Assembly (NCBI GenBank): GCA_029582155.1
Contig: CM055903.1
Location: 42,981,769 to 43,045,768, forward strand
Length of the DNA stretch: 64,000 nt
Direction: 5' to 3'
Source of the DNA: Panopea generosa
Taxonomy: Eukaryota; Mollusca; Bivalvia; Adapedonta; Hiatellidae
Position 1 is the stretch's first letter. Each line of letters opens with the position of its first letter. The position numbers and the translations under genes are program-made. A model generated the notes under the pieces. That model saw only the letters and a program-made list of their open reading frames with translations, searched no databases and was not told where the DNA came from. This document shows, piece after piece, positions 1 through 64,000 of the stretch.

Positions 1-1287
1 TGTTACCCTTTTATTGGATACCAATGGACTGCCGATCAATGCCGAACCAAAACAAGTACATATAAATAATTGAACATCATGTAGCGCTAGAACATAGAAC
101 ATTTCCTTTTTGTATGTTATTTTCGTTTAAAACAATGATTAACATATAGCATAATAAAAGTTGCCTATTAAAAAAAAGAAACTCCAGTTACTGTTTAATA
201 ATTTACTACACAGATTGTTAAACGAATTGTTAAACAACAATAACAAATAGGTAATTGTCTTCATAATGAATTCTCTTTATTACTATATTGTCAAGAAATC
301 TTAGTGTATTATTAAATGCATTAAATGGCAGTAGTCTGAGACATTAGCTCGTGGTTTTGTCGAAAACCTTAGCTTAAAGCCCTTCCTAAACAATAAAGAC
401 AAGTGTTTTACACTCTCTTTAAGAATATCAGTAATTTGTATACGCACGGAACCAACGTATCGAATAATGATATTATATAAAAGCAATAAAAAATGTTCAC
501 GCGAACTTCTTAGAAAGTTCTAATATTAAACAGGTTAATTCTAAAATATATAAGAAAAATGCACGCGCAAATGAAGCTATAGTGTATATATGTAATATCT
601 TATCTGATACGAATATTTTTGAATTAGTGACTTTAATTTCTCTTTAATTAAGACATTCGATGAAGTAGTGTACACAGTTATCAAGTAAACAAACTTACTG
701 GTGAAACGTGAAACTGTCCAGTTCACATGTCTGTTCTTTAAATAGCGGTTAAGGAGTTTGAATAGTCTTGAATAGATAATATTTACCTGCTCATGTGAGA
801 CATCATCATAGGTATGCGAAGTGTCACTTCCTTCCAGATGTGTAATGTGATATGTGTTCAGTTCGCTTAAACGTTTAATTTATTTGCCGACACCTCCAAA
901 AATGTTTGCTTGTGTTTAATCACTTAATGATCAATTAAGTTGACTTCAGCCCGTTGTAATCCGTTTTCCGTTTACTTTATTTGGTCACTGTTTGCGGTTA
1001 TAAACAGATTAGATATATTTAAAGGTGCTGAACACATCCCAGTTAAGCATCATATTATATAAGCTGTGACTGAGACCATTTCTATTGTTGTAGTGAATTC
1101 TTCAGTAGTGTATTTCGTTTGCATTGTAATTATATCTGACATGATAGAGTCATGCCCGACTGTTTACAACTTATCGGAATATATCGATTCAATATTTATA
1201 GATACCAACGTATTAATAAAACACATACATCGTTTTATAATGAGATGATTTCTATTCACAATGACTTTGCGTTTGTTATTTTTACAG
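1..1287. other. Intron of gene 1, no recognised content
   Basis: AT-rich sequence upstream of the first visible exon. A PSI1-type cysteine cluster or Sema exon ending in phase 0 was looked for and not seen. Nothing else is supported. Confidence 0.5.
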
Positions 1288-1432
1288 ATACGACTGACTG
1301 TTAACAACTTTCCTTCTAAGCAAGATGGGGACGAATACAAATGCATATACAAGAATGGAGCCACAGATATTGGTACAACAATTGCATCAAGAATTGACAA
1401 CTATATAACCTGTAGCTCACCAACTGTGGCTT
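1288..1432 (+). CDS. Gene 1 exon a: first part of IPT1
   Basis: The exon follows acceptor TTTTTACAG and ends at donor T|GTAAGT, entering in phase 0 and leaving with one spare base. It encodes 48 residues beginning IRLTVNNFP with a YKC motif and a TCSSP end. This matches the plexin segment after PSI1 (an 'LP...Y.C.F...C..P' pattern). It is the first exon of the gene visible here; no PSI1 or Sema exon was found in 1-1287. Confidence 0.8.
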
Positions 1433-4400
1433 GTAAGTAGAAATTGATCCTTAACGGCAATTATAAAAGATAGTATGCTTCTTATTTGTTTTAACAGATT
1501 GTTTATTGAATGAACAAGAGCTGTCGAAAAAGAGAATCGACTCGACGTTATGAACTCTGTTCTAAATGGCTCTTTATCCAATACACTGTGACCGCAAATA
1601 TTCTGATCTTTTACAAGTTATCACTGGAAATTTAGGCATAAGCTAGCTGACCATGATATATACATTTGTAAAATATTATTGATAATGAACATAAGTTACT
1701 GATATTTAAGTCATAATATTCGTTTGCCCCAAAAAGAGTGAAAATTATCAAAGTTTCTAAGTATTCTATTTTCCTAATGCCTAATGAAAATAAAAGCTTG
1801 TTACCTCGTTTGCCTCCCTGAGTTTCATTGGTCATATTGAATACATATTGAAGTCTCATTGACGTAGACATGTAAGTCTATCTAGAAAAGTATGAGTTTG
1901 CTATAAAACTGCAACACAAACATAAAACAAGAATAAGTCAGAAGACACCAGGCACGACTTTTGACAGATTGTCGCAAAACAACAGCTATCGGAAGCCTAA
2001 AACTTGACGATAATATGGATAAAAATATATCCCAGTTCTTAAATATGAGTAGTGATATAATTCTTAGAAGATGTATGTAATGATTATTGCGATTATCCTT
2101 ATGATATTTTATTTTACTGTGATAATGAACACATCAGTTAATTTCCAATTAAATTCCTGTAGCATTTTGGGAGATAAGAGCTTTCTAATGTCTTTAATCA
2201 AAATTATAAATATGAAAGGAATACTAATTTTTCCTTAAACTGTTAATGGTTGTGGAAAATTTGCGATATTTCATTGCTGTATGGCTAGTAGTTACTGAAA
2301 GGTTTTCTTACTTAAAACTATGTATAAACTTTACCTAGATTTTCTATGCATAAAGGGAATGTTGTTCTCTCTTAAATCAAATTAAAATTGTTTCGCATGT
2401 CTCCTTGAGTCTCTTTAACGACACATGTGAAGTTTCATTGTTGTATGACAAGTGCAAAGTACAAAGGGGCTGTTGCTTTCCCGATAATCAAAATGGAGTT
2501 GTTTCACTTAACCCCTTGAGTCCCATTATTAATAGTGAAAACACATGTTGAGTTTCATTGTTGTATGACTAGTACAAAGTACAAGTACAAAGGGGCTGTT
2601 GCTTTCCCGATAATCAAAATGGAGTTGTTTCACTTAACCCCTTGAGTCCCATTATTAATAGTGAAAACACATGTTGAGTTTCATTGTTGTATGACTAGTA
2701 CAAAGTACAAGTACAAAGGGGCTGTTGCTTTCCCGATAATCAAAATGGAGTTGTTTCACTTAACCCCTTGAGTCCCATTATTAATAGTGAAAACACATGT
2801 TGAGTTTCATTGTTGTATGACTAGTACAAAGTACAAGTACAAAGGGGCTGTTGCTTTCCCGATAATCAAAATGGAGTTGTTTCACTTAACCCCTTGAGTC
2901 CCATTATTAATAGTGAAAACACATGTTGAGTTTCATTGTTGTATGACTAGTACAAAGTACAAGTACAAAGGGGCTGTTGCTTTCCCGATAATCAAAATGG
3001 AGTTGTTTCACTTAACCCCTTGAGTCCCATTATTAATAGTGAATACACATGTTGAGTTTCATTGTTGTATGACTAGTACAAAGTACGAGTACAAAGGGGC
3101 TGTTGCTTTCCCGATAATCAAAATGGAGTTGTTTCACTTAACACCTTGCGTCCCATTATTAATAGTAAAAACACATGTTGAGTTTCATTGTTGTATGACA
3201 AGTACAAAGTACTAGTACAAAGGAGCTGTTGATTTCCCGATAATTAAAATGGAGTTGTTTCACTTAACACCTTGCGTCCCATTATTAATATTGAATACAC
3301 ATGTTGAGTTTCATTGTTGTATGACAAGTACAAAGTACTAGTACAAAGGGGCTGTTGCTTTCCCGATAATCAAAATGGAGTTGTTTCACTTAACCCCTTG
3401 AGTCCAATTATTAATAACGAATACACATGTTGAGTTTCGTTAGTGTAGCTAGTAGCTAAACTGAGAAAACTGAAAAATCTTTTAGACAATTTTAAAGTAA
3501 ACATGGACCATTATTCTGCTTAAAATCAAAACGAAGTTATTTAAGTTTTCCTTTTTAATACCTTTTATAGTAGTAAAGACATAATAATTATGTGAAGTTT
3601 CCTCTGATGCAAAGCTAATAATTGCTACTCTTACGGTACATTGTGCCCAGGTTATATTAAAATTGAAACAGCTGTCAGTTTCATTTTGATTGTTACACGC
3701 TTACAATATAATTTGACTAATCCTTTACAGCACACACAGAAGCCACTTTGGAATTATGGGTAAATGACGTCTTTCTGGCGTCATCTTCATTTCTGTTCTA
3801 TGCATGTGGACATTACAACAAGTAAGTATGACAGAACTGATTATAAAGGTAAATGAAAATCTAACAATTTTATAAAACCCTCTAAACATACCTAGCTATG
3901 GGTAATAATTGTGATAATGTAACATGTTTCGTTAAAAAAGCATCAAAACTGCTTGTTTCTGTAAATATGTTTTTTATCTAAATTGATCGATATTTGAGTC
4001 TGAGATTTAGACTCCGACTCAAATATCGATGAATTTAGATAAAAAACAATAGCAGAAAGCCTGTATCAATCTTCCAGTGTAGTATAACAAGTGGTTACTG
4101 ATATAAGACATTCTAACCCAATTTTATAAGTATTAAAAGGTATATAATGCTAACAAAAACACATAGGATAATGTCACTTTTTTTTATGAGTTTTTTTTCT
4201 TTAATACTGATCACACGTATAACATGAGTTGGAGGTTCGGATAGAATCTTTAGGTGTTTGTTTTGCTAATTAAACACATCGAATATTTATTTTAAATTAT
4301 AGCCTCATTTATATTATTATTTTTACAACAATGGCTTTCTAGAGGTTAAATAAGATATATGATGTCATATGATTTTTAATACGTCTAGTCATAAATTGTT

Positions 4401-7400
4401 CAAACGTCACAACAGAATATGATGAGCGCGTGCAAGATTAAAATTAGTAACCCGGTAAAAATACTAGGAAATCCATGTCCGTTATGCAAAAACTATTCTA
4501 CTTGTCCCCTTTATGACAGTGGAGGTGTCTCATTAATGTATGATTAGTAGTTTCTGAGATTATATACATATAAGCGTGTTATAATAAGTATATTTTCAAA
4601 GTACTAGATCTATATTGGCCTTACTGTTACCTTCAATCAACTTATTATCCCAGTCATATTTAAATGAAAATGGCACATGGAATGTTTCACTAATATATGA
4701 ATGGTGAAAATGAGATATGAGCTTTCTATATTTGAACTTCAATCAAAAATTTCTGTATAATAAAGGGACCACGAAAATTCTGCCTAAAATCAAAATGGCT
4801 TTATCCTATGGGGGTGCCGTTTTACTCTTTAACCATAATTAGTGATATCATTTGTTCGAATTAGTAATATCACTCATTCGAAATGAACTAGTGATATTAC
4901 TTGTTCGAAAACGTGATATCACTAATCGAATAGGTGATATCACGTATTTGAAATGAACAAGTTAAATTGCTTATTCCAGTAGTTGATATCACTATTCGAA
5001 TAAGTGATATCACCTATTCAGAACGAATAAGTGATATCACTTATTAGAATAGGACATTTTATTCGTTTTGAATAGGTGATATCACTTATTCAATATATCG
5101 AGCAAGAAAAAAAGAAACTTCCTGCAAAAATGATCCAGCAGTAAATATATGCTCAAAATGATTCAGCAGATATATGATGAAAATGGTTCAGGTGCCAAAA
5201 CAAATTGTTTTGTTTGATTAAATGATTAAATAATAAAGCAATATATATTCTACATTCAGAATTATATTTATTATATAACAAATATTTACGCAATATTTTA
5301 CAATAACTTTAAGATTTCTATTTTATTGTCAACAAATATACATTTTATATCATTGTTAAATTCCTGTCAATTAAGTGATATCACTTATTCAAATAAATGA
5401 TATTACTTTATCGTGTCATTGTTGTATGTGTAGTAGTTAGTTCTACTGAGAAGGTAATTTGTTATAGAACAAATTTCAAACAAGTATTAAAGTGGAGGTC
5501 ATAAAACAAGTTTTATGTTGGCGAACATACACGTGAAATGTTATTGATTTATGGCTAGTAGTTACTGATATGAGCTTTCTAAAAATGAAATAAAAACAAC
5601 ACAACCTTATGTATGAATGAAGACACAATTCCCTCTTAAATCTACATAGAGTTACCCCAATTTTCCAGCGAGTCCAGTTAATGGTAAAAAATATACATTG
5701 ATGCAAAGAAACAACCACAATTTTTAACATAAAAGGGGGTATAAGTCTGCATAAAATCAAAATAGAGTTATCACACTTTTCCAGCTAGTACAGTTAATAG
5801 TAGTAAATAAACATTAATGCAAGGCTAGAAGTCACTGAGAGACGAATATTAACTAAAAGAAACAACCACATTTTCCAACAAATGGGGTCATAATTGTTGT
5901 ACACTTAAATAGTCTATTCTCTGGTACTTTGGTAGTGAACACACATATGTGAAGTGTAATTGATTGCATGGATAGTAAGTTTTGAGATATAATTTAGATG
6001 AAAACATTAAAAAATCATCAATGGTATCGGGATAGTACAATGGTTCCTGATTTCAAGTTCTTCGAAGGTCTAATTAAAATTACAATGTGCTGAATCAGAT
6101 GTGGAATATTTCATTTACAGAGTCTAGTAAATATTATTTTCTGATACAGATGCGGCGAATGTACAAACACTATTGGATCTGATTGTCAATGGTGTTTACA
6201 GAACAGCCAGTGTGTGTCTCCAGGACAATGTAGCCAGAGTGCCGGTCTTAGTATTACACAGGTAATAATGTAACTTGTGTTATCAGTGGTGTTTACCTTA
6301 ATTGGTAATATTACAGAAGATATAATATAACTGGTGTTTACAGAACACACAGTGTGTGTCACCTGGACAATGTAGCCATAGTGCGGTGTTAGAATTACGC
6401 AGGTAATAATGTAACTTGTGTTACCTTAATTGGTAATATTACATAAGATATAATGTAACTACTAAAGTTAAAGGCACATGTTATAATTATTGTCATCCAG
6501 GCAATGTAGTTAGAGTGTATTTTATGTTATTACAGAGGCAACAATAGGACTTAATTTTATATTGATCACAATTTTATTTAACGTTGTATTCTTTAAATGT
6601 GGTTTGTAGGTTTTGTATATACTATTTTGCTAAAGTACGATATTTTAATTGACCATTTACTTTTTTGTTTTCTTTAGATATTACAAAGATCAGTGTGACT
6701 AATAAAACGTGTCGTAGAATGAAGACACATTATCCAAGAAATAAAACAAAAAACATGCTTAGATCATGTTATAGTACAGAAATAAATACACAATTTAGCA
6801 TATTATCTTTTTTGAAACTCGACCCTATCTTGCTTTACAGAAGAGCCAGTGCCCCCAACTTGTAGAGAACCCATCCAAGTTTGTACATAATGGTGTGGTA
6901 ACAAGTGTGACATTCTACGCAGCAAATCTTCCAGTTGTACGTTGTGTCTTATGAATTGTATATAAGAAAACAATGCTGTAACAGTATGTTAAGATGTGTT
7001 AAGATAAAGAATATAATTATATTAGCATCAAAACAATTTAGTTTATAAAATCTTACGCAGCATTATTAAAACAACCATATCAAGGTAACATTCTTAAATA
7101 AACTAATTAGGATTAGGAGGTGTGGCGCATGAATCATCATATTTGATTATGTGTGCACTCTAGCATCTGTTTGTATATATTATCTTAATCAAACACACAC
7201 TCAGTACTTATATCATCGTGTAATCTTAGACAAGCTTATAAATACATACATGTAATGACCTTTGAATAATCAAACATTTCTGGACAAACACCAAGCGCCA
7301 AACAGATGATTTTTGTGTTTTCATATCTAAATTTCAAAATGGCTGTCAATACCTAAATAGTAAAACGTTCAAAGGCTTAAACATTCTCTTATAAATAACC

Positions 7401-10400
7401 CTACCTTAGGGATCATTTAAGGGTCGCATGTTATTATTTTATAGAAAATGATACTATCGTTTTAAATACAATAAATATTTTTTACATTTTCGTAGAAGAA
7501 TAATTGGGTCAAAGACCCTCAGAGTTGTTGTAATGATCTAGTTTAATAATCGGGAATAAGAAGGACCCAAACCGTTAAAGATATATAGTTTCAAATTTCA
7601 AGAAACAGTCAGTCAGATTTGTTCTTATTTGTAAGTTTAAACAAGGCAAAGAAAAATTATCTATACATGTAATGTAATGGGACTGATTTTTACATAGGCA
7701 TACTAAAGGAAAACAATTTTTTTTCTTATTGATTTTTGCAAGAATTTAACTTAAATTTATACGTGTTTTAATTTTTTATATTAATAATAATATTGTATCA
7801 TATTTTATACAGGATGTTTTAGACTTCTTCCTAACAATACCAGCAATTCCATCATTTCCACTGGTAAAGGCATCAGCCACAGCGACACAGACATCGGTCA
7901 CTTTCTCGATACAGGTAACAGATTGTGCAGTGTCAATGTGTTATTTCATCTGAACCAAGCTCTGCTTACATATTGCAATGGTCGGAAGATATAATTTGCT
8001 AATATGTGTCAATCTATCAGTCTCTGTGAACACTGACGCTTGCTGGTTCGGAAAACTAAAAAAAAAATAAACCGGACAATTCCCTTAAACTTGTTGTTTA
8101 CATATTTGTTAACATCTAATTGGCTTAATAAGCCAAAATATTTCTTTTTGTCCACTTAACAATGCCAGACCATACACAAATACACAAAAACGGTGCTGAA
8201 GATATGATGGGACGGTCAAAACGAAATAAAGAATTAATCAGAAGAAAGCGGGGTGATAATGTAAAGGATAAATTATTGGCCGCTCACGCCAGTGGGTGTG
8301 GGTTCGATCCCTTGATCGACCCGATGCTTCTCATAAAACAACACTCAGTACTGGTTTTACACAGGAAGTGAACTCGAGAGCGGTTCAAATAAGCTTTGAG
8401 CTTTCATCGCAATCGAGCTAAAATATATTAATAAAAACTAAACTAAAACAAAACAACAAGAACCTATATGAATTAGTATTGGTTTGATGAAATAATTACC
8501 ATATTTGACACATTCCATATATATGTTATTGATACCTTTAATACAAATTATATTTATATTTCATTTACTGCCGTTCATTAATGAGTACAATTTTCTTCGA
8601 TGAACGATAGTATCCAACGTCTGGTGTATGTTGAAATAAAACAGATGTACCTTTTAGAATTGAAAGACATTCCGTGGAGACACACACAATGGTGTCTATG
8701 TATATTGATGAGCTGAAACCTTAATGGCCAATAGTAAGCTCAGACCTGATTCGATCCTGCTAATATAAGAGTTAGTCATTGTTTATATGACTATGTTTTC
8801 AGTGAATTCAAAATGACTGCATGCAAGAGATATATAGTTTGTACGCGTTTAATAGTCATCACAGAAATGCGAAATTCACATGGATTAATAAAGGGAATAT
8901 GTAGAAAATTCTTCTTTACACTGTTTACTTTGATGACAATGTACCATACTTCATGTTATTTTACACTCCAACTTAAATTTTTACTGTCATATATTCACCA
9001 AACGTTGTCATAATGTTTGATGGCAAAGTATCTTGTCCAAGTTTGATTACCCGCCAGTCCTTTGTTCTAAAAAATACGAGTTTCTTTTTTTTGTAAAAAC
9101 GCATTTCCACAATTTATGGTAAATTGTCGGTTTGCTAGCATTTTTAATCTAATTGGACTATTTCAGAAGCATTGTTATGTTTGAATTGATAATTGAGAAG
9201 ACAAAAATGGAAATTGGGGTATGAATATAATATTTTGGAAGTTTACACTGGACATAAAATATTCTCTCGGATGAAACACGACCCCTTCTATTCTCATTGT
9301 ATTTTAGAAGTGCAGAAGTTGACTTACAAAAAAGTGTTAGTTTCATTTCTTTAATTTGGTCTTTCTATGAATGACAAGCATGCAGACTTGTATATTTACT
9401 ATAGAATATACTAGAATAAAATCAGTGGTGGACTTACACTTTGACCAATATTAATTTAAAAATGTCTCTATCGTCTCTACAACTTGAATTATTATCATCA
9501 TACATTCACCAAACATTGTCATAATGGTTATAAATATCTTGTCCAAGTTGATCTAAATTTGTGAAATTTATAAAAGCTGATTTTGCAAAATCGGGAACAT
9601 GGTTTCACAATGGCGGGTGACATTTTTTGTTTGTTATCTGTATTCCATAAGTGACAATGATACTAACAATAGTGTGACAAGTCTTTGTCAGGACTTAATA
9701 TTCTACAGTTGCTGTTATAACAATGAACAAAAGTAATGAGATGATACTCGCATTGAAATATAGATCAAATCTTACTGCTAAAATCGATACAGCTTCAATA
9801 TATTGCTTTTATATTATTTTATTTTATGTTCAAATAAGGGTAGGAGAACCACATTTGTTCTTACTTGTTAAACTGAAATAGTATGTGTATATGCAAAGTA
9901 CCTGTTATATACTTATATAATGATTACGTTCCATATCACTACAATTAACCTGTAACATACTTATATAATAATTACTGTTCCAGATCACTACAATTAACCT
10001 GTAGCATACTTATATAATAATTCCTGTTCCATATCACTACAATTAACCTGTAACATACTTATATAATAATTACTGTTCCAGATCACTACAATTAACCTGT
10101 AACATACTTATATAATAATTACTGTTCCAGATCACTACGATTAACCTGTACCATACTTATATAACAATTCCTGTTCCAGATCACTACAATTAACCTGTAA
10201 CATACTTATATAATAATTACTTTTCCAGTTAACTTTAATTAACCTGTATTATACCAATATAATAATTACTGTTCCAGATCGCTACAATTAATCTGTAATG
10301 TTCTTATATGATAATTATTGTTCCAGATCACTATAAATGAAAGATTGAAGAACTACCCTGTAATAATTAAATATGGGTTTAAAGGACAAGGTGAAGATTC

Positions 10401-13400
10401 AAGTGTAGTGCTTGATGATGACTTCAACAATAACGGTATAGTACTTCTACATGCCTTATGATGCACAGCATACAAACGTATTGCGTAATAGTCCTGTTCC
10501 CGTACCAAACAAACGAGAGGTTGTGTCACATCAAAGAACAGCATATATGAACAATATATGTTTGCATACTTTTTCCCTTATTTTATTTTTGTGAGCTTAA
10601 TGCTTTAATTCTTAAAGTTGAATTTCATTTTCATCTTGGTTAAGGTTTAAAAAAATATTCTACGAGTCCATGTTGACGTAATAAATTAAGAGTAATATCC
10701 GTATGATTAACGTTAAGGGCCATTGACTGAATTAATACATGTTTCCACAGATGTATTCACAATTAAGACAGCCGTATATCTCTTACTGCTTTTCGTGATT
10801 TAATATCACTTGCATCTAATGCACCCGTTAGCATGTTTATTAAGTCGTGCTTATTTTTTTGTAAGCAAGGAACGTATCTTTTCATGTTTAATGTCAGTTC
10901 ACCTGCGAAGGTTGTTTTTCACGCATGCCAAGCTTTGTAGTATATTCCGGAGATGATTCCTCTGAATATGCAATCAAATACAACTACCGGTATCTCTCCA
11001 TACAATAAAGCACACATACAAGTCTCATAAAAAGTAGGTATATGTATAACCTCTTGGCCATGGAAGTTGCTGTGTTAAAAATCCTCCGTCATTGACATAC
11101 TGAATATATGTCGGCATAGTCCGAGGTTCTACAGCAACAGCTACACGTTTAGCTAACTTGCTTTTTTTGCTCCAAGCAAACAATCTGAGTCGAAGAGAAC
11201 CGGGGTAGGTCCATAATTGATTAAATGAACAATGATACACGTAGTTCCTCTCTGGTGAACATAACCACAGCAGCAGAAATCCACCGTTGAAAAGATAGCT
11301 GAAGATCGACTTAAAATTTATCTCAACCGCAACTTTAAAAATCAGTGTATTATCCTGTTTTTTCATGTTTAAATGAATACTGATTTACATTCTGTTATTC
11401 CATGGATTTAATAACATCACTACCAGTATCCCTAGAATTATCAATAGTAACACTTTCGTCTTCTTTTACGTCAATACTACCTTGCGATGGATCGCAGTTG
11501 AACAGATGTCGTGATTTGACAAAGTTGGCAATTTGTTTCATCCTGTAACTGTCTTGCTTTGTTATTCCTTTTGTGCTGCTCACATGATCTAAACATAGCT
11601 TTTGCATATCCTGATTTACCTCCGTACATGTCAGTGTAAATAACAGGTAACTGTTCTTTGAATTTCAGTCATACTATTCCCCTACTAATGAGACCAACGG
11701 TTGTTCTAGTACCCTTGATTAACATTTGCTCTATGACCAAACTATCGAGAGTCCAGCCCAGTAGAACTGCTCCTTCCAACAATAAAACGAGAAACTTAAA
11801 TACATTACTTCATTCCATAGTCACATATTGTATAAGTACATTATTGTACAAGTACATAATTATACAATTATTTCAAATAAGGTGTTTGCCTTGATGCAGC
11901 AAATTAACGAAACATTTCTGAAAAATGTCTCTTATTATCCCTTATGTCTGAGTTTGGTGTTCAATGTTTCAAAAAGTTCAAACATCTCTAAGAATTGCAC
12001 CCATAACAGTGTCGTTCTTCTACTAACCATCGTTTTCGTATAGACATCTGGTTTCTTGTTTAGCAAATGATTTAGGCATAAGGTTGCAACTTTTATACGA
12101 GTGTGCGTCTCACATTCATTTAATAAGAACCTCTACAGTGTGTTCTTCCACAGAATATTCAAATAGGCGTTCATTGGGGACAATGTCTCGTATATTACCT
12201 AAGTTGAGTGTCTCCTTGTAATGTTTCAGATACTCCTCTGACACTGCTAATGGTATTGTCCGTGTTTCGAAATTCAACGGTTGCATTATAAGCCTTTGAT
12301 TACATAATACTGCTAAGAATTCTTCTTTGCGAGTGTGTGCCCATTATAGCTTTTCAGTAAAATATGCCCTACAGTTATATCGGCATAGATGATCTTCAAA
12401 AACTCTTGTAGCCCCTAACCTCCAATCAGACGACCCATGTATTCTAAAGAGCTCATTTCAATTTTAAAAGAGATGTCCTCCCAATCCTAGTACAATATTC
12501 TATTCAATGGCTCATTCTGTGATAATCTAATTTCTTCTTCCATAAATGCTGGACAGAAAGAAGTATAAACGTAACACATTACCTGCTCGTTTACAAGCTT
12601 TATTTTTAAAATAATATGAGTTTCACGATAATCGTCGGCATGGGTCATATGCGACATATACCACAATGTTTTTTGTTAATCAAAAAGCACGAAAATGAAT
12701 TCTTATTTGGCAAACTGATATTTCACAATTCAAAGGCAACTGATTTATTATACACAGAATGTAAGTTGTATGTAACCTTAAATATGTTGTGATGTTTTGA
12801 TCCCGCAAACGAATTGCCGTTTTAAGTAAGATTTCAAGTGTGTTTCAAGTTACAGCAAGGAATTGTGTAGAGAAGAAATGGCAGCTGATTGAAAGTTTGT
12901 GAACGCTCGCGTATTCATACCGAATCTCGCAACATTTCGTTTTCAATAATCTTAACTTCAATTCATCTCAGGGGCAAAAATATAAATTCTCTACAGAATG
13001 AAATTCTCATCAAAACAATACCATTCCCAGCAATTTGTATTTACAGTTAACGTGTATACTGCAACTAAAATTACAACATATTACAAGAAATTTTACTTCA
13101 AACCTCACTATCTTTAAATCAAGATCATTTTGCGTAATCTAAATATTTTAAAACATCTACAATTAAATATAACTTACATTTTACTCGTTTGACCATTAAC
13201 GTATCTTGAAGATTTTGCCCAACAATATTTTTCGTTTTACAGATTCACCAAATACATACAACCTCTCGTACTTATAGGAAATTTGATTATGACATTGTAA
13301 TTTCTTTGGAAAAAACAGAAAATTACCACTTTCTTAGTATTTTCTGCTATGAATTGAGCTCTGTTAAGGGGTCTTAGTATCCGTAATGGACGAGCAGGGA

Positions 13401-16400
13401 CAACAACCAGTTCCTACTAGTGTACCCACAACGAATTATCAAGACAACAAAATGAAACAGTATAAGAACATACATTATTATATACAACATTAAATCTTTG
13501 GGATAAACACTGTTTCGTAGTAAAATAACTAATACTATGTCATTATGCATTACTGTTATACGTGTAGACATTTTAACTAATATGAAATTTGTTATTGACA
13601 TTTCTCTTGACTACGTCGGTTTTGGAATGACATTATTTTCGGCATTTTCCCGACATCGGAACACTGTGACCCGGAAGAAATATATCGGATGAATGCATAA
13701 AGGAAATTTGGTTTATAATAATAATGCATCAATGTCAAATGTTTTAGAAAAAAAAATCGGATATTTATATAAATGATCTCACTATGTTTTCATTTAATCA
13801 TTGATATGGTTTCCACATCCGAATATATTTATCTAAAAGAGAATAAAAAACAGTAGCCTGATACCTTTGACAGTCGTTAAATGGCACAAACTAAATTGCT
13901 CATAAATATATACAACACATGTTGACCTGCTTATGATTCCGCTGGGATTTCCCGCTAATATCTCGATTAAACAGTCAGTTAAAGTATTATATGTTTTTTC
14001 CATGAAAAATATTTGTGAAAAGAGATAAGAGTTATTAAAATTCAGTTGTTGCACATTAATATTTTTAACAAAATGCAGATGTAGTTCGTTTTATGAATTA
14101 TCAAATGTTTTATCATTCATTACAGTTACTGTTTACACGTGTAGTAGGATGGCAAGTGACTGTAGTCGATGTAACGCACTAAACAAGACCAGGTACAGCT
14201 GTAACTGGTGCGGTGGGGCTCCAGCTGTATGTGGCCTTTCCGAGTCAGGATGTACACCTACTACCACGTGCCCAGCTCCAGTTGTTACTAAGGTTTGTGG
14301 GATTTTTTCTACAAATGATAAATACGTCACTGGCCGGACGGAGCATGGCTATATGTAATGCATTATGGGATCTACAATAATTCATAGTAGCATAGGCTAT
14401 GGATCTGAGTATATTCGTCCGTCACCATCTTATATCTCAGTGTATGGTTGTTTTGTGGAATCAGGCGAGACTAAAAAACATTTTGGTATAACGTAAATAT
14501 GCTCATAATAATTATTACGGCGTCTCTGTTGTTTGTAGTTTCTACACAAGTCCACCGGACGTGACGTCATAAAAGATAGTGACACTTATTTTTATCATTT
14601 CATATAGTTCTCGAGATGTGCGTTAACAAATCACGTTTTAACATTTCAGGTACATACCATTTATATTGCAGATAACTCTATAGAAGGGCACTGAGAAAGG
14701 TATACACGTGGACCGGTATTGGCCTTTTATATTGCAGATGCTTACCCGAGATGGGCGGTAATACGGTTATACACGTGTTACTTTTCCGGAACATGACAAT
14801 GCAAATCATGTCCCAAAATAAGCAAAGATAATTATATTTGCATGTTTTTTTATTCCTTTTTCTGAAACTACCGTTTATATTCCAGATTGTACCCCGTGAT
14901 GGTCCCATACAAGGTCATACACGTGTTACTATTTCTGGTACTGACCTTGGATCATCACTGTCAGATATCAGTTCCGTGACACTGGCGGGTGTTGCGTGTG
15001 ATGTTACAGCAGTTGTTGCAGATCGGGATAGTACGGATTTCGATACAATGGTAACAAAAGAGTGAGTGATACTTTCAAAATTTGGAATCAACGATTGAAT
15101 TAGTAATACACTTGATATTTTGTTTTAAACGAGTCAATCAGTCAAAGATGTGTTGAAAGATGGCTATATTTATATCTCTGATGATGCTATAGTCTTTGTA
15201 AATTATGAAAACAATCTAATCTATTCTTGGATACATTATACCATTTTCATGTGTATTTTAGCTGAATAATTTGTACATTATGGTACATTGTAAGTATTTC
15301 GTGCTCAAAATAAATAATTTCGTTTATTTATCATTATATAAATAATCAAGTAAAACTTTTATTTATACCTGTTGTTTAACAAAGATAAAAAATAACAATA
15401 TTCCCATTTATTTTGCCTTTAAGTGTGATGAAATGTCTTTTTAATGATAAATCATGATTATACAAACAGGTAACAGTCTTAATTACATGTCATCTTAATC
15501 AACTTTTCCAAACTTAATGCACACACATATATTTTAGAATACATTGTACATCAGGAGCGCAAAGAACAATGTCTGCTGCTGGTGTCCCAGGGGATGTTAT
15601 AGTCACCAGTGCTGGGAAACAATCTCCTACATCTGACATTATTACATTTACTTATCAGGTAAATTGTTTTGTATGTATAAATGAGGATCTTCTGTGTTTC
15701 ACCCAGTTCAATGTAATTATTGCATTTATTTATCGGGACCCAATTGTTCAAAACACTATTAGCTTAATCTTGCGTTAAATTGAAATTTCAAATCACGCTA
15801 TTTGAGATTAAATACATTTCATGTAATTATGTTCGTGACAATCTTAAAACAATGCCACTGTATTTCTAAAGCCCCTTTTGAAAACGCTGAAAACGTCTTT
15901 AAAATATCAAGATATTGAACAGACTACATGTAACTTTAACCTAACGAAATGTTAAGCTTACATAAGTTTGAACTATTTAAGTTAATATTTTGGGATAGTG
16001 AATGTGTTCAGCTATTTCATACAGATTACTGTGATTTATGCATAATTAATTATATCCATAAATAATATGTAATTGTTGCCGGTTGGTTACTGGGGTCCTT
16101 TTTCGGGTGTTTCCAAGAATCACTGTAATAATATGTATGCATATGAATATTTATTACAAGTTTATGAATGTGTAATTCATAATTACAATGGGCATATACA
16201 CGATAAACACGAAATCTGACACAGACTCAAAGTGTTGTCATTCAAACTCAAAGTGTGACCCTGACCTTAGAAGTACGATGTAGGTCTTACGCGCAACACG
16301 TCGTTGTGTCATGGTGATGCATCGAGCCAAGTGGTTTTGAAATTCATCAATAGCTATAGGTGACAAAGTTACACATCAGACACGAAATCTCAAACAGACT

Positions 16401-19400
16401 AAAAGTGTTGTCAAACAAAGTTAAAGTTTTAACTTGAAATTTGAAATGGGGTCTGGGTGTTACGCGTTGATACTTCGTCATGTTATGGTGATCATTTGTA
16501 GCAAGTATTTATAAAATCTATGTATGACAACGGTACAGGCCGGTCACGAAATACCGGACGGACGGACACTGCGATTACTATATGATCCCCCCCCCCCCAT
16601 TGATTTTGGTGTGTGTGGAGGGAGGGGCATGCTAATCTTAAAACAAATAGGACGTTTTCCAAAACGACAATTTAGAATTTTATAGATAGAATTTTGAAAT
16701 TGAAATTGCCCATCAATTGTTCAAGGTAAGTTTGTGCTGCTTTATAATGGTTCGTTATCACTATGCTGTAACAAAAAAAAGTTCTTCAATAAAATAACAA
16801 CTCAGTCATTAAATATCAGTTATTCATTTTAAAATTCAAACAGATAAAATAAACATTAATGTTATTTAATGTCACATGTGACATATGTGCATCACAGGAT
16901 CAGTGTGAACGGAAAAAACAAAGCCGTTCCTCCGTCTTATTTATGTCTAAACTATATTACATTCATGAAAGAGACATTACAAAACGCTCTGTTTCTGGCG
17001 GCCTAAATAAAATGACAACTATGCACTGAAGTACAGTAAAATTGGTTTTATATGTATGCTATTCTGTACACCATTTTTTCGGTGTTGTAAATAACAATTG
17101 AAGCACTATCGAATGCGCTGAAAATATTTAAAATGCAATATTTATTCTAAAATGAGATTGCTTTTAATATTATATGATGTCAAACATTTGATAGCATGTT
17201 TATTTCCTTTTCTTACAGATAATGACCATCACAGACATACGTCCGAACAAAGGTCCTATTGCAGGAGGTACCAGGGTAACACTCTATGGTGAACACCTCG
17301 GTGTGGGAAACAGAGAACTAATCGTTATATTTGGCTTTACGGCTATAAACGATGTGGAAGTATTACCTAAAAGTGATCTGGATGCTGTTGTAACAGGGTC
17401 AATATTTTGTATTAATTATTTAAAAAACCGGTGATTCAGAATATACAAGCATGTAATTAGTAACTTTACATTAATTTGTCCAGCGTTTCAGTAGTTTAAT
17501 AAATATGTTAAATAGTAAATGTGAAACGTCTGGTTATGTATCGCCGGTAAAGATTTACACAAACGGAAACATATACCTATTTTACACACACATTAGTATA
17601 TGCATAATTATATTGCTGTTTATAAACGGATATATAAAACTTAGGTTACAAATATACATTACGGAATATGTATAGCTCAGCTGAATAACTGTATACAGTC
17701 GAAACTCGTTATCTCGATATTGGAGGGACTGCCAAAAAAACTCGAGATATCCGAATATCGACATAGATTTTGTCTCAAAATCAAAAATTATTTTCATCAA
17801 CAGGGCTGCGTTCAGCACGGATAAATATGTTTACTTTGTTTATAAACGCAAACGGTGAGCTAATGAACGAAAAGTAAACGGGAATCGGTCTATTCGGCGT
17901 TGTCCCTCAACTTCCCATGAAGTCACGTGATTAAACACAAGTAAATAGCTCGCGGAGGTGTTTAGTCTGTCTGCTAACGATAAAAGCAAACATCTCGTTC
18001 AGTTCACTTCTGTACTCTGTAATCAAACGTTTACAAACAAATTAACGCAGCCCATATAAGTGTTGCACCTCAATTGTACTTTCATATTACGGTCCGTGCA
18101 GTAGAATTACAATGTCGTGATAAATGCTATATCCGGGTCCTTCTTCGAATTTCTCGGCAGTGTAAGATATAAGTTTAGGCTGATTGATTGAATCAAATGA
18201 TATTTAAACCAAATTAACATGCAATCACCTAATTCGAAGACACGATGTTCGCAACGTTCTAAAGTCATTAAAACTGACACCTTTGTCATTGACCGGTAAT
18301 TAGTGTTGCGTCATAAACAAACTGTGAAAAATGGCACGCGGCGTGGAAAAAACACACAGTATTATGTCAACAATAAATATATCGAGACAAACAATCAATT
18401 AAAGGAGTTAAATGATCAGTCGGGGACTAAAACTGGGATCATGATATCCGGAGTATCGACAGAAACAATATCGAGTTAAAAGGAGTTTAATTATATTAGT
18501 AATGAAGGGGAAAAGTTAGGACTGGCAAAAGATATCGACATAACCGGAATATCGATTCAGGCGATATCGAGATAACGAGTTTCGACTGTATCTATAAAAT
18601 TACACATGCGTCTCTATTGACATAAAAGTAATATATGTCATCTCTAATATCTTGAATTATATATTGAAATAGCTCATTCCCAAAGTATTTATAAAATTAT
18701 AACCAAGTTAACAAATTGATAAGTGGATACATATTATAACCCAGTTTACACACAAACGGGAACGTATGGCCCAGCTTACACATATATAAAGGATGTGTAT
18801 AATAGCATCCATACGTATATTTATTTTTTTGTGATTATTTGTTTGTTTTTGTTTTACACTGTTGACCATATAATCAATTAACTGTTTTCAGATCGTATTT
18901 CACCGTGCAGGTTGTAGTACCAAGTGGTTTGAAAAGGGATGTATCAAGCGTGAAATTATATTTGCCTAAGAATTATATTCTTCCTGTTGCACAGAAATTT
19001 GTTTATTTCACTCTGCTGCCAAATCCAGTGTTTGACCCGATTCCACAAAAGAAGGGATTTCTTAGGTGAGACCTGAGATGTTGCACATTGTTTTCATTTT
19101 ATTCGCTATATATCATATAGTTATCATGATTATCAATATTATAATGTTATTAATGAAGTGAACGCATATTGGCTTACTTTGATATTTGGCCGAGGACTTT
19201 CGTATTGGCACGAGGCCTTAGGACGATGGCCAAGATTCAATATCAACTCAATATGTTAATTAATGACATTTTTACTAATTAACTATTACCTTCCATTTCA
19301 GTGCCTGCTTGAATGGTACTGGGAAATAAAGGTACCTGCGTATGAATTACACGAGCATAAAACAACAAGAGTAACAAAATATATATTAAAAGACACTGAC

Positions 19401-22393
19401 GTTTACTTGGAGTGATATAAAGTTGCACGATATTTTCAAGATGGCGTAGTGATAAATTATTAATTGACTTTATTGTATTGGCCTTGTTATATACTCGGAC
19501 TCGGCCAATACGAACCGAACTTGCCAAATACAAAACAACCTGAAGCCTACTGTATTTCATTAACTTACATAAATAAATAATTGAAAACGAAACGGTTATT
19601 GGCCATGGGTTAATAAGACACGTTCTTGGACCAACAACTCGGAAAATATGAAATAACTTGAAAATATGATTTTATTAAACAGTGACTCCCATATTGACTG
19701 CGCATTTTAACCAATTAAAACACTTGGATTTTGTATTGCAGAGCATCTTAACCAATCAATACACTCGGTTTTTCTATTGGCCTTACTTGGTCGTATTAGC
19801 TGGGTTTCTGTTTGTGTTGGCTGAGTTTAGCTTAATATTTAAGTGTTCCTTACCATGTGAACGCTGCGATTTCACTCTTATGACACCTAAAACTTTATAG
19901 TTAATTAATAAACAAGGCTATCAATATATCATCAATATGCATTTCACTCTTTTTCTCCAAGTGCAATAAATAGTAAAGACCAGTCTATTATCCAATGCAA
20001 GTATTCAATCAACAACCCTAATATTGTCAAAATTAAAAGAGCTATTCAACATAATGTCAAATACTTTATTATAGTTTTTTATTTCATTTTTACAAATGCT
20101 GTTAAATGCAGATACATATTGCAGAAAGAAGACAGAAATTTCATTAGTAAACAACCCTAATATCATCGAAAGTTTAAGTGCTGTCATCATCAAGTACTAA
20201 AAATATCAACAACAAGAGTCCCAATAGGGCATGTAGCGCTCAGTGACCTTTACATTGGCCCCATTCACCACAAAACCAACTTCAATCGAACTTTTTATAT
20301 CAGAAAACGATAAACACAAAATTATATCAAAAATATATTAAAGGAAAATACAGTTATTGAGCAAAAACTATTTTCTGTATGCTTCTTTAAAAATCCAAGA
20401 GATATGACGCTGTTGTTTCATAACTAATTGATTCATGTGAGTTTTTATGCCTGTATGACATATGACAATATAATATCACAAGCCAATCAAAATAATAACT
20501 GATACAATAAACCAAATCGAGCACTCGTTCAAGCTTTGTTAATAGCATTCTGACCACAATCAAGCGAAAAATAAAAGTGCTGCAGTGTAAACAAGGAAAG
20601 TTTCCGCATATTTAATCAATCAAGGCCCATAACTCTGTCCGTTTTAGCTCAATATATCTCGTTCAAAACTTCGACCGATAATTACTGCCTCTCCCATGAG
20701 TTACATATTTATTAATTTATCTAAACTTTGCATTTATCTTTTTGTTTCATTCAAGTTAATTACATGATAATGTACAATGTTAGTATGTTTTTTTACAGTG
20801 GGGGGACATTTATTACATTAAGAGGAAGAAGACTCGACAATGCTAACATTGCTACCATGAAAACCATATATGCCGGAAGCTCCAGTGTAAGTTCAATAAA
20901 ATATATTATCTCAAATACTCATTTTTCATTATTTTGACAACTATAAAATGTCGGAGAACCACTATTTATAAAACTATATTTTCAATTCTAAAAATATGTA
21001 GTTGTACTGGTGGAGGAAGACCTCAGAGCAAAATTGAAGGCCTTCCGCACTTAACTGAAGATCCTTTTCACATAAAGTTTATGGATGGTGAGAGGCAAAT
21101 GGTCATGTAAGAATGTTTGTCAGTTACATGCGGACGGTGATTCTACTCAGATTCAGTCTAAGATATTCTTCCACCAATACAATAGGATGTCATAAACCAT
21201 GGGCAATGTCGAACTTAACAGTGCTCAAACAGCGACACCCCAATTCACTAACTTTGCAATTCATCCCAGACATTGGTATTCCACAACAGTGAATTTGTTA
21301 TCCTTAACGGCAACGTCATTGTTAAGTCTTACATTGACACGTTTTGCTTGCTGTCGCACTGCCGTTTAACGGAGGTCACTTTGACATTCAACATGATAAT
21401 GCGTCGGCACTTACGGGTCGCCTCATAACCGGTTTTTCTTCAAGTCAGGGCAATTTGGATTCTAAAATGACCATTATTGTCTCTAGACATGTTTTGCATA
21501 TGTCTGAAATGAGGTATACGCATTAACGTTCATTAGTCACCTCCGAGAAACGGTAATGAACTTTCCAATGCGTTGGTTCAGGAGTGGAACAACATTACCG
21601 AGCAATGTATTGAAAACATTGTGCTTTCAATGGAAAGTGTTGCTTGCATTGCTGAAAATGAGCTATTCTCGGTACTAATTGCAAAGTTTTTTATTTAAGA
21701 TGTTGCTGTTTGAATAATTAATTCTCAGAGAATTCTTATTATATTTCAAAAATATTTACACAATGTGTGAATGTGAATGCGCATATGTGAATATTTATGA
21801 TTGCCAAATTTTATTATAAAGCTCGTTTATTTTTACAAAGTCCGACGCTTGCGTTTTCAAAGTCCGTCAGTGTATATAAGATGGAATGTGTTCAACCATG
21901 TGATGCATAAAATACCATTCTAGAACAATTTTAGTTAAGACAGGATTATGTGAGTACAACCGGGGACTTGGAGGTTGTTACACATTGCATTACCTTTTAT
22001 GACCAAACTCAATAACACGTAGTATGCTTTCCTTTTTCTTTTCTCGGTTGCATTTTATTCTTCCAAAGGGTCCTATATGATTTTTAGATATTATTTACAT
22101 CAATGCCAACACCAATTAGTCAATGTATATCATAACGTAACTTGTTATTCTACAATTTTCTATCACGTCCATGTACTGTTTTCTGATCGTTTTTCATTTT
22201 ATACAAAACCTGTTTTATATTACATCTAAAATTCGTGTTCCATAAACACTATATGATATGTTTTAAATTACCAGTACAACATCATATTCATTTACTTATT
22301 AAGCATTACAAGAACTAGGAACCAACTGTTCATATGGTAAAAACATCGTCAATGGTGGTGCCATTTGATTCCTTTTTTACTGTTTTATAAATG

Positions 22394-22476
<83 letters not shown>

Positions 22477-25400
22477 CTAATGTCAATTGTATTTGCAGAA
22501 AGTAAAGTGCACAATAAAATCCGCTACTGAAGTAGTTTGTCCAGTACCCAGGGCTCCAAACAACGTATGTGACAACTGTGGATTAATATCTACAACGGCG
22601 CATGTGGCGTTAGATGGAATACAGATTAGCGTTACTATAATCTACACGTCAGATCCAAATATTAAAATGTTAGGAAACAGCGAAACCGACAATGTGATCG
22701 AATTCGAACCTAGTAAAACCAAGCTCATAATAACAGTCAGTATATCAATATCATTTTATAAACATGTCCAATGTGAAATAAGCACAATTTATTTGCTTTA
22801 GATTATCTTTGTTTATTATGTCATTTTATCAAACATTATATTAATCAAGTTCTCTTCATGTAGACTTAAATCGCAAAGTTACATATTACTATCACTTATT
22901 TTAATGACGGATGTAAAAGGTCAACCCATTTTTTTTCTGATTTCTTGAAACCCTGTAGCACCTTCGTGTTGTCCTGCTTTTTGTGAAAGTTATTGAAATT
23001 GTGCATTTGTGAAAAATTGCAGCCATTACATTATAATTGTTAATTGGGAACAATTGCAGCCATTACATTATGAGTGTGTAGCAAAATGACCAAGATTGGA
23101 CAACTCACAAAGGTTGAAACAATCATACACAAAGTAAAATTTTCAATTTTAACTTTACATGAATGAAATTACGAATATACAATTATACAATATATACAAA
23201 TTAAAGATAATTACTCCACACAAAAAGAACACAGCTGGTTTAAAAAAAAGTCCTATGGTGGTATTTACAATTTTTTTCACTCAGTTCTTTCTCCTACACG
23301 CGATCCAAACTGCTTATATCATTTGAATGTTTATAAAAATGCACTAGATACTATCCGCGTCCAGATATCAAAGATTTAGAATCACTCGTCCCTTTTGGCA
23401 GTGGCTATACAAACTGGGTTATCTCCCCTAGAACTCTATACTGAGTATATGTCTTTACGTCGCCTCGTATCGACTTTCGACCGTATGCCGACGTCAGGAA
23501 CGTCAAGTCGTCCATATGACGAATAAATTGGTTGCTATCCTATAACTATACTATCACCAACTGACTTCCTGTCACGTCTATACGTCGTTAATGTAGCGTC
23601 CACATTCCTCGCTTACGTCTAAAAACGGCTACAATATATATATATATATAAACTCAGATTTACTAGTTACTCAAATATGTAATGACATGGCGTCTATTAC
23701 TTACCATCTATCAAGTTCATGGTATTTTTTTATCAATATATGATAACAGTGCATTCATTTCTAACCATCCAATAGTTTCATGGTAGATTTATCAACATAT
23801 TATAACACTTCATTCAATTTTTACCATCTAACAGTTTCATGGTAGATTTATCAATATATGTTAATATTTCATTCAACTCTTACTACCCTCCGTCAATCTC
23901 AAAATAGCAATTATATCTCTACATAACTTCTCATTTATAATATGAACAATTACAGACCAACTCTGTATCTATGCACTTTGTGAATATCAGAATAAGCATC
24001 AACAAAATTTAATTGCACATATCAATCAACTCTTACATGGCGAATCTCAATACTTCATCGCAAACACAATATCAACAGCTCAAAATACGTTCTCAGATTC
24101 CTCGACCTTTATTCTAACAAAACGCTTCTCAATATCATGGATGTGAATTAAATTATAGACATTACCGTCGAAATGGATATGAACAATTTATACAACTTTA
24201 CTTAGATCTGATTATGTCAAAAATATATATATCAGACATTTAAATACAACATAATATAAAGTTCACATACCCATATGCCGTTATGGACTGGAACAGTAAC
24301 ATGCTCAATCTTTCTCGTCACAACTATACCAAAAACTGGACATTGTTTCCATAACACAGTCAGCTCATAAAGCAAAACAGTCCACACACCTTAGTGAAAA
24401 ACGTGTAAATCATGAAACAACAAACCCTCAAACATCGTACGATGGGAATTTTACGCTATTAGGCCAATGTAAACCTAAATTAGTTTTATGATAAATAAAC
24501 CCGTTTAATCATTCTAACTTTCTTAATAATTAATGGAATTTAATGAAATAAACTTCAAAATGATTTATTCTTTTATCAAAATATTAAAAGTAAAAAATAT
24601 CTTAAAAACGTTGCTCCCATCGATCTATCAATACATTTAAACAATTCCACGCTACCTGACACTACTAAATTAGGCCACATCAACCTAATTTTTTTGTTAC
24701 AGAATGTACATTGTGAACAATTGCAGCCTTTAAATAATAAGTGTGTATTGTGAACAATTGTAGCCATTACATTATAGTTGTGCTATGTGAACAATTGTAA
24801 CCATTACATTATAACTGTGTATTGTGAACAATTGTAGCCATACATATTGTGAACAATTGTAGTTATCACATTATTATTGTGCATTGTGAACAACTGTAGC
24901 CATTACATTATAGTTCTGTATTGTGAACAATTGTAGCCATTACATTATAGTTGTGCTATGTGAACAATTGTAACCATAACATTATAACTGTGTATTGTGA
25001 ACAATTGTAGCCATTACATATTGTAAACAATTGTAGCCATCATATTATAATTGTACATTGTGAACAACTGTAGCCATTACACTATAGTTCTGTATTTTGA
25101 ACAATTGCAGCCATTGATATATAGTTGTGTATTGTGAACAATTGTAGCCATTACATTATAATTGTGCATTGTGAATAATTGTAGATTACATTATAGTTGT
25201 GTATTGTGAAAAATTGCATCCATTACATTATAATTGTGTATTAAGAACAATTGTAGCCATTTCATTATAAATGTGTATTGTGAACAATTACAGCGTTTAC
25301 ATTATAATGTTGTTTTAAGAACAATTGTAGCCATTACATTATAGTTGTGTATTGTGAACAATTGTAGCCATTACATTATAATTGTGTATTGTGAACAATT

Positions 25401-28400
25401 GTAACCATTACATTATAATTGTGCATTGTGAACAATTGTAGCCATTACATTATAAGTGTGTATTGTGAACAATTGTAACCATTACATTATAATTGTGTAT
25501 TGTGAATAATTGTAACCATTACATTATAATTGTGCATTGTGAACAATTGTAGCCATTACATTATAAGTGTGTATTGTGAACAATTGTAGCCATTACATTA
25601 TAATTGTGCATTGTGAACAATTGTAGCCATTACATTATAAGTGTGTATTGTGAACAATTGTAGCCATTACATTATAATTGTGCATTGTGAACAATTGTAG
25701 CCATTACATTATAAGTGTGTATTGTGAACAATTGTAACCATTACATTATAATTGTGCATTGTGAACAATTGTAGCCATTACATTATAAGTGTGTATTGTG
25801 AACAATTGTAGCCATTACATTATAATTGTGCATTGTGAACAATTGTAGCCATTACATTATAAGTGTGTATTGTGAACAATTGTAGCCATTACATTATAAT
25901 TGTGCATTGTGAACAAGTGTAGCCATTACATTATAAGTGTGTTTTGTGAACAATTGTAACCATTACATTATAATTGTGCATTGTGAACAATTGTAGCCAT
26001 TACATTATAAGTGTGTATTGTGAACAATTGTAGCAATTACATTATAGTTGTGCATTGTGAACACTTGTAGCCATTACAGTATAGCTGTACATTGTGAACA
26101 ATTGTAGCTATTACATTATAATTGTGCATTGTGAATAATTGTAGCATTACATTATAGTTGTGTATTGTGAAAAATTGTAGACATTACATTACAATTGTGC
26201 ATTGTGAACAATTGCAGCCATTACAGTATAATTGTTCATTGTGAACAATTTCAGCAATAACATTATAATTGTGCATTGTTAACAATTGTAGCCATTACAT
26301 TATAGAAGTACATTGTGAGCAATTGTAACTATCAATTATAATTGTGTATTGTGAATAAGTTTAGCCATTACATTATAAGTGTGTAATGTTCACAATTACA
26401 GTCATTTTATTATAATTGTAATTTGTGAACAATTGTAGCCATTATATTGTAAGTGTGTAATGTTTACAATTACAGCCATTTCATTATAATTGTTTATTTT
26501 GAACAATTGTAGCCATTACATTATAATTGTGTTGTATGAAAAAGTGCACCCATTACATTATAAGTGTGTAGTGTGATAAATTACAGCAATTACATTATAA
26601 TTGTGCAGTGTGAGCAATTGAAGCCATTACATTATAGTTGTGTATTGTAAACAGTTGTAACATTACATTATAATTGTGTATTGTGAATAATTACATCAAT
26701 TACATTATAATTGTGTGTTGAGAACAATTGCAACCATAACATTATAATTGTACATTGTGAGCAATTACATCCATTACATTATAATTGTGTATTGAGAACA
26801 ATTGTAGCCATTACATTATAACTGTGCATTGTTAACAATTGTAGCCATTAAATTATAACTGTGTATTGTGATTAATTGCAGCCATTCCATTATAATTGTG
26901 TATTGAGAAATATTGTAGCGATTACGTTATAAGTGTGCAGTGGGAACAATTACACCCATTACATTATAATTGTGCATTGTGAACAATTGTAGCCATTACA
27001 TTATAATTGTGTATTGTGAGCAAATGTAGCCATAGCATTATAATCGTCAGTGTGAACAAGTGTAACCATTACAGTATATGTGTGTATTGTGAATAATTAC
27101 AGCCGTTTTATTATGATTGTGCATTGTGAACAATTGTAACCATAACATTATAAATGTGTATTGATATCAATTGCAGCTGTTACATTTTTGTTGTGCAATG
27201 TGAACAATTGTATCCAATACATTATAATTGGGCATTGTGAACAATTGTAACCATTACATTATAGTTGTGTATTGAGGACAATTGCAGCCATTACTTTATA
27301 ATTGTGTATTGTGAACATTTGTAGCCATTACATTATAAGTGTGTTTTGAGATCAATTGCGCTAATACATTATAATTGTGCAGTGCGAACAATTACAGCCA
27401 TTACATTATAATTGTGTACTGTGAACAATTGTAGCCATTACATTACAATTGTGCATTGTGAACAATTACAGCCATTACATTATAATTGTGTACTGTGAAC
27501 AATTGTAGCCATCACATTATAAGTGTGCATTGTGAACAATTACAGCCATTACATTATAATTGTGTATTGTTCACAATTATTGCCATTACAGTATAAGCGT
27601 GTATTGTTCACAATTACAGCCATTACATTTTAATTGTGCAATGTGAACAATTGCAGCCATAGTATTATATTTGTTTATTGTAGCCATTAGATTATTATTG
27701 TGTAATGTTCACAATTACAGCCATTGCATTATATTGTCTATTGTGAACAAATTTATCCATTACATTATAAGTGTACATTGTAAACAATTGTAGTCACTAC
27801 ATTATAATTGTGCATAATGAACAAGTGTAGCAATTACATTATAATTGTGTAGTGTGAACAATTGCAGCCATTACATTATAAGTGTGCAGTGTGCACAATT
27901 GTATCCATTACATTGAAATTGTGTATTGAGAACAATTGGAGCCATTACATTATAATTGTGTATTGTAAACAAATGTAGCCATTACATTATCATTTTACAT
28001 TGTGAACAAGTACAGCCATTTCATTATAAGTGTGTAGTGTGAACTATTGCAGCCATTACATTATAAGTCTCTATTGTGAAGAATTGCTGCCATTATATTA
28101 TAAGTGTATATTTTAAGTAATTTCAGCCAATTCATTATAACTGTGAAGTGTAAACAAGTATAGTCATTATAGTATAAGTTTGTATTGTGAACAATTTCAG
28201 CCTTTACGTTATAATTGTACATTGTGAACAATTGCAGCAATTACATTATAATTGTGCATTATGTACAATTACATCCATTACATAATAAGTGTGTATTGTT
28301 CACAATTACAGCCATTACATTATAGATATGCATTGTGAATAATTACAACCATTTCTTTATCATTGTGTATTTTGAATACTTTTAACCATTACGTTATAAT

Positions 28401-31400
28401 CGTGCATCGTGAACAACTGTAGCTATTACTTTATATTTGTGTATTGTGAATACTTTCAGCCATTACATTACAATTGTGTATTGTGAACAATTGAAGCCAT
28501 TTTATTCTAATTGTGGATTGTAAATACTTTTAGCCATTACATTACAATTATGTATTGTGAACAATTGTAGCCATTATATTATAAGTGTTAATTGTGAACA
28601 ATTGCAGCCATTACATTATAATTGTGCATTATGAACAAATACTGCAATTGCAATTGATTTGTGGATTGTGAACAGCTGTAGCTATTATAATTTTGCAATT
28701 ACAGGGAGAAAAGTTAAACCTGGTTGCTACTGTATTTGACTATACTGTCACGGTCGGAATAGAAAACTGTACAACGGTTGAATTGACCGATACGAAACTT
28801 GTTTGTATACCACCGACTGAACAACCACAGTCGGGAATACCAGGGGCAGAATACCCGGAAGTGAATGTGAGTACTTAGAATAAACCACCATTATATTTAC
28901 AATAAAATGTCATAAAACAAATATAGTTCATTAGATTGTTTTTGTCTAAAGTTGTATCATTGAATACAAGCAATGTTCAGTTTGTTCTAATTAATCAATT
29001 AGATAACACAACAATCAAAAAGAGCTACTTAGGCTTCAAATGTATTAAACGAGGGGTGTTCGAAATGTATTTTGTATTTATGATTCGCGCAAAATTCACG
29101 TAAAATTTTACATCGATATTCGTACGCATGTAAACCTCATTTCAATCTTACCCAATAACATATACATGTATCTGCTGAAACACCGGATTCCAGAGTTATA
29201 GTCCGTTCAATATAGGCAGTCGTTGACCATTGTTGTAAAAATGGTTGGGAAACTTTCGTACTAAACTCGGTTGTTCTCATAAATACATTTTTGATGAGAT
29301 CACACGGGTTTATGTGTTAACAAACGTTTCTTATGAGATAGTTCGTAGATAGTAAAAGAAATTTGGTTCAAGTGTAGAGTCTGTCGAAAATGCCTAATGA
29401 ATATGAGTAGAACCACCGTCGTGCCACAAGTAACTGATAAACTTTCTCACATATTTATTACTTAGACTGAGTGGGGCTCGAAACCAGGACCTCAGTGGTG
29501 AGAGATAAATGATCATTAAATGACAGAGCCTTAGATGGACCCTTTATTCACGATTCAAAATGGAGATTAAGCTAAAGATAGACGTAAACCGCTATTTAAT
29601 GGAGCTTGATATGCCTTAGATGAGCATGACATGATTATACGGGACCTTTTGATGCCAATCAAATTAATTAACAATATCAACAATTCAGTAAATTCATCAC
29701 TTTGCCAGCGTTTCAGAGCGTGAGATATGTTTCAATATTCTAACTCATTCAAATAATTTGAGTTACATTTTGTTTCCGTGTTACTCAATCAAATTTCACG
29801 GAACAGTTTCCTAAAAGCTACTTACAGAAGTTAATGGGCATTTTAGGACGTTTTATTTGTTTTTTACTCATCCTCTAAGCATATTATAATATCTTATTGA
29901 ATGCTGCCAAATGCGACAAATGTATTTTATGGAGAAGGTAATGTTGAAATTTCAGTAAGTTAACCGATTACTATAAACAGCGTAAAAGACAGAAACGGAC
30001 ATGTGTTCTGTAAAATATTTTTTTGATAAAATCACACGGGTTTATGAATTGACAAAAGTGTCTTATGTGACAGCTCGTAAATGGAAAATTCTTGTGTTTG
30101 TTTGTTGCAAATGCAGCAGACTCTGTTCGGCCGAAGACAGCAACATGTAAAATCGTATCTAAAATTAGAGAAAGTGTTCGAAATGATGCACGTGATGAGT
30201 GATATAGCACTTGCAGGTGTTTCACTATCTTCAGTTCATTTCGTTCTGAGACAAATCATGAAATTTAGGAAACTTTCTGCTAGGTAGGTGCCCTACTTGC
30301 ACGTTTTGAGAAACTGCTTAAACTGTTCCCTGAATATAACCAAAGGCAATTTGCAAACTTTGTCAATAGTGACGAAACCCTGGGTAAGCTATTTCGAAAC
30401 AGGGCGAAAGGTTGGAAACAAAATATGGACCACCAAACATGGTAGAAGGCCAGTTATTTCCAAACGGTCCTTGAGTGTAAAGAAGATTCTTCATACAACT
30501 TTCTTCCCTGTTGAAGGTTTAGCAATACAGGTACCGGTTAACAAGGATAAGCGTGTGACTGGAATGTACTATCGTGATGTGGAAACTACAAAAACTGCAA
30601 ACAGGATACGAAAAATGTCGCCCAGCCGCTGGATTCCAACATATTCGCCTCTTGCATAAGAATGCGCTAGCGCACACCTTTCTCCTTGTAACGGATTGTT
30701 TGAAGTCTGAGAAGGTTACAGTGCTACCACAGAACCCGTTATTCCTAGACACCTTACCCCATGTGACTTCTTTCTCTTTCCCAAAATGAAAACTTCCTCT
30801 CTGGCCATATACATGTTTGTGGGTCACGGCAGGCCTTTGGTTCTGCCGTAAACCAGTGCCTTGGTAGTTTACCCCAATTAGCCAACCTTGACGCTTTCAG
30901 GATTTTGATTCACAGAGTAAAATTATGTATTTCTATCAGGGGAGAGTACTTTGAGGGTATGAAATGAAAACATTAGTGATTAAGTCAAATATTAATGGTT
31001 AGAGGTCAAATACACAATATATTTTGAACACCCCTCGTATAACATTTAAATTAATATATAATCGACCAATAGGCATAAGAATGATAGATAAAAACACACA
31101 TCAGTATCAAATCTTGAATTTAATTAATTTTCATGTTTGATTTGACCTTCTTGTATTACAAACAAGTAAATACATGAGCGTCTTCATTTTCAATCTATTT
31201 ATCACGTTAACACAAAACAAAATCAACAATTAGTATTGACAGGTCAAGAATTTGTTACTGTAACAATGAAAAATATTCACGAAAGAAAAAGGCGATTATT
31301 ATTCTACTGAAAACATGAACATAACAAAAGGAAGTATAGTCCTTATTTGTTCACCTAATGCAGAAGAAACTATTCTGAATATTTTAGGTGGTTTATTGTC

Positions 31401-34400
31401 ATTTTAAACATATGGCATGTTATATATGGTATATCCAGTTTTATTGGTTAAGGAAGACTTTAACATGTTATTTCCTCGTTACTCAATTCTACTTAACGGA
31501 AAGGTTTCCTAAAAGCTATTTACAAAAAAAGTAATGGATATATACAATCTCAGGACGGTTTATTGTCAAATTGATGTTTTATTATCAAAATGAAATTATC
31601 CATTTTTTGAAATGGGGAATGGAATTTTTAAGGAAAGGATCGAGTAAATCAATATTTCTTTATTTTAATATTTTCTTCTATTATGATTTGATTAAAAAAG
31701 GCCATTAAATAAAATACATGCGTATTGTCAGAAAATTCCATGGTCAAATGAATATTTTATTACCAAAATGATATTATCTACAGAAAATACTGGATAAGTT
31801 TTACGAAAAGAAGCTGTTAAGACTATATTTCTTTATTTTGATATCTTTTTATTTTGGTTTTATTGAAAAGAACATTAAAATAATATTATTTTATAAACAG
31901 AACTTTGATGAGTCAACTAATGTTAAAATTGAAATACCATCTTGTTCAAGGTTACCGTGGGCAACATTCACAATACTATTGGGTTTCTGAGGTACAAGAA
32001 GGTTAAGGATGCGGTAACGAACATGACCATTATCATCGTCGTTGTCGTTAGTATCTTGGTTATTTTAGTAGCACTGGGTAAGTTCTGTTTTTAAATTTCG
32101 ATGGCACAAATATTTTGATATATATATTCTATTTAATAATGCAAAGTCGTTCAACAGTTCTACTAAACCAATAGCCACATTAATTCCACTGAAGACTCGC
32201 TGATTCATACATATTTACATTACCTTATTTCTTAACATCTTTCAATTCTTGCAATAAGTATAATCTTTAACAAGCCTACCAAAGAAATGTGCCGTATTTT
32301 TTTCACACCATTTAGATCACTTCTTAATATAGACCACGAACACGTACATAGCAGGAAGAAGTTTTAAGAAATATCTACCAGCCAAAATATATATGACGTA
32401 TACCAACTAAGTAAATAATATTACTGTGTTATGTCTTACTTATGCATCGTACATGTAATATTTAAAAGGATCCTTTGTACATTACCTAGTATTTTTGAAA
32501 TGTTCATATTTTTGTTATAACGTGCTTTATTTCGTACTTTTTACATGTATGTGTATCTATTGTAATTTCACAGCAAGGGATTATGCACAGTATTACTTTA
32601 ATAACATACAATAAATCATGGTATTCACAAGTTTGCTCTTGATAGTAATAACTGCCTGAACGATTATTTTTAACAAATACAAAATAATAATATTGTCCAT
32701 ATATTTTCCAATCCAAGCATCAAAACATTTCCTTTTGTGAAACATTTAATTTAAAGGTGTGAGTTTTGACGTCATTCCAGTTGATAAAATAATTTTAAAT
32801 CATTATATTTTTGAAACAGGGAGAGACAATAAATTTAATAAAATTAAAAAATGTTTTAAGTAGTCAAAGTATTTCATTTTCAACTCTTTCATATCACCGG
32901 TAACTCGTTACATATTCATGTTTAATACATTATGTACCTTTCTAGGAATTGCGACAGGGTGTTACCTGTACAGAAAGTTTGGGAGAAAGGTAAAGGAACT
33001 GGAAAGTATTTCAGCTGCAAAAGATTTGAAACTATCTTCGATAGAGGGCAGGTTAGACTTCTATATATAAAATGTTTATATTCATGTCATTATGCATAAC
33101 ACATCTACTCAATTATCAACATATGTATTTTAAATCCCTCATGGAAAAGGAATAAGTTTTAGATATGGGTAATCATAAATGCTTGTGCTTCATTTGCTCT
33201 ATAAAATGGCTACTGATCACTATTATATATCCCTTCCAATGCACAGGGTTGAGATTCCTTAGCTTCTGATGACGTGCATTGCAATTACCTCACACATGGA
33301 TGCGCCGTTTTCTTGTGCACATGCGGTATGGACGTCGCAATACCATGGCAAAATATGAAAGTCCCAACTCCTTATGAATTGTTAACGGATCTCAAAACAC
33401 TATGTATTCATTCAATCATTAATTATTTCATCCATTCATCCATCCATTCTGATATACACACGTGATGAACTATTCTAAAACAACCAACGACAACGCAATT
33501 TGTGAAGGACAGTGCCCTGTTCAGTTTGCGGACATTACTACATAGGGTGAAATAACTGGTTTATTATCATGGTACATCTGTATATACTACTTGTTGAAAG
33601 TAAAGGATCTAAATAAATTTGAGAGTGTTCTATTTGACAGAAGCGTAAATAAAGCAACAACACCCAAATAATACAACCAACACATCAGCACAGATAAAAA
33701 AACATGCATAGAATTACATGTAGTATAATGACAATAAACCATTTACAGAAAAGTGACAATAAGGAATGCCGCTTTTACGAACACTCAGCGTCGAAACTGG
33801 CACTGGGGAGCATGAGCTCGTTTATGAGTCATTGCAACTGCACTCTTGTCCCGTGGTAATAAAACAAAAATGGACGTTATAAATAATAACAACAGAATCG
33901 TCAGACTTTCCACTAACGTGTTAATGGAGTAAATTACAATATTTCTATGCTCAGATAAGTATAAAGGAAACCAGTGTTAAATACATGTAAACATAGTCGA
34001 TAATATTGCAGAAGCCGGATCAGCTGGAGAATGTTAGATTATATAACGGAGTCTGTCGTGATCGTCTTGGCTGTTTCCGTGTACTATTTCTGCTTCCTGG
34101 GAATCATGAATCTTATTTAGGGGTTCTCTAAACAAATAAAATACTGCTTAAGTCGGTGTTATGGGGTGAGAGAGATGTCAGTAAAACCAAGTCTGCTATT
34201 GTACTTTTCTTGGTGTGTTCCATGCTTCCCAGAGATCCTTTTATTAGAAACGGCTTTAGAAGAAACCCGCTTTCCGTTTGGTGGCTAACTGTAAAAGCGA
34301 AACCACATTTTATATTAATTGAATGTTGTATTTACAAATTAGTGAAACAATTCGCTCTCACGTGACGAGTAGTACCTGTGCTTGTTTATGAACACATTAT

Positions 34401-34961
34401 TATTCGCACGTGATAAATTATTTGAGAAACAAATTGTTTCTAAACCTATTTATGTTTATATATGTTGTCTCCATAATATATGTATGTAAAACACCTGGAA
34501 AAGTTTAACAAGGAATAAGTAAATAATTCTAAAGATATTAATTGATTGTATTGTTTTGCTATATCTACAGGTTGCAAGAATCGGAGGCACGTAACAAAGA
34601 GTCTGTTACCAAGTCCACAAATGTGGATGATCCGTATGCGTATATAGATGATCCCTACCGCGAGATTGACACCGATAAAACTGCGAATACATATCAAGAT
34701 CTTGATGCTACAACTAGAACCGTTGCCTACATTGAAGCTGTATCAAGGGACTCTGGTTACATACACCCACAATCTACATCTAGAAGCTCAGACCAAGGGC
34801 AAACAGATAACGAACATGGAAATGACGGCTACATACATCCTCAGTCGGAGCAGAAGAATTTTGACAATGAGCATCCACAAGCTACATTTAAAAGTTCGGA
34901 CCAAGGGCAACCAAATGACGAATCTGGAAAAGACGGTTATATACATCCTCAGTCGGAGTAG
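1288..34961 (+). CDS. Plexin-like receptor lacking RasGAP, 5' partial, 17 exons
   Basis: Joined exons: 1288-1432, 3731-3821, 6150-6261, 6841-6936, 7813-7914, 10327-10435, 14126-14292, 14886-15061, 15538-15658, 17219-17397, 18892-19065, 20799-20886, 22499-22735, 28705-28866, 31951-32077, 32946-33051, 34571-34961. They total 2583 bases in one frame, giving 860 residues plus TAG. Order: IPT1 end (1-78), PSI2 (78-116), IPT2 (117-218), PSI3 (220-274), IPT3 (275-373), IPT4 (374-487), IPT5 (488-590), IPT6 (591-670), TM helix (about 679-704), tail (705-860). This is the plexin ectodomain order; the Sema domain and PSI1 must lie left of the window. Plexins are semaphorin receptors whose intracellular RasGAP domain signals to small GTPases. 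That domain is absent and the tail is short and tyrosine-rich, so signalling, if any, should go through tyrosine phosphorylation (inference). MET/RON share the ectodomain type but have a kinase, also absent here. Confidence 0.85.
2351..3450. repeat. 126-bp minisatellite, about 8.5 units
   Basis: The phrase CTGTTGCTTTCCCGATAATC recurs at 2470, 2596, 2722, 2848, 2974, 3100, 3226 and 3352: exactly 126 bases apart, with only a few substitutions. The outermost units are more diverged. It lies in the intron between exons a and b. The near-identity points to recent unequal exchange. Confidence 0.95.
3731..3821 (+). CDS. Gene 1 exon b: end of IPT1
   Basis: Acceptor TCCTTTACAG and donor A|GTAAGT. The split codon with exon a gives serine, and the exon ends two bases into a lysine codon. 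It reads about 30 residues (ATLELWVNDVFL, then FYACGHYN), the beta-strand and cysteine leading into PSI2 as in plexins. Confidence 0.8.
3970..4046. repeat. Long hairpin, 31-bp arms
   Basis: The left arm 3970-4000 and right arm 4016-4046 are reverse complements with one mismatch, around a 15-base centre. A second, alternative small palindrome (GAGTCT/AGACTC) overlaps the centre. It could be a foldback transposon remnant. Confidence 0.9.
4838..5100. repeat. Cluster of GTGATATCAC palindromes
   Basis: The 10-base palindrome GTGATATCAC and close variants recur about every 25-40 bases, alternating with TATTCGAATA-like palindromes. One more copy lies at about 5373-5385. Dispersed relatives of the 126-bp repeat (blocks with a 'ctagtagttactga' phrase) flank it at 4480-4800 and 5490-6060. 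Confidence 0.8.
6150..6261 (+). CDS. Gene 1 exon c: PSI2 domain
   Basis: Acceptor CTGATACAG and donor CAG|GTAATA. The residues run CGEC, then C-QWC, then two further cysteines within about 25 residues: the compact PSI cysteine knot with the usual WC pair. It ends in phase 0. Two decayed partial copies of this exon lie just downstream (6333-6461 and about 6498-6550). Confidence 0.88.
6333..6550 (+). pseudogene. Decayed partial copies of the PSI2 exon
   Basis: 6333-6461 repeats the 3' part of exon c plus its donor and following intron, offset by 142 bases. The copy still has WCLQNTQC-like codons and an AG|GTAATA donor, but its length no longer fits the frame. A weaker third copy (TCCAGGCAATGTAGTTAGAG and a degraded donor) lies at about 6498-6550. 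Confidence 0.8.
6841..6936 (+). CDS. Gene 1 exon d: start of IPT2
   Basis: Acceptor CTTTACAG and donor GTACGT; 32 codons, phase 0 at both ends. It encodes a CP motif soon after PSI2 and then a strand ending NLPV. A donor three bases upstream (CCA|GTTGTA) would keep frame but drop one valine; GTACGT is the better donor. Confidence 0.8.
7813..7914 (+). CDS. Gene 1 exon e: middle of IPT2
   Basis: Acceptor TTTTATACAG and donor ACAG|GTAACA; 34 codons, phase 0 at both ends. It begins DVLDFFLTIPAI, continuing the strand from exon d, and ends TSVTFSIQ. It has no cysteine where plexins usually have a 'FKC' motif, so this IPT has lost one conserved position. Confidence 0.78.
8220..8440 (+). mobile_element. 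tRNA-derived SINE
   Basis: A tRNA-like head with a good RNA polymerase III B box (GGTTCGATCCC at 8301) is followed by a body ending TCGAGCTAAAA. The layout and tail resemble SINEs common in bivalves (recognition from memory, not alignment). It lies in the intron between exons e and f. Confidence 0.6.
9060..9460 (+). repeat. Dispersed unclassified repeat, copy 1
   Basis: It shares ordered blocks (ATTGTCATGTTTGAATTG-like, TGTATTTTAGAAGTGCAGA-like, TATGAATGACAAGC, TTTACTATAGAATA) with 44900-45295 in the same orientation and with 55070-55380 reversed. No coding sequence or clear termini were seen. Confidence 0.7.
9910..10326. repeat. 49-bp minisatellite containing a splice acceptor
   Basis: TTCC of the TTCCAGATCACTA motif falls at 9929, 9978, 10027, 10076, 10125, 10174, 10223, 10272 and 10321, exactly 49 bases apart. 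The last is the real acceptor of exon f. Six upstream units keep TTCCAG and two have TTCCAT. Most decoys would be followed in frame by ATC ACT ACA ATT AAC CTG TAA. Confidence 0.95.
10327..10435 (+). CDS. Gene 1 exon f: end of IPT2
   Basis: Acceptor TTCCAG and donor G|GTATAG; starts in phase 0 and ends with one spare base. It encodes ITINERLKNYPVIIKYGF and then an acidic stretch. Its acceptor and first bases are the last unit of the upstream 49-bp minisatellite. Confidence 0.8.
11025..12648 (-). pseudogene. Decayed protein-coding region of unknown family
   Basis: Reading the minus strand from an ATG at 12648, one frame gives 53 codons to a TAG (12487-12489), continues past a second in-frame TAG, then shifts frame near 12325 into a ~70-codon open run ending at 12117. 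Coding-like runs resume at 11395-11607 and 11025-11366, the latter 113 residues with tryptophan, proline and aromatic clusters near its end. I do not recognise the family. It sits antisense within the intron between exons f and g, so it is probably an inserted, dead element or retrocopy (inference). An alternative is chance open frames in the 11.0-11.6 kb part. Confidence 0.5.
12649..14125. other. Intron remainder, nothing recognised
   Basis: AT-rich intronic sequence before the PSI3 exon. No repeat structure or coding frame was supported. Confidence 0.5.
14126..14292 (+). CDS. Gene 1 exon g: PSI3 domain
   Basis: Acceptor ATTACAG and donor AAG|GTTTGT. The exon encodes VTVYTC, DCSRC, a C-NWC pair and three further cysteines (eight in all), then CPAPVV leading into the next IPT. 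This is the classic plexin third PSI, usually 'lYkC...dCs.C.....CgWC'. Phase 0 at the end. Confidence 0.9.
14650..14800 (+). pseudogene. Two decayed copies of the IPT3 exon 5' edge
   Basis: TATATTGCAGA at about 14662-14672 and again at 14728-14738 is followed by bases resembling the start of exon h, including TATACACGTG. The second copy keeps ACACGTGTTACTTTTCCGG against ACACGTGTTACTATTTCTGG in the exon. The true acceptor is at 14885. Confidence 0.75.
14886..15061 (+). CDS. Gene 1 exon h: first part of IPT3
   Basis: Acceptor TATTCCAG and donor GA|GTGAGT; starts in phase 0 and ends with two spare bases. It opens IVPRDGPIQGHTRVTISG, the 'P..GP..G.T..ti.G..L' strand that marks IPT domains, and contains one ACDV cysteine. 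Two decayed copies of its 5' edge lie upstream (14650-14800). Confidence 0.88.
15538..15658 (+). CDS. Gene 1 exon i: end of IPT3
   Basis: Acceptor ATTTTAG and donor CAG|GTAAAT. Its first base completes a glutamate codon from exon h. It reads IHCTSGAQRT and ends IITFTYQ, the second half of an IPT with its single conserved cysteine. Phase 0 at the end. Confidence 0.85.
16200..16600. repeat. Dispersed repeat with internal near-duplication
   Basis: Two related ~190-base blocks ('cagact(c)aaa(g)tgttgtca...gtcttacgcg...') run in tandem and end in GGACGGACGG and a poly-C tract (16587-16597). It resembles a repeat seen widely in bivalve genomes, from memory only. Confidence 0.55.
17219..17397 (+). 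CDS. Gene 1 exon j: first part of IPT4
   Basis: Acceptor TTCTTACAG, phase 0. It opens IMTITDIRPNKGPIAGGTRV, a textbook IPT start (P..GP..GGT). The donor is GG|GTCAAT, a weak match chosen because only it keeps the frame into exon k. GTT|GTAACA seven bases upstream would break the frame. Confidence 0.82.
17696..18588. mobile_element. Non-autonomous Tc1/mariner-type (pogo-like) transposon
   Basis: Perfect terminal inverted repeats start CAGTCGAAACTCGTTATCTC at 17696 and end with its reverse complement at 18588. Both ends are flanked by TA (17694-17695 and 18589-18590), giving an 893-base element. The CAG..CTG ends and TA target site fit pogo/Tigger-like elements. No transposase frame is present. 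A second inverted pair (GGGCTGCGTT at about 17804, AACGCAGCCC at about 18044) suggests a smaller element nested inside. Confidence 0.85.
18892..19065 (+). CDS. Gene 1 exon k: end of IPT4
   Basis: Acceptor TGTTTTCAG and donor AG|GTGAGA. One base completes a glycine codon, then the exon reads SYFTVQVVVPSG and a hydrophobic strand before a proline-rich linker toward IPT5. There are no cysteines, unusual for this half of a plexin IPT. Confidence 0.8.
19066..20798. other. Intron of gene 1 with weak dispersed repeats
   Basis: No exon was seen. 20213-20700 begins AACAAGAGTCCCAATAGGGC, a start like the one at 52420 and similar to a repeat recalled from bivalve genomes. 19140-19560 repeats 'attggc..cggact' phrases. 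Neither has clear ends. Confidence 0.4.
20799..20886 (+). CDS. Gene 1 exon l: first part of IPT5
   Basis: Acceptor TTTTTTACAG and donor AGT|GTAAGT. The split codon gives serine, then GGTFITLRGRRLDNAN, the conserved 'SGGt.itl.G..L' opening of the fifth plexin IPT. Phase 0 at the end. Confidence 0.87.
21000..21190. repeat. Foldback (MITE-like) element
   Basis: GTTGTACTGGTGGAGGAAGA near 21001 is mirrored by TCTTCCACCAATACAA near 21168. The ~180-base interval is non-coding. It may be the terminal part of the adjacent Tc1-like element. Confidence 0.55.
21220..21665 (+). pseudogene. Tc1-like transposase, C-terminal remnant
   Basis: Broken frames read NGGHFDIQHDNASALTGRL (the Tc1 'FQQDNARPHTA' region holding the second catalytic D), then LVQEWNNITEQCIENIVLSM, the conserved C-terminal helix, then a cysteine-bearing end. 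Frameshifts separate the pieces and the third acidic residue region is lost. It is a dead element in the intron between exons l and m. Confidence 0.75.
22395..22473. repeat. (TA)n microsatellite, 79 bases
   Basis: Uninterrupted TA dinucleotides end 25 bases before the acceptor of exon m, so the tract occupies the branch-point and pyrimidine-tract neighbourhood. Confidence 0.97.
22499..22735 (+). CDS. Gene 1 exon m: rest of IPT5 and start of IPT6
   Basis: Acceptor ATTTGCAG and donor ACA|GTCAGT; 79 codons in phase 0. It carries CTIKSATEVVCPVP, then a C-x2-C pair, a strand ending IIYTSDP, and an acidic linker into the IPT6 opening KLIIT. The acceptor sits 25 bases past a long (TA)n tract. The frame stays open past the donor to 22801, but the donor keeps frame with exon n. 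Confidence 0.85.
23000..23085. repeat. Left fragment of the 37-bp satellite
   Basis: Two to three diverged 37-base units ('gaaaaattgcagccattacattataattgt') precede a ~1.6-kb unrelated stretch, after which the array resumes at about 24690. Confidence 0.8.
23086..24689. other. Probable insertion interrupting the 37-bp satellite
   Basis: Satellite units stop at about 23085 and restart at about 24690. The 1.6 kb between has no such units, no long open frame, and three diverged ~65-base repeats at 23690-23890 ('accatctaac agtttcatgg tagatttatc'). The edges show weak inverted similarity (TGTAGCAAAATG against CATTCTGTAACAAAAAAA read in reverse). No family was identified. Confidence 0.5.
24690..28700. 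repeat. 37-bp satellite array, roughly 108 units
   Basis: Units carry CAATTGTAGCCATTACATTA and TTGTGAAC. In the homogeneous core (about 25330-26030) spacing is exactly 37 bases, with alternating GCATTGTG/GTATTGTG variants suggesting a 74-base higher-order unit. Both flanks are more diverged. Many units have CAATTACAG or CAATTGCAG, matching the acceptor of exon n, which lies at the array's right edge. Confidence 0.95.
28705..28866 (+). CDS. Gene 1 exon n: body of IPT6
   Basis: Acceptor CAATTACAG and donor AAT|GTGAGT; 54 codons, phase 0. It reads GEKLNLVATVFDYTVTVG, then a C..L..C pair and a proline-rich loop, matching the last plexin IPT ('G.nLn...y.V.vG...C....L.C..P'). It directly abuts a ~4-kb 37-bp satellite whose units resemble this acceptor. 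Confidence 0.87.
29048..31039. mobile_element. Inactive mariner transposon
   Basis: Inverted ends share CGAGGGGTGTTC (29050 and, reversed, 31026-31037) and are flanked by TA dinucleotides. The 1992-base element holds a decayed transposase and lies in the intron between exons n and o. Confidence 0.85.
30050..30965 (+). pseudogene. Mariner transposase, frameshifted
   Basis: Pieces in several frames match mariner transposases: a helix-turn-helix-like stretch, a DET motif (30371), VSYFETGRKVGNKIW, HGRRPVISKRSLSVKKIL, a TVLP segment, CDFF (third aspartate, about 30758) and GRV-Y-EG near the end. The second catalytic aspartate of the usual HDN is lysine here (LHKNA at 30651), and there are several frameshifts, so the protein cannot be active. 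Confidence 0.85.
31040..31950. other. Intron remainder before TM exon
   Basis: Two diverged copies of a ~250-base unit (a phrase 'ttattgtcaaa..gatgttttattatcaaaatg' at about 31560 and 31740) are present. No coding content was seen. Confidence 0.45.
31951..32077 (+). CDS. Gene 1 exon o: membrane-proximal strand and TM helix
   Basis: Acceptor TTGTTCAAG (weak pyrimidine tract) and donor G|GTAAGT. It reads VTVGNIHNTIGFLRYKK, the conserved plexin strand before the membrane, then a hydrophobic run (TIIIVVVVSILVILVAL) that begins the transmembrane helix. A stronger-looking acceptor at 31900 would put this strand out of frame. Confidence 0.85.
32946..33051 (+). CDS. Gene 1 exon p: end of TM and juxtamembrane
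   Basis: Acceptor TTTCTAG and donor AG|GTTAGA. It completes the TM helix (GIATGCYLY), then gives a basic stop-transfer stretch RKFGRKVKELE and a short helical juxtamembrane segment. Typical plexins continue here into a coiled juxtamembrane helix and the GAP domain; this one does not. Confidence 0.82.
33052..34570. other. Last intron of gene 1
   Basis: No exon or element was recognised. A 69-codon open frame at 34156 has no splice signals or family motifs and is taken as chance. Confidence 0.45.
34571..34961 (+). CDS. Gene 1 last exon: tyrosine-rich cytoplasmic tail
   Basis: Acceptor TATCTACAG; one base completes an arginine codon, then 129 codons and TAG at 34959-34961. The tail is hydrophilic and acidic. 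It contains YAYIDDPY, then YREI and YQDL separated by eight residues (34656-34703), which fits the ITAM rule YxxL/I-x(6-8)-YxxL/I. A YIEA follows, then three YIHPQS motifs (tyrosines at 34758, 34830, 34938) inside repeats of 72 and 108 bases. YxxP sites are favoured by Crk-type SH2 domains (family knowledge). No kinase or GAP motif is present. The repeat frame continues past the stop in decayed form. Confidence 0.8.
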
Positions 34962-35183
34962 AAGAATTTAGACAATGAGCATCCACAAGCTACATCTAGA
35001 AGCTAAGACCAAGGGCAACCAAATGACGAATCTGGAAAAGACGGTTACATACATCAACAGTCAGAGCAGAAAAATTTCGACTATGAGTAGCCACAAGCTA
35101 GACCACCAACTTACCTGTAACTACAAGATGATTCGAGTGATTCGAGTTATGAAGATACAGAGGCAACCGAGCATAATACGTAA
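34962..35183 (+). pseudogene. Decayed continuation of the gene 1 tail
   Basis: After TAG 34959 the same frame keeps coding character: a further 108-base repeat with another GYIH tyrosine (35046), then an acidic end DDSSDSSYEDTEATEHNT before TAA 35181. It is broken by TAA 35004, TAG 35088 and TAA 35118. Compared with the intact repeat, the first stop corresponds to CAG and the second to TCA. The ancestral tail was therefore about 74 codons longer. It is now 3'UTR unless the stops are allelic or sequencing errors. Confidence 0.7.
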
Positions 35184-35191
35184 AGGAATAC

Positions 35192-35233
35192 AATAAATAC
35201 TTTAAATTCAATATGCAGAAGGTTATAAATAAA
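35192..35233 (+). terminator. Candidate poly(A) signals of gene 1
   Basis: Two AATAAA hexamers lie at 35192-35197 and 35228-35233, 231 and 267 bases after the stop codon. They are the first plausible cleavage signals after the last exon. Confidence 0.5.
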
Positions 35234-35379
35234 TGAAGTATAGTATTTTTACACACGATTGTAATTTGTGCCATATGTAATTCGTCTCACTACAAAGTCA
35301 CGTCCTCCTTTAGTGATGGTAATACAATTTTTGCGCTAAATACAAAACGTAATTTGGTTTAGAACATTCTTACTTAAAC

Positions 35380-35990
35380 GTTTGTAAACAAGTCCTGGGT
35401 TTTAAATCTTTAACTAGTAATGCAGGTGTTTATGGGGAATTAGGACGCTATCCATTGTATATAAATAGATATGTCAAAATTATTGAGTATTGGTCAAAAT
35501 ACTAATGGCTGAAAACATCCTAAAAATGTATTGCGAGAAAGGTTTTAAAAATTGGGTGTATTGTGTAAAATCTATTTTACTCGACAATGGTTTTATGTAT
35601 GCGTGGATTAATCCTATGTCTATAAATCACAAAAACTTTACAACTTTATTTAAACAAAGACTTGTGGATAATTTTGTACATTAATGGAGATAAGATCTAG
35701 AATCAAATAGAGTATTAACATTATAAAAAAACTTTTAAAACAAACTTTGAATATGAACACTATTTCAATATATTTTGCACCAAAAAGTTTCGAAGTCGCA
35801 TTACAAGATTACGCATATCTTTTCAAGAGAAAGACTTTAACGACATGAAAGGGGTTGCCAGATCTGTGACAGTGCTGAAACTGAAGACGAATTTTATTTT
35901 GTATTACTATGTCCTATTTACCATGGACTTAGATGCAAATAAATTCATAATCGTTATATCGGCATACATTTAAACAAATAAACCGAAAAT
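35380..35990 (+). pseudogene. L1/Tx1-like LINE, C-terminal end of ORF2
   Basis: Broken frames read NAGVYGELGRYPLYINRYVK, then NWVYCVKSILLD, FKQRLVDNFV, and a CQIC...EDEFYFVLLCP zinc-knuckle-like end. This is the conserved tail of a LINE family I recall as abundant in bivalves. Several stops and frameshifts are present; it begins 200 bases after gene 1. Confidence 0.75.
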
Positions 35991-35999
35991 TGTTAAATT

Positions 36000-37740
36000 A
36001 AAGCATTTGTACATCGACGTTCCATACTAAATAACTGATACATGTATTCATCCTCAAAAAACTTATTTTCTGTAAAAGAAAATTTGAGTATATACAAACT
36101 AAATCTAATTAATATGAGTATTGAAATGTCGATAGTAAGGTGGGACGCGAGCGTGTATGTATGTACGTGTGTGTATGTGAAAATATGTGCATGTTATTTA
36201 CTCAACTTGTTACATGTGTATGTGTTTAATTATTTACATGTTATTACAACATTATAATTTGATGTGAAATTTTGTATATTTTAAATCAGTAAAATATTCT
36301 TCTTTTTCTTCTTCTTATTCTCTTCTTCTTCTTCTTCTTCTTCTTTATATTTTCATGTGTTCACTCTACATCTAATCTTGCAATACATGTAAAATACTAT
36401 GTGGGGAATATCTGACACGCAGGGTTTTCAGACGATTTGAAAGTATACTATTTATAGCGTTCTACATGTACTACACTGGTTTTCAGACCCTATCATAGCA
36501 GACGATACATAAATATATCCTGTGAAAACATATGGCCAAGAGAAAGCTGGCAACAACTTTTTAAATCGTATTTTAAATACGAAATGGAAAGTATAAACTT
36601 GTTTTACTGGTATTGATTTTACATTTATTTTATGAAATGATTCTGTTGAATTAAAATTGAAAAAAAAAATCAAAGAAATAAAATTGGTATTCAATATACA
36701 TAATTGAACGATATCATTTTGCGCGTTCCCATATAAATCCGTTAACTCTTCGCTTTAGCTTCAAGGATTTCAAATTAGGAAAACAGAAATTTTAAGATTT
36801 TATAACATTAAAATAGTGTTTGATTTTATAATACTATTAAATAAATGCAACTGTATTTCTGTCTTATACGAACTTCAATAAGGAGTACATGTAAGTCATT
36901 GTGTTGGTCGGTGAGACTATGGATCAAACTACTCCTTTGCCTACAAGACTTAATGCTATGCAGAGTTATAGCCCTGATTCTTTACAGTCTTATGCAGAAA
37001 TATATGGTCAAAATTAGATGGTAAACGATTTGTAGCTTTTCATACGTAATCAACATAAAGTGGTGATATTTTGTGATGCTGACTTAATTCTATGTAGAGT
37101 TATTACCCCTTCAGTGAGACAAAATGCTTGGGAAGAGAAGTTTCCTACTATTTTCAGTTGATTGATTTGATATGTATATAATAAATATTAAGGGGACATA
37201 TAATTAACACAAATTTTATGACGCCAACCTAATTCTATGCAGAGATTTTGCCCTTGCACTTAGCAAAATTACTTTTGATACCATATTACAATTCTTGTTC
37301 ACATACTTCACAATAATTTTCATGCAAGTAGCTTATACCATTGAATACTATCAGATTCTAATTTATAGAGATGCATGGTGTAAATAATTCGGTGCACACT
37401 TATTGTCCCTGCACTTCATGTGTATGTATTATTTCAAGTCCGCTTCATATTATTCTAACCGCTTGAAATATTTTTGTACAACTTGGCATGATATATATTT
37501 TAGATTGAGGTGAATGCTATGATTAATGTTATGCTAACTCTTTTTTATTAAAAATAACTCATTATTTGCATGTGTTTATGTTGAAAAGTTAAGAAATTGA
37601 ATTAAAAACTAACTTTGTACATGTATATGACAATGAGCAAGGGATAGGGTATGGAGTTATATTTTACTTTTATTCTACTTTTTTTCTGGATTTTTTTTTT
37701 AGATTTACTGATTCTTAGGTTATTATCGGTACAGAACAGC
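36000..37740. other. Intergenic, low-complexity patches
   Basis: Contains a (TTC)n tract at 36300-36345 and three diverged ~150-base blocks with 'aattctatgcagagttatagcccct' at 36950-37260. No gene was seen. Confidence 0.5.
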
Positions 37741-37749
37741 ATGGGTGTC

Positions 37750-39000
37750 CTCCACTATCGTAATCCAATAACAATGATTAATGACAAATGAAATAACCTT
37801 TGTATCTATCAATGTACAGGGTCTAGGAGATAAAAAAGATACATGTGATTTCGTATAAGATACTCATGGTACTGATTAGTAAATAAATTTTATTAAAATT
37901 CAGTGGGGATATGAATGTTATTTTAGTAAATTTTCAAGTCAATCTAGTGGAGTAGCAATACGTTTTAACAATTACTTTGAATTAAAAAGACATTAAAAAG
38001 AAACTTATACTCAAGAAAATTTACCAACTTTAAAAACAACCTTTTGTGATAGAAAATATTTCTTGTAAATATCTTTCGTTCTTATGAAGATGATCCGTTC
38101 GTTTATAAACATATTTGGAATTTTATTTTATAAAAAGATGACCTTTTCATTATAGGGAGTGATTTTAATCTCTTACCTGGATTGTTTTCAGTATTTTGAT
38201 GTTAATAACCCTAATGCACGTAATGTAGTAATTGACCTAATACAGGAATGTGATTTAGTAGACTGTTGGCGTGGCAAAACAGGGAATATATATAATTAAA
38301 AATAAACACATATAAAAAGTCAATATTCAATCTTAATCTCCGATTTATTATTAACGTATCCAGATGAAGTAAAAATAAAACCTGGCTACAGAACAGACCT
38401 TCATTAATTCTTCTAAAACTGGCAATTGGAAAATTTATAAAAGGAAAGTCATACTGGAAAATGAATAATTTTCTATTAAAATATATAATTTATTTAAATA
38501 AAGTAATAATAGAAAAAATAAAATATGAATGTCATACCAAATAAAGAAGTTTTCAATCATTTTCATAAGTTTTTGAAATAAGAGGATTATTAATAAAAGG
38601 GAGAAAATGTGGGAAACTAAGACTCTATGAAAAAAGAAAAAAAGAGGAGGAACAACCACAAGATAATAATACTTATGAATCTAAAAGAGAAAAAAAAACT
38701 ATATGCAATAAGAGAAAGGAAAATGGACGGTAAATAAAAAAAAAATAAATAAATGGAATACTGAAGGAGAAAACGTTATTTAATACTTTTGTAATTAAGG
38801 AAAAAAACATGTAAAACTTTTTTGTTTCAAAAGCAATGATCAGCTTAAGTACAAACAATGTAATCTTTGTTAATACACAACACAAACTATAACTGAAACA
38901 AAGGATTTTATTAAAAATATTATTCTAATCGGGATTCCACTTCTATAAACCTGACTGGTTTGCTCTCTCATCTAAATATACCAAAGCTTGAGTCTTAAAA
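37750..39000 (+). pseudogene. L1/Tx1-like LINE, endonuclease and linker remnant
   Basis: Fragmented frames read INVQGLGDKK, WGYECYF, SSGVAIRFNNYFELK, IIGSDFNLLP (the GDFN metal-site motif), then NPNARNVVIDLIQECDLVDC. Lysine-rich linker fragments follow to about 38950. The element is heavily decayed. It is not collinear with the 35380 fragment, so probably another copy. Confidence 0.65.
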
Positions 39001-39294
39001 TTATGTCTAACAATATGATCCCATGTTTCAATGAGATAACTGTAGAACTTTTAAAATTATTTTAGTTTAGTTTAAACATATTTTATTGCCAAATAAACAC
39101 GTATTACAATATATATCATGCATATAAGTCAAATACAATTTAAGGCAAAAGGGTCTGGCCACAAGTTCTCTCAACATTAGATTCGGCCATTCCCTTTCAA
39201 CTATATTTTGCAATTTTTAACGATGGTTAAGATATATTACATTCCTGGCAAGTAAATATGAACGACATAAAGTGTTGTTAATGAGAAAGTATAC

Positions 39295-39420
39295 ATGCGT
39301 ACTCACGCAAACACATACGGACACATGCACGCACGCACGCACGATCATACGCACACACGCCCGCACACACATATATACACAGACATTCACATGCAAACAT
39401 ACATACACGCACACACATAT
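39295..39420. repeat. CA/CGCA microsatellite
   Basis: Mixed (ACGC)n and (CA)n runs; open frames on both strands here are low-complexity by-products. Confidence 0.9.
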
Positions 39421-39635
39421 GGATGTATGTTGAGGTATTTACTAAAAAGCGGGAAATATTTATTGTTTACTTTTTTTTTAAATGAAATTAAATATTAAAT
39501 TATTCGAAAATACACACACACACATATATGTATATAAAGCATTATCTGGTTGGTCACTGATATTCACGCGATCGGTTATGGTGTGGTAGCTGTTACAGAG
39601 TCAGGGGAAAAAACAAAATACTATAACGAAATTAA

Positions 39636-41975
39636 TTATTGGAATCTTCTGGATTCGTGAATGAAAGTTTGAACACTTTTGAAGAGATTTATGTTGTCTT
39701 CATATGAATGATCATCAGATCCATATAACAGCTTTTTGACATTGAGTGGATGGAACGATCTTGTGTTTTGAAATAATTTAATTTTTTGTTGTACAAAAAG
39801 AATGCAGTTAAAAAAGTAATGTTAAATCTTCCACTCCATGCGTACAGATACATGTTGGATAATTTTCTATATGATTAACGTAAAGATCATGATTTAAGTT
39901 ACTACAATTATTTCTTAGTCTTGCATGCAGTACAGATAATATTCGTATACCGTAGTTAAAGTGTTTTGGAACTATAACTGGATGAAAACAAGTATTTATA
40001 AGGTTTCGTTTATATATTGATAATGATGATTCTTCCCTTAAAGCAACTGATAGTTTATTCCACAACGAAACTGTTGATGGAATGAAAGAATTTGCAAAGA
40101 GCTCAGTTCGTCTGGTAATGATATCAAGATCTTGTGAGTTTCTAAGACCGTATGTTGTTCTAATACTAACTGTATCGGGAAATAAATTTATTAAGTAGTT
40201 TGGTGTCATACCATGTTTTATTTTGTATGCCAATATCAATTTTTGATACTTTCTTCTGTCTGACAGAGATAACCAGCCAATTTCTTTATATAAGTTTGAA
40301 ATGGATATTGATCTTGTTGTGCCAGTAACAATTCTGGCAGCTTCATGTTGAATTTCTTCTTAGTTGTCTTTCTCGTAGCAGGTACAGTTATCCCACACTA
40401 CCGAAGCGTATTCTAAAATTGGGCGAATAAATGATACATAAATTTGTTTAAGAGAGTCCCGACGTATTTTAGATTTAACTTTTCTCATCATGCCAAGAAT
40501 TTTGGATGCAGACTGTATTATGTTTTCAATATGAGCGTGCCATTTACCATTATTACTGATTGTAAGGCCCAAGTGTTTGTGATTTTCAACAAATGTTACA
40601 GAGATATTTTCAAACAATAGTGAAGGATAACGAACTTTTTTAGATGTGAATAATATTGCTTCAGTTTTCAAGGGATTGAACGTAACTAACCACTGTTTTG
40701 ACCAAGCAAATAACATAACTTGATCGTGATTTATTATACCTTCAAGATCTGATATATTTGTAGCAGAGCTCGCTAAAGAAGTGTCATCTGCAAACAAACG
40801 TGCAAGACTTAATTAATTGTCTGCTATATCATTTACGTAGATTAGAAATAGTAATGGACCAAGGACAGACCCCTGCGGTACACCAGCATTGACGGACATT
40901 GTATGAGAAGAGGATGTGCCGACAAATACCTTTTGGCTCCTACCGGAAAGATAGTTATTGAACCAATTTAAGATTTTGCCATTGATGCCGTATTGTTGCA
41001 TTTTGAATAGAAGGCCTTTGTGCCTAACATGGTCGAATGCTTTAGAAATATCAAAGAAGTCCATACAAGTGTTAAGTTTAGAGTCAGTTGAATTAACAAT
41101 TTGGTAGTATATGTTGATTAATTGGTATACAGTGGAATGACTAGTTAAAAAACCTGATTGTCTAGAATATATAAGATTTCAGAGGTAAGGTAATTATATA
41201 TATACTTATACACACAACGTTCCATAAGTTTACCAATACAACTTAACAGGGAAATAGGTCTGTAATTATTAACACACGATGAATCGCCTTTCTTATAAAG
41301 GGGCATAACAAGTGCATGTTTCCAGTTACATGGAAAAGATTCCTTGCGAATAGACTTATTAAATAAAATACATAAAGGTTTTGAAATTGTACCCTTGGTT
41401 AGTTTTAAAATTCTGTGACTTACTAGGTCTGGCCACACAGCTTTATTAACACCTAAGCAAGAAATCATGTCTTCAATGTCGTTCATTAATATAGTTATGT
41501 CGTTAATTGTTCTGTTTGTCCGTATGCTCGGTTCTTGTAGGTTTGACCCTTTATCATCTACGTTAGAGATAGAGCAAAAAAACTAATTTAAACAATTTGC
41601 TTTCTCATTGTCTGAGAAACATATATTTTCGGAGCTGTCGGTAAGTGTTGTTTTCAGTATTGGGATTGTTTCGGATTTACTATTATTTTTAACCAAGTTC
41701 TTTAAGATTTTCCAGTATTGATTTGGATTGTCTGTCCGAGATGTGGCAATATTTTGTTCCAAGTTGCTTAAAAAGCATTCTTTTGCATGTTTTTTCAAGT
41801 TGTTAACCTTGTTCTTTAAACGTTTGTATTTTGCCCAATCATTTTGGTTTGTACTTTTGATCTTTATTTTCTTTTGTCTGTCTCTTTGTCTTGAAGCTGT
41901 TCGTAACTGTGAGTCGTACCAGGGTTTGTCATTAGGTCGAATTGTTTCTTCTTTGGATGGGATACATTTAGTCAT
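39636..41975 (-). pseudogene. LINE ORF2 reverse transcriptase and C-terminus
   Basis: A basic linker (41583-41975) leads to RT fingers (41145-41486: VMPLYKKGDSS, NYRPISLLSCIGKLME), palm (40813-41064: FDISKAFDHVRH, NAGVPQGSVLGPL) and the FADD active site (40797 onward: MFADDTSL). The C-terminus carries LWNKL and LHARLRNNCSNLNHDL and ends FIHESRRF before TAA. In-frame TAA at about 40810 and TAG-type stops near 40360, plus frameshifts near 41100 and 39810, disable it. Confidence 0.87.
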
Positions 41976-42128
41976 AAGTGATAGAAATGTCTCTGTAAAT
42001 CGGGAACATGAGTCATTTATGTCAAGTTCTTCAATAAAGTCCCAGTCTTGGTCGGATATGATGCGGTTTAACGTTTCATAATCACCTTTTTTGTAATTCC
42101 AGACTTTTCACTTTGAACATGTTTGTTT

Positions 42129-42550
42129 TTAACCGTGAAACTTTATTATTAAGAGTGTAACTTTGTGGTCGCTAACTCGTCTATCAATGTCTATTACGTC
42201 AGAGGTTAAAGGTAGTATACTGTCAGATATGATAATAGGGTCAAGTAAGGTTGCTGAGGTATCTGTCACTCGTGTCGGTTTATCGATTATATTTTTCATG
42301 TTATTTATGATGACAATGTTACGTAAGTGACAGTCTCTTATGCTCAATAAATCTTGGTTGAGATCACCGACAATAACAATGTTCGATAGAAATATTAAAA
42401 TTTTCCCAAAAACAAACTGGTGTATTTGGAGAACGATATATATAACAAAGAAAAAAGGAAGACGATTTGTAACAAATCTCTACCCATATTGCATGAACTA
42501 CTGTGCTTTCAAGATCCGTACGTCTTTTCGACATAATTGTTTTTGAAACA
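42129..42550 (-). pseudogene. LINE ORF2 endonuclease segment
   Basis: Frames read YIYRSPNTP, then IVGDLNQDL, then TLLDPIII and RRVSDHKVT, the metal-binding and catalytic motifs of AP-endonuclease-type LINE enzymes. A frameshift near 42340 splits the domain. Confidence 0.82.
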
Positions 42551-42554
42551 TAAG

Positions 42555-42995
42555 TTAAAAGACCTCCCGAATGAGAAGTACAATCATCTCTGTAGATACA
42601 TCCGTAAAGTTATCAATAACAAAATCGTCAGAAGGTACCAAGTCGTTAAGATGAGTTTCAGTAAAGCACATTATGTCAATATCAGTAAGGCAAATTGAAA
42701 TAGCACCTAGTATGATCACAGTATCCGTAAAGTCGGGACCGGGATTTGTCTCAACATCTCCTGACATCAAAACTAATAACAGGATGACCAAAGCACAGAG
42801 GAGATTGACAATACTTTGTTGAAAATAAACAGAAGTAAATTTGAAATAGAAACCTGCGATGGTAAATATAAACTCAAGAAACATAAACAACTTTTTCAAA
42901 TGGTTATATTTTAGAGTGAGTCTCCCAAATACTCCGCTTGTACAACTGTGAAACATACCGATTGCCACACGCCATGAATTTATGTCATTACCCAT
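42555..42995 (-). pseudogene. LINE ORF2 N-terminus: 2A leader and endonuclease start
   Basis: A 146-codon frame opens MGNDINSW. Residues 61-77 are strongly hydrophobic (LLCALVILLLVLM) and run straight into SGDVETNPGP (2A core at 42735-42758). The 2A consensus D(V/I)ExNPGP makes ribosomes skip the G-P bond, separating the leader from the enzyme (known for CR1-like elements of sea urchins and molluscs). The frame then reaches DIMCFTETHL, an endonuclease motif, but has lost the segment just before it. Confidence 0.85.
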
Positions 42996-43493
42996 TGGAA
43001 TATTGTCTCATACAAAAAGCAAATTGTTTGTTTTCATACAAATTAAAACTACACCACGCTCATGACAAACCGCATAAACCAGGACCAAACCAGATAAAAC
43101 AATGGAATATTCATTTAGTAATAAAATAAATAAGAATATTGAAATAGTGACTTTGAAAAATCAAAAAAAATCATTCATATTCAGTCAGAGAAAAGACTGA
43201 CTGGCCTAATTAGAATAATGATTTATAAACATTTTTTTTAATGTCACCGTATTACTTTCGTTTTAGAAGTAGTATTAAAAACTAATTCAGACTTCGGTGG
43301 AAAACAAAATGTACACATGAAAATTCAATAATTTGTAAAAATTCAATAATTTGTAAAAATTTGTGCCAAATTTGTGCCAAACGCATCACATAACTACAAT
43401 ATATTATACTTAATCTTAATACAAGTGTAATAGGTAATAGCTATAATCATTATATATTTTATCTTTAATTTCAATTTCAACGTAACTTTAGGT

Positions 43494-43862
43494 ATGTTCA
43501 TCATTATCATCATCATCAACATCATCATCATCATCATCATCATTAACAATATCATAATAATCATAATAGTCATCATCATTATCATCATCATAATCATCAT
43601 CATCATCATCATCATCATCATTATCATCATCATCAACATCATCATCATCATCATCATCATTAGCAATATCATAATAATCAGCATAATCATCATCATTATC
43701 ATCATCATCATCATCATCATCATTATCATCCTTATCATCATCATCACCATTGACAATATCATAATAATCATCATCATCATCATAATCATAATCATCATCA
43801 TCATCATTTTCATCATCATCACCATTAACAATGTCATAATAACCATCATCATCATCAGTAAC
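43494..43862. repeat. (ATC)n trinucleotide tract
   Basis: About 370 bases of ATC/ATA repeats. All long open frames here (poly-Ile, poly-Met, poly-Asp) are artefacts of the repeat. Confidence 0.97.
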
Positions 43863-43959
43863 AATGAAACCTTTTACATAAGGATACCAAACAAATATTT
43901 GCATAAAATGACATTTCAACTTAAGTGTTAAAAAATTATCATCATTTAATTACCTCATT

Positions 43960-44490
43960 GTATTGACGACGACAACGACGGCGATAATCACATTATTGAA
44001 GATAACGACGTAACATGACCATCATAATCACAACGATAACATTAATTAACCATCGTCATAGTCCCTTTAATTACTCCCATTGTATTGACGACGAAAAAGA
44101 CGACGTCAACGACAACAAACATCGCTATTTCCAATAAGTACTACTATATTGGTGACGATGACGTCAACATAAATTAACTATCATCATCCTTCTTTTTATT
44201 TAACCCCAGTATATTGACGACGAAAAAGACGACGACAGTCTCCACAATCCAAAATAAGTACTCACTATATTGATGACGACGACGTCAACATTAACTAACC
44301 ATCATCATCGTCCCTTTTAACCAACCCCTTGTATTGACGACGAAAAAGACGACGACAACGACAACAATTACCACTATCCCCAAAAAGTACCCCAATTATA
44401 TTGATGACGACGACTTCATCATAAATTAACAAATTCATTATCATCCCATATAATCCTCGCATTGTACTGACGACGAAAAAGACGACGACA
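43960..44490. repeat. ~120-130-bp tandem repeat with GACGACGAAAAAGACGACG
   Basis: ATTGACGACGAAAAAGACG recurs at 44084, 44213 and 44333, with variant copies at 43965 and 44466. Spacers rich in ATCATC link it to the neighbouring trinucleotide tract. Confidence 0.8.
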
Positions 44491-44740
44491 ACTATCAGTG
44501 AGTGCGATTAGGTACATGTATGTGTCATAATTATAGATGTTATTCATGTTATAAAAATAATCATGTTTATGTTTTGTATAGCAAGAGATCAAGAAATACA
44601 TAAAATATAATACAATATCAGAGAAATTTATGTTTAGATTTTATCATAACCATTTTAGTAATCGGGAGAGAGTACAGAAAAACAGAAAAAACTGCTCTTC
44701 TTAAACAACAATATGTCAGATGTCAATCATCCATTGTTAA

Positions 44741-45865
44741 TAAAACTTTTTACTCGACATTCTACACAGCTAATGCACGCACGCTCTTTTCAAGGCGTAT
44801 TATATATTTGAAGAATGGTTGGTTAAAGCATAGTACCACTATTGCAAAAAGGAAGTGCTTCCGTGGGGAAGTCGCATGATGGCGGGTATAAATAATCATC
44901 ATTTCTTCTTCTTTAAAAATGCATTTTCCTTATTTTAATGCTCATTTTTTTATTTGAATGGCATTATTGATGTATTTTGAACATTTTGATAGAATTGTCA
45001 TGTTTGAATTGTGAATTTAGAAAAAAAAATGATGTTTATAAATTAGGGTATGAATACATGATTTCGAAAGTCTACTTTCACTTTGTCACCAGTGTACACA
45101 CTGAGCAGAAAAAAAATCTCTTATATGACACATGACCCCTACTTTTCTCATCATATTTTGATAGTGCAGAGGTTGACAAACAGTAAAATGTAGGTTTCAC
45201 TTCTTTCATTTTGGGATTCTTTATGAATGACAAGCCTTCAAACTTTTATTATTTACTATAGAATAAAGAACAAAAATCAATGGTGGGGTTACATCTTAAT
45301 TTGAATGAACACTGTTGTAAACAAATAGTAAATTTGATAGAAGAACATAGCAGCCAGTTATAAAGTTGTATAACTGCTGATTCTATTGATAAATAAATTA
45401 ATTTTCAATAAAATGTGTAAAAAGGTTACATATATATTTATTGTAAGGTGTTTGACTATTTAAGTATGGAAACAAATACTTTTTTATTATCAATGCACCA
45501 GTCACATATGAAATGTAATAATGTACATGTACATGTAAATAAAACTTTTTACTCGACATTCTACACAGCTAGTGCATGCACGCACTTTTCAAGGCGTAGT
45601 AAATATTTGAAGAATTGTTGGTTAATTTGAATGAACACTGTTGTAAACACATAGTAAATATGATAGTAGATGATAGCAGCCATTTATAAAGTTGTATAAC
45701 TGCTGATTCTATTGATAAATAAATTAATTTTCAGTAAAATGTGTAAAAAAGTTACATATATATTTATTGTAAGGTGTTTGACTATTTAAGTATGGAAAGA
45801 AACATATATTTTAATATCAATGTACCAGTCACATATGAAATGTAATAATGTACATGTACAATACA
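44741..45865. repeat. Direct duplication, one copy carrying an insertion
   Basis: 45540-45865 repeats 44741-44830 joined to 45298-45540 (start AAAACTTTTTACTCGACATT; end ATGTAATAATGTACATGTAC). The first copy is split by about 467 bases, most of which is copy 2 of the dispersed repeat also seen at 9060. Confidence 0.8.
44900..45295 (+). repeat. Dispersed unclassified repeat, copy 2
   Basis: It shares block order with 9060-9460, including TATGAATGACAAGCCTTCAA and TTTACTATAGAATAAAGAA. Its neat position inside one half of the 44741-45865 duplication suggests it inserted as a unit. Confidence 0.7.
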
Positions 45866-45887
45866 AATAATTTATATGTTATAATAT

Positions 45888-46828
45888 TCAAAACTGCTTA
45901 AGATAACCCAGTGAGTGGATCGGATGTTTATGGTCGTGCTTGTCTTTCACAAAGATGCGACCGTCTCTTGAAAATGCTTCCTTCAAAATATTTTGCCTGA
46001 CTAGTTTTCTCGATTCATATAGAATGTTGCTACGTTTTTGGTCAGGTCTTCGTTTATAAACACATTTCTATATAAGTCACTCTCCTTTAGCTTTGATTTT
46101 GCACCGATGAAGTTGGCTCGTGATCTATATGAAACAAATTTTACAATGATATCTGCTGGTTTTGACGCAGTAGTAGTATTTCTCCTTTTAACTCTGTGGG
46201 AACGATCAATATCAGCGAGATTAATTTGAGTGTTGCACTTTGAGACATTGTCGAGCACAATCTCGTCAGTAGTTTCAGCAGCGGTGACCGGAATACCACT
46301 TATCCTGAGACAGTTGCGGAAGGAGTACTGTTCTGATTCGTCTAGTGCAGATTAGAGTGACGCACATTTGGATACAAGGTCACCGACCTGACTGCGGAGT
46401 GTGCTCACTTCTGCAGTGATTTGAATTCTGTCCTGCTCTAGCTGTTCAATCTTCTTTGTTAACGAAGAAGAAACAATGTGTGCCACGGATTGTGCCAGAG
46501 ATTTCATAGTTGTATTTACTGTTTCTTCTATATACAGTTTTAGCTCATCTCGTAGAACCGAAGCTACATTTTTAACAATGGTTGCCATGTCGCTGTCCGA
46601 CAATGCTACTGTTTGTGGTGTGTTTGGGAATCGAACCTTGGACGATTCAGCAATAGTGTCAAGGATTATTTCCATTTCGGCGGGGTTCTTTGACTTTTTC
46701 GTTGGATTTGAACTGACCGGACTAGGCGTTCTTGGTGAATAAGTACGTTTTTTATCGATGCTGTTGGTATGCATTGGCGTAGATGGAACAACATTTGATT
46801 TGGTGGCCATTTTCTTGTGTTTTAGCAT
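45888..46828 (-). pseudogene. LINE ORF1 protein (L1-type), orphan copy
   Basis: The minus-strand frame from 46828 gives a low-complexity Ser/Pro/Lys head, a predicted coiled coil (KKIEQLEQDRIQITAEV) and, after one in-frame TAA near 46353, an RRM-like domain with NCLRISGIP, DIDRSHRVKRR, DIIVKFVSYRSRANF and VFINEDLT. A frameshift near 46025 precedes LYESRKLVRQNIL and the end at 45888. This is the coiled-coil/RRM/C-terminal layout of L1-type ORF1p, an RNA chaperone. No ORF2 follows directly. Confidence 0.82.
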
Positions 46829-48774
46829 TTGGAAAGTTTTTACATGTAAAAGTACAACATTGTTTTATTCATGTAAACCGGACTGTAGTTATTCGAATGT
46901 ATGTAGGTAGTCGAATGCCTCGTTATAACTACTACAGAACAATGCAAAGAATGTTACCTTTACGCACGAAAACTCGCACGTTGTACACACAGGTGTTATC
47001 TATTGTTCTCCTTTGTTCATATAAAAATCCGTTTAAACCACAAAATTACACTTAATCCAACGTTTTTTACACTTTAAAATGCACAGCATCAATTATCAGT
47101 CCATTTATTACACCATTATCCACTTTTTAATGAAATTATACTTCTAAAACATTGCAAAAACCGTCATTTTAATCAGACCAGAAATTTTGCGACCTATCGC
47201 GCCATCGTGTCACGTGTCACCATTTATTTTAAATAGATATAGGTTTATTTGTTTAACGTTCTGTCATCGAAACAGTTGGAAAAGGCGAGTTGTCTTTTTC
47301 ATAGCGACAAAGAGCCATTAGATGCATATCAAAAGGAAATAGAAACAAAATCTTAAAAAAAACTGGCTCCCGATTTTTAGTTTTCAATATTACGTATAAA
47401 TTAACACACCAAGTATAGCAAACAGAATGAAATTGTTGTTTTGCTTTTAATTACAAATGGAGAACAAAACGAACAGGTGTTTTTATCCGGTAGATATACT
47501 GGTTCATGAATTGCAATTATAAAGACAAAAATCAAACCGTGACCAAGCATTTGTCAGTTCAATAGTTTTATGCACCTCTTTTACAATTTCCAGAGTCATA
47601 ATATGTCAACTGTTAGCCCACGATACGGTTCAAACCATCAATTCTCAAATGACACATAATTGCCTAGAAATCTGGTATCAGCAGCAAATTTTCAATAGCG
47701 ATTTCTGAATACTGACCATTTAATACATGGTGGGAAAAAATAAATCACTGTAATATAAAGCCCTGAAAAATGAAGAAAAAGAAAATTCCTATTGGCTATC
47801 GTAAATGAATACGAAAAGAATAAGTCATTAATCATATATACAGTAACACTATTATAAAGTACTGCAAGTAAATTTGTCCAGGTAAAAATACTTCAGAATG
47901 TCCTTCGGTTTTTGAAATTTGTTACTACTTATAGAATATCTCTCCTACGGAGCTTCAAAACGCGACTTCTAAACTAGGCAAATTTGCCCAGTTAATAAAA
48001 TAAACACCTTTATTAATAACGACGTCTTTGTGACCAGAATCAGCATCAATATTGGCTTAAAGGACATGTTGGGTAAAACTTTCAATTCAAATCTCAGTTG
48101 AATTTTGTTCTTTGTTCTATATACAATAAGGTCAATGATTTCCACGGTAAAAATATTCCATATAGATTTTTAAGTATTTGTTTTCATAACAGGAATGCAT
48201 CCACACACAAAAAGGCACAATAGCTGGTAGTTGACAAGCTTATTTTTTTAAAGGCATAACAGTGACACCCTAAGATTCTTTTAAAAACGAAGTTTTCACA
48301 TTCTCATAAATACAATGTATCTGTTACAATCCTATAAAAGTCAATTTTTAACACCAGTGATGTATTACTGCAGTATATGCTAAGCCAGCATTTGCTGTAC
48401 TCATCTGTAACAAAAAACCACAACCATTATGAACCATTTTGAAAATATTTCAAGCCAAATTTTATAGGACATTTTTTAGACACAAGATTCACGTGACTGT
48501 GGCAAAAAGGGGCGCAACTGTGTATTGAGACGTTAAACAAAACGTTTTATAAATATGATTTGTTCAAACAGTTTGTGAGTCAATTTCATTGTCAATAAAG
48601 TTAAAAAACGATAGCGAGAGTTATGTTATACGAGAAAGCATAGCGTGTTCTCCTGTATGTGTTGTATCGTGTTTAGCGTCGCTTTTAACAATTGTTCAAG
48701 TATATCACGACAGTGTCTACTTGAGACAGTTTTCTAAGCGCGGTCAAATAAAAGTATCAAGCCGTAGACACATG
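46829..48774. other. Intergenic, nothing recognised
   Basis: AT-rich sequence without supported genes. Part of 47930-48200 shows weak reverse similarity to 53980-54130, so it is probably repeat-derived. Confidence 0.4.
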
Positions 48775-48970
48775 GTATAATACCCGACTAAGTCACATTA
48801 TACTGACACCGGGCCAACCAGACCTAGAACTACCCTCTAAATTCTGAGCACCGAGCGATGGATCTCCTAGCACAAATTTTAAAGTCTTTGGTAAGACCCG
48901 GTTAGGAATCGAACCCACGTCTTTCCACATGCGAAACGGATGATCTTCCGCTGTGGTTTGGACTATATTT
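48775..48970 (-). mobile_element. tRNA-derived SINE
   Basis: Read in reverse it has a perfect B box (GGTTCGATTCC, about 48904-48918), then a body ending in GGTGTCAGTATAATGTGACT, a central phrase I recall from bivalve SINEs. The A box is weak. Confidence 0.65.
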
Positions 48971-49976
48971 AAGGGGATGTAGTTTAATGATATTGTGAAG
49001 ATATGAATAGCAGAGAAATATAATGTTATTAGGTAATATAAATAGCACGGCGATATTTTCGTTGAATGGTACTCTTACAGTTCCGACTGTGTGACCTGGA
49101 TCTACCTTTACTCATCGAGAGAATAGAAATTTTATCAATATAATGATACTTAGAGATGCTTGCAAGAATATTACCATTCAAACCAAGCGGAAAAACTTCA
49201 TTCGAATATTTCATATTCAGCGCAACACGTTTAATTACATTAATAAAAAAACATACTGACGTTATCTATTCTATATAACTATTCCGTTAAGATTGATTCA
49301 CGGCCTGAATTCTCGGACATTATTATTGTCCCATACATTGACGTTCAACATGAATGTTACCGTGTTTGGTTTTCCTGTTGATAACGCTGCTGCTGTCCAT
49401 GAATTGCACGTGGTCGTCACGAGTGCATTCCTACCGGTCTCTTCAACACTCACAGGATTAATATCAAACTAGCTACAGGCATATACGTGTGCTTAGAATT
49501 GCATTTGTGTAGAAGCATAGCAGTTTGTTCCCAAAAGCATTTGTCAAATGCAAAATTCTATCTTAATTTTCTTTGTCAGTATACTTTTTTAAAAACTGTT
49601 TTGTTGTTTTGGATTAAAAAAGAAATAAAAAACAACAAATAAGTAAAGTTAATCTTAGATTAGGCGATGTATAATATAAGCAACATTTATATTACGTATT
49701 CCGTACAATAAACATATCTATCATATTAGATATACACTATTTATTAGTCTTTAGATTTTGAGCCACCTTTTATGTCTCTATTTCAATTTTTATTAGAACG
49801 GGATGATGTTTATTTGTAACTACAGAGTTTCTTTCTATTGATTCACCGTGGAGTATCATAATGCTGAAAAATGGATAAGTATATGTATAATAAATCCATC
49901 TATATCAATGTCCGTGTGAAACCAAAGGTTTAAACAATAAATGAAAACTATATCTAATTTTATGAAGCTATAGTAT

Positions 49977-50217
49977 ACTGAACGGAACATCTAACCCGCC
50001 CCTTTTGTATTTCCCATATCTTCGTCAAAATATTGGGCAGTGTCACTTGTATACGGCATTAACAGACAGTAACGTATTGATTTTATATCGCCAAAATGTT
50101 CTTACTTACTGAAGTCCAAACTTCAAGGAAATTGCCTTGATACTTTTTTTGAGAAAGTACATACAATGGCAAGTACATAAAATGTCAGGTGGCGGGTTAG
50201 CTGTTCCGTTCAGTATA
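49977..50217. mobile_element. Short MITE with 24-bp inverted ends
   Basis: ACTGAACGGAACATCTAACC at 49977 is mirrored at 50194-50217 with one mismatch over 24 bases. The 241-base element is flanked by TAT-like duplicates and has no coding capacity. Confidence 0.8.
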
Positions 50218-50270
50218 TTATTGAAAAGTCTAAAGTATATATTATAGTCTATCCCAGTATCAGGCATCTC

Positions 50271-50720
50271 CCGATAGGGCAGTGGTAACGGTTTGAACTG
50301 ATAACCCAAATATCGCGAGTTCGAGCCGTATCTATGTTGATTTTTTTTTTGCAATTTAATTTGCCATAATAGTATCATAGTGTCTTGATATATAATATTA
50401 ACTGTGTTATATTATTAATATTATAATTTAATTTAATAAAATGCAACGATATTTTGTTAAGATCAACGTTCGGGAAGAATTTACATACACTGTTTTATTC
50501 ATATGCACGCGTACATATTACATCAGCTGTAATCCGCAGCAGCAAGTCGGCACCGGCATCAGAGAAGATGTTGCTACCAACACTAACAAAAATAAAAAAA
50601 AAACAAATTGAAACAGTGCATTCTGATACTATTATGGCACATTGAATTGCAAAAAAATAATGACCATAGATTCGGCTCGAATTCGCGACATTTGTGTTGA
50701 CATTTCAAACCGTTATCGGA
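50271..50720. mobile_element. Foldback element with tRNA-like arms
   Basis: The left arm 50271-50382 and right arm 50622-50720 are diverged reverse complements. The left arm has an A-box-like AGGGCAGTGGTAACGG and B-box-like GAGTTCGAGCC, so each arm is a tRNA-like SINE head in opposite orientation around ~240 bases of unrelated sequence. Confidence 0.65.
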
Positions 50721-51099
50721 ACAGACAGTAGTACAACACACTTAATATTGATATCTAGTTTATTTTATAGTTTATGTAACAGATAAATCTGCTTTTATAC
50801 TACAAACACCACTTATACGGTAGATTCCATCTAAAAATAGAATGACATAGTTTCAAGATAGCGGATTGGGTTTATAGGTCATGATGGATATTATCAACAC
50901 ATTACATGTATATATATCGCCGTCCATGTAAACATAACGGTACCCTGAAAAACTTGCTACACTTATTTCTTTCATTACAGTAGTGAGATTATAACACGTT
51001 GGAAAATAAGTTTATTTTGCTCAACAGTTAGGTTTTCATTTCTAAACAGTAATTTCTTACACTTAAAAGGTAATTAAACGAGTAATTATAAATGACTTG

Positions 51100-51480
51100 G
51101 TAACATAATTATAAAGAACACATCTAAAATTAAATGCTTAGCGTCTTCAAGCGCACAGTCTCAATCGCAGTTAGGATCTTAAATTATTTAAAATAGAAAG
51201 TCTTTCAGATTACTACGTATGTTTCTGGTACCGGGATGAAGTACTTATAATCGTCTTTCATCTGTAAAAGGAATTTCAGGACTATTGGTGGAGTAAACAA
51301 GATTTTGTTTTAAACAAAGGCAAGGAAATTGATCACGAACTTCTGGATTAAGTTCATTCCACACGAGAGTAACACAGCATAGGGATTGTAGCCTTGTAGG
51401 AAATATGTTTATCGATTATCAAGTCGCCTGCAGAGGAAAACAAATAAATATAGTTTAAAGTGAGTACATGGTACCTTGTG
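51100..51480 (-). pseudogene. LINE reverse transcriptase C-terminal fragment
   Basis: Read in reverse it gives NELNPEVRDQFPCLCLKQNL, TDERRL, RNIRSNL and CALEDAKHL, matching the end of CR1/Jockey-type ORF2 (compare the same region of the element at 39636). Badly frameshifted. Confidence 0.55.
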
Positions 51481-52419
51481 CGTTGGACTATATCCTGATA
51501 GGTCAACTATAGATAAATTATCAAATAATTTAGAATAAGCACATTTCCATACGATGCGTTTACAAATTTGTTTGCACTATGTTTCGTACTAAGTACATTA
51601 CATGCTATCGTGTCGTAAGGCTCCCCATACACGAATTCATATTAATCCTTGTTGAATATCTGTGTTCTCCAAATATTAAATTGACTTAGCAATCTTGATG
51701 AAAAACGAGCTTAATGTTTTTTGATAAAATTATATTAGTAAATGTTATTATTTTATACTATACTTAACGCCTTTATAAATTCAAGTATGGATAATGTATG
51801 AAATCTAGTTACGACACGAATGATAAAACTTTCTTACATTGTTATTCAGTTCAACTTTATTTCAACAATGGACTTAATTCAAAACACAAATTTATCAAAT
51901 GGATTGATTGTGTAGCATAAATTAAACGAACCGAAAAAATGATAGCAGATTAGGAATAAAAATATATTAAATATTAATATAAGAAAAATGTGTTTTTAAC
52001 AGCGATAAGTATATATCCCACATCAACAATGTTATAAATCAACTCCCTGTTATCTTTGAATCAACAATATGTTTCTACTAGATAAAGACAATAAATTATG
52101 GGTTGTTCAATAATCAATCCTCAGTGGTAGAGAGACCTTATGTGATTCTTAACCAGTTTTTAAGCATACGTGTTTAACATTTACTCACATTAGAATTTAT
52201 TTATAGGCCTACAATGTATACTTTTGGTTAACTAATGGCTGAGTATCCCTGTATATAAACTACATTATCTTCTTGATTTATCAATTCTTCAGACGCGTTT
52301 GCTGCCCTTTAGGTCTACAAGTTGTAACAGGTTTTAAGTAAGTTATACACCGACGAAACCTTTTTATTGAAACCTTTTCATTTGCCGATCTTTTCTGCAT
52401 GATATTATCAATAAATACA

Positions 52420-53540
52420 TAACAAGAGCAGTCAATGAAACAGCGCGCTCAACTATTCGAATCATTTGTCACAAAAGTACAAATTTTGATTGAGATTGAT
52501 TCCAATCTAAGTAAACAAGAGTTGCCTCATCACTTACTAAATTAAATTGGTTTTATAACTGCAAAACATTGTATGAATTGTCAATCCAAAACATACAATG
52601 ACTGCTGAGATATAAACTTTAACCAGAACTTCTAAGACAGACAAGGGTCGTAATATGCATTATATTCAAGCAAGAGTTATCGAACTTAGTTATTGTCTAG
52701 TGTGAAATTTCATTCATATATATATTGAGTGACTGGTGAGATATGGACTTGATGATACTTGTACGTAAAACTTTAACAATAATTTCTTAGTTAAACAAGG
52801 GCCATAATTGTCATTTTATTCAAGAAAGAGTTATCTAACTTATTATTTTAGTAGGTGTAATGGTTGGAAAATCTAGTGTGAAATGTATTCCGATGCATTA
52901 AGTGATTGGTGATATATAGATTTGAAGGTACTTGTATTCAAAACTTTAACCAGAATTTCTAAATTAAACCAGGACCATAATTTGCATTATTTTCATGTAA
53001 GAGTTATCTAACCTAGTAATTGTAGTAGGTTTGATGACTGAGAAGTCGCGTGTGAAGTCTCAATTAAATACGTTAAGTGGTTGGTGAGATATGGACTTTA
53101 TGGTGCTTGCATGCAAAACTTTAATCAGAATTTCTAAGTCTAACAAGGGCCATACTTTGCTTTGTATTCATGTTAGAATTTTCAAACTTAATTATTGTAG
53201 TAGATTTGATGACTGGAAAGTCTAGTATGAAGTTTTAATCAAATACATAGAGTGGTTGGTGAGATATGGACTTGATGGTGCTTGCACACAAAAATTTAAC
53301 CATAATTTCTAAGTAAAACAAGGGCAATACTTTGCAATGTATTCATGCAAGAGTTATCTAACTTAGTTATTGGAGTAGGTTTGGGGAAGTCATGTATGGA
53401 GTTTCAATCCAATAAATGCAATTGACTGAGATCATAGTAACTTGCACGCAAAACATTAACCAAGGTGTGACGGAGAAGCCGATGCCAACGCCAGGATGAG
53501 TAGAATAGGTTTCTTTATTCTTCGAATAGTCGAGCTAAAA
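52420..53540. repeat. Dispersed composite repeat with ~170-base modules
   Basis: It starts AACAAGAGCAGTCAATGAAA and ends TTCTTCGAATAGTCGAGCTA. In between, five diverged modules carry 'actttaaccagaatttctaa..aacaagggccataa' and 'gttggtgagatatggacttga'. The ends match a repeat type recalled from bivalve genomes. Confidence 0.6.
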
Positions 53541-54402
53541 TACACATGTTTATTCCTATTATATTTCCATTAAAATTGTGTATTTATTCTGTTCCTAGCC
53601 TACTTCTTCATCTCCACCAAGGTATATGCAGCCGCAGACCTTCACGTCTCACTACACAGTTACGTCCTTTTTTCATACGGTAACATGACTCTTACGCTTA
53701 AAATCAAGGCCTGTGTAATTTGGGTTTGAAATATTTTCAAAATGATTCATAACATTTCTTGCCGCAGATGAGAAGAGCAAAAGTTGGTATAGCATATACT
53801 GCAATAAGACATCACTGGGGTTAAAAAAGTGACTTTTATAGGATTTTAACATATGCATGTATTTATGAGCATTTGAGGACTTCTTTTTTAATAAATTCTC
53901 AGGGTGTCACTACACCCTCTTTAATAAAAAAAAACAAAAAACGTGAACAACCTACCAGTTATTATGCATTTTTATGTGGGTTTACATTCCTGCTATGAAC
54001 AAAAAAAAACTTACAAAACAATTATATGTGGAATTCTTTTTTACAAGAGAAATCCTAGACCTTATTTTGTAAAGAACAAAGAACAAAATTCAACTGTTTA
54101 GTGAGACCTTCAGAGCTTACGGGGCGTTGATAAATATACGTGTTTACCAGTTACCACACAAAAGGATTTATCTATCAAGTTTCAGATAATTCTTGTCACT
54201 TCATACAAAACACACGAGTCAGTGTGATTCTGATATTACCATCACGTTAGTAGCCAATCCTATGAGTCATATGAATGGTAAAGTTAACAATAATACCAAA
54301 TGAACAGAACAGAACAGAACATGTATTTTATTTGACTCATACATAGTACATCCTCATATCTATACACGTGTTAACAAATATATTTAGATCATGTCACTTG
54401 GA

Positions 54403-54430
54403 AACACAAACACACACACATACACACACA

Positions 54431-54479
<49 letters not shown>
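54403..54479. repeat. (CA)n microsatellite
   Basis: A nearly pure CA run; a short GAACA pentamer run precedes it at 54303-54320. The minus-strand poly-Cys/Val frame over it is an artefact. Confidence 0.97.
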
Positions 54480-54482
<3 letters not shown>

Positions 54483-55069
54483 AATTAGGTGGGTGACTGG
54501 AGGAAAAGTAGGACAAATCAGACGACAGGGCAGAAAGACAGTATGTTATGTGACAATATAAGAAACAAGACGACAGTAGGACACACAAGTAGACGGTTAA
54601 AGTAAATATAGAACACACCAGACGACAGTACGATAAACAGAAGGCAGTAAAATAAACCCTACTAACCAGGCGATAGTGAGATTCTCACAACACATTACAT
54701 GATGTGTTATCTATACATGCACTATAAATTACGAATTCAGGAAGAAAATATTCAGTCGTCAGTTTGAATGGGGACAAAAAGTGTTGAACGCCATATGTAT
54801 GATCGTGTGGATAGAGATTTACTTTTGGAAAGGAACATAGATCTATAATTTGATTAATTTAATAAATATGGCGGTCGTTTTCATAAATTTTACTTATTAT
54901 TAAGTATTCTAGAGAATTAATCGCATGCATGCTGTTAATATATCGGGACTCAAAACAGGTAATATTTTTTAATAAAGAAATACATTTTGCTTGAACAAAT
55001 TAGTTGTTTGTATAGGATATTATTGTATTGCAATTGAAATGAACTACACATCAAGGTGAAAAGAATAAT

Positions 55070-55380
55070 TTTCCTTCTTTTGTGAACCTTTCTAAACTCG
55101 TGTCATTCATAACAGGACGCGAATAAAGGAAGGAAAAACTAAACTTTTATTGTTTGTTTACATATACAGTACCACATTTTCATTCGAAAGTCTCATCTAA
55201 GATATTTATTCTATATTGAAAAAGTGAAAGCAGAATTTAGAAAAATGTATTTATACACCAACTTCCAAGAATTTTTTTTTTTCTAAAATGCGAACTCAAA
55301 CATGACAATGCTTTCAAAATCGTTGAAATACATCAATAATGCCATATGGAAATACTTTTTTTAAATTAAATACAAACAGT
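55070..55380 (-). repeat. Dispersed unclassified repeat, copy 3
   Basis: The reverse complement shares GGCATTATTGATGTATTT, ATTGTCATGTTTGA and TTATGAATGACA, in order, with the copy at 44900-45295. Confidence 0.6.
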
Positions 55381-56949
55381 GATTATCTATCACCGCCATT
55401 ATGCGACTATCCCATGTTTCCAATGGCTGTGTTATATCTACATTTGTCAATATCATGTAAACAATTTAAAACCAGTAATGTGAGCTTATCTGTCGCATTA
55501 CTGTGAACAAATCAATTCACGCTAAAACATACTATATACTCCGTGAAATACATATCATGTTAAACGAGAAGTATTTTCGTTATTTCACCACTTTAATTTG
55601 ATCGCAAAACAATGGTCGCTCTGTATATTTTGAAAAACATAACGGGCACAATTTAAAGATAATAAAGACGAATATTAAGATAGTAAAATAATTTCTAGCT
55701 GTTACACTATGTGTTTTGTTGCAACAACAAACGTTTTTGTTTTAGAACGCGCGTATTTGCAATATTGTAAACATGCTAGAAGTTGTTAAAATTTAAACAC
55801 AAAACGATTTTATATACGGGGATTTTGGAAAATCTCAATACAGAATTATAGGTGGTTGTCTATCGTTATATATGAATCAAAACCATTAAGAGCATTGAAA
55901 CTTTATCTGAGTAACCTGTTATCATTTGATATCAAATTTGAATTTTAAACTCTATTTTGGCCTAATTGTGATAAAAGTTAGATATGCATGTTCCAGATTT
56001 AGTATATTTTCTTAAATCTTAAGCTGGTCGATGAGACAAACCTATTAGGACAATAAAAGAATTTCATTTCAATTAAGAATGTCCATTAAACAAAGATCAC
56101 AAAATAATCTTTAGTTGAAATACATTAAATAAATATATTTTAGATTATTACAATCAATACATACGACGCCCGTAGAAATCTTGCAACAGCGCATATATAA
56201 CAGCTTTGAAAAAATATTTTATTCAAGCTTATCTAAACTCTTATACTAAAAATTATTAGTGTATACATAATTATTAATTGATGTTTGATAGTGCATAGAA
56301 AATAATATTACAATTGATGATGACTAAGAAAGGATCCATTATATTGAATCATATACGTATCAGTGACATAATATGTAACACTTTCGACATTAATTTGTAT
56401 CGAAAAAAAAAATGAATTACCTCTTATCTCAAAATAGCATTTTTATATAATTGGATTGTAAAATACACACTGATAGACATTTTGATATTTTACGTTCAAT
56501 GTATATACATATCCTCATATTTACATAGTTGAAATATCTGCCGTACGTTAATAGAATGGCGTTCTCAAGCGTATTTATATAGTATCCCTATATAGCGTAA
56601 TACCACAATAAAGCTATCATCGAGAGTGATTTATATTAGCAAATTGATTCTTTATCAATGTACACACAGATAAAACTATAACTTCTTATATCGTCAGGTT
56701 AACAAATACTTTATGCTTGTTTTTAAGTACCATATCATTACAGTACATGTCCAATTGTGTCCACCTATTGTTGACAATATACAATTCTGTATATTAATTC
56801 CTTTATAAAGGAAACACACCAGGTTACAGTCAATCAAACCCAAAAACATTACGGCGTTTAACCCTGGTCGTGAGTAAAGATATGAAGGTTCATTGATGTG
56901 TGGTTTGTAGTTACCAAGATATGAGTTTGACATCTTGATAATATTTTTC
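55381..56949. other. Intergenic, nothing recognised
   Basis: AT-rich sequence without supported genes or clear repeat structure. Confidence 0.45.
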
Positions 56950-58560
56950 AGCATAACAAAGGAATTATTTCTGCCTAAAATTAAACAAGAGTTATATTAT
57001 TTGTTTCATTTAATGACCCTTATGGTTGTAAACACATATGTGAAGTTCATTTATATATGGCTTATAGTAACTGAGATATCAAATCGTTAAGACGTTTCCA
57101 AAAGTATAAAGGGGCATAATTCTTACTTCCAATATCATACTGGAGTAAGTGAACATATGTAAAATTCAATTAATATAAATACTTGTAGTAACTGAGATAT
57201 GAACTCGTGAAGTACGTTTCAAAAAGTATAAAGGGGCCATAATTCTTACTTCAATTATCAAACTGGAGTTAGTGTACATATGTGAAGTTACATTGATATA
57301 TATGACTTGTAGAAACTGAGATATGAACTCGTGAAGTATGTTTCCAAATGTATAAAGGGGCATTAATTCTTACTTCCAATGTCATAGTGGAGTTAGTGAA
57401 CATATGTGAAGTTCTATTGATATATACGGCTTGTAGTAACTGAGATATGAACTCGTGAAGTGCGTTTCCAAAAGTATTAATCGAGCGATAATATTAACTT
57501 CCAATACCATACTGGAGTTAGTGAACACATGTAAAGTTCCATTGATATATATGGCTTGTATTAACTGAGAAATGAATTCTTGAAGTACGTTTCCAAAAGT
57601 ATAAAGGGGCCATAATTCTTACTTCCAATATCATACTGGAGTTAGTGAACATATGTGAAGTTTCATTAATATATGACTTGTATTAACTGAAATATGAACT
57701 CGTGAAGAACGTTTCGAAAAGTATAAAGGGGCCATAATTCTTACTTCCAATATCATACTGGAGTTCGTGAACATATGTTCTTGAATATATATATTGATAT
57801 ATATGGCTTGTAGTAACTGAGAAATGAACTCGTGAAGAACGTTTCCAAAGTATAGAGGGGCCATACTTCGTATTCCAATATCATACTGGAGTTAGTGAAC
57901 ATATGTGAAGTTCCATTGATATACAGGACTTGTATTAACTGAGATATTAACTCGTCAAGGACGTTTCCAAAAGTATAAAGGGGCCATAATTCTTACTTCC
58001 AATATCATACTGGAGTTAGAAAACATATGTTCTTGTATATATATATTGATATATATGGCTTGTATTAACTGAGAAATGAATTCGTGAAGAACGTTTACAA
58101 AGTATAGAGGGGCCATACTTCTTACCTCAAATATCATATTGGAGTTAGTGAACATATGTGAAGTTCCATTGATATACATGACTTGTATTAACTGAGATAT
58201 TAACTGGTCAAGAACGTTTCCAAAAGTATAAAGGGGCCATAATTCTTACTTCCAATATCATAATGGAGTTAGTGAACATATGTTCTTGTATATATATATT
58301 GATATATATGGCTTGTAGTAACCGAAATATGAACTTGTAAAGTACGTTTCCAAATGTATAAAGGGGCCATAATTCTTACTTCCAATATCATACTGGAGTT
58401 AGTGAACATATGTGAAGTCCCATTGATATATATGGCTTGTAGTAACAAAGATATGAACTCATGAAGTACGTTTCCAAAAGTATAAAGGGGCCATAATTCT
58501 TACTTCCAATATCATACTGAAGTTGTTAGTGGCCATATGTAAAATTTCATAAGAAATATG
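56950..58560. repeat. ~124-bp tandem array, about 12 units
   Basis: AAAGGGGCCATAATTCTTAC recurs at 57111, 57233, 57357, (57480), 57606, 57728, 57857, 57980, 58109, 58233, 58363 and 58487. Spacing is 120-130 bases, with some units carrying an inserted TATATATATTGATATATA. Units contain GAACATATGTGAAGTTCCAT and ACTGAGATATGAACTCGTGA, related to the intronic 126-bp repeat. Confidence 0.92.
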
Positions 58561-59089
58561 AGCGAACTAAAAATTTGAAGTATAAGCGGTGTCATGTTCT
58601 TCCCTAAGCCAAAACAGAGCGGGCGACAATAAAACAAATAAATCAGACGACAATCATATTTAGATAAACGATTAAAAAGACACAATAGATGATAGAAAGA
58701 CAAACCAAATGTTATTAAGACATAGCTGACGACAGTAGTACATATCATACAACAGCAAAGTTAACCATACGAATCACAGAGATTCAATGCGTACGTGAAC
58801 TTAAGAAGTCAGATCATTGACATAATGGTTCGAACACTTTCAATGTGTGCACACTACATAATATGTATTCTATTCCTTATGATGTAGTTCATCCTTGTAT
58901 CATTTCGATGTCTGAAAAACACAAGCTATAATACCGTGTCAAAATCTACGTTCGTTCTTTGTTCCATTGAGCATGACGTCTGAATTTTGTACCGAACATA
59001 TCTCTAATAAATAATAGTAATTATTCCATTCTTTAAATAGAATTGTGACAAGTGCCTGTGTATATGTTTTATTTTTTTTATTTCAACAG

Positions 59090-59183
59090 ACAGGTGTGTG
59101 TGCGAGTATTTTCGGAATACGAAGCTACAGTCTATTTTTTGTTGACTTGAGAACAGTTATAAGCATAACATTGACCGATACAG
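59090..59183 (+). other. Candidate 5' non-coding exon of gene 2
   Basis: A 94-base segment bounded by a strong acceptor (long T tract then TTTCAACAG) and a consensus donor (CAG|GTGAGA). Gene 2's first coding exon begins at an acceptor and so needs an upstream exon; this is the best-looking one in reach. It could be a chance pair of splice motifs. Confidence 0.25.
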
Positions 59184-59875
59184 GTGAGACAGATATTTTT
59201 CTTATTGCTATAATACAGCTTAGAATATCTTATGTTTAGCTGTCACCGTTGCGTGAGGAGGACATACCAAATACTGACATTTTCCAACATTTTTATGACG
59301 TTTTGATTAGAGTATGGCAGTCTTTATTGCAGTGTTACGGTTCCAATGTTTATGGTATTGATGAAAAAATATTCACACAATATACGCAATGAATCGATGT
59401 ACATGATATACTCATATTTTGTAAAGTTACTGTATCCGTGTGGGAAAAATTCTAACAAGCGACAAATTAGAAATTTTGTTTTCAGTTTTGGCGCACAAAC
59501 ACTTATATTTCTTGGTTGGTATTAACAAATTAACAATATGTTACATCTTTACTACACATAAAGTGTGTTAAAGCGAGAATTGATAAACTATTATAATAGC
59601 GGTTAAATACCTTCCTTTTCCTAGACGACTATTTGTACTAGTTATAATCTCATGTATATGCATGTCCTGAGGGGAAGGGCATTGCTCTCCAATGTTTAAA
59701 GCCCCATCAACATCAGCCTGTCACTGACGTTAAAAGCGTTTTCCAAAACGTCCCTATAAATTGAAAGTAAATAATTCATGATTTACTGAATATGTATGCA
59801 TGCATTCTGATATTGATGTATAACATTAAAACCGAAAATTGCAGGCGTTAAAGGCTTTAAGTCTAGCGATAACTT

Positions 59876-60026
59876 ATCAAAACTAAACATATCAAAACTA
59901 AACATATCAGCTAAATATATCAAAACTAAACATATCAAAACTAAACATATCAAAACTAAACATATCAGCTAAATATATAAAAACTAAACATATCAAAACT
60001 AAACATATAAAAACTTAACATATCAA
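59876..60026. repeat. 15-base repeat AAAACTAAACATATC
   Basis: About nine tandem copies with one shorter variant (AGCTAAATATATC). Confidence 0.93.
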
Positions 60027-60029
60027 ATT

Positions 60030-61150
60030 TAAATTCTCGGGTAATTAGTTTTGTCCCCACGTGCATTATTATTATCGCATTATGAGAAATTGAAATTACA
60101 TCTAAATATCTAATAACATTGGCTTTTATTATCACGTTTAAAATATATAAAACCGATATTGAAATTAATGTATGAATCAGTAAACAGAACATTTTAAGTT
60201 GTCCGTATGTATTCTGCGTTAGAAACAGTTCATTGGCATCCCGGTTTTCAAACATATTTAGAACCTGCGACAAAATTTCATTGGATTCGTATTCCATTTC
60301 AATCAATTCAGACATGGTGAACTGCCGAGTTGTACGAAGGTGTGTACGTCGGCTATCGGCCACGTAATTGACCTTTCTGTGTCTATCCTATACAGACAGA
60401 CTTCGTACTCGATCGATATCCTTTACTAATACCCGCTTTACATATACCTATTCCGTGCAAACTTGCCCATATACAAATATTGTGGAATATTTTTCACGTC
60501 CCGCGATAAATTATTGTCAATATCTTAATAAGTGTTAATTTAATCAGACATAATAAACATAGTCAAAGTGAGATTCACTCACTGATTTAATATTTATTGT
60601 AATTATTATCATAATATACTTTTGTTTAACTAATTATGTATATTTTCGGATCCCGTATGAGGACTTTACATTTTATTTCGATAACGTTTACTATTATGTC
60701 GTAATCATTAAACTGTAGAACGGACCTAACATATTGGTTATATTTATAATTGAAGTATATGTACATCCTGTTCTCATTGGATTCTGGTATCGGTACGGAT
60801 TATCTTGTACGTTTGGTTAGATCCGTCGATGAAAAAAAAATTACTTCTCATTTAACAGAAATCTGCACAGCCATTGTCATTTTTTTTGTTTTAACCCGGG
60901 GTGCATAAGCATTAACCCCTATATGCTGATATATTGGTTAGGATCAGCTTGTAAATTTTATCTTAGCCAATATTGCTGTTTATAGCGCATAGTTTTACCG
61001 TCATATTACCTATAACCTTCCATTGCATGACATGTGTTGTTTATTTGTTTGTTTATTATATTCTTTATGAAATAAATGTATGCATGCTGGTCTCTGATAC
61101 TATATATATATATATATATGCCTCCAGAATTAATTTCTATTAATTTGTCT
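60030..61150. other. Intergenic, nothing firm
   Basis: A minus-strand frame from an ATG at about 60315 has a fair start context and a charged N-terminus (MSELIEMEYESNE), followed by a hydrophobic AT-driven stretch. No family was recognised, and it is not called as a gene. Confidence 0.3.
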
Positions 61151-61151
61151 T

Positions 61152-61413
61152 AATGCAGTGTTTGTAATCATTTATTGCATTTTAAAAGATAATGTTAATC
61201 AGTTCAAAGCAAATCTGATTTGAGGTGATATAGGACTTTTTAGAACATTTCTTAATAATACACATTAGTGTCTGATCTTTTTAATGCAGTGTTTGTAATC
61301 ATTTATTGCATTTTAAAAGATAATGTTAATCAGTTCAAAGCAAATCTGAATTGAGGTGATATAGGACTTTTTAGAACATTTCTTAATAATACACATTAGT
61401 GTCTGATCTTTTT
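61152..61413. repeat. 131-bp direct duplication
   Basis: AATGCAGTGTTTGTAATCAT starts at 61152 and again at 61283; the two copies are almost identical, so the duplication is recent. Confidence 0.95.
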
Positions 61414-61635
61414 TAACGATTCCTTTTTAATACCTGAGCTATAATAATAGCTATTATAGCTAACGTTTATCTCATGCCAACTATAAATTAAAGTTTGTAT
61501 CTTGTGTATTGTGTAAGTGTCAACATCATTTATTGTAAAATATGTATAATCAAAATTTATTTGATTATTGAGCAAGTTCATCATTGCACGATATACGTAA
61601 AGCGGGTAATTACCGTTTCTTATGCAACCAATTAA

Positions 61636-61638
<3 letters not shown>

Positions 61639-61685
<47 letters not shown>
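61639..61685. repeat. (TA)n microsatellite
   Basis: About 47 bases of alternating TA. Confidence 0.95.
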
Positions 61686-61687
<2 letters not shown>

Positions 61688-62034
61688 TAAACCTATCTTA
61701 CCTGTACTGATCAACAATGTGTTTACAACTGTTCTCAAGTAAACAAATACGGACAGCATGACTGTATAGTTACGACACCATGTTGAAAGTTAAATGCCAA
61801 TATTCTCTCTTTAACAAATCTCCATGAAAATCGTCGATTAATATTTATTTTAATATTATATTTTATTTACGGCGAAGATTATTGTTAATTTCCCTCGTAC
61901 GATTATACATATGTATATTGTTATATAATGTCATTCGTCCGTCGTCCGTCGTCTGTAAGCAGTACATTTCCTTTCTCTGAAACCACTTTAGTTTAGTTAA
62001 CACTTATTGTTTTACTTCGATTGTATTACAACTT

Positions 62035-62190
62035 AGATAAAGCTCGAAGTCTTCCTGGGTAGAACAAGTAGTAAGTATATGCTTAATGTGTCTTGGTCTA
62101 GGACACCACACACAGCCGTGATGGAGGATCGAACTCATAACCCTCCGATCCTGGGGCCAATGCTCTACCACTGGACCACGCTCACCACTG
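62035..62190 (-). mobile_element. tRNA-derived SINE, copy 1
   Basis: Read in reverse: an A-box-like TGGTCCAGTGGTAGAGC and a B-box-like GAGTTCGATCC, followed by a body with TAGACCAAGACACATT and CTACCCAGGAAGACTTCGAG. Same family as 62720-62880. Confidence 0.65.
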
Positions 62191-62719
62191 AAACCATTGG
62201 GCCACTTATGATCAAATTATTTTCATGAATGCATTTCTTGTATGTAAAACTGATCACCAAATGATCATTAAATATAGCTCTGTTAGATTTGTACAAATGG
62301 TGTCCACGAGGTTAAGACTCCGCCGCGATGGCTCAATTGGTTGACACACGTGATTATAAAAGAGATTAATATGTTTATAAATGGAACTGCTTTTGCCAAA
62401 ATGTTCACAGACGCATGGTTTGAACGAAGAGATTCAATTGTTAAAATGTCTGGGTTTCACTGTCTTAAGGGGTCGAGAGTGGTCCCAAAAGAGTAGAAAA
62501 GTGATTCACAAAGTATTTTCTTAAGAACCGGTCAGTCAAATTTGTTCATATTGTGGCGTAAAGTATATACCTTTTTAACCAAATATAAACATTATATTTC
62601 CATGTTATTATGAACAAATTGAATACCTGTTAGTATTGATTACTTTTACATTGTGCGAAACCATATTACTCTTTGTCTATGGTACAGACTTTCTTATTTA
62701 TTTTACGTCGATTGTGAAA

Positions 62720-62880
62720 CAAGTTACAAATCATGCTCGAAATCTTCCTGAGTAGAACCAGTATTAAGCATATGTATCTTGCTCAAGGACACCATACAAA
62801 GCCGTGGCGGAGGATCGACCCACGTCCCTCCGATCATGGGTACGGTGATCTACCACTGAACCACCTGCTTTACAGACTAT
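62720..62880 (-). mobile_element. tRNA-derived SINE, copy 2
   Basis: Read in reverse: GGTGGTTCAGTGGTAGATC (like the 5' half of tRNA-Gly) and GGGTCGATCCTCC, then CTCAGGAAGATTTCGAGC, parallel to the copy at 62035. It lies 540 bases upstream of gene 2. Confidence 0.7.
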
Positions 62881-63394
62881 GGTATCTGAAAAGAATGTCT
62901 GAGATCAGGAGCGTATTGATTCGGCTAAATATTTTTACAAAACTTTTGATTTTGTAGACTTTAAAACAAGGATCAATTATAAAATATTGATTAGTTTGAA
63001 TACGAATAAAGAGACAAAAATGCCACCCTCGTGCAAATTTAAGATAAGTATAACACATGAAAAAATGGTAAATCATTGGTGCGGAATACAAAGTGAATGT
63101 AAAAAAGTTTTGAAATAAACGAAAATATGAACAAAAAAAGTTTTGAAATTATTGGTGCATTGAGCCACTCCAATATTATTTATTGGTGCAGCAATTCTGC
63201 ACCATACCACACCCTTGTCTACGTCCATGGAGTTCATGGACATTTCTTTGCGAGATGCATGCATGCCATATATTATAGCTTATCCCAACATACGATATTT
63301 ATACCTGCTCCTGCCAGTGTGTATTTTAAAGACGGTGTATAAATCACTTGTAAGATATTTAACGTTCTATTTTTATAGATAACTTAATTTACAG

Positions 63395-64000
63395 ATACTC
63401 CGTGCACGACCTCCCAAAGATGCTTGCCCAACTTTTACTAACCATGGTGGCAATTCAGACAACATCAGCTGAACAGAAATTACGAGCGTCCAAAACATTT
63501 TCGAATGATCATCTGAACAATGTACAGTTTCATAATAGAGATATATATGTGGCAGGCCGTGGACATATTTACCAACTAAATGATAATTTGACAATTCTTA
63601 CAAGCACTGTTACATGTGAAGACAAAACGTCTGTCTGTGATAATGTAAACAAGATTCTCTTGGTGAACGATAATACAGACGAACTGGTTCTCTGTGGCAC
63701 AGGGAATGATGGGAAATGTGAAATGAGGAAATTAGGTGATATTAACACTGTGACACATACAGGTTCAGACGTTTTGAAAGTTTCTACTAATGAGAAAAGA
63801 CCAGCACGTGCGTTTATCATGTCTGATGGAAACATAATGATTGGAGTAACATATGGATCAGGACTAGAAGAGGTTCCTTCCTCCCTTGTATCTAGAGGAA
63901 TATCATATGACAATGCCATAAGTACGAGGTCTGTTTTAGATACAAAGTTTGACGAGGTTAAGCGTCTAATATTAGGCATACATAAAACTGATGGGCAATC
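63395..64000 (+). CDS. Second plexin-like gene, first coding exon (Sema domain), 3' partial
   Basis: The exon follows acceptor AATTTACAG. ATG at 63420 has A at -3 and opens a frame that stays open to the window end (193 codons plus two bases). Residues 1-17 (MLAQLLLTMVAIQTTSA) are a likely signal peptide. The rest fits the N-terminal blades of a Sema beta-propeller: VQFHNRDIYVAGRGHIYQL, a TC..C pair, VNKILLVND, LVLCGTGNDGKCEMRKL (plexin 'CGs..qG.C.lR.L') and RPARAFIM. Sema domains of plexins and MET-type receptors bind semaphorins or related ligands outside the cell. It lies 28 kb downstream of gene 1 on the same strand, so the two are likely tandem paralogues. Whether it has a GAP, a kinase or a short tail cannot be seen. 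Confidence 0.88.

Follow-up and report, generated by a model that had tools for sequence, protein, structure and literature searches.

The window, a 64,000-nucleotide stretch of Panopea generosa DNA, carries on its plus strand a predicted plexin-type gene and, at 63420..64000, the start of the next family member downstream, whose signal peptide and Sema exon run off the end of the window and which is paired by position with a tail exon at C10:43098966. The gene model, obtained by dynamic programming over homology anchors, has 22 GT-AG exons encoding 1386 residues. Openness and phase were imposed as conditions of the model, and the boundaries of some exons, e.g. exons 3, 5 and 15, are uncertain. 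Exons 1–4 and most of exon 5 fall upstream of the window start; exon 5 is predicted to begin 62 bases before it, and its 3′ part occupies positions 1..55. Exons 6 (1288..1432), 7 (3731..3821), 8 (6150..6261; PSI-like by eye), 9 (6841..6936), 10 (7813..7914) and 11 (10327..10390) follow, and like exon 5 they are placed by the gene model and by homology to a relative on contig C13, which reaches 86% identity over 29 residues in exon 7.

Exon 12 (14126..14292) adds a PSI unit, matched below cut-off by the Pfam profile PSI_Plexin-B and also by the C13 relative. The best TIG stretch, residues 799–901, covers exons 13 (14886..15061) and 14 (15538..15658), which share one IPT/TIG unit. The last ectodomain exons are based on homology to the C13 relative: exon 15 (17219..17430; IPT-like by eye, with its 3′ boundary uncertain), 16 (18892..19065), 17 (20799..20886), 18 (22499..22693) and 19 (28705..28866; 85% identity over 54 residues). 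In the gene model, exon 20 (31951..32077) encodes the transmembrane helix and exon 21 (32946..33051) its end and a juxtamembrane segment. Searches with the predicted protein gave Plexin-A4 as the best PDB match (E 2e-57, residues 69–942), with three TIG and two PSI stretches above the Pfam cut-off and PSI_Plexin-B, Sema and a Commissureless match over the membrane region below it. By homology the ectodomain is that of a plexin, as the initial annotation had it.

The cytoplasmic tail and its relatives in the genome

Exon 22 (34571..34961), the last of the gene, encodes a tyrosine-rich tail. Its acceptor AG lies at 34569–34570 and its TAG stop, in frame from the upstream exons, at 34959–34961. 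Counted from RKFGRKV, the cytoplasmic part is 156 residues long, in agreement with the initial annotation, which had described a tail of about this length ending within the exon, and the motifs it had listed (YAYIDD, YREI-x8-YQDL and YIEA) are all present, together with three YIHP sites. The tail had also been described as free of GAP and kinase motifs, and this was borne out: a Pfam search found neither domain in the predicted protein, and among the downstream plus-strand ORFs of at least 40 residues 129 of 130 had no Pfam match. None of the 40 GAP (PF08337) matches listed falls within C10 42.28–43.60 Mb, and no kinase (PF07714) match is listed in the cluster there, with 147 of 784 candidates scored.

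The genome contains 18 tail exons: contig C10 carries 13 of them, clustered within 1.25 Mb, and the other five lie on C23 and C13. The C10 tails are 86–100% identical to the window tail, and those of the second clade, on C23 and C13, belong to the same family at 52–54% identity. A Sema exon could be paired by position with 17 of the 18 (12 on C10 and all five on C23/C13); the remaining tail has membrane and juxtamembrane exons. A match to the juxtamembrane exon lies beside every one of the 13 C10 tails. The tail was not found in other genes: with 150 of 364 candidates scored, the remaining matches were 21–29% identical (best E 1e-7) and fell mostly within the repeat part of the query. A family of GAP-free, plexin-shaped receptors with a tyrosine tail, represented by 18 tail exons, is thus strongly supported at the level of predicted genes.

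The short tail of the window copy is not the family norm. Its stop comes after 129 residues of the tail, as against 237 in seven siblings, and a 108-base tandem repeat (34767..35100, plus strand, 3.1 copies) that codes for a YxxP unit runs past this stop, a relic of an older, longer tail. The window stop is a derived truncation. It could mark the gene as a recent truncated duplicate on its way out, and the comparison with a near twin, in which dN roughly equals or exceeds dS (0.018 and 0.014), fits such decay. The 22 of 22 open, in-phase exons of the gene model and the lack of any stop in 14 full Sema matches on C10 speak against it. We regard decay as improbable, with odds that overlap those of the other readings; even if true, it would apply to the window copy and not to the family. 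The short form retains the ITAM-like pair and the three YIHP sites.

Early stops occur in 4 of the 13 C10 tails (the window copy and those at 43.331, 43.099 and 42.494 Mb), and at 43.099 and 42.494 a TAG stands in place of the last tyrosine. These truncations would suit a decoy or dimer-spoiling plexin, whose ectodomain binds semaphorin or pairs with GAP plexins, of which there are examples on C10, C22 and C26, and blocks those plexins, the tail being of minor importance. No GAP was detected and the Sema exons are maintained, since 13 of them have accumulated at least 368 base changes with no stop, against 16.3 expected without constraint. The tails themselves tell against this explanation, which we consider quite unlikely. 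In the seven full-length tails 16 of 16 tyrosine codons are invariant, whereas 41 of 221 other codons vary, and the second clade has retained a tail of the same family. Constraint on the tail as a whole is modest (pN/pS 0.63–0.76), and outside the full-length tails the 43.455 copy has lost one tyrosine, and the window copy with its twin has also lost one.

Tyrosine motifs

Full-length tails carry YxxP, a Crk-type SH2 site, more often than any other motif. Each of the seven 237-residue tails has nine; in one of them, residue shuffles gave a mean of 1.13 and a maximum of 5 in 5000. Tandem copying of a single 36-residue unit has inflated this count. The three sites of the window copy lie within the shuffled range (mean 0.43, maximum 4), as does the single site of the C13 tail (mean 0.39), and the four C23/C13 tails scanned have only one or two each. 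Judged by motif, the repeated sites of full-length tails point to Crk-type SH2 adaptors. A Crk-like SH2 candidate is present at C9:23540548-23543635, although a CRKL SH2 query found C13 Csk-like exons as its best matches and not this candidate.

ITAMs recruit tandem-SH2 kinases, namely Syk/ZAP-70 and, with Drosophila Draper, Shark. The YREI-x8-YQDL pair of the window fits the rule YxxL/I-x(6-8)-YxxL/I, a pattern that residue shuffling produced in 0.36% of cases for the window tail and in 0.8% for a full-length sibling, before allowing for the many other motifs that might have been sought. These receptors might accordingly work as ITAM receptors, with a Src-type kinase doubly phosphorylating the pair and a Syk-type tandem-SH2 kinase binding it, in an immunoreceptor-like cascade driven in cis by the plexin ectodomain. 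The pair (YREI/YHEI-x8-YQDL) is retained in 12 of the 13 C10 tails, but because these copies are close, retention among them is weak evidence; in the C10:43.455 tail it is lost through a Tyr to Cys change of the second tyrosine. Among the five C23/C13 tails, paralogues of one genome and not orthologues, none has the pair, and four carry another at the C-terminus, YLEL or YLKL, x9, YEEL. The initial annotation had named orthologues with no conserved pair as grounds for rejecting its reading, and these paralogues supply such grounds in part.

The genome seems to encode a Syk-like tandem-SH2 kinase, with four collinear SH2 pieces at C8:37497521-37509623 (34–42% identical) and kinase-profile exons 3′ of them on the same strand (C8:37544462 and 37552219). 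The ITAM route is therefore possible, although Csk-like SH2 exons on C13 score equally well. The schistosome Syk kinase SmTK4 is reported to lack the SH2 sequence that is conserved for binding ITAMs (PMC2820527), so that reading of ITAMs cannot be taken for granted in an invertebrate Syk. ITAM/Syk signalling is a narrower proposal than phosphotyrosine docking in general, and as the main function of these receptors we think it unlikely.

A proposed exchange of the GAP for phosphotyrosine docking

The reading we favor, with a probability of about 0.57, is that a tandemly amplified plexin family has exchanged its GAP for phosphotyrosine docking. One tyrosine-tail exon would replace the RhoGTPase-binding and RasGAP part, i.e. 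everything after the juxtamembrane exon. Ligand on the Sema propeller would cluster or re-orient the receptor, a Src-type kinase would phosphorylate the tail, and SH2 proteins would then dock. A separate kinase would be needed because no tyrosine kinase of the gene's own was found. In full-length members the docking proteins would mainly be Crk-type adaptors on the repeated YxxP sites, whose bound exchange factors would steer Rap/Rac and the cytoskeleton in place of the plexin's own GAP; the membrane-near YxxI-x8-YxxL pair could additionally recruit a tandem-SH2 kinase. The modest constraint on the tail, the early stops and tyrosine losses outside the full-length copies, and the inflated YxxP count count against this reading. 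That the combined tail makes this an expanded recognition-receptor family, in which a single chain links Sema-propeller recognition to signalling of both the Syk and the Crk type, is doubtful. Of the original proposal of a plexin-shaped phosphotyrosine receptor, the GAP-free tyrosine-tail receptor is now backed by a family of 18 tail exons, and the ITAM component is weakened.

Comparison with known systems

In published descriptions the RasGAP forms the inner part of a plexin receptor. The window family shares with canonical plexins the signal peptide, Sema domain, PSI and IPT units and single membrane helix, and 18 of window gene exons 1–20 have a match in the GAP plexin at C10:64.68-64.78 Mb; the family differs in having a tyrosine tail and no RhoGTPase-binding or RasGAP part. 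The published exceptions we found are of two kinds, both in one paper (PMC6374515). Met-LP receptor tyrosine kinases of Lophotrochozoa and Echinodermata, including a mollusc, join a complete plexin ectodomain to a tyrosine-kinase-type inside, but bring their own kinase. The Amphimedon sponge plexins A1–A4 also combine a plexin ectodomain with the absence of a GAP, but their insides are short, with no conserved domains, and tyrosine motifs are not mentioned in the section on them. An amplified family that has traded its GAP for a tyrosine tail would, if true, mean that the plexin ectodomain can couple to a third output, and would offer a natural system for asking what this ectodomain needs from the inside. 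It also raises the questions of whether a single chain here unites semaphorin recognition with ITAM-type or Crk-type signalling, and why over a dozen of these genes have been kept in P. generosa.

DAP12 bears an ITAM, and Draper/CED-1 is an invertebrate receptor that recruits a tandem-SH2 kinase, Shark, through an ITAM-like tail; its ectodomain differs, and its likeness to the window family is one of description. In vertebrates Plexin-A1 works with TREM-2 and the adaptor DAP12 (PMC10705753), which lends the ITAM proposal some precedent. A plexin ectodomain is coupled to an ITAM there too, but the ITAM sits on a separate adaptor, whereas here a similar pair lies in the same chain. For the YxxP sites the closest likeness, again by description, is to DCBLD1/DCBLD2, receptors that act as transmembrane scaffolds and have several YxxP motifs on the cytoplasmic side, in which, according to PMC6029619, CRKL-SH2 binding is promoted by Src-family kinases and Abl. 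They differ in being vertebrate proteins with a neuropilin-like ectodomain.

Structure of the window gene and its relatives

The genome searched comprises 1.474 Gb in 39 contigs, and the window occupies C10:42981769-43045768. Dynamic programming over homology-anchored exons yielded a gene model for 1386 residues, in which 22 GT-AG exons join in phase with no stop before the TAG at 34959-34961. Because the splice model required an open frame and matching phase, it shows that a path of this kind can be drawn, and not all of its boundaries are certain. The first four exons are located on contig C10 before the window begins, with the Sema exon at C10:42970914, and exon 5 straddles the window start. 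Residues 69-942 of the predicted protein match plexin structures (Plexin-A4, E 2e-57). Above the Pfam cut-off were three stretches of TIG and two of PSI, and below it Sema, PSI_Plexin-B and a Commissureless match across the membrane region; neither a GAP nor a kinase was found by Pfam in this protein. The initial annotation had described exon 34571-34961 as closing a plexin-type gene that lacks both, and the splice model, the Plexin-A4 match and the Pfam results bear this out. In the stretch that separates the tail from the next gene, 129 of the 130 plus-strand ORFs 40 residues or longer gave no Pfam match at E 0.01 (one low-complexity ORF was omitted, and an exon below the 40-residue limit could escape), and in a genome-wide search with the plexin GAP profile PF08337 none of the matches listed fell in the cluster. 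On the minus strand, several ORFs at window positions 39811-43007, between two plexin-type genes, resemble by eye parts of a LINE-type reverse transcriptase and endonuclease, and two adjoining ORFs at 46004-46864 resemble ORF1 of another non-LTR element.

With the tail as query, 18 tail exons came up, which rules out a one-off feature: 13 with 86-100% identity span 42.28-43.54 Mb of C10, and the five at 52-54% identity comprise four from C23 and a single exon from C13. Other matches at E up to 5 (150 of the 364 candidates were scored) were 21-29% identical, with a best E of 1e-7, and mostly involved the repeat part of the query. The C10 cluster contains fourteen full Sema matches, 12 of which pair with a tail by position and strand; those at 43.194 and 43.201 Mb are without a tail, and no Sema was found for the tail at 42.494 Mb. 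All five C23 and C13 tails pair with a Sema match, and a juxtamembrane match accompanies every C10 tail (13/13) as well as the gene on C13 and three of the four on C23. Some copies are near-identical, such as those at 43.016 and 43.331 Mb, and recent duplication or twice-assembled haplotypes may have inflated the count.

Seven C10 tails are 237 residues long. The others have 129 (window copy), 144 (its twin), 228 (two tails), 201 and 414 residues, the longest (C10:42905778-42906947) being duplicated within a single open exon and carrying two ITAM-like pairs. Because its siblings are longer and its 108-base repeat runs beyond the stop, we regard the window copy as a derived short form.

Tyrosine sites in the tails

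Conservation of the ITAM-like tyrosine pair, to which the initial annotation had drawn attention, divides along the two groups of tails. The spacing YxxI-x8-YxxL/I is present in 12 of 13 C10 tails, the thirteenth being broken by a Tyr to Cys change, and is absent from all five paralogous tails on C23 and C13. Of these five (that at 1.543 Mb on C23 was read by eye), four end instead in YLEL or YLKL-x9-YEEL; the fifth ends early at TGA. Taken as a whole, the initial interpretation as a plexin-shaped phosphotyrosine receptor is partly supported: the observation stands, and is wider than was claimed, extending to a family rather than a single gene.

Each 237-residue tail has nine YxxP sites, against three for the window copy and one or two for the four C23 and C13 tails scanned. 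Nine in one 237-residue tail exceeds all 5000 shuffles (maximum 5), with the copies deriving from one repeated unit; the window copy and the C13 tail have counts inside the shuffled range. Across the seven full-length tails, 16 of 16 tyrosine codons are invariant while 41 of 221 other codons vary, an outcome with a chance of ~0.04 by our arithmetic if sites are alike, the copies not being independent. The internally duplicated 42.906 tail was excluded from this codon alignment, and the 43.455 tail from the tyrosine list. As a sequence pattern, this invariance weakly supports constraint on the tyrosines. Beyond this set of seven, tyrosines are lost from the 43.455 tail, the window copy and its twin; in the 43.099 and 42.494 tails the last site is TAG. 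Tail pN/pS was 0.63-0.76 in the sets compared. Clearly better retention of tyrosines than of other residues between the two clades was rejected, since 6 of 9 aligned tyrosines retained, as judged by eye, against 52-57% overall identity is no real difference.

Coding constraint and descent

An apparent contrast between hypervariable Sema exons and fixed tails was also ruled out, the 61-66% identity behind it having arisen from use of the most divergent member as query. Thirteen of the 14 C10 Sema exons (that at 43.592 Mb was left out, as its start motif differs) have a median identity of 82% (range 72-98%) and a median dN/dS of 0.62 over 78 pairs. Of 18 sliding windows over eight of the C10 Sema exons, 5 gave pN/pS > 1, with a peak of 1.83 at the exon end, and both pN and pS are highest over residues 121-190, a pattern that may or may not reflect diversifying selection. 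The thirteen exons contain at least 368 base changes and no stops, where ~16 stops would be expected without constraint, which supports selection for open frames. Against working genes, pN is about equal to or greater than pS in three near-twin pairs, and premature stops cut short 4 of the 13 tails. Some 1.5-1.6 kb upstream of the Sema exon in ten C10 family genes, the middle of that exon (~residues 110-215 in the three examined) recurs as an incomplete, diverged copy, and for the window gene an eleventh partial match lies 12.6 kb ahead of its Sema exon. Stops or a frame change occur in some of these copies, and they may be decayed duplicates or gene-conversion donors.

A GAP plexin at 64.68-64.78 Mb (C10:64681001-64781000) is the only GAP-bearing locus reached by the Sema query. 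Its exons 1 and 6 differ from those of the window gene by dS of 0.16 and 0.14, and its other exons by at least 0.45 where computable, a contrast suggestive of gene conversion or recombination between loci about 21 Mb apart. By dN, the GAP plexin is the closer relative for window-gene exons 1, 6, 8-14 and 16, and the tail-bearing gene on C13 for exons 2-5, 7, 15, 18 and 20; of these two loci, only the C13 gene has a credible match to exons 17 and 19, and exon-by-exon comparison found no match to exons 21-22 in the GAP plexin. Inspected by eye, the GAP plexin shows a juxtamembrane exon of plexin type and GAP pieces that can be recognised, and the swap point therefore seems to lie after the juxtamembrane exon. 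The mixed affinities fit exchange between loci or a chimeric origin, in either direction, leaving two histories as alternatives: the tail was gained once and Sema exons were then exchanged, or a chimera was formed.

Candidate partners and known systems

With no enzyme in this anatomy, signalling would run through partners, and the tyrosine tail would serve as a general docking site for SH2 proteins with a Crk-type bias. A candidate Crk-like SH2 lies in two pieces at C9:23540548-23543635 (39% and 59% identical); the best-scoring matches to the CRKL query are instead exons on C13, presumably Csk-like. Three such SH2 exons lie at C13:66925771-66928786, ~48 kb upstream of the C13 tail-plexin. A Syk-type partner for an ITAM receptor may be encoded by four collinear pieces resembling the SYK tandem SH2 at C8:37497521-37509623 (34-42% identical), together with kinase-profile exons at C8:37544462 and C8:37552219. 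Both the Crk-like and the Syk-like identifications are tentative, resting on human query sequences. Two further SH2 exons, at C17:16313684 and C17:16323279, look like the tandem SH2 of an SHP-2/Corkscrew phosphatase.

Of the two routes, we prefer general docking at tyrosines, biased towards Crk-type partners, to the pure ITAM receptor. Replacement of the GAP by a phosphotyrosine-docking tail is our best explanation, at a probability of 0.57. The value was lowered from 0.6 on two grounds: neither the window copy nor the C13 tail has a YxxP count outside its shuffled range, and the CRKL query matched Csk-like exons best. For the same reasons, an expanded family of recognition receptors combining ITAM-like and YxxP sites, doubtful before, is now judged unlikely.

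In the open-licence literature on mollusc plexins with an ITAM or without a GAP, no description of the present arrangement was found among titles and abstracts at the top of the search lists, which is not proof of novelty. YxxP is the described consensus of the CRK and CRKL SH2 domains, a specificity that is pre-metazoan (PMC5043372), and DCBLD1 and DCBLD2 offer a precedent as receptors with several YxxP sites, to which Src-family kinases and Abl promote binding of the CRKL SH2 domain (PMC6029619). Plexin-A1 is reported to work with TREM-2 and DAP12 (PMC10705753). In Met-LP receptors of Lophotrochozoa and Echinodermata a plexin ectodomain is joined to a kinase, and four plexins of the sponge Amphimedon are described as having short insides without conserved domains (PMC6374515). 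Beside these, the Panopea generosa family presents plexin receptors in which, to judge from their predicted proteins, a tail apparently suited to phosphotyrosine docking stands in place of the GAP.
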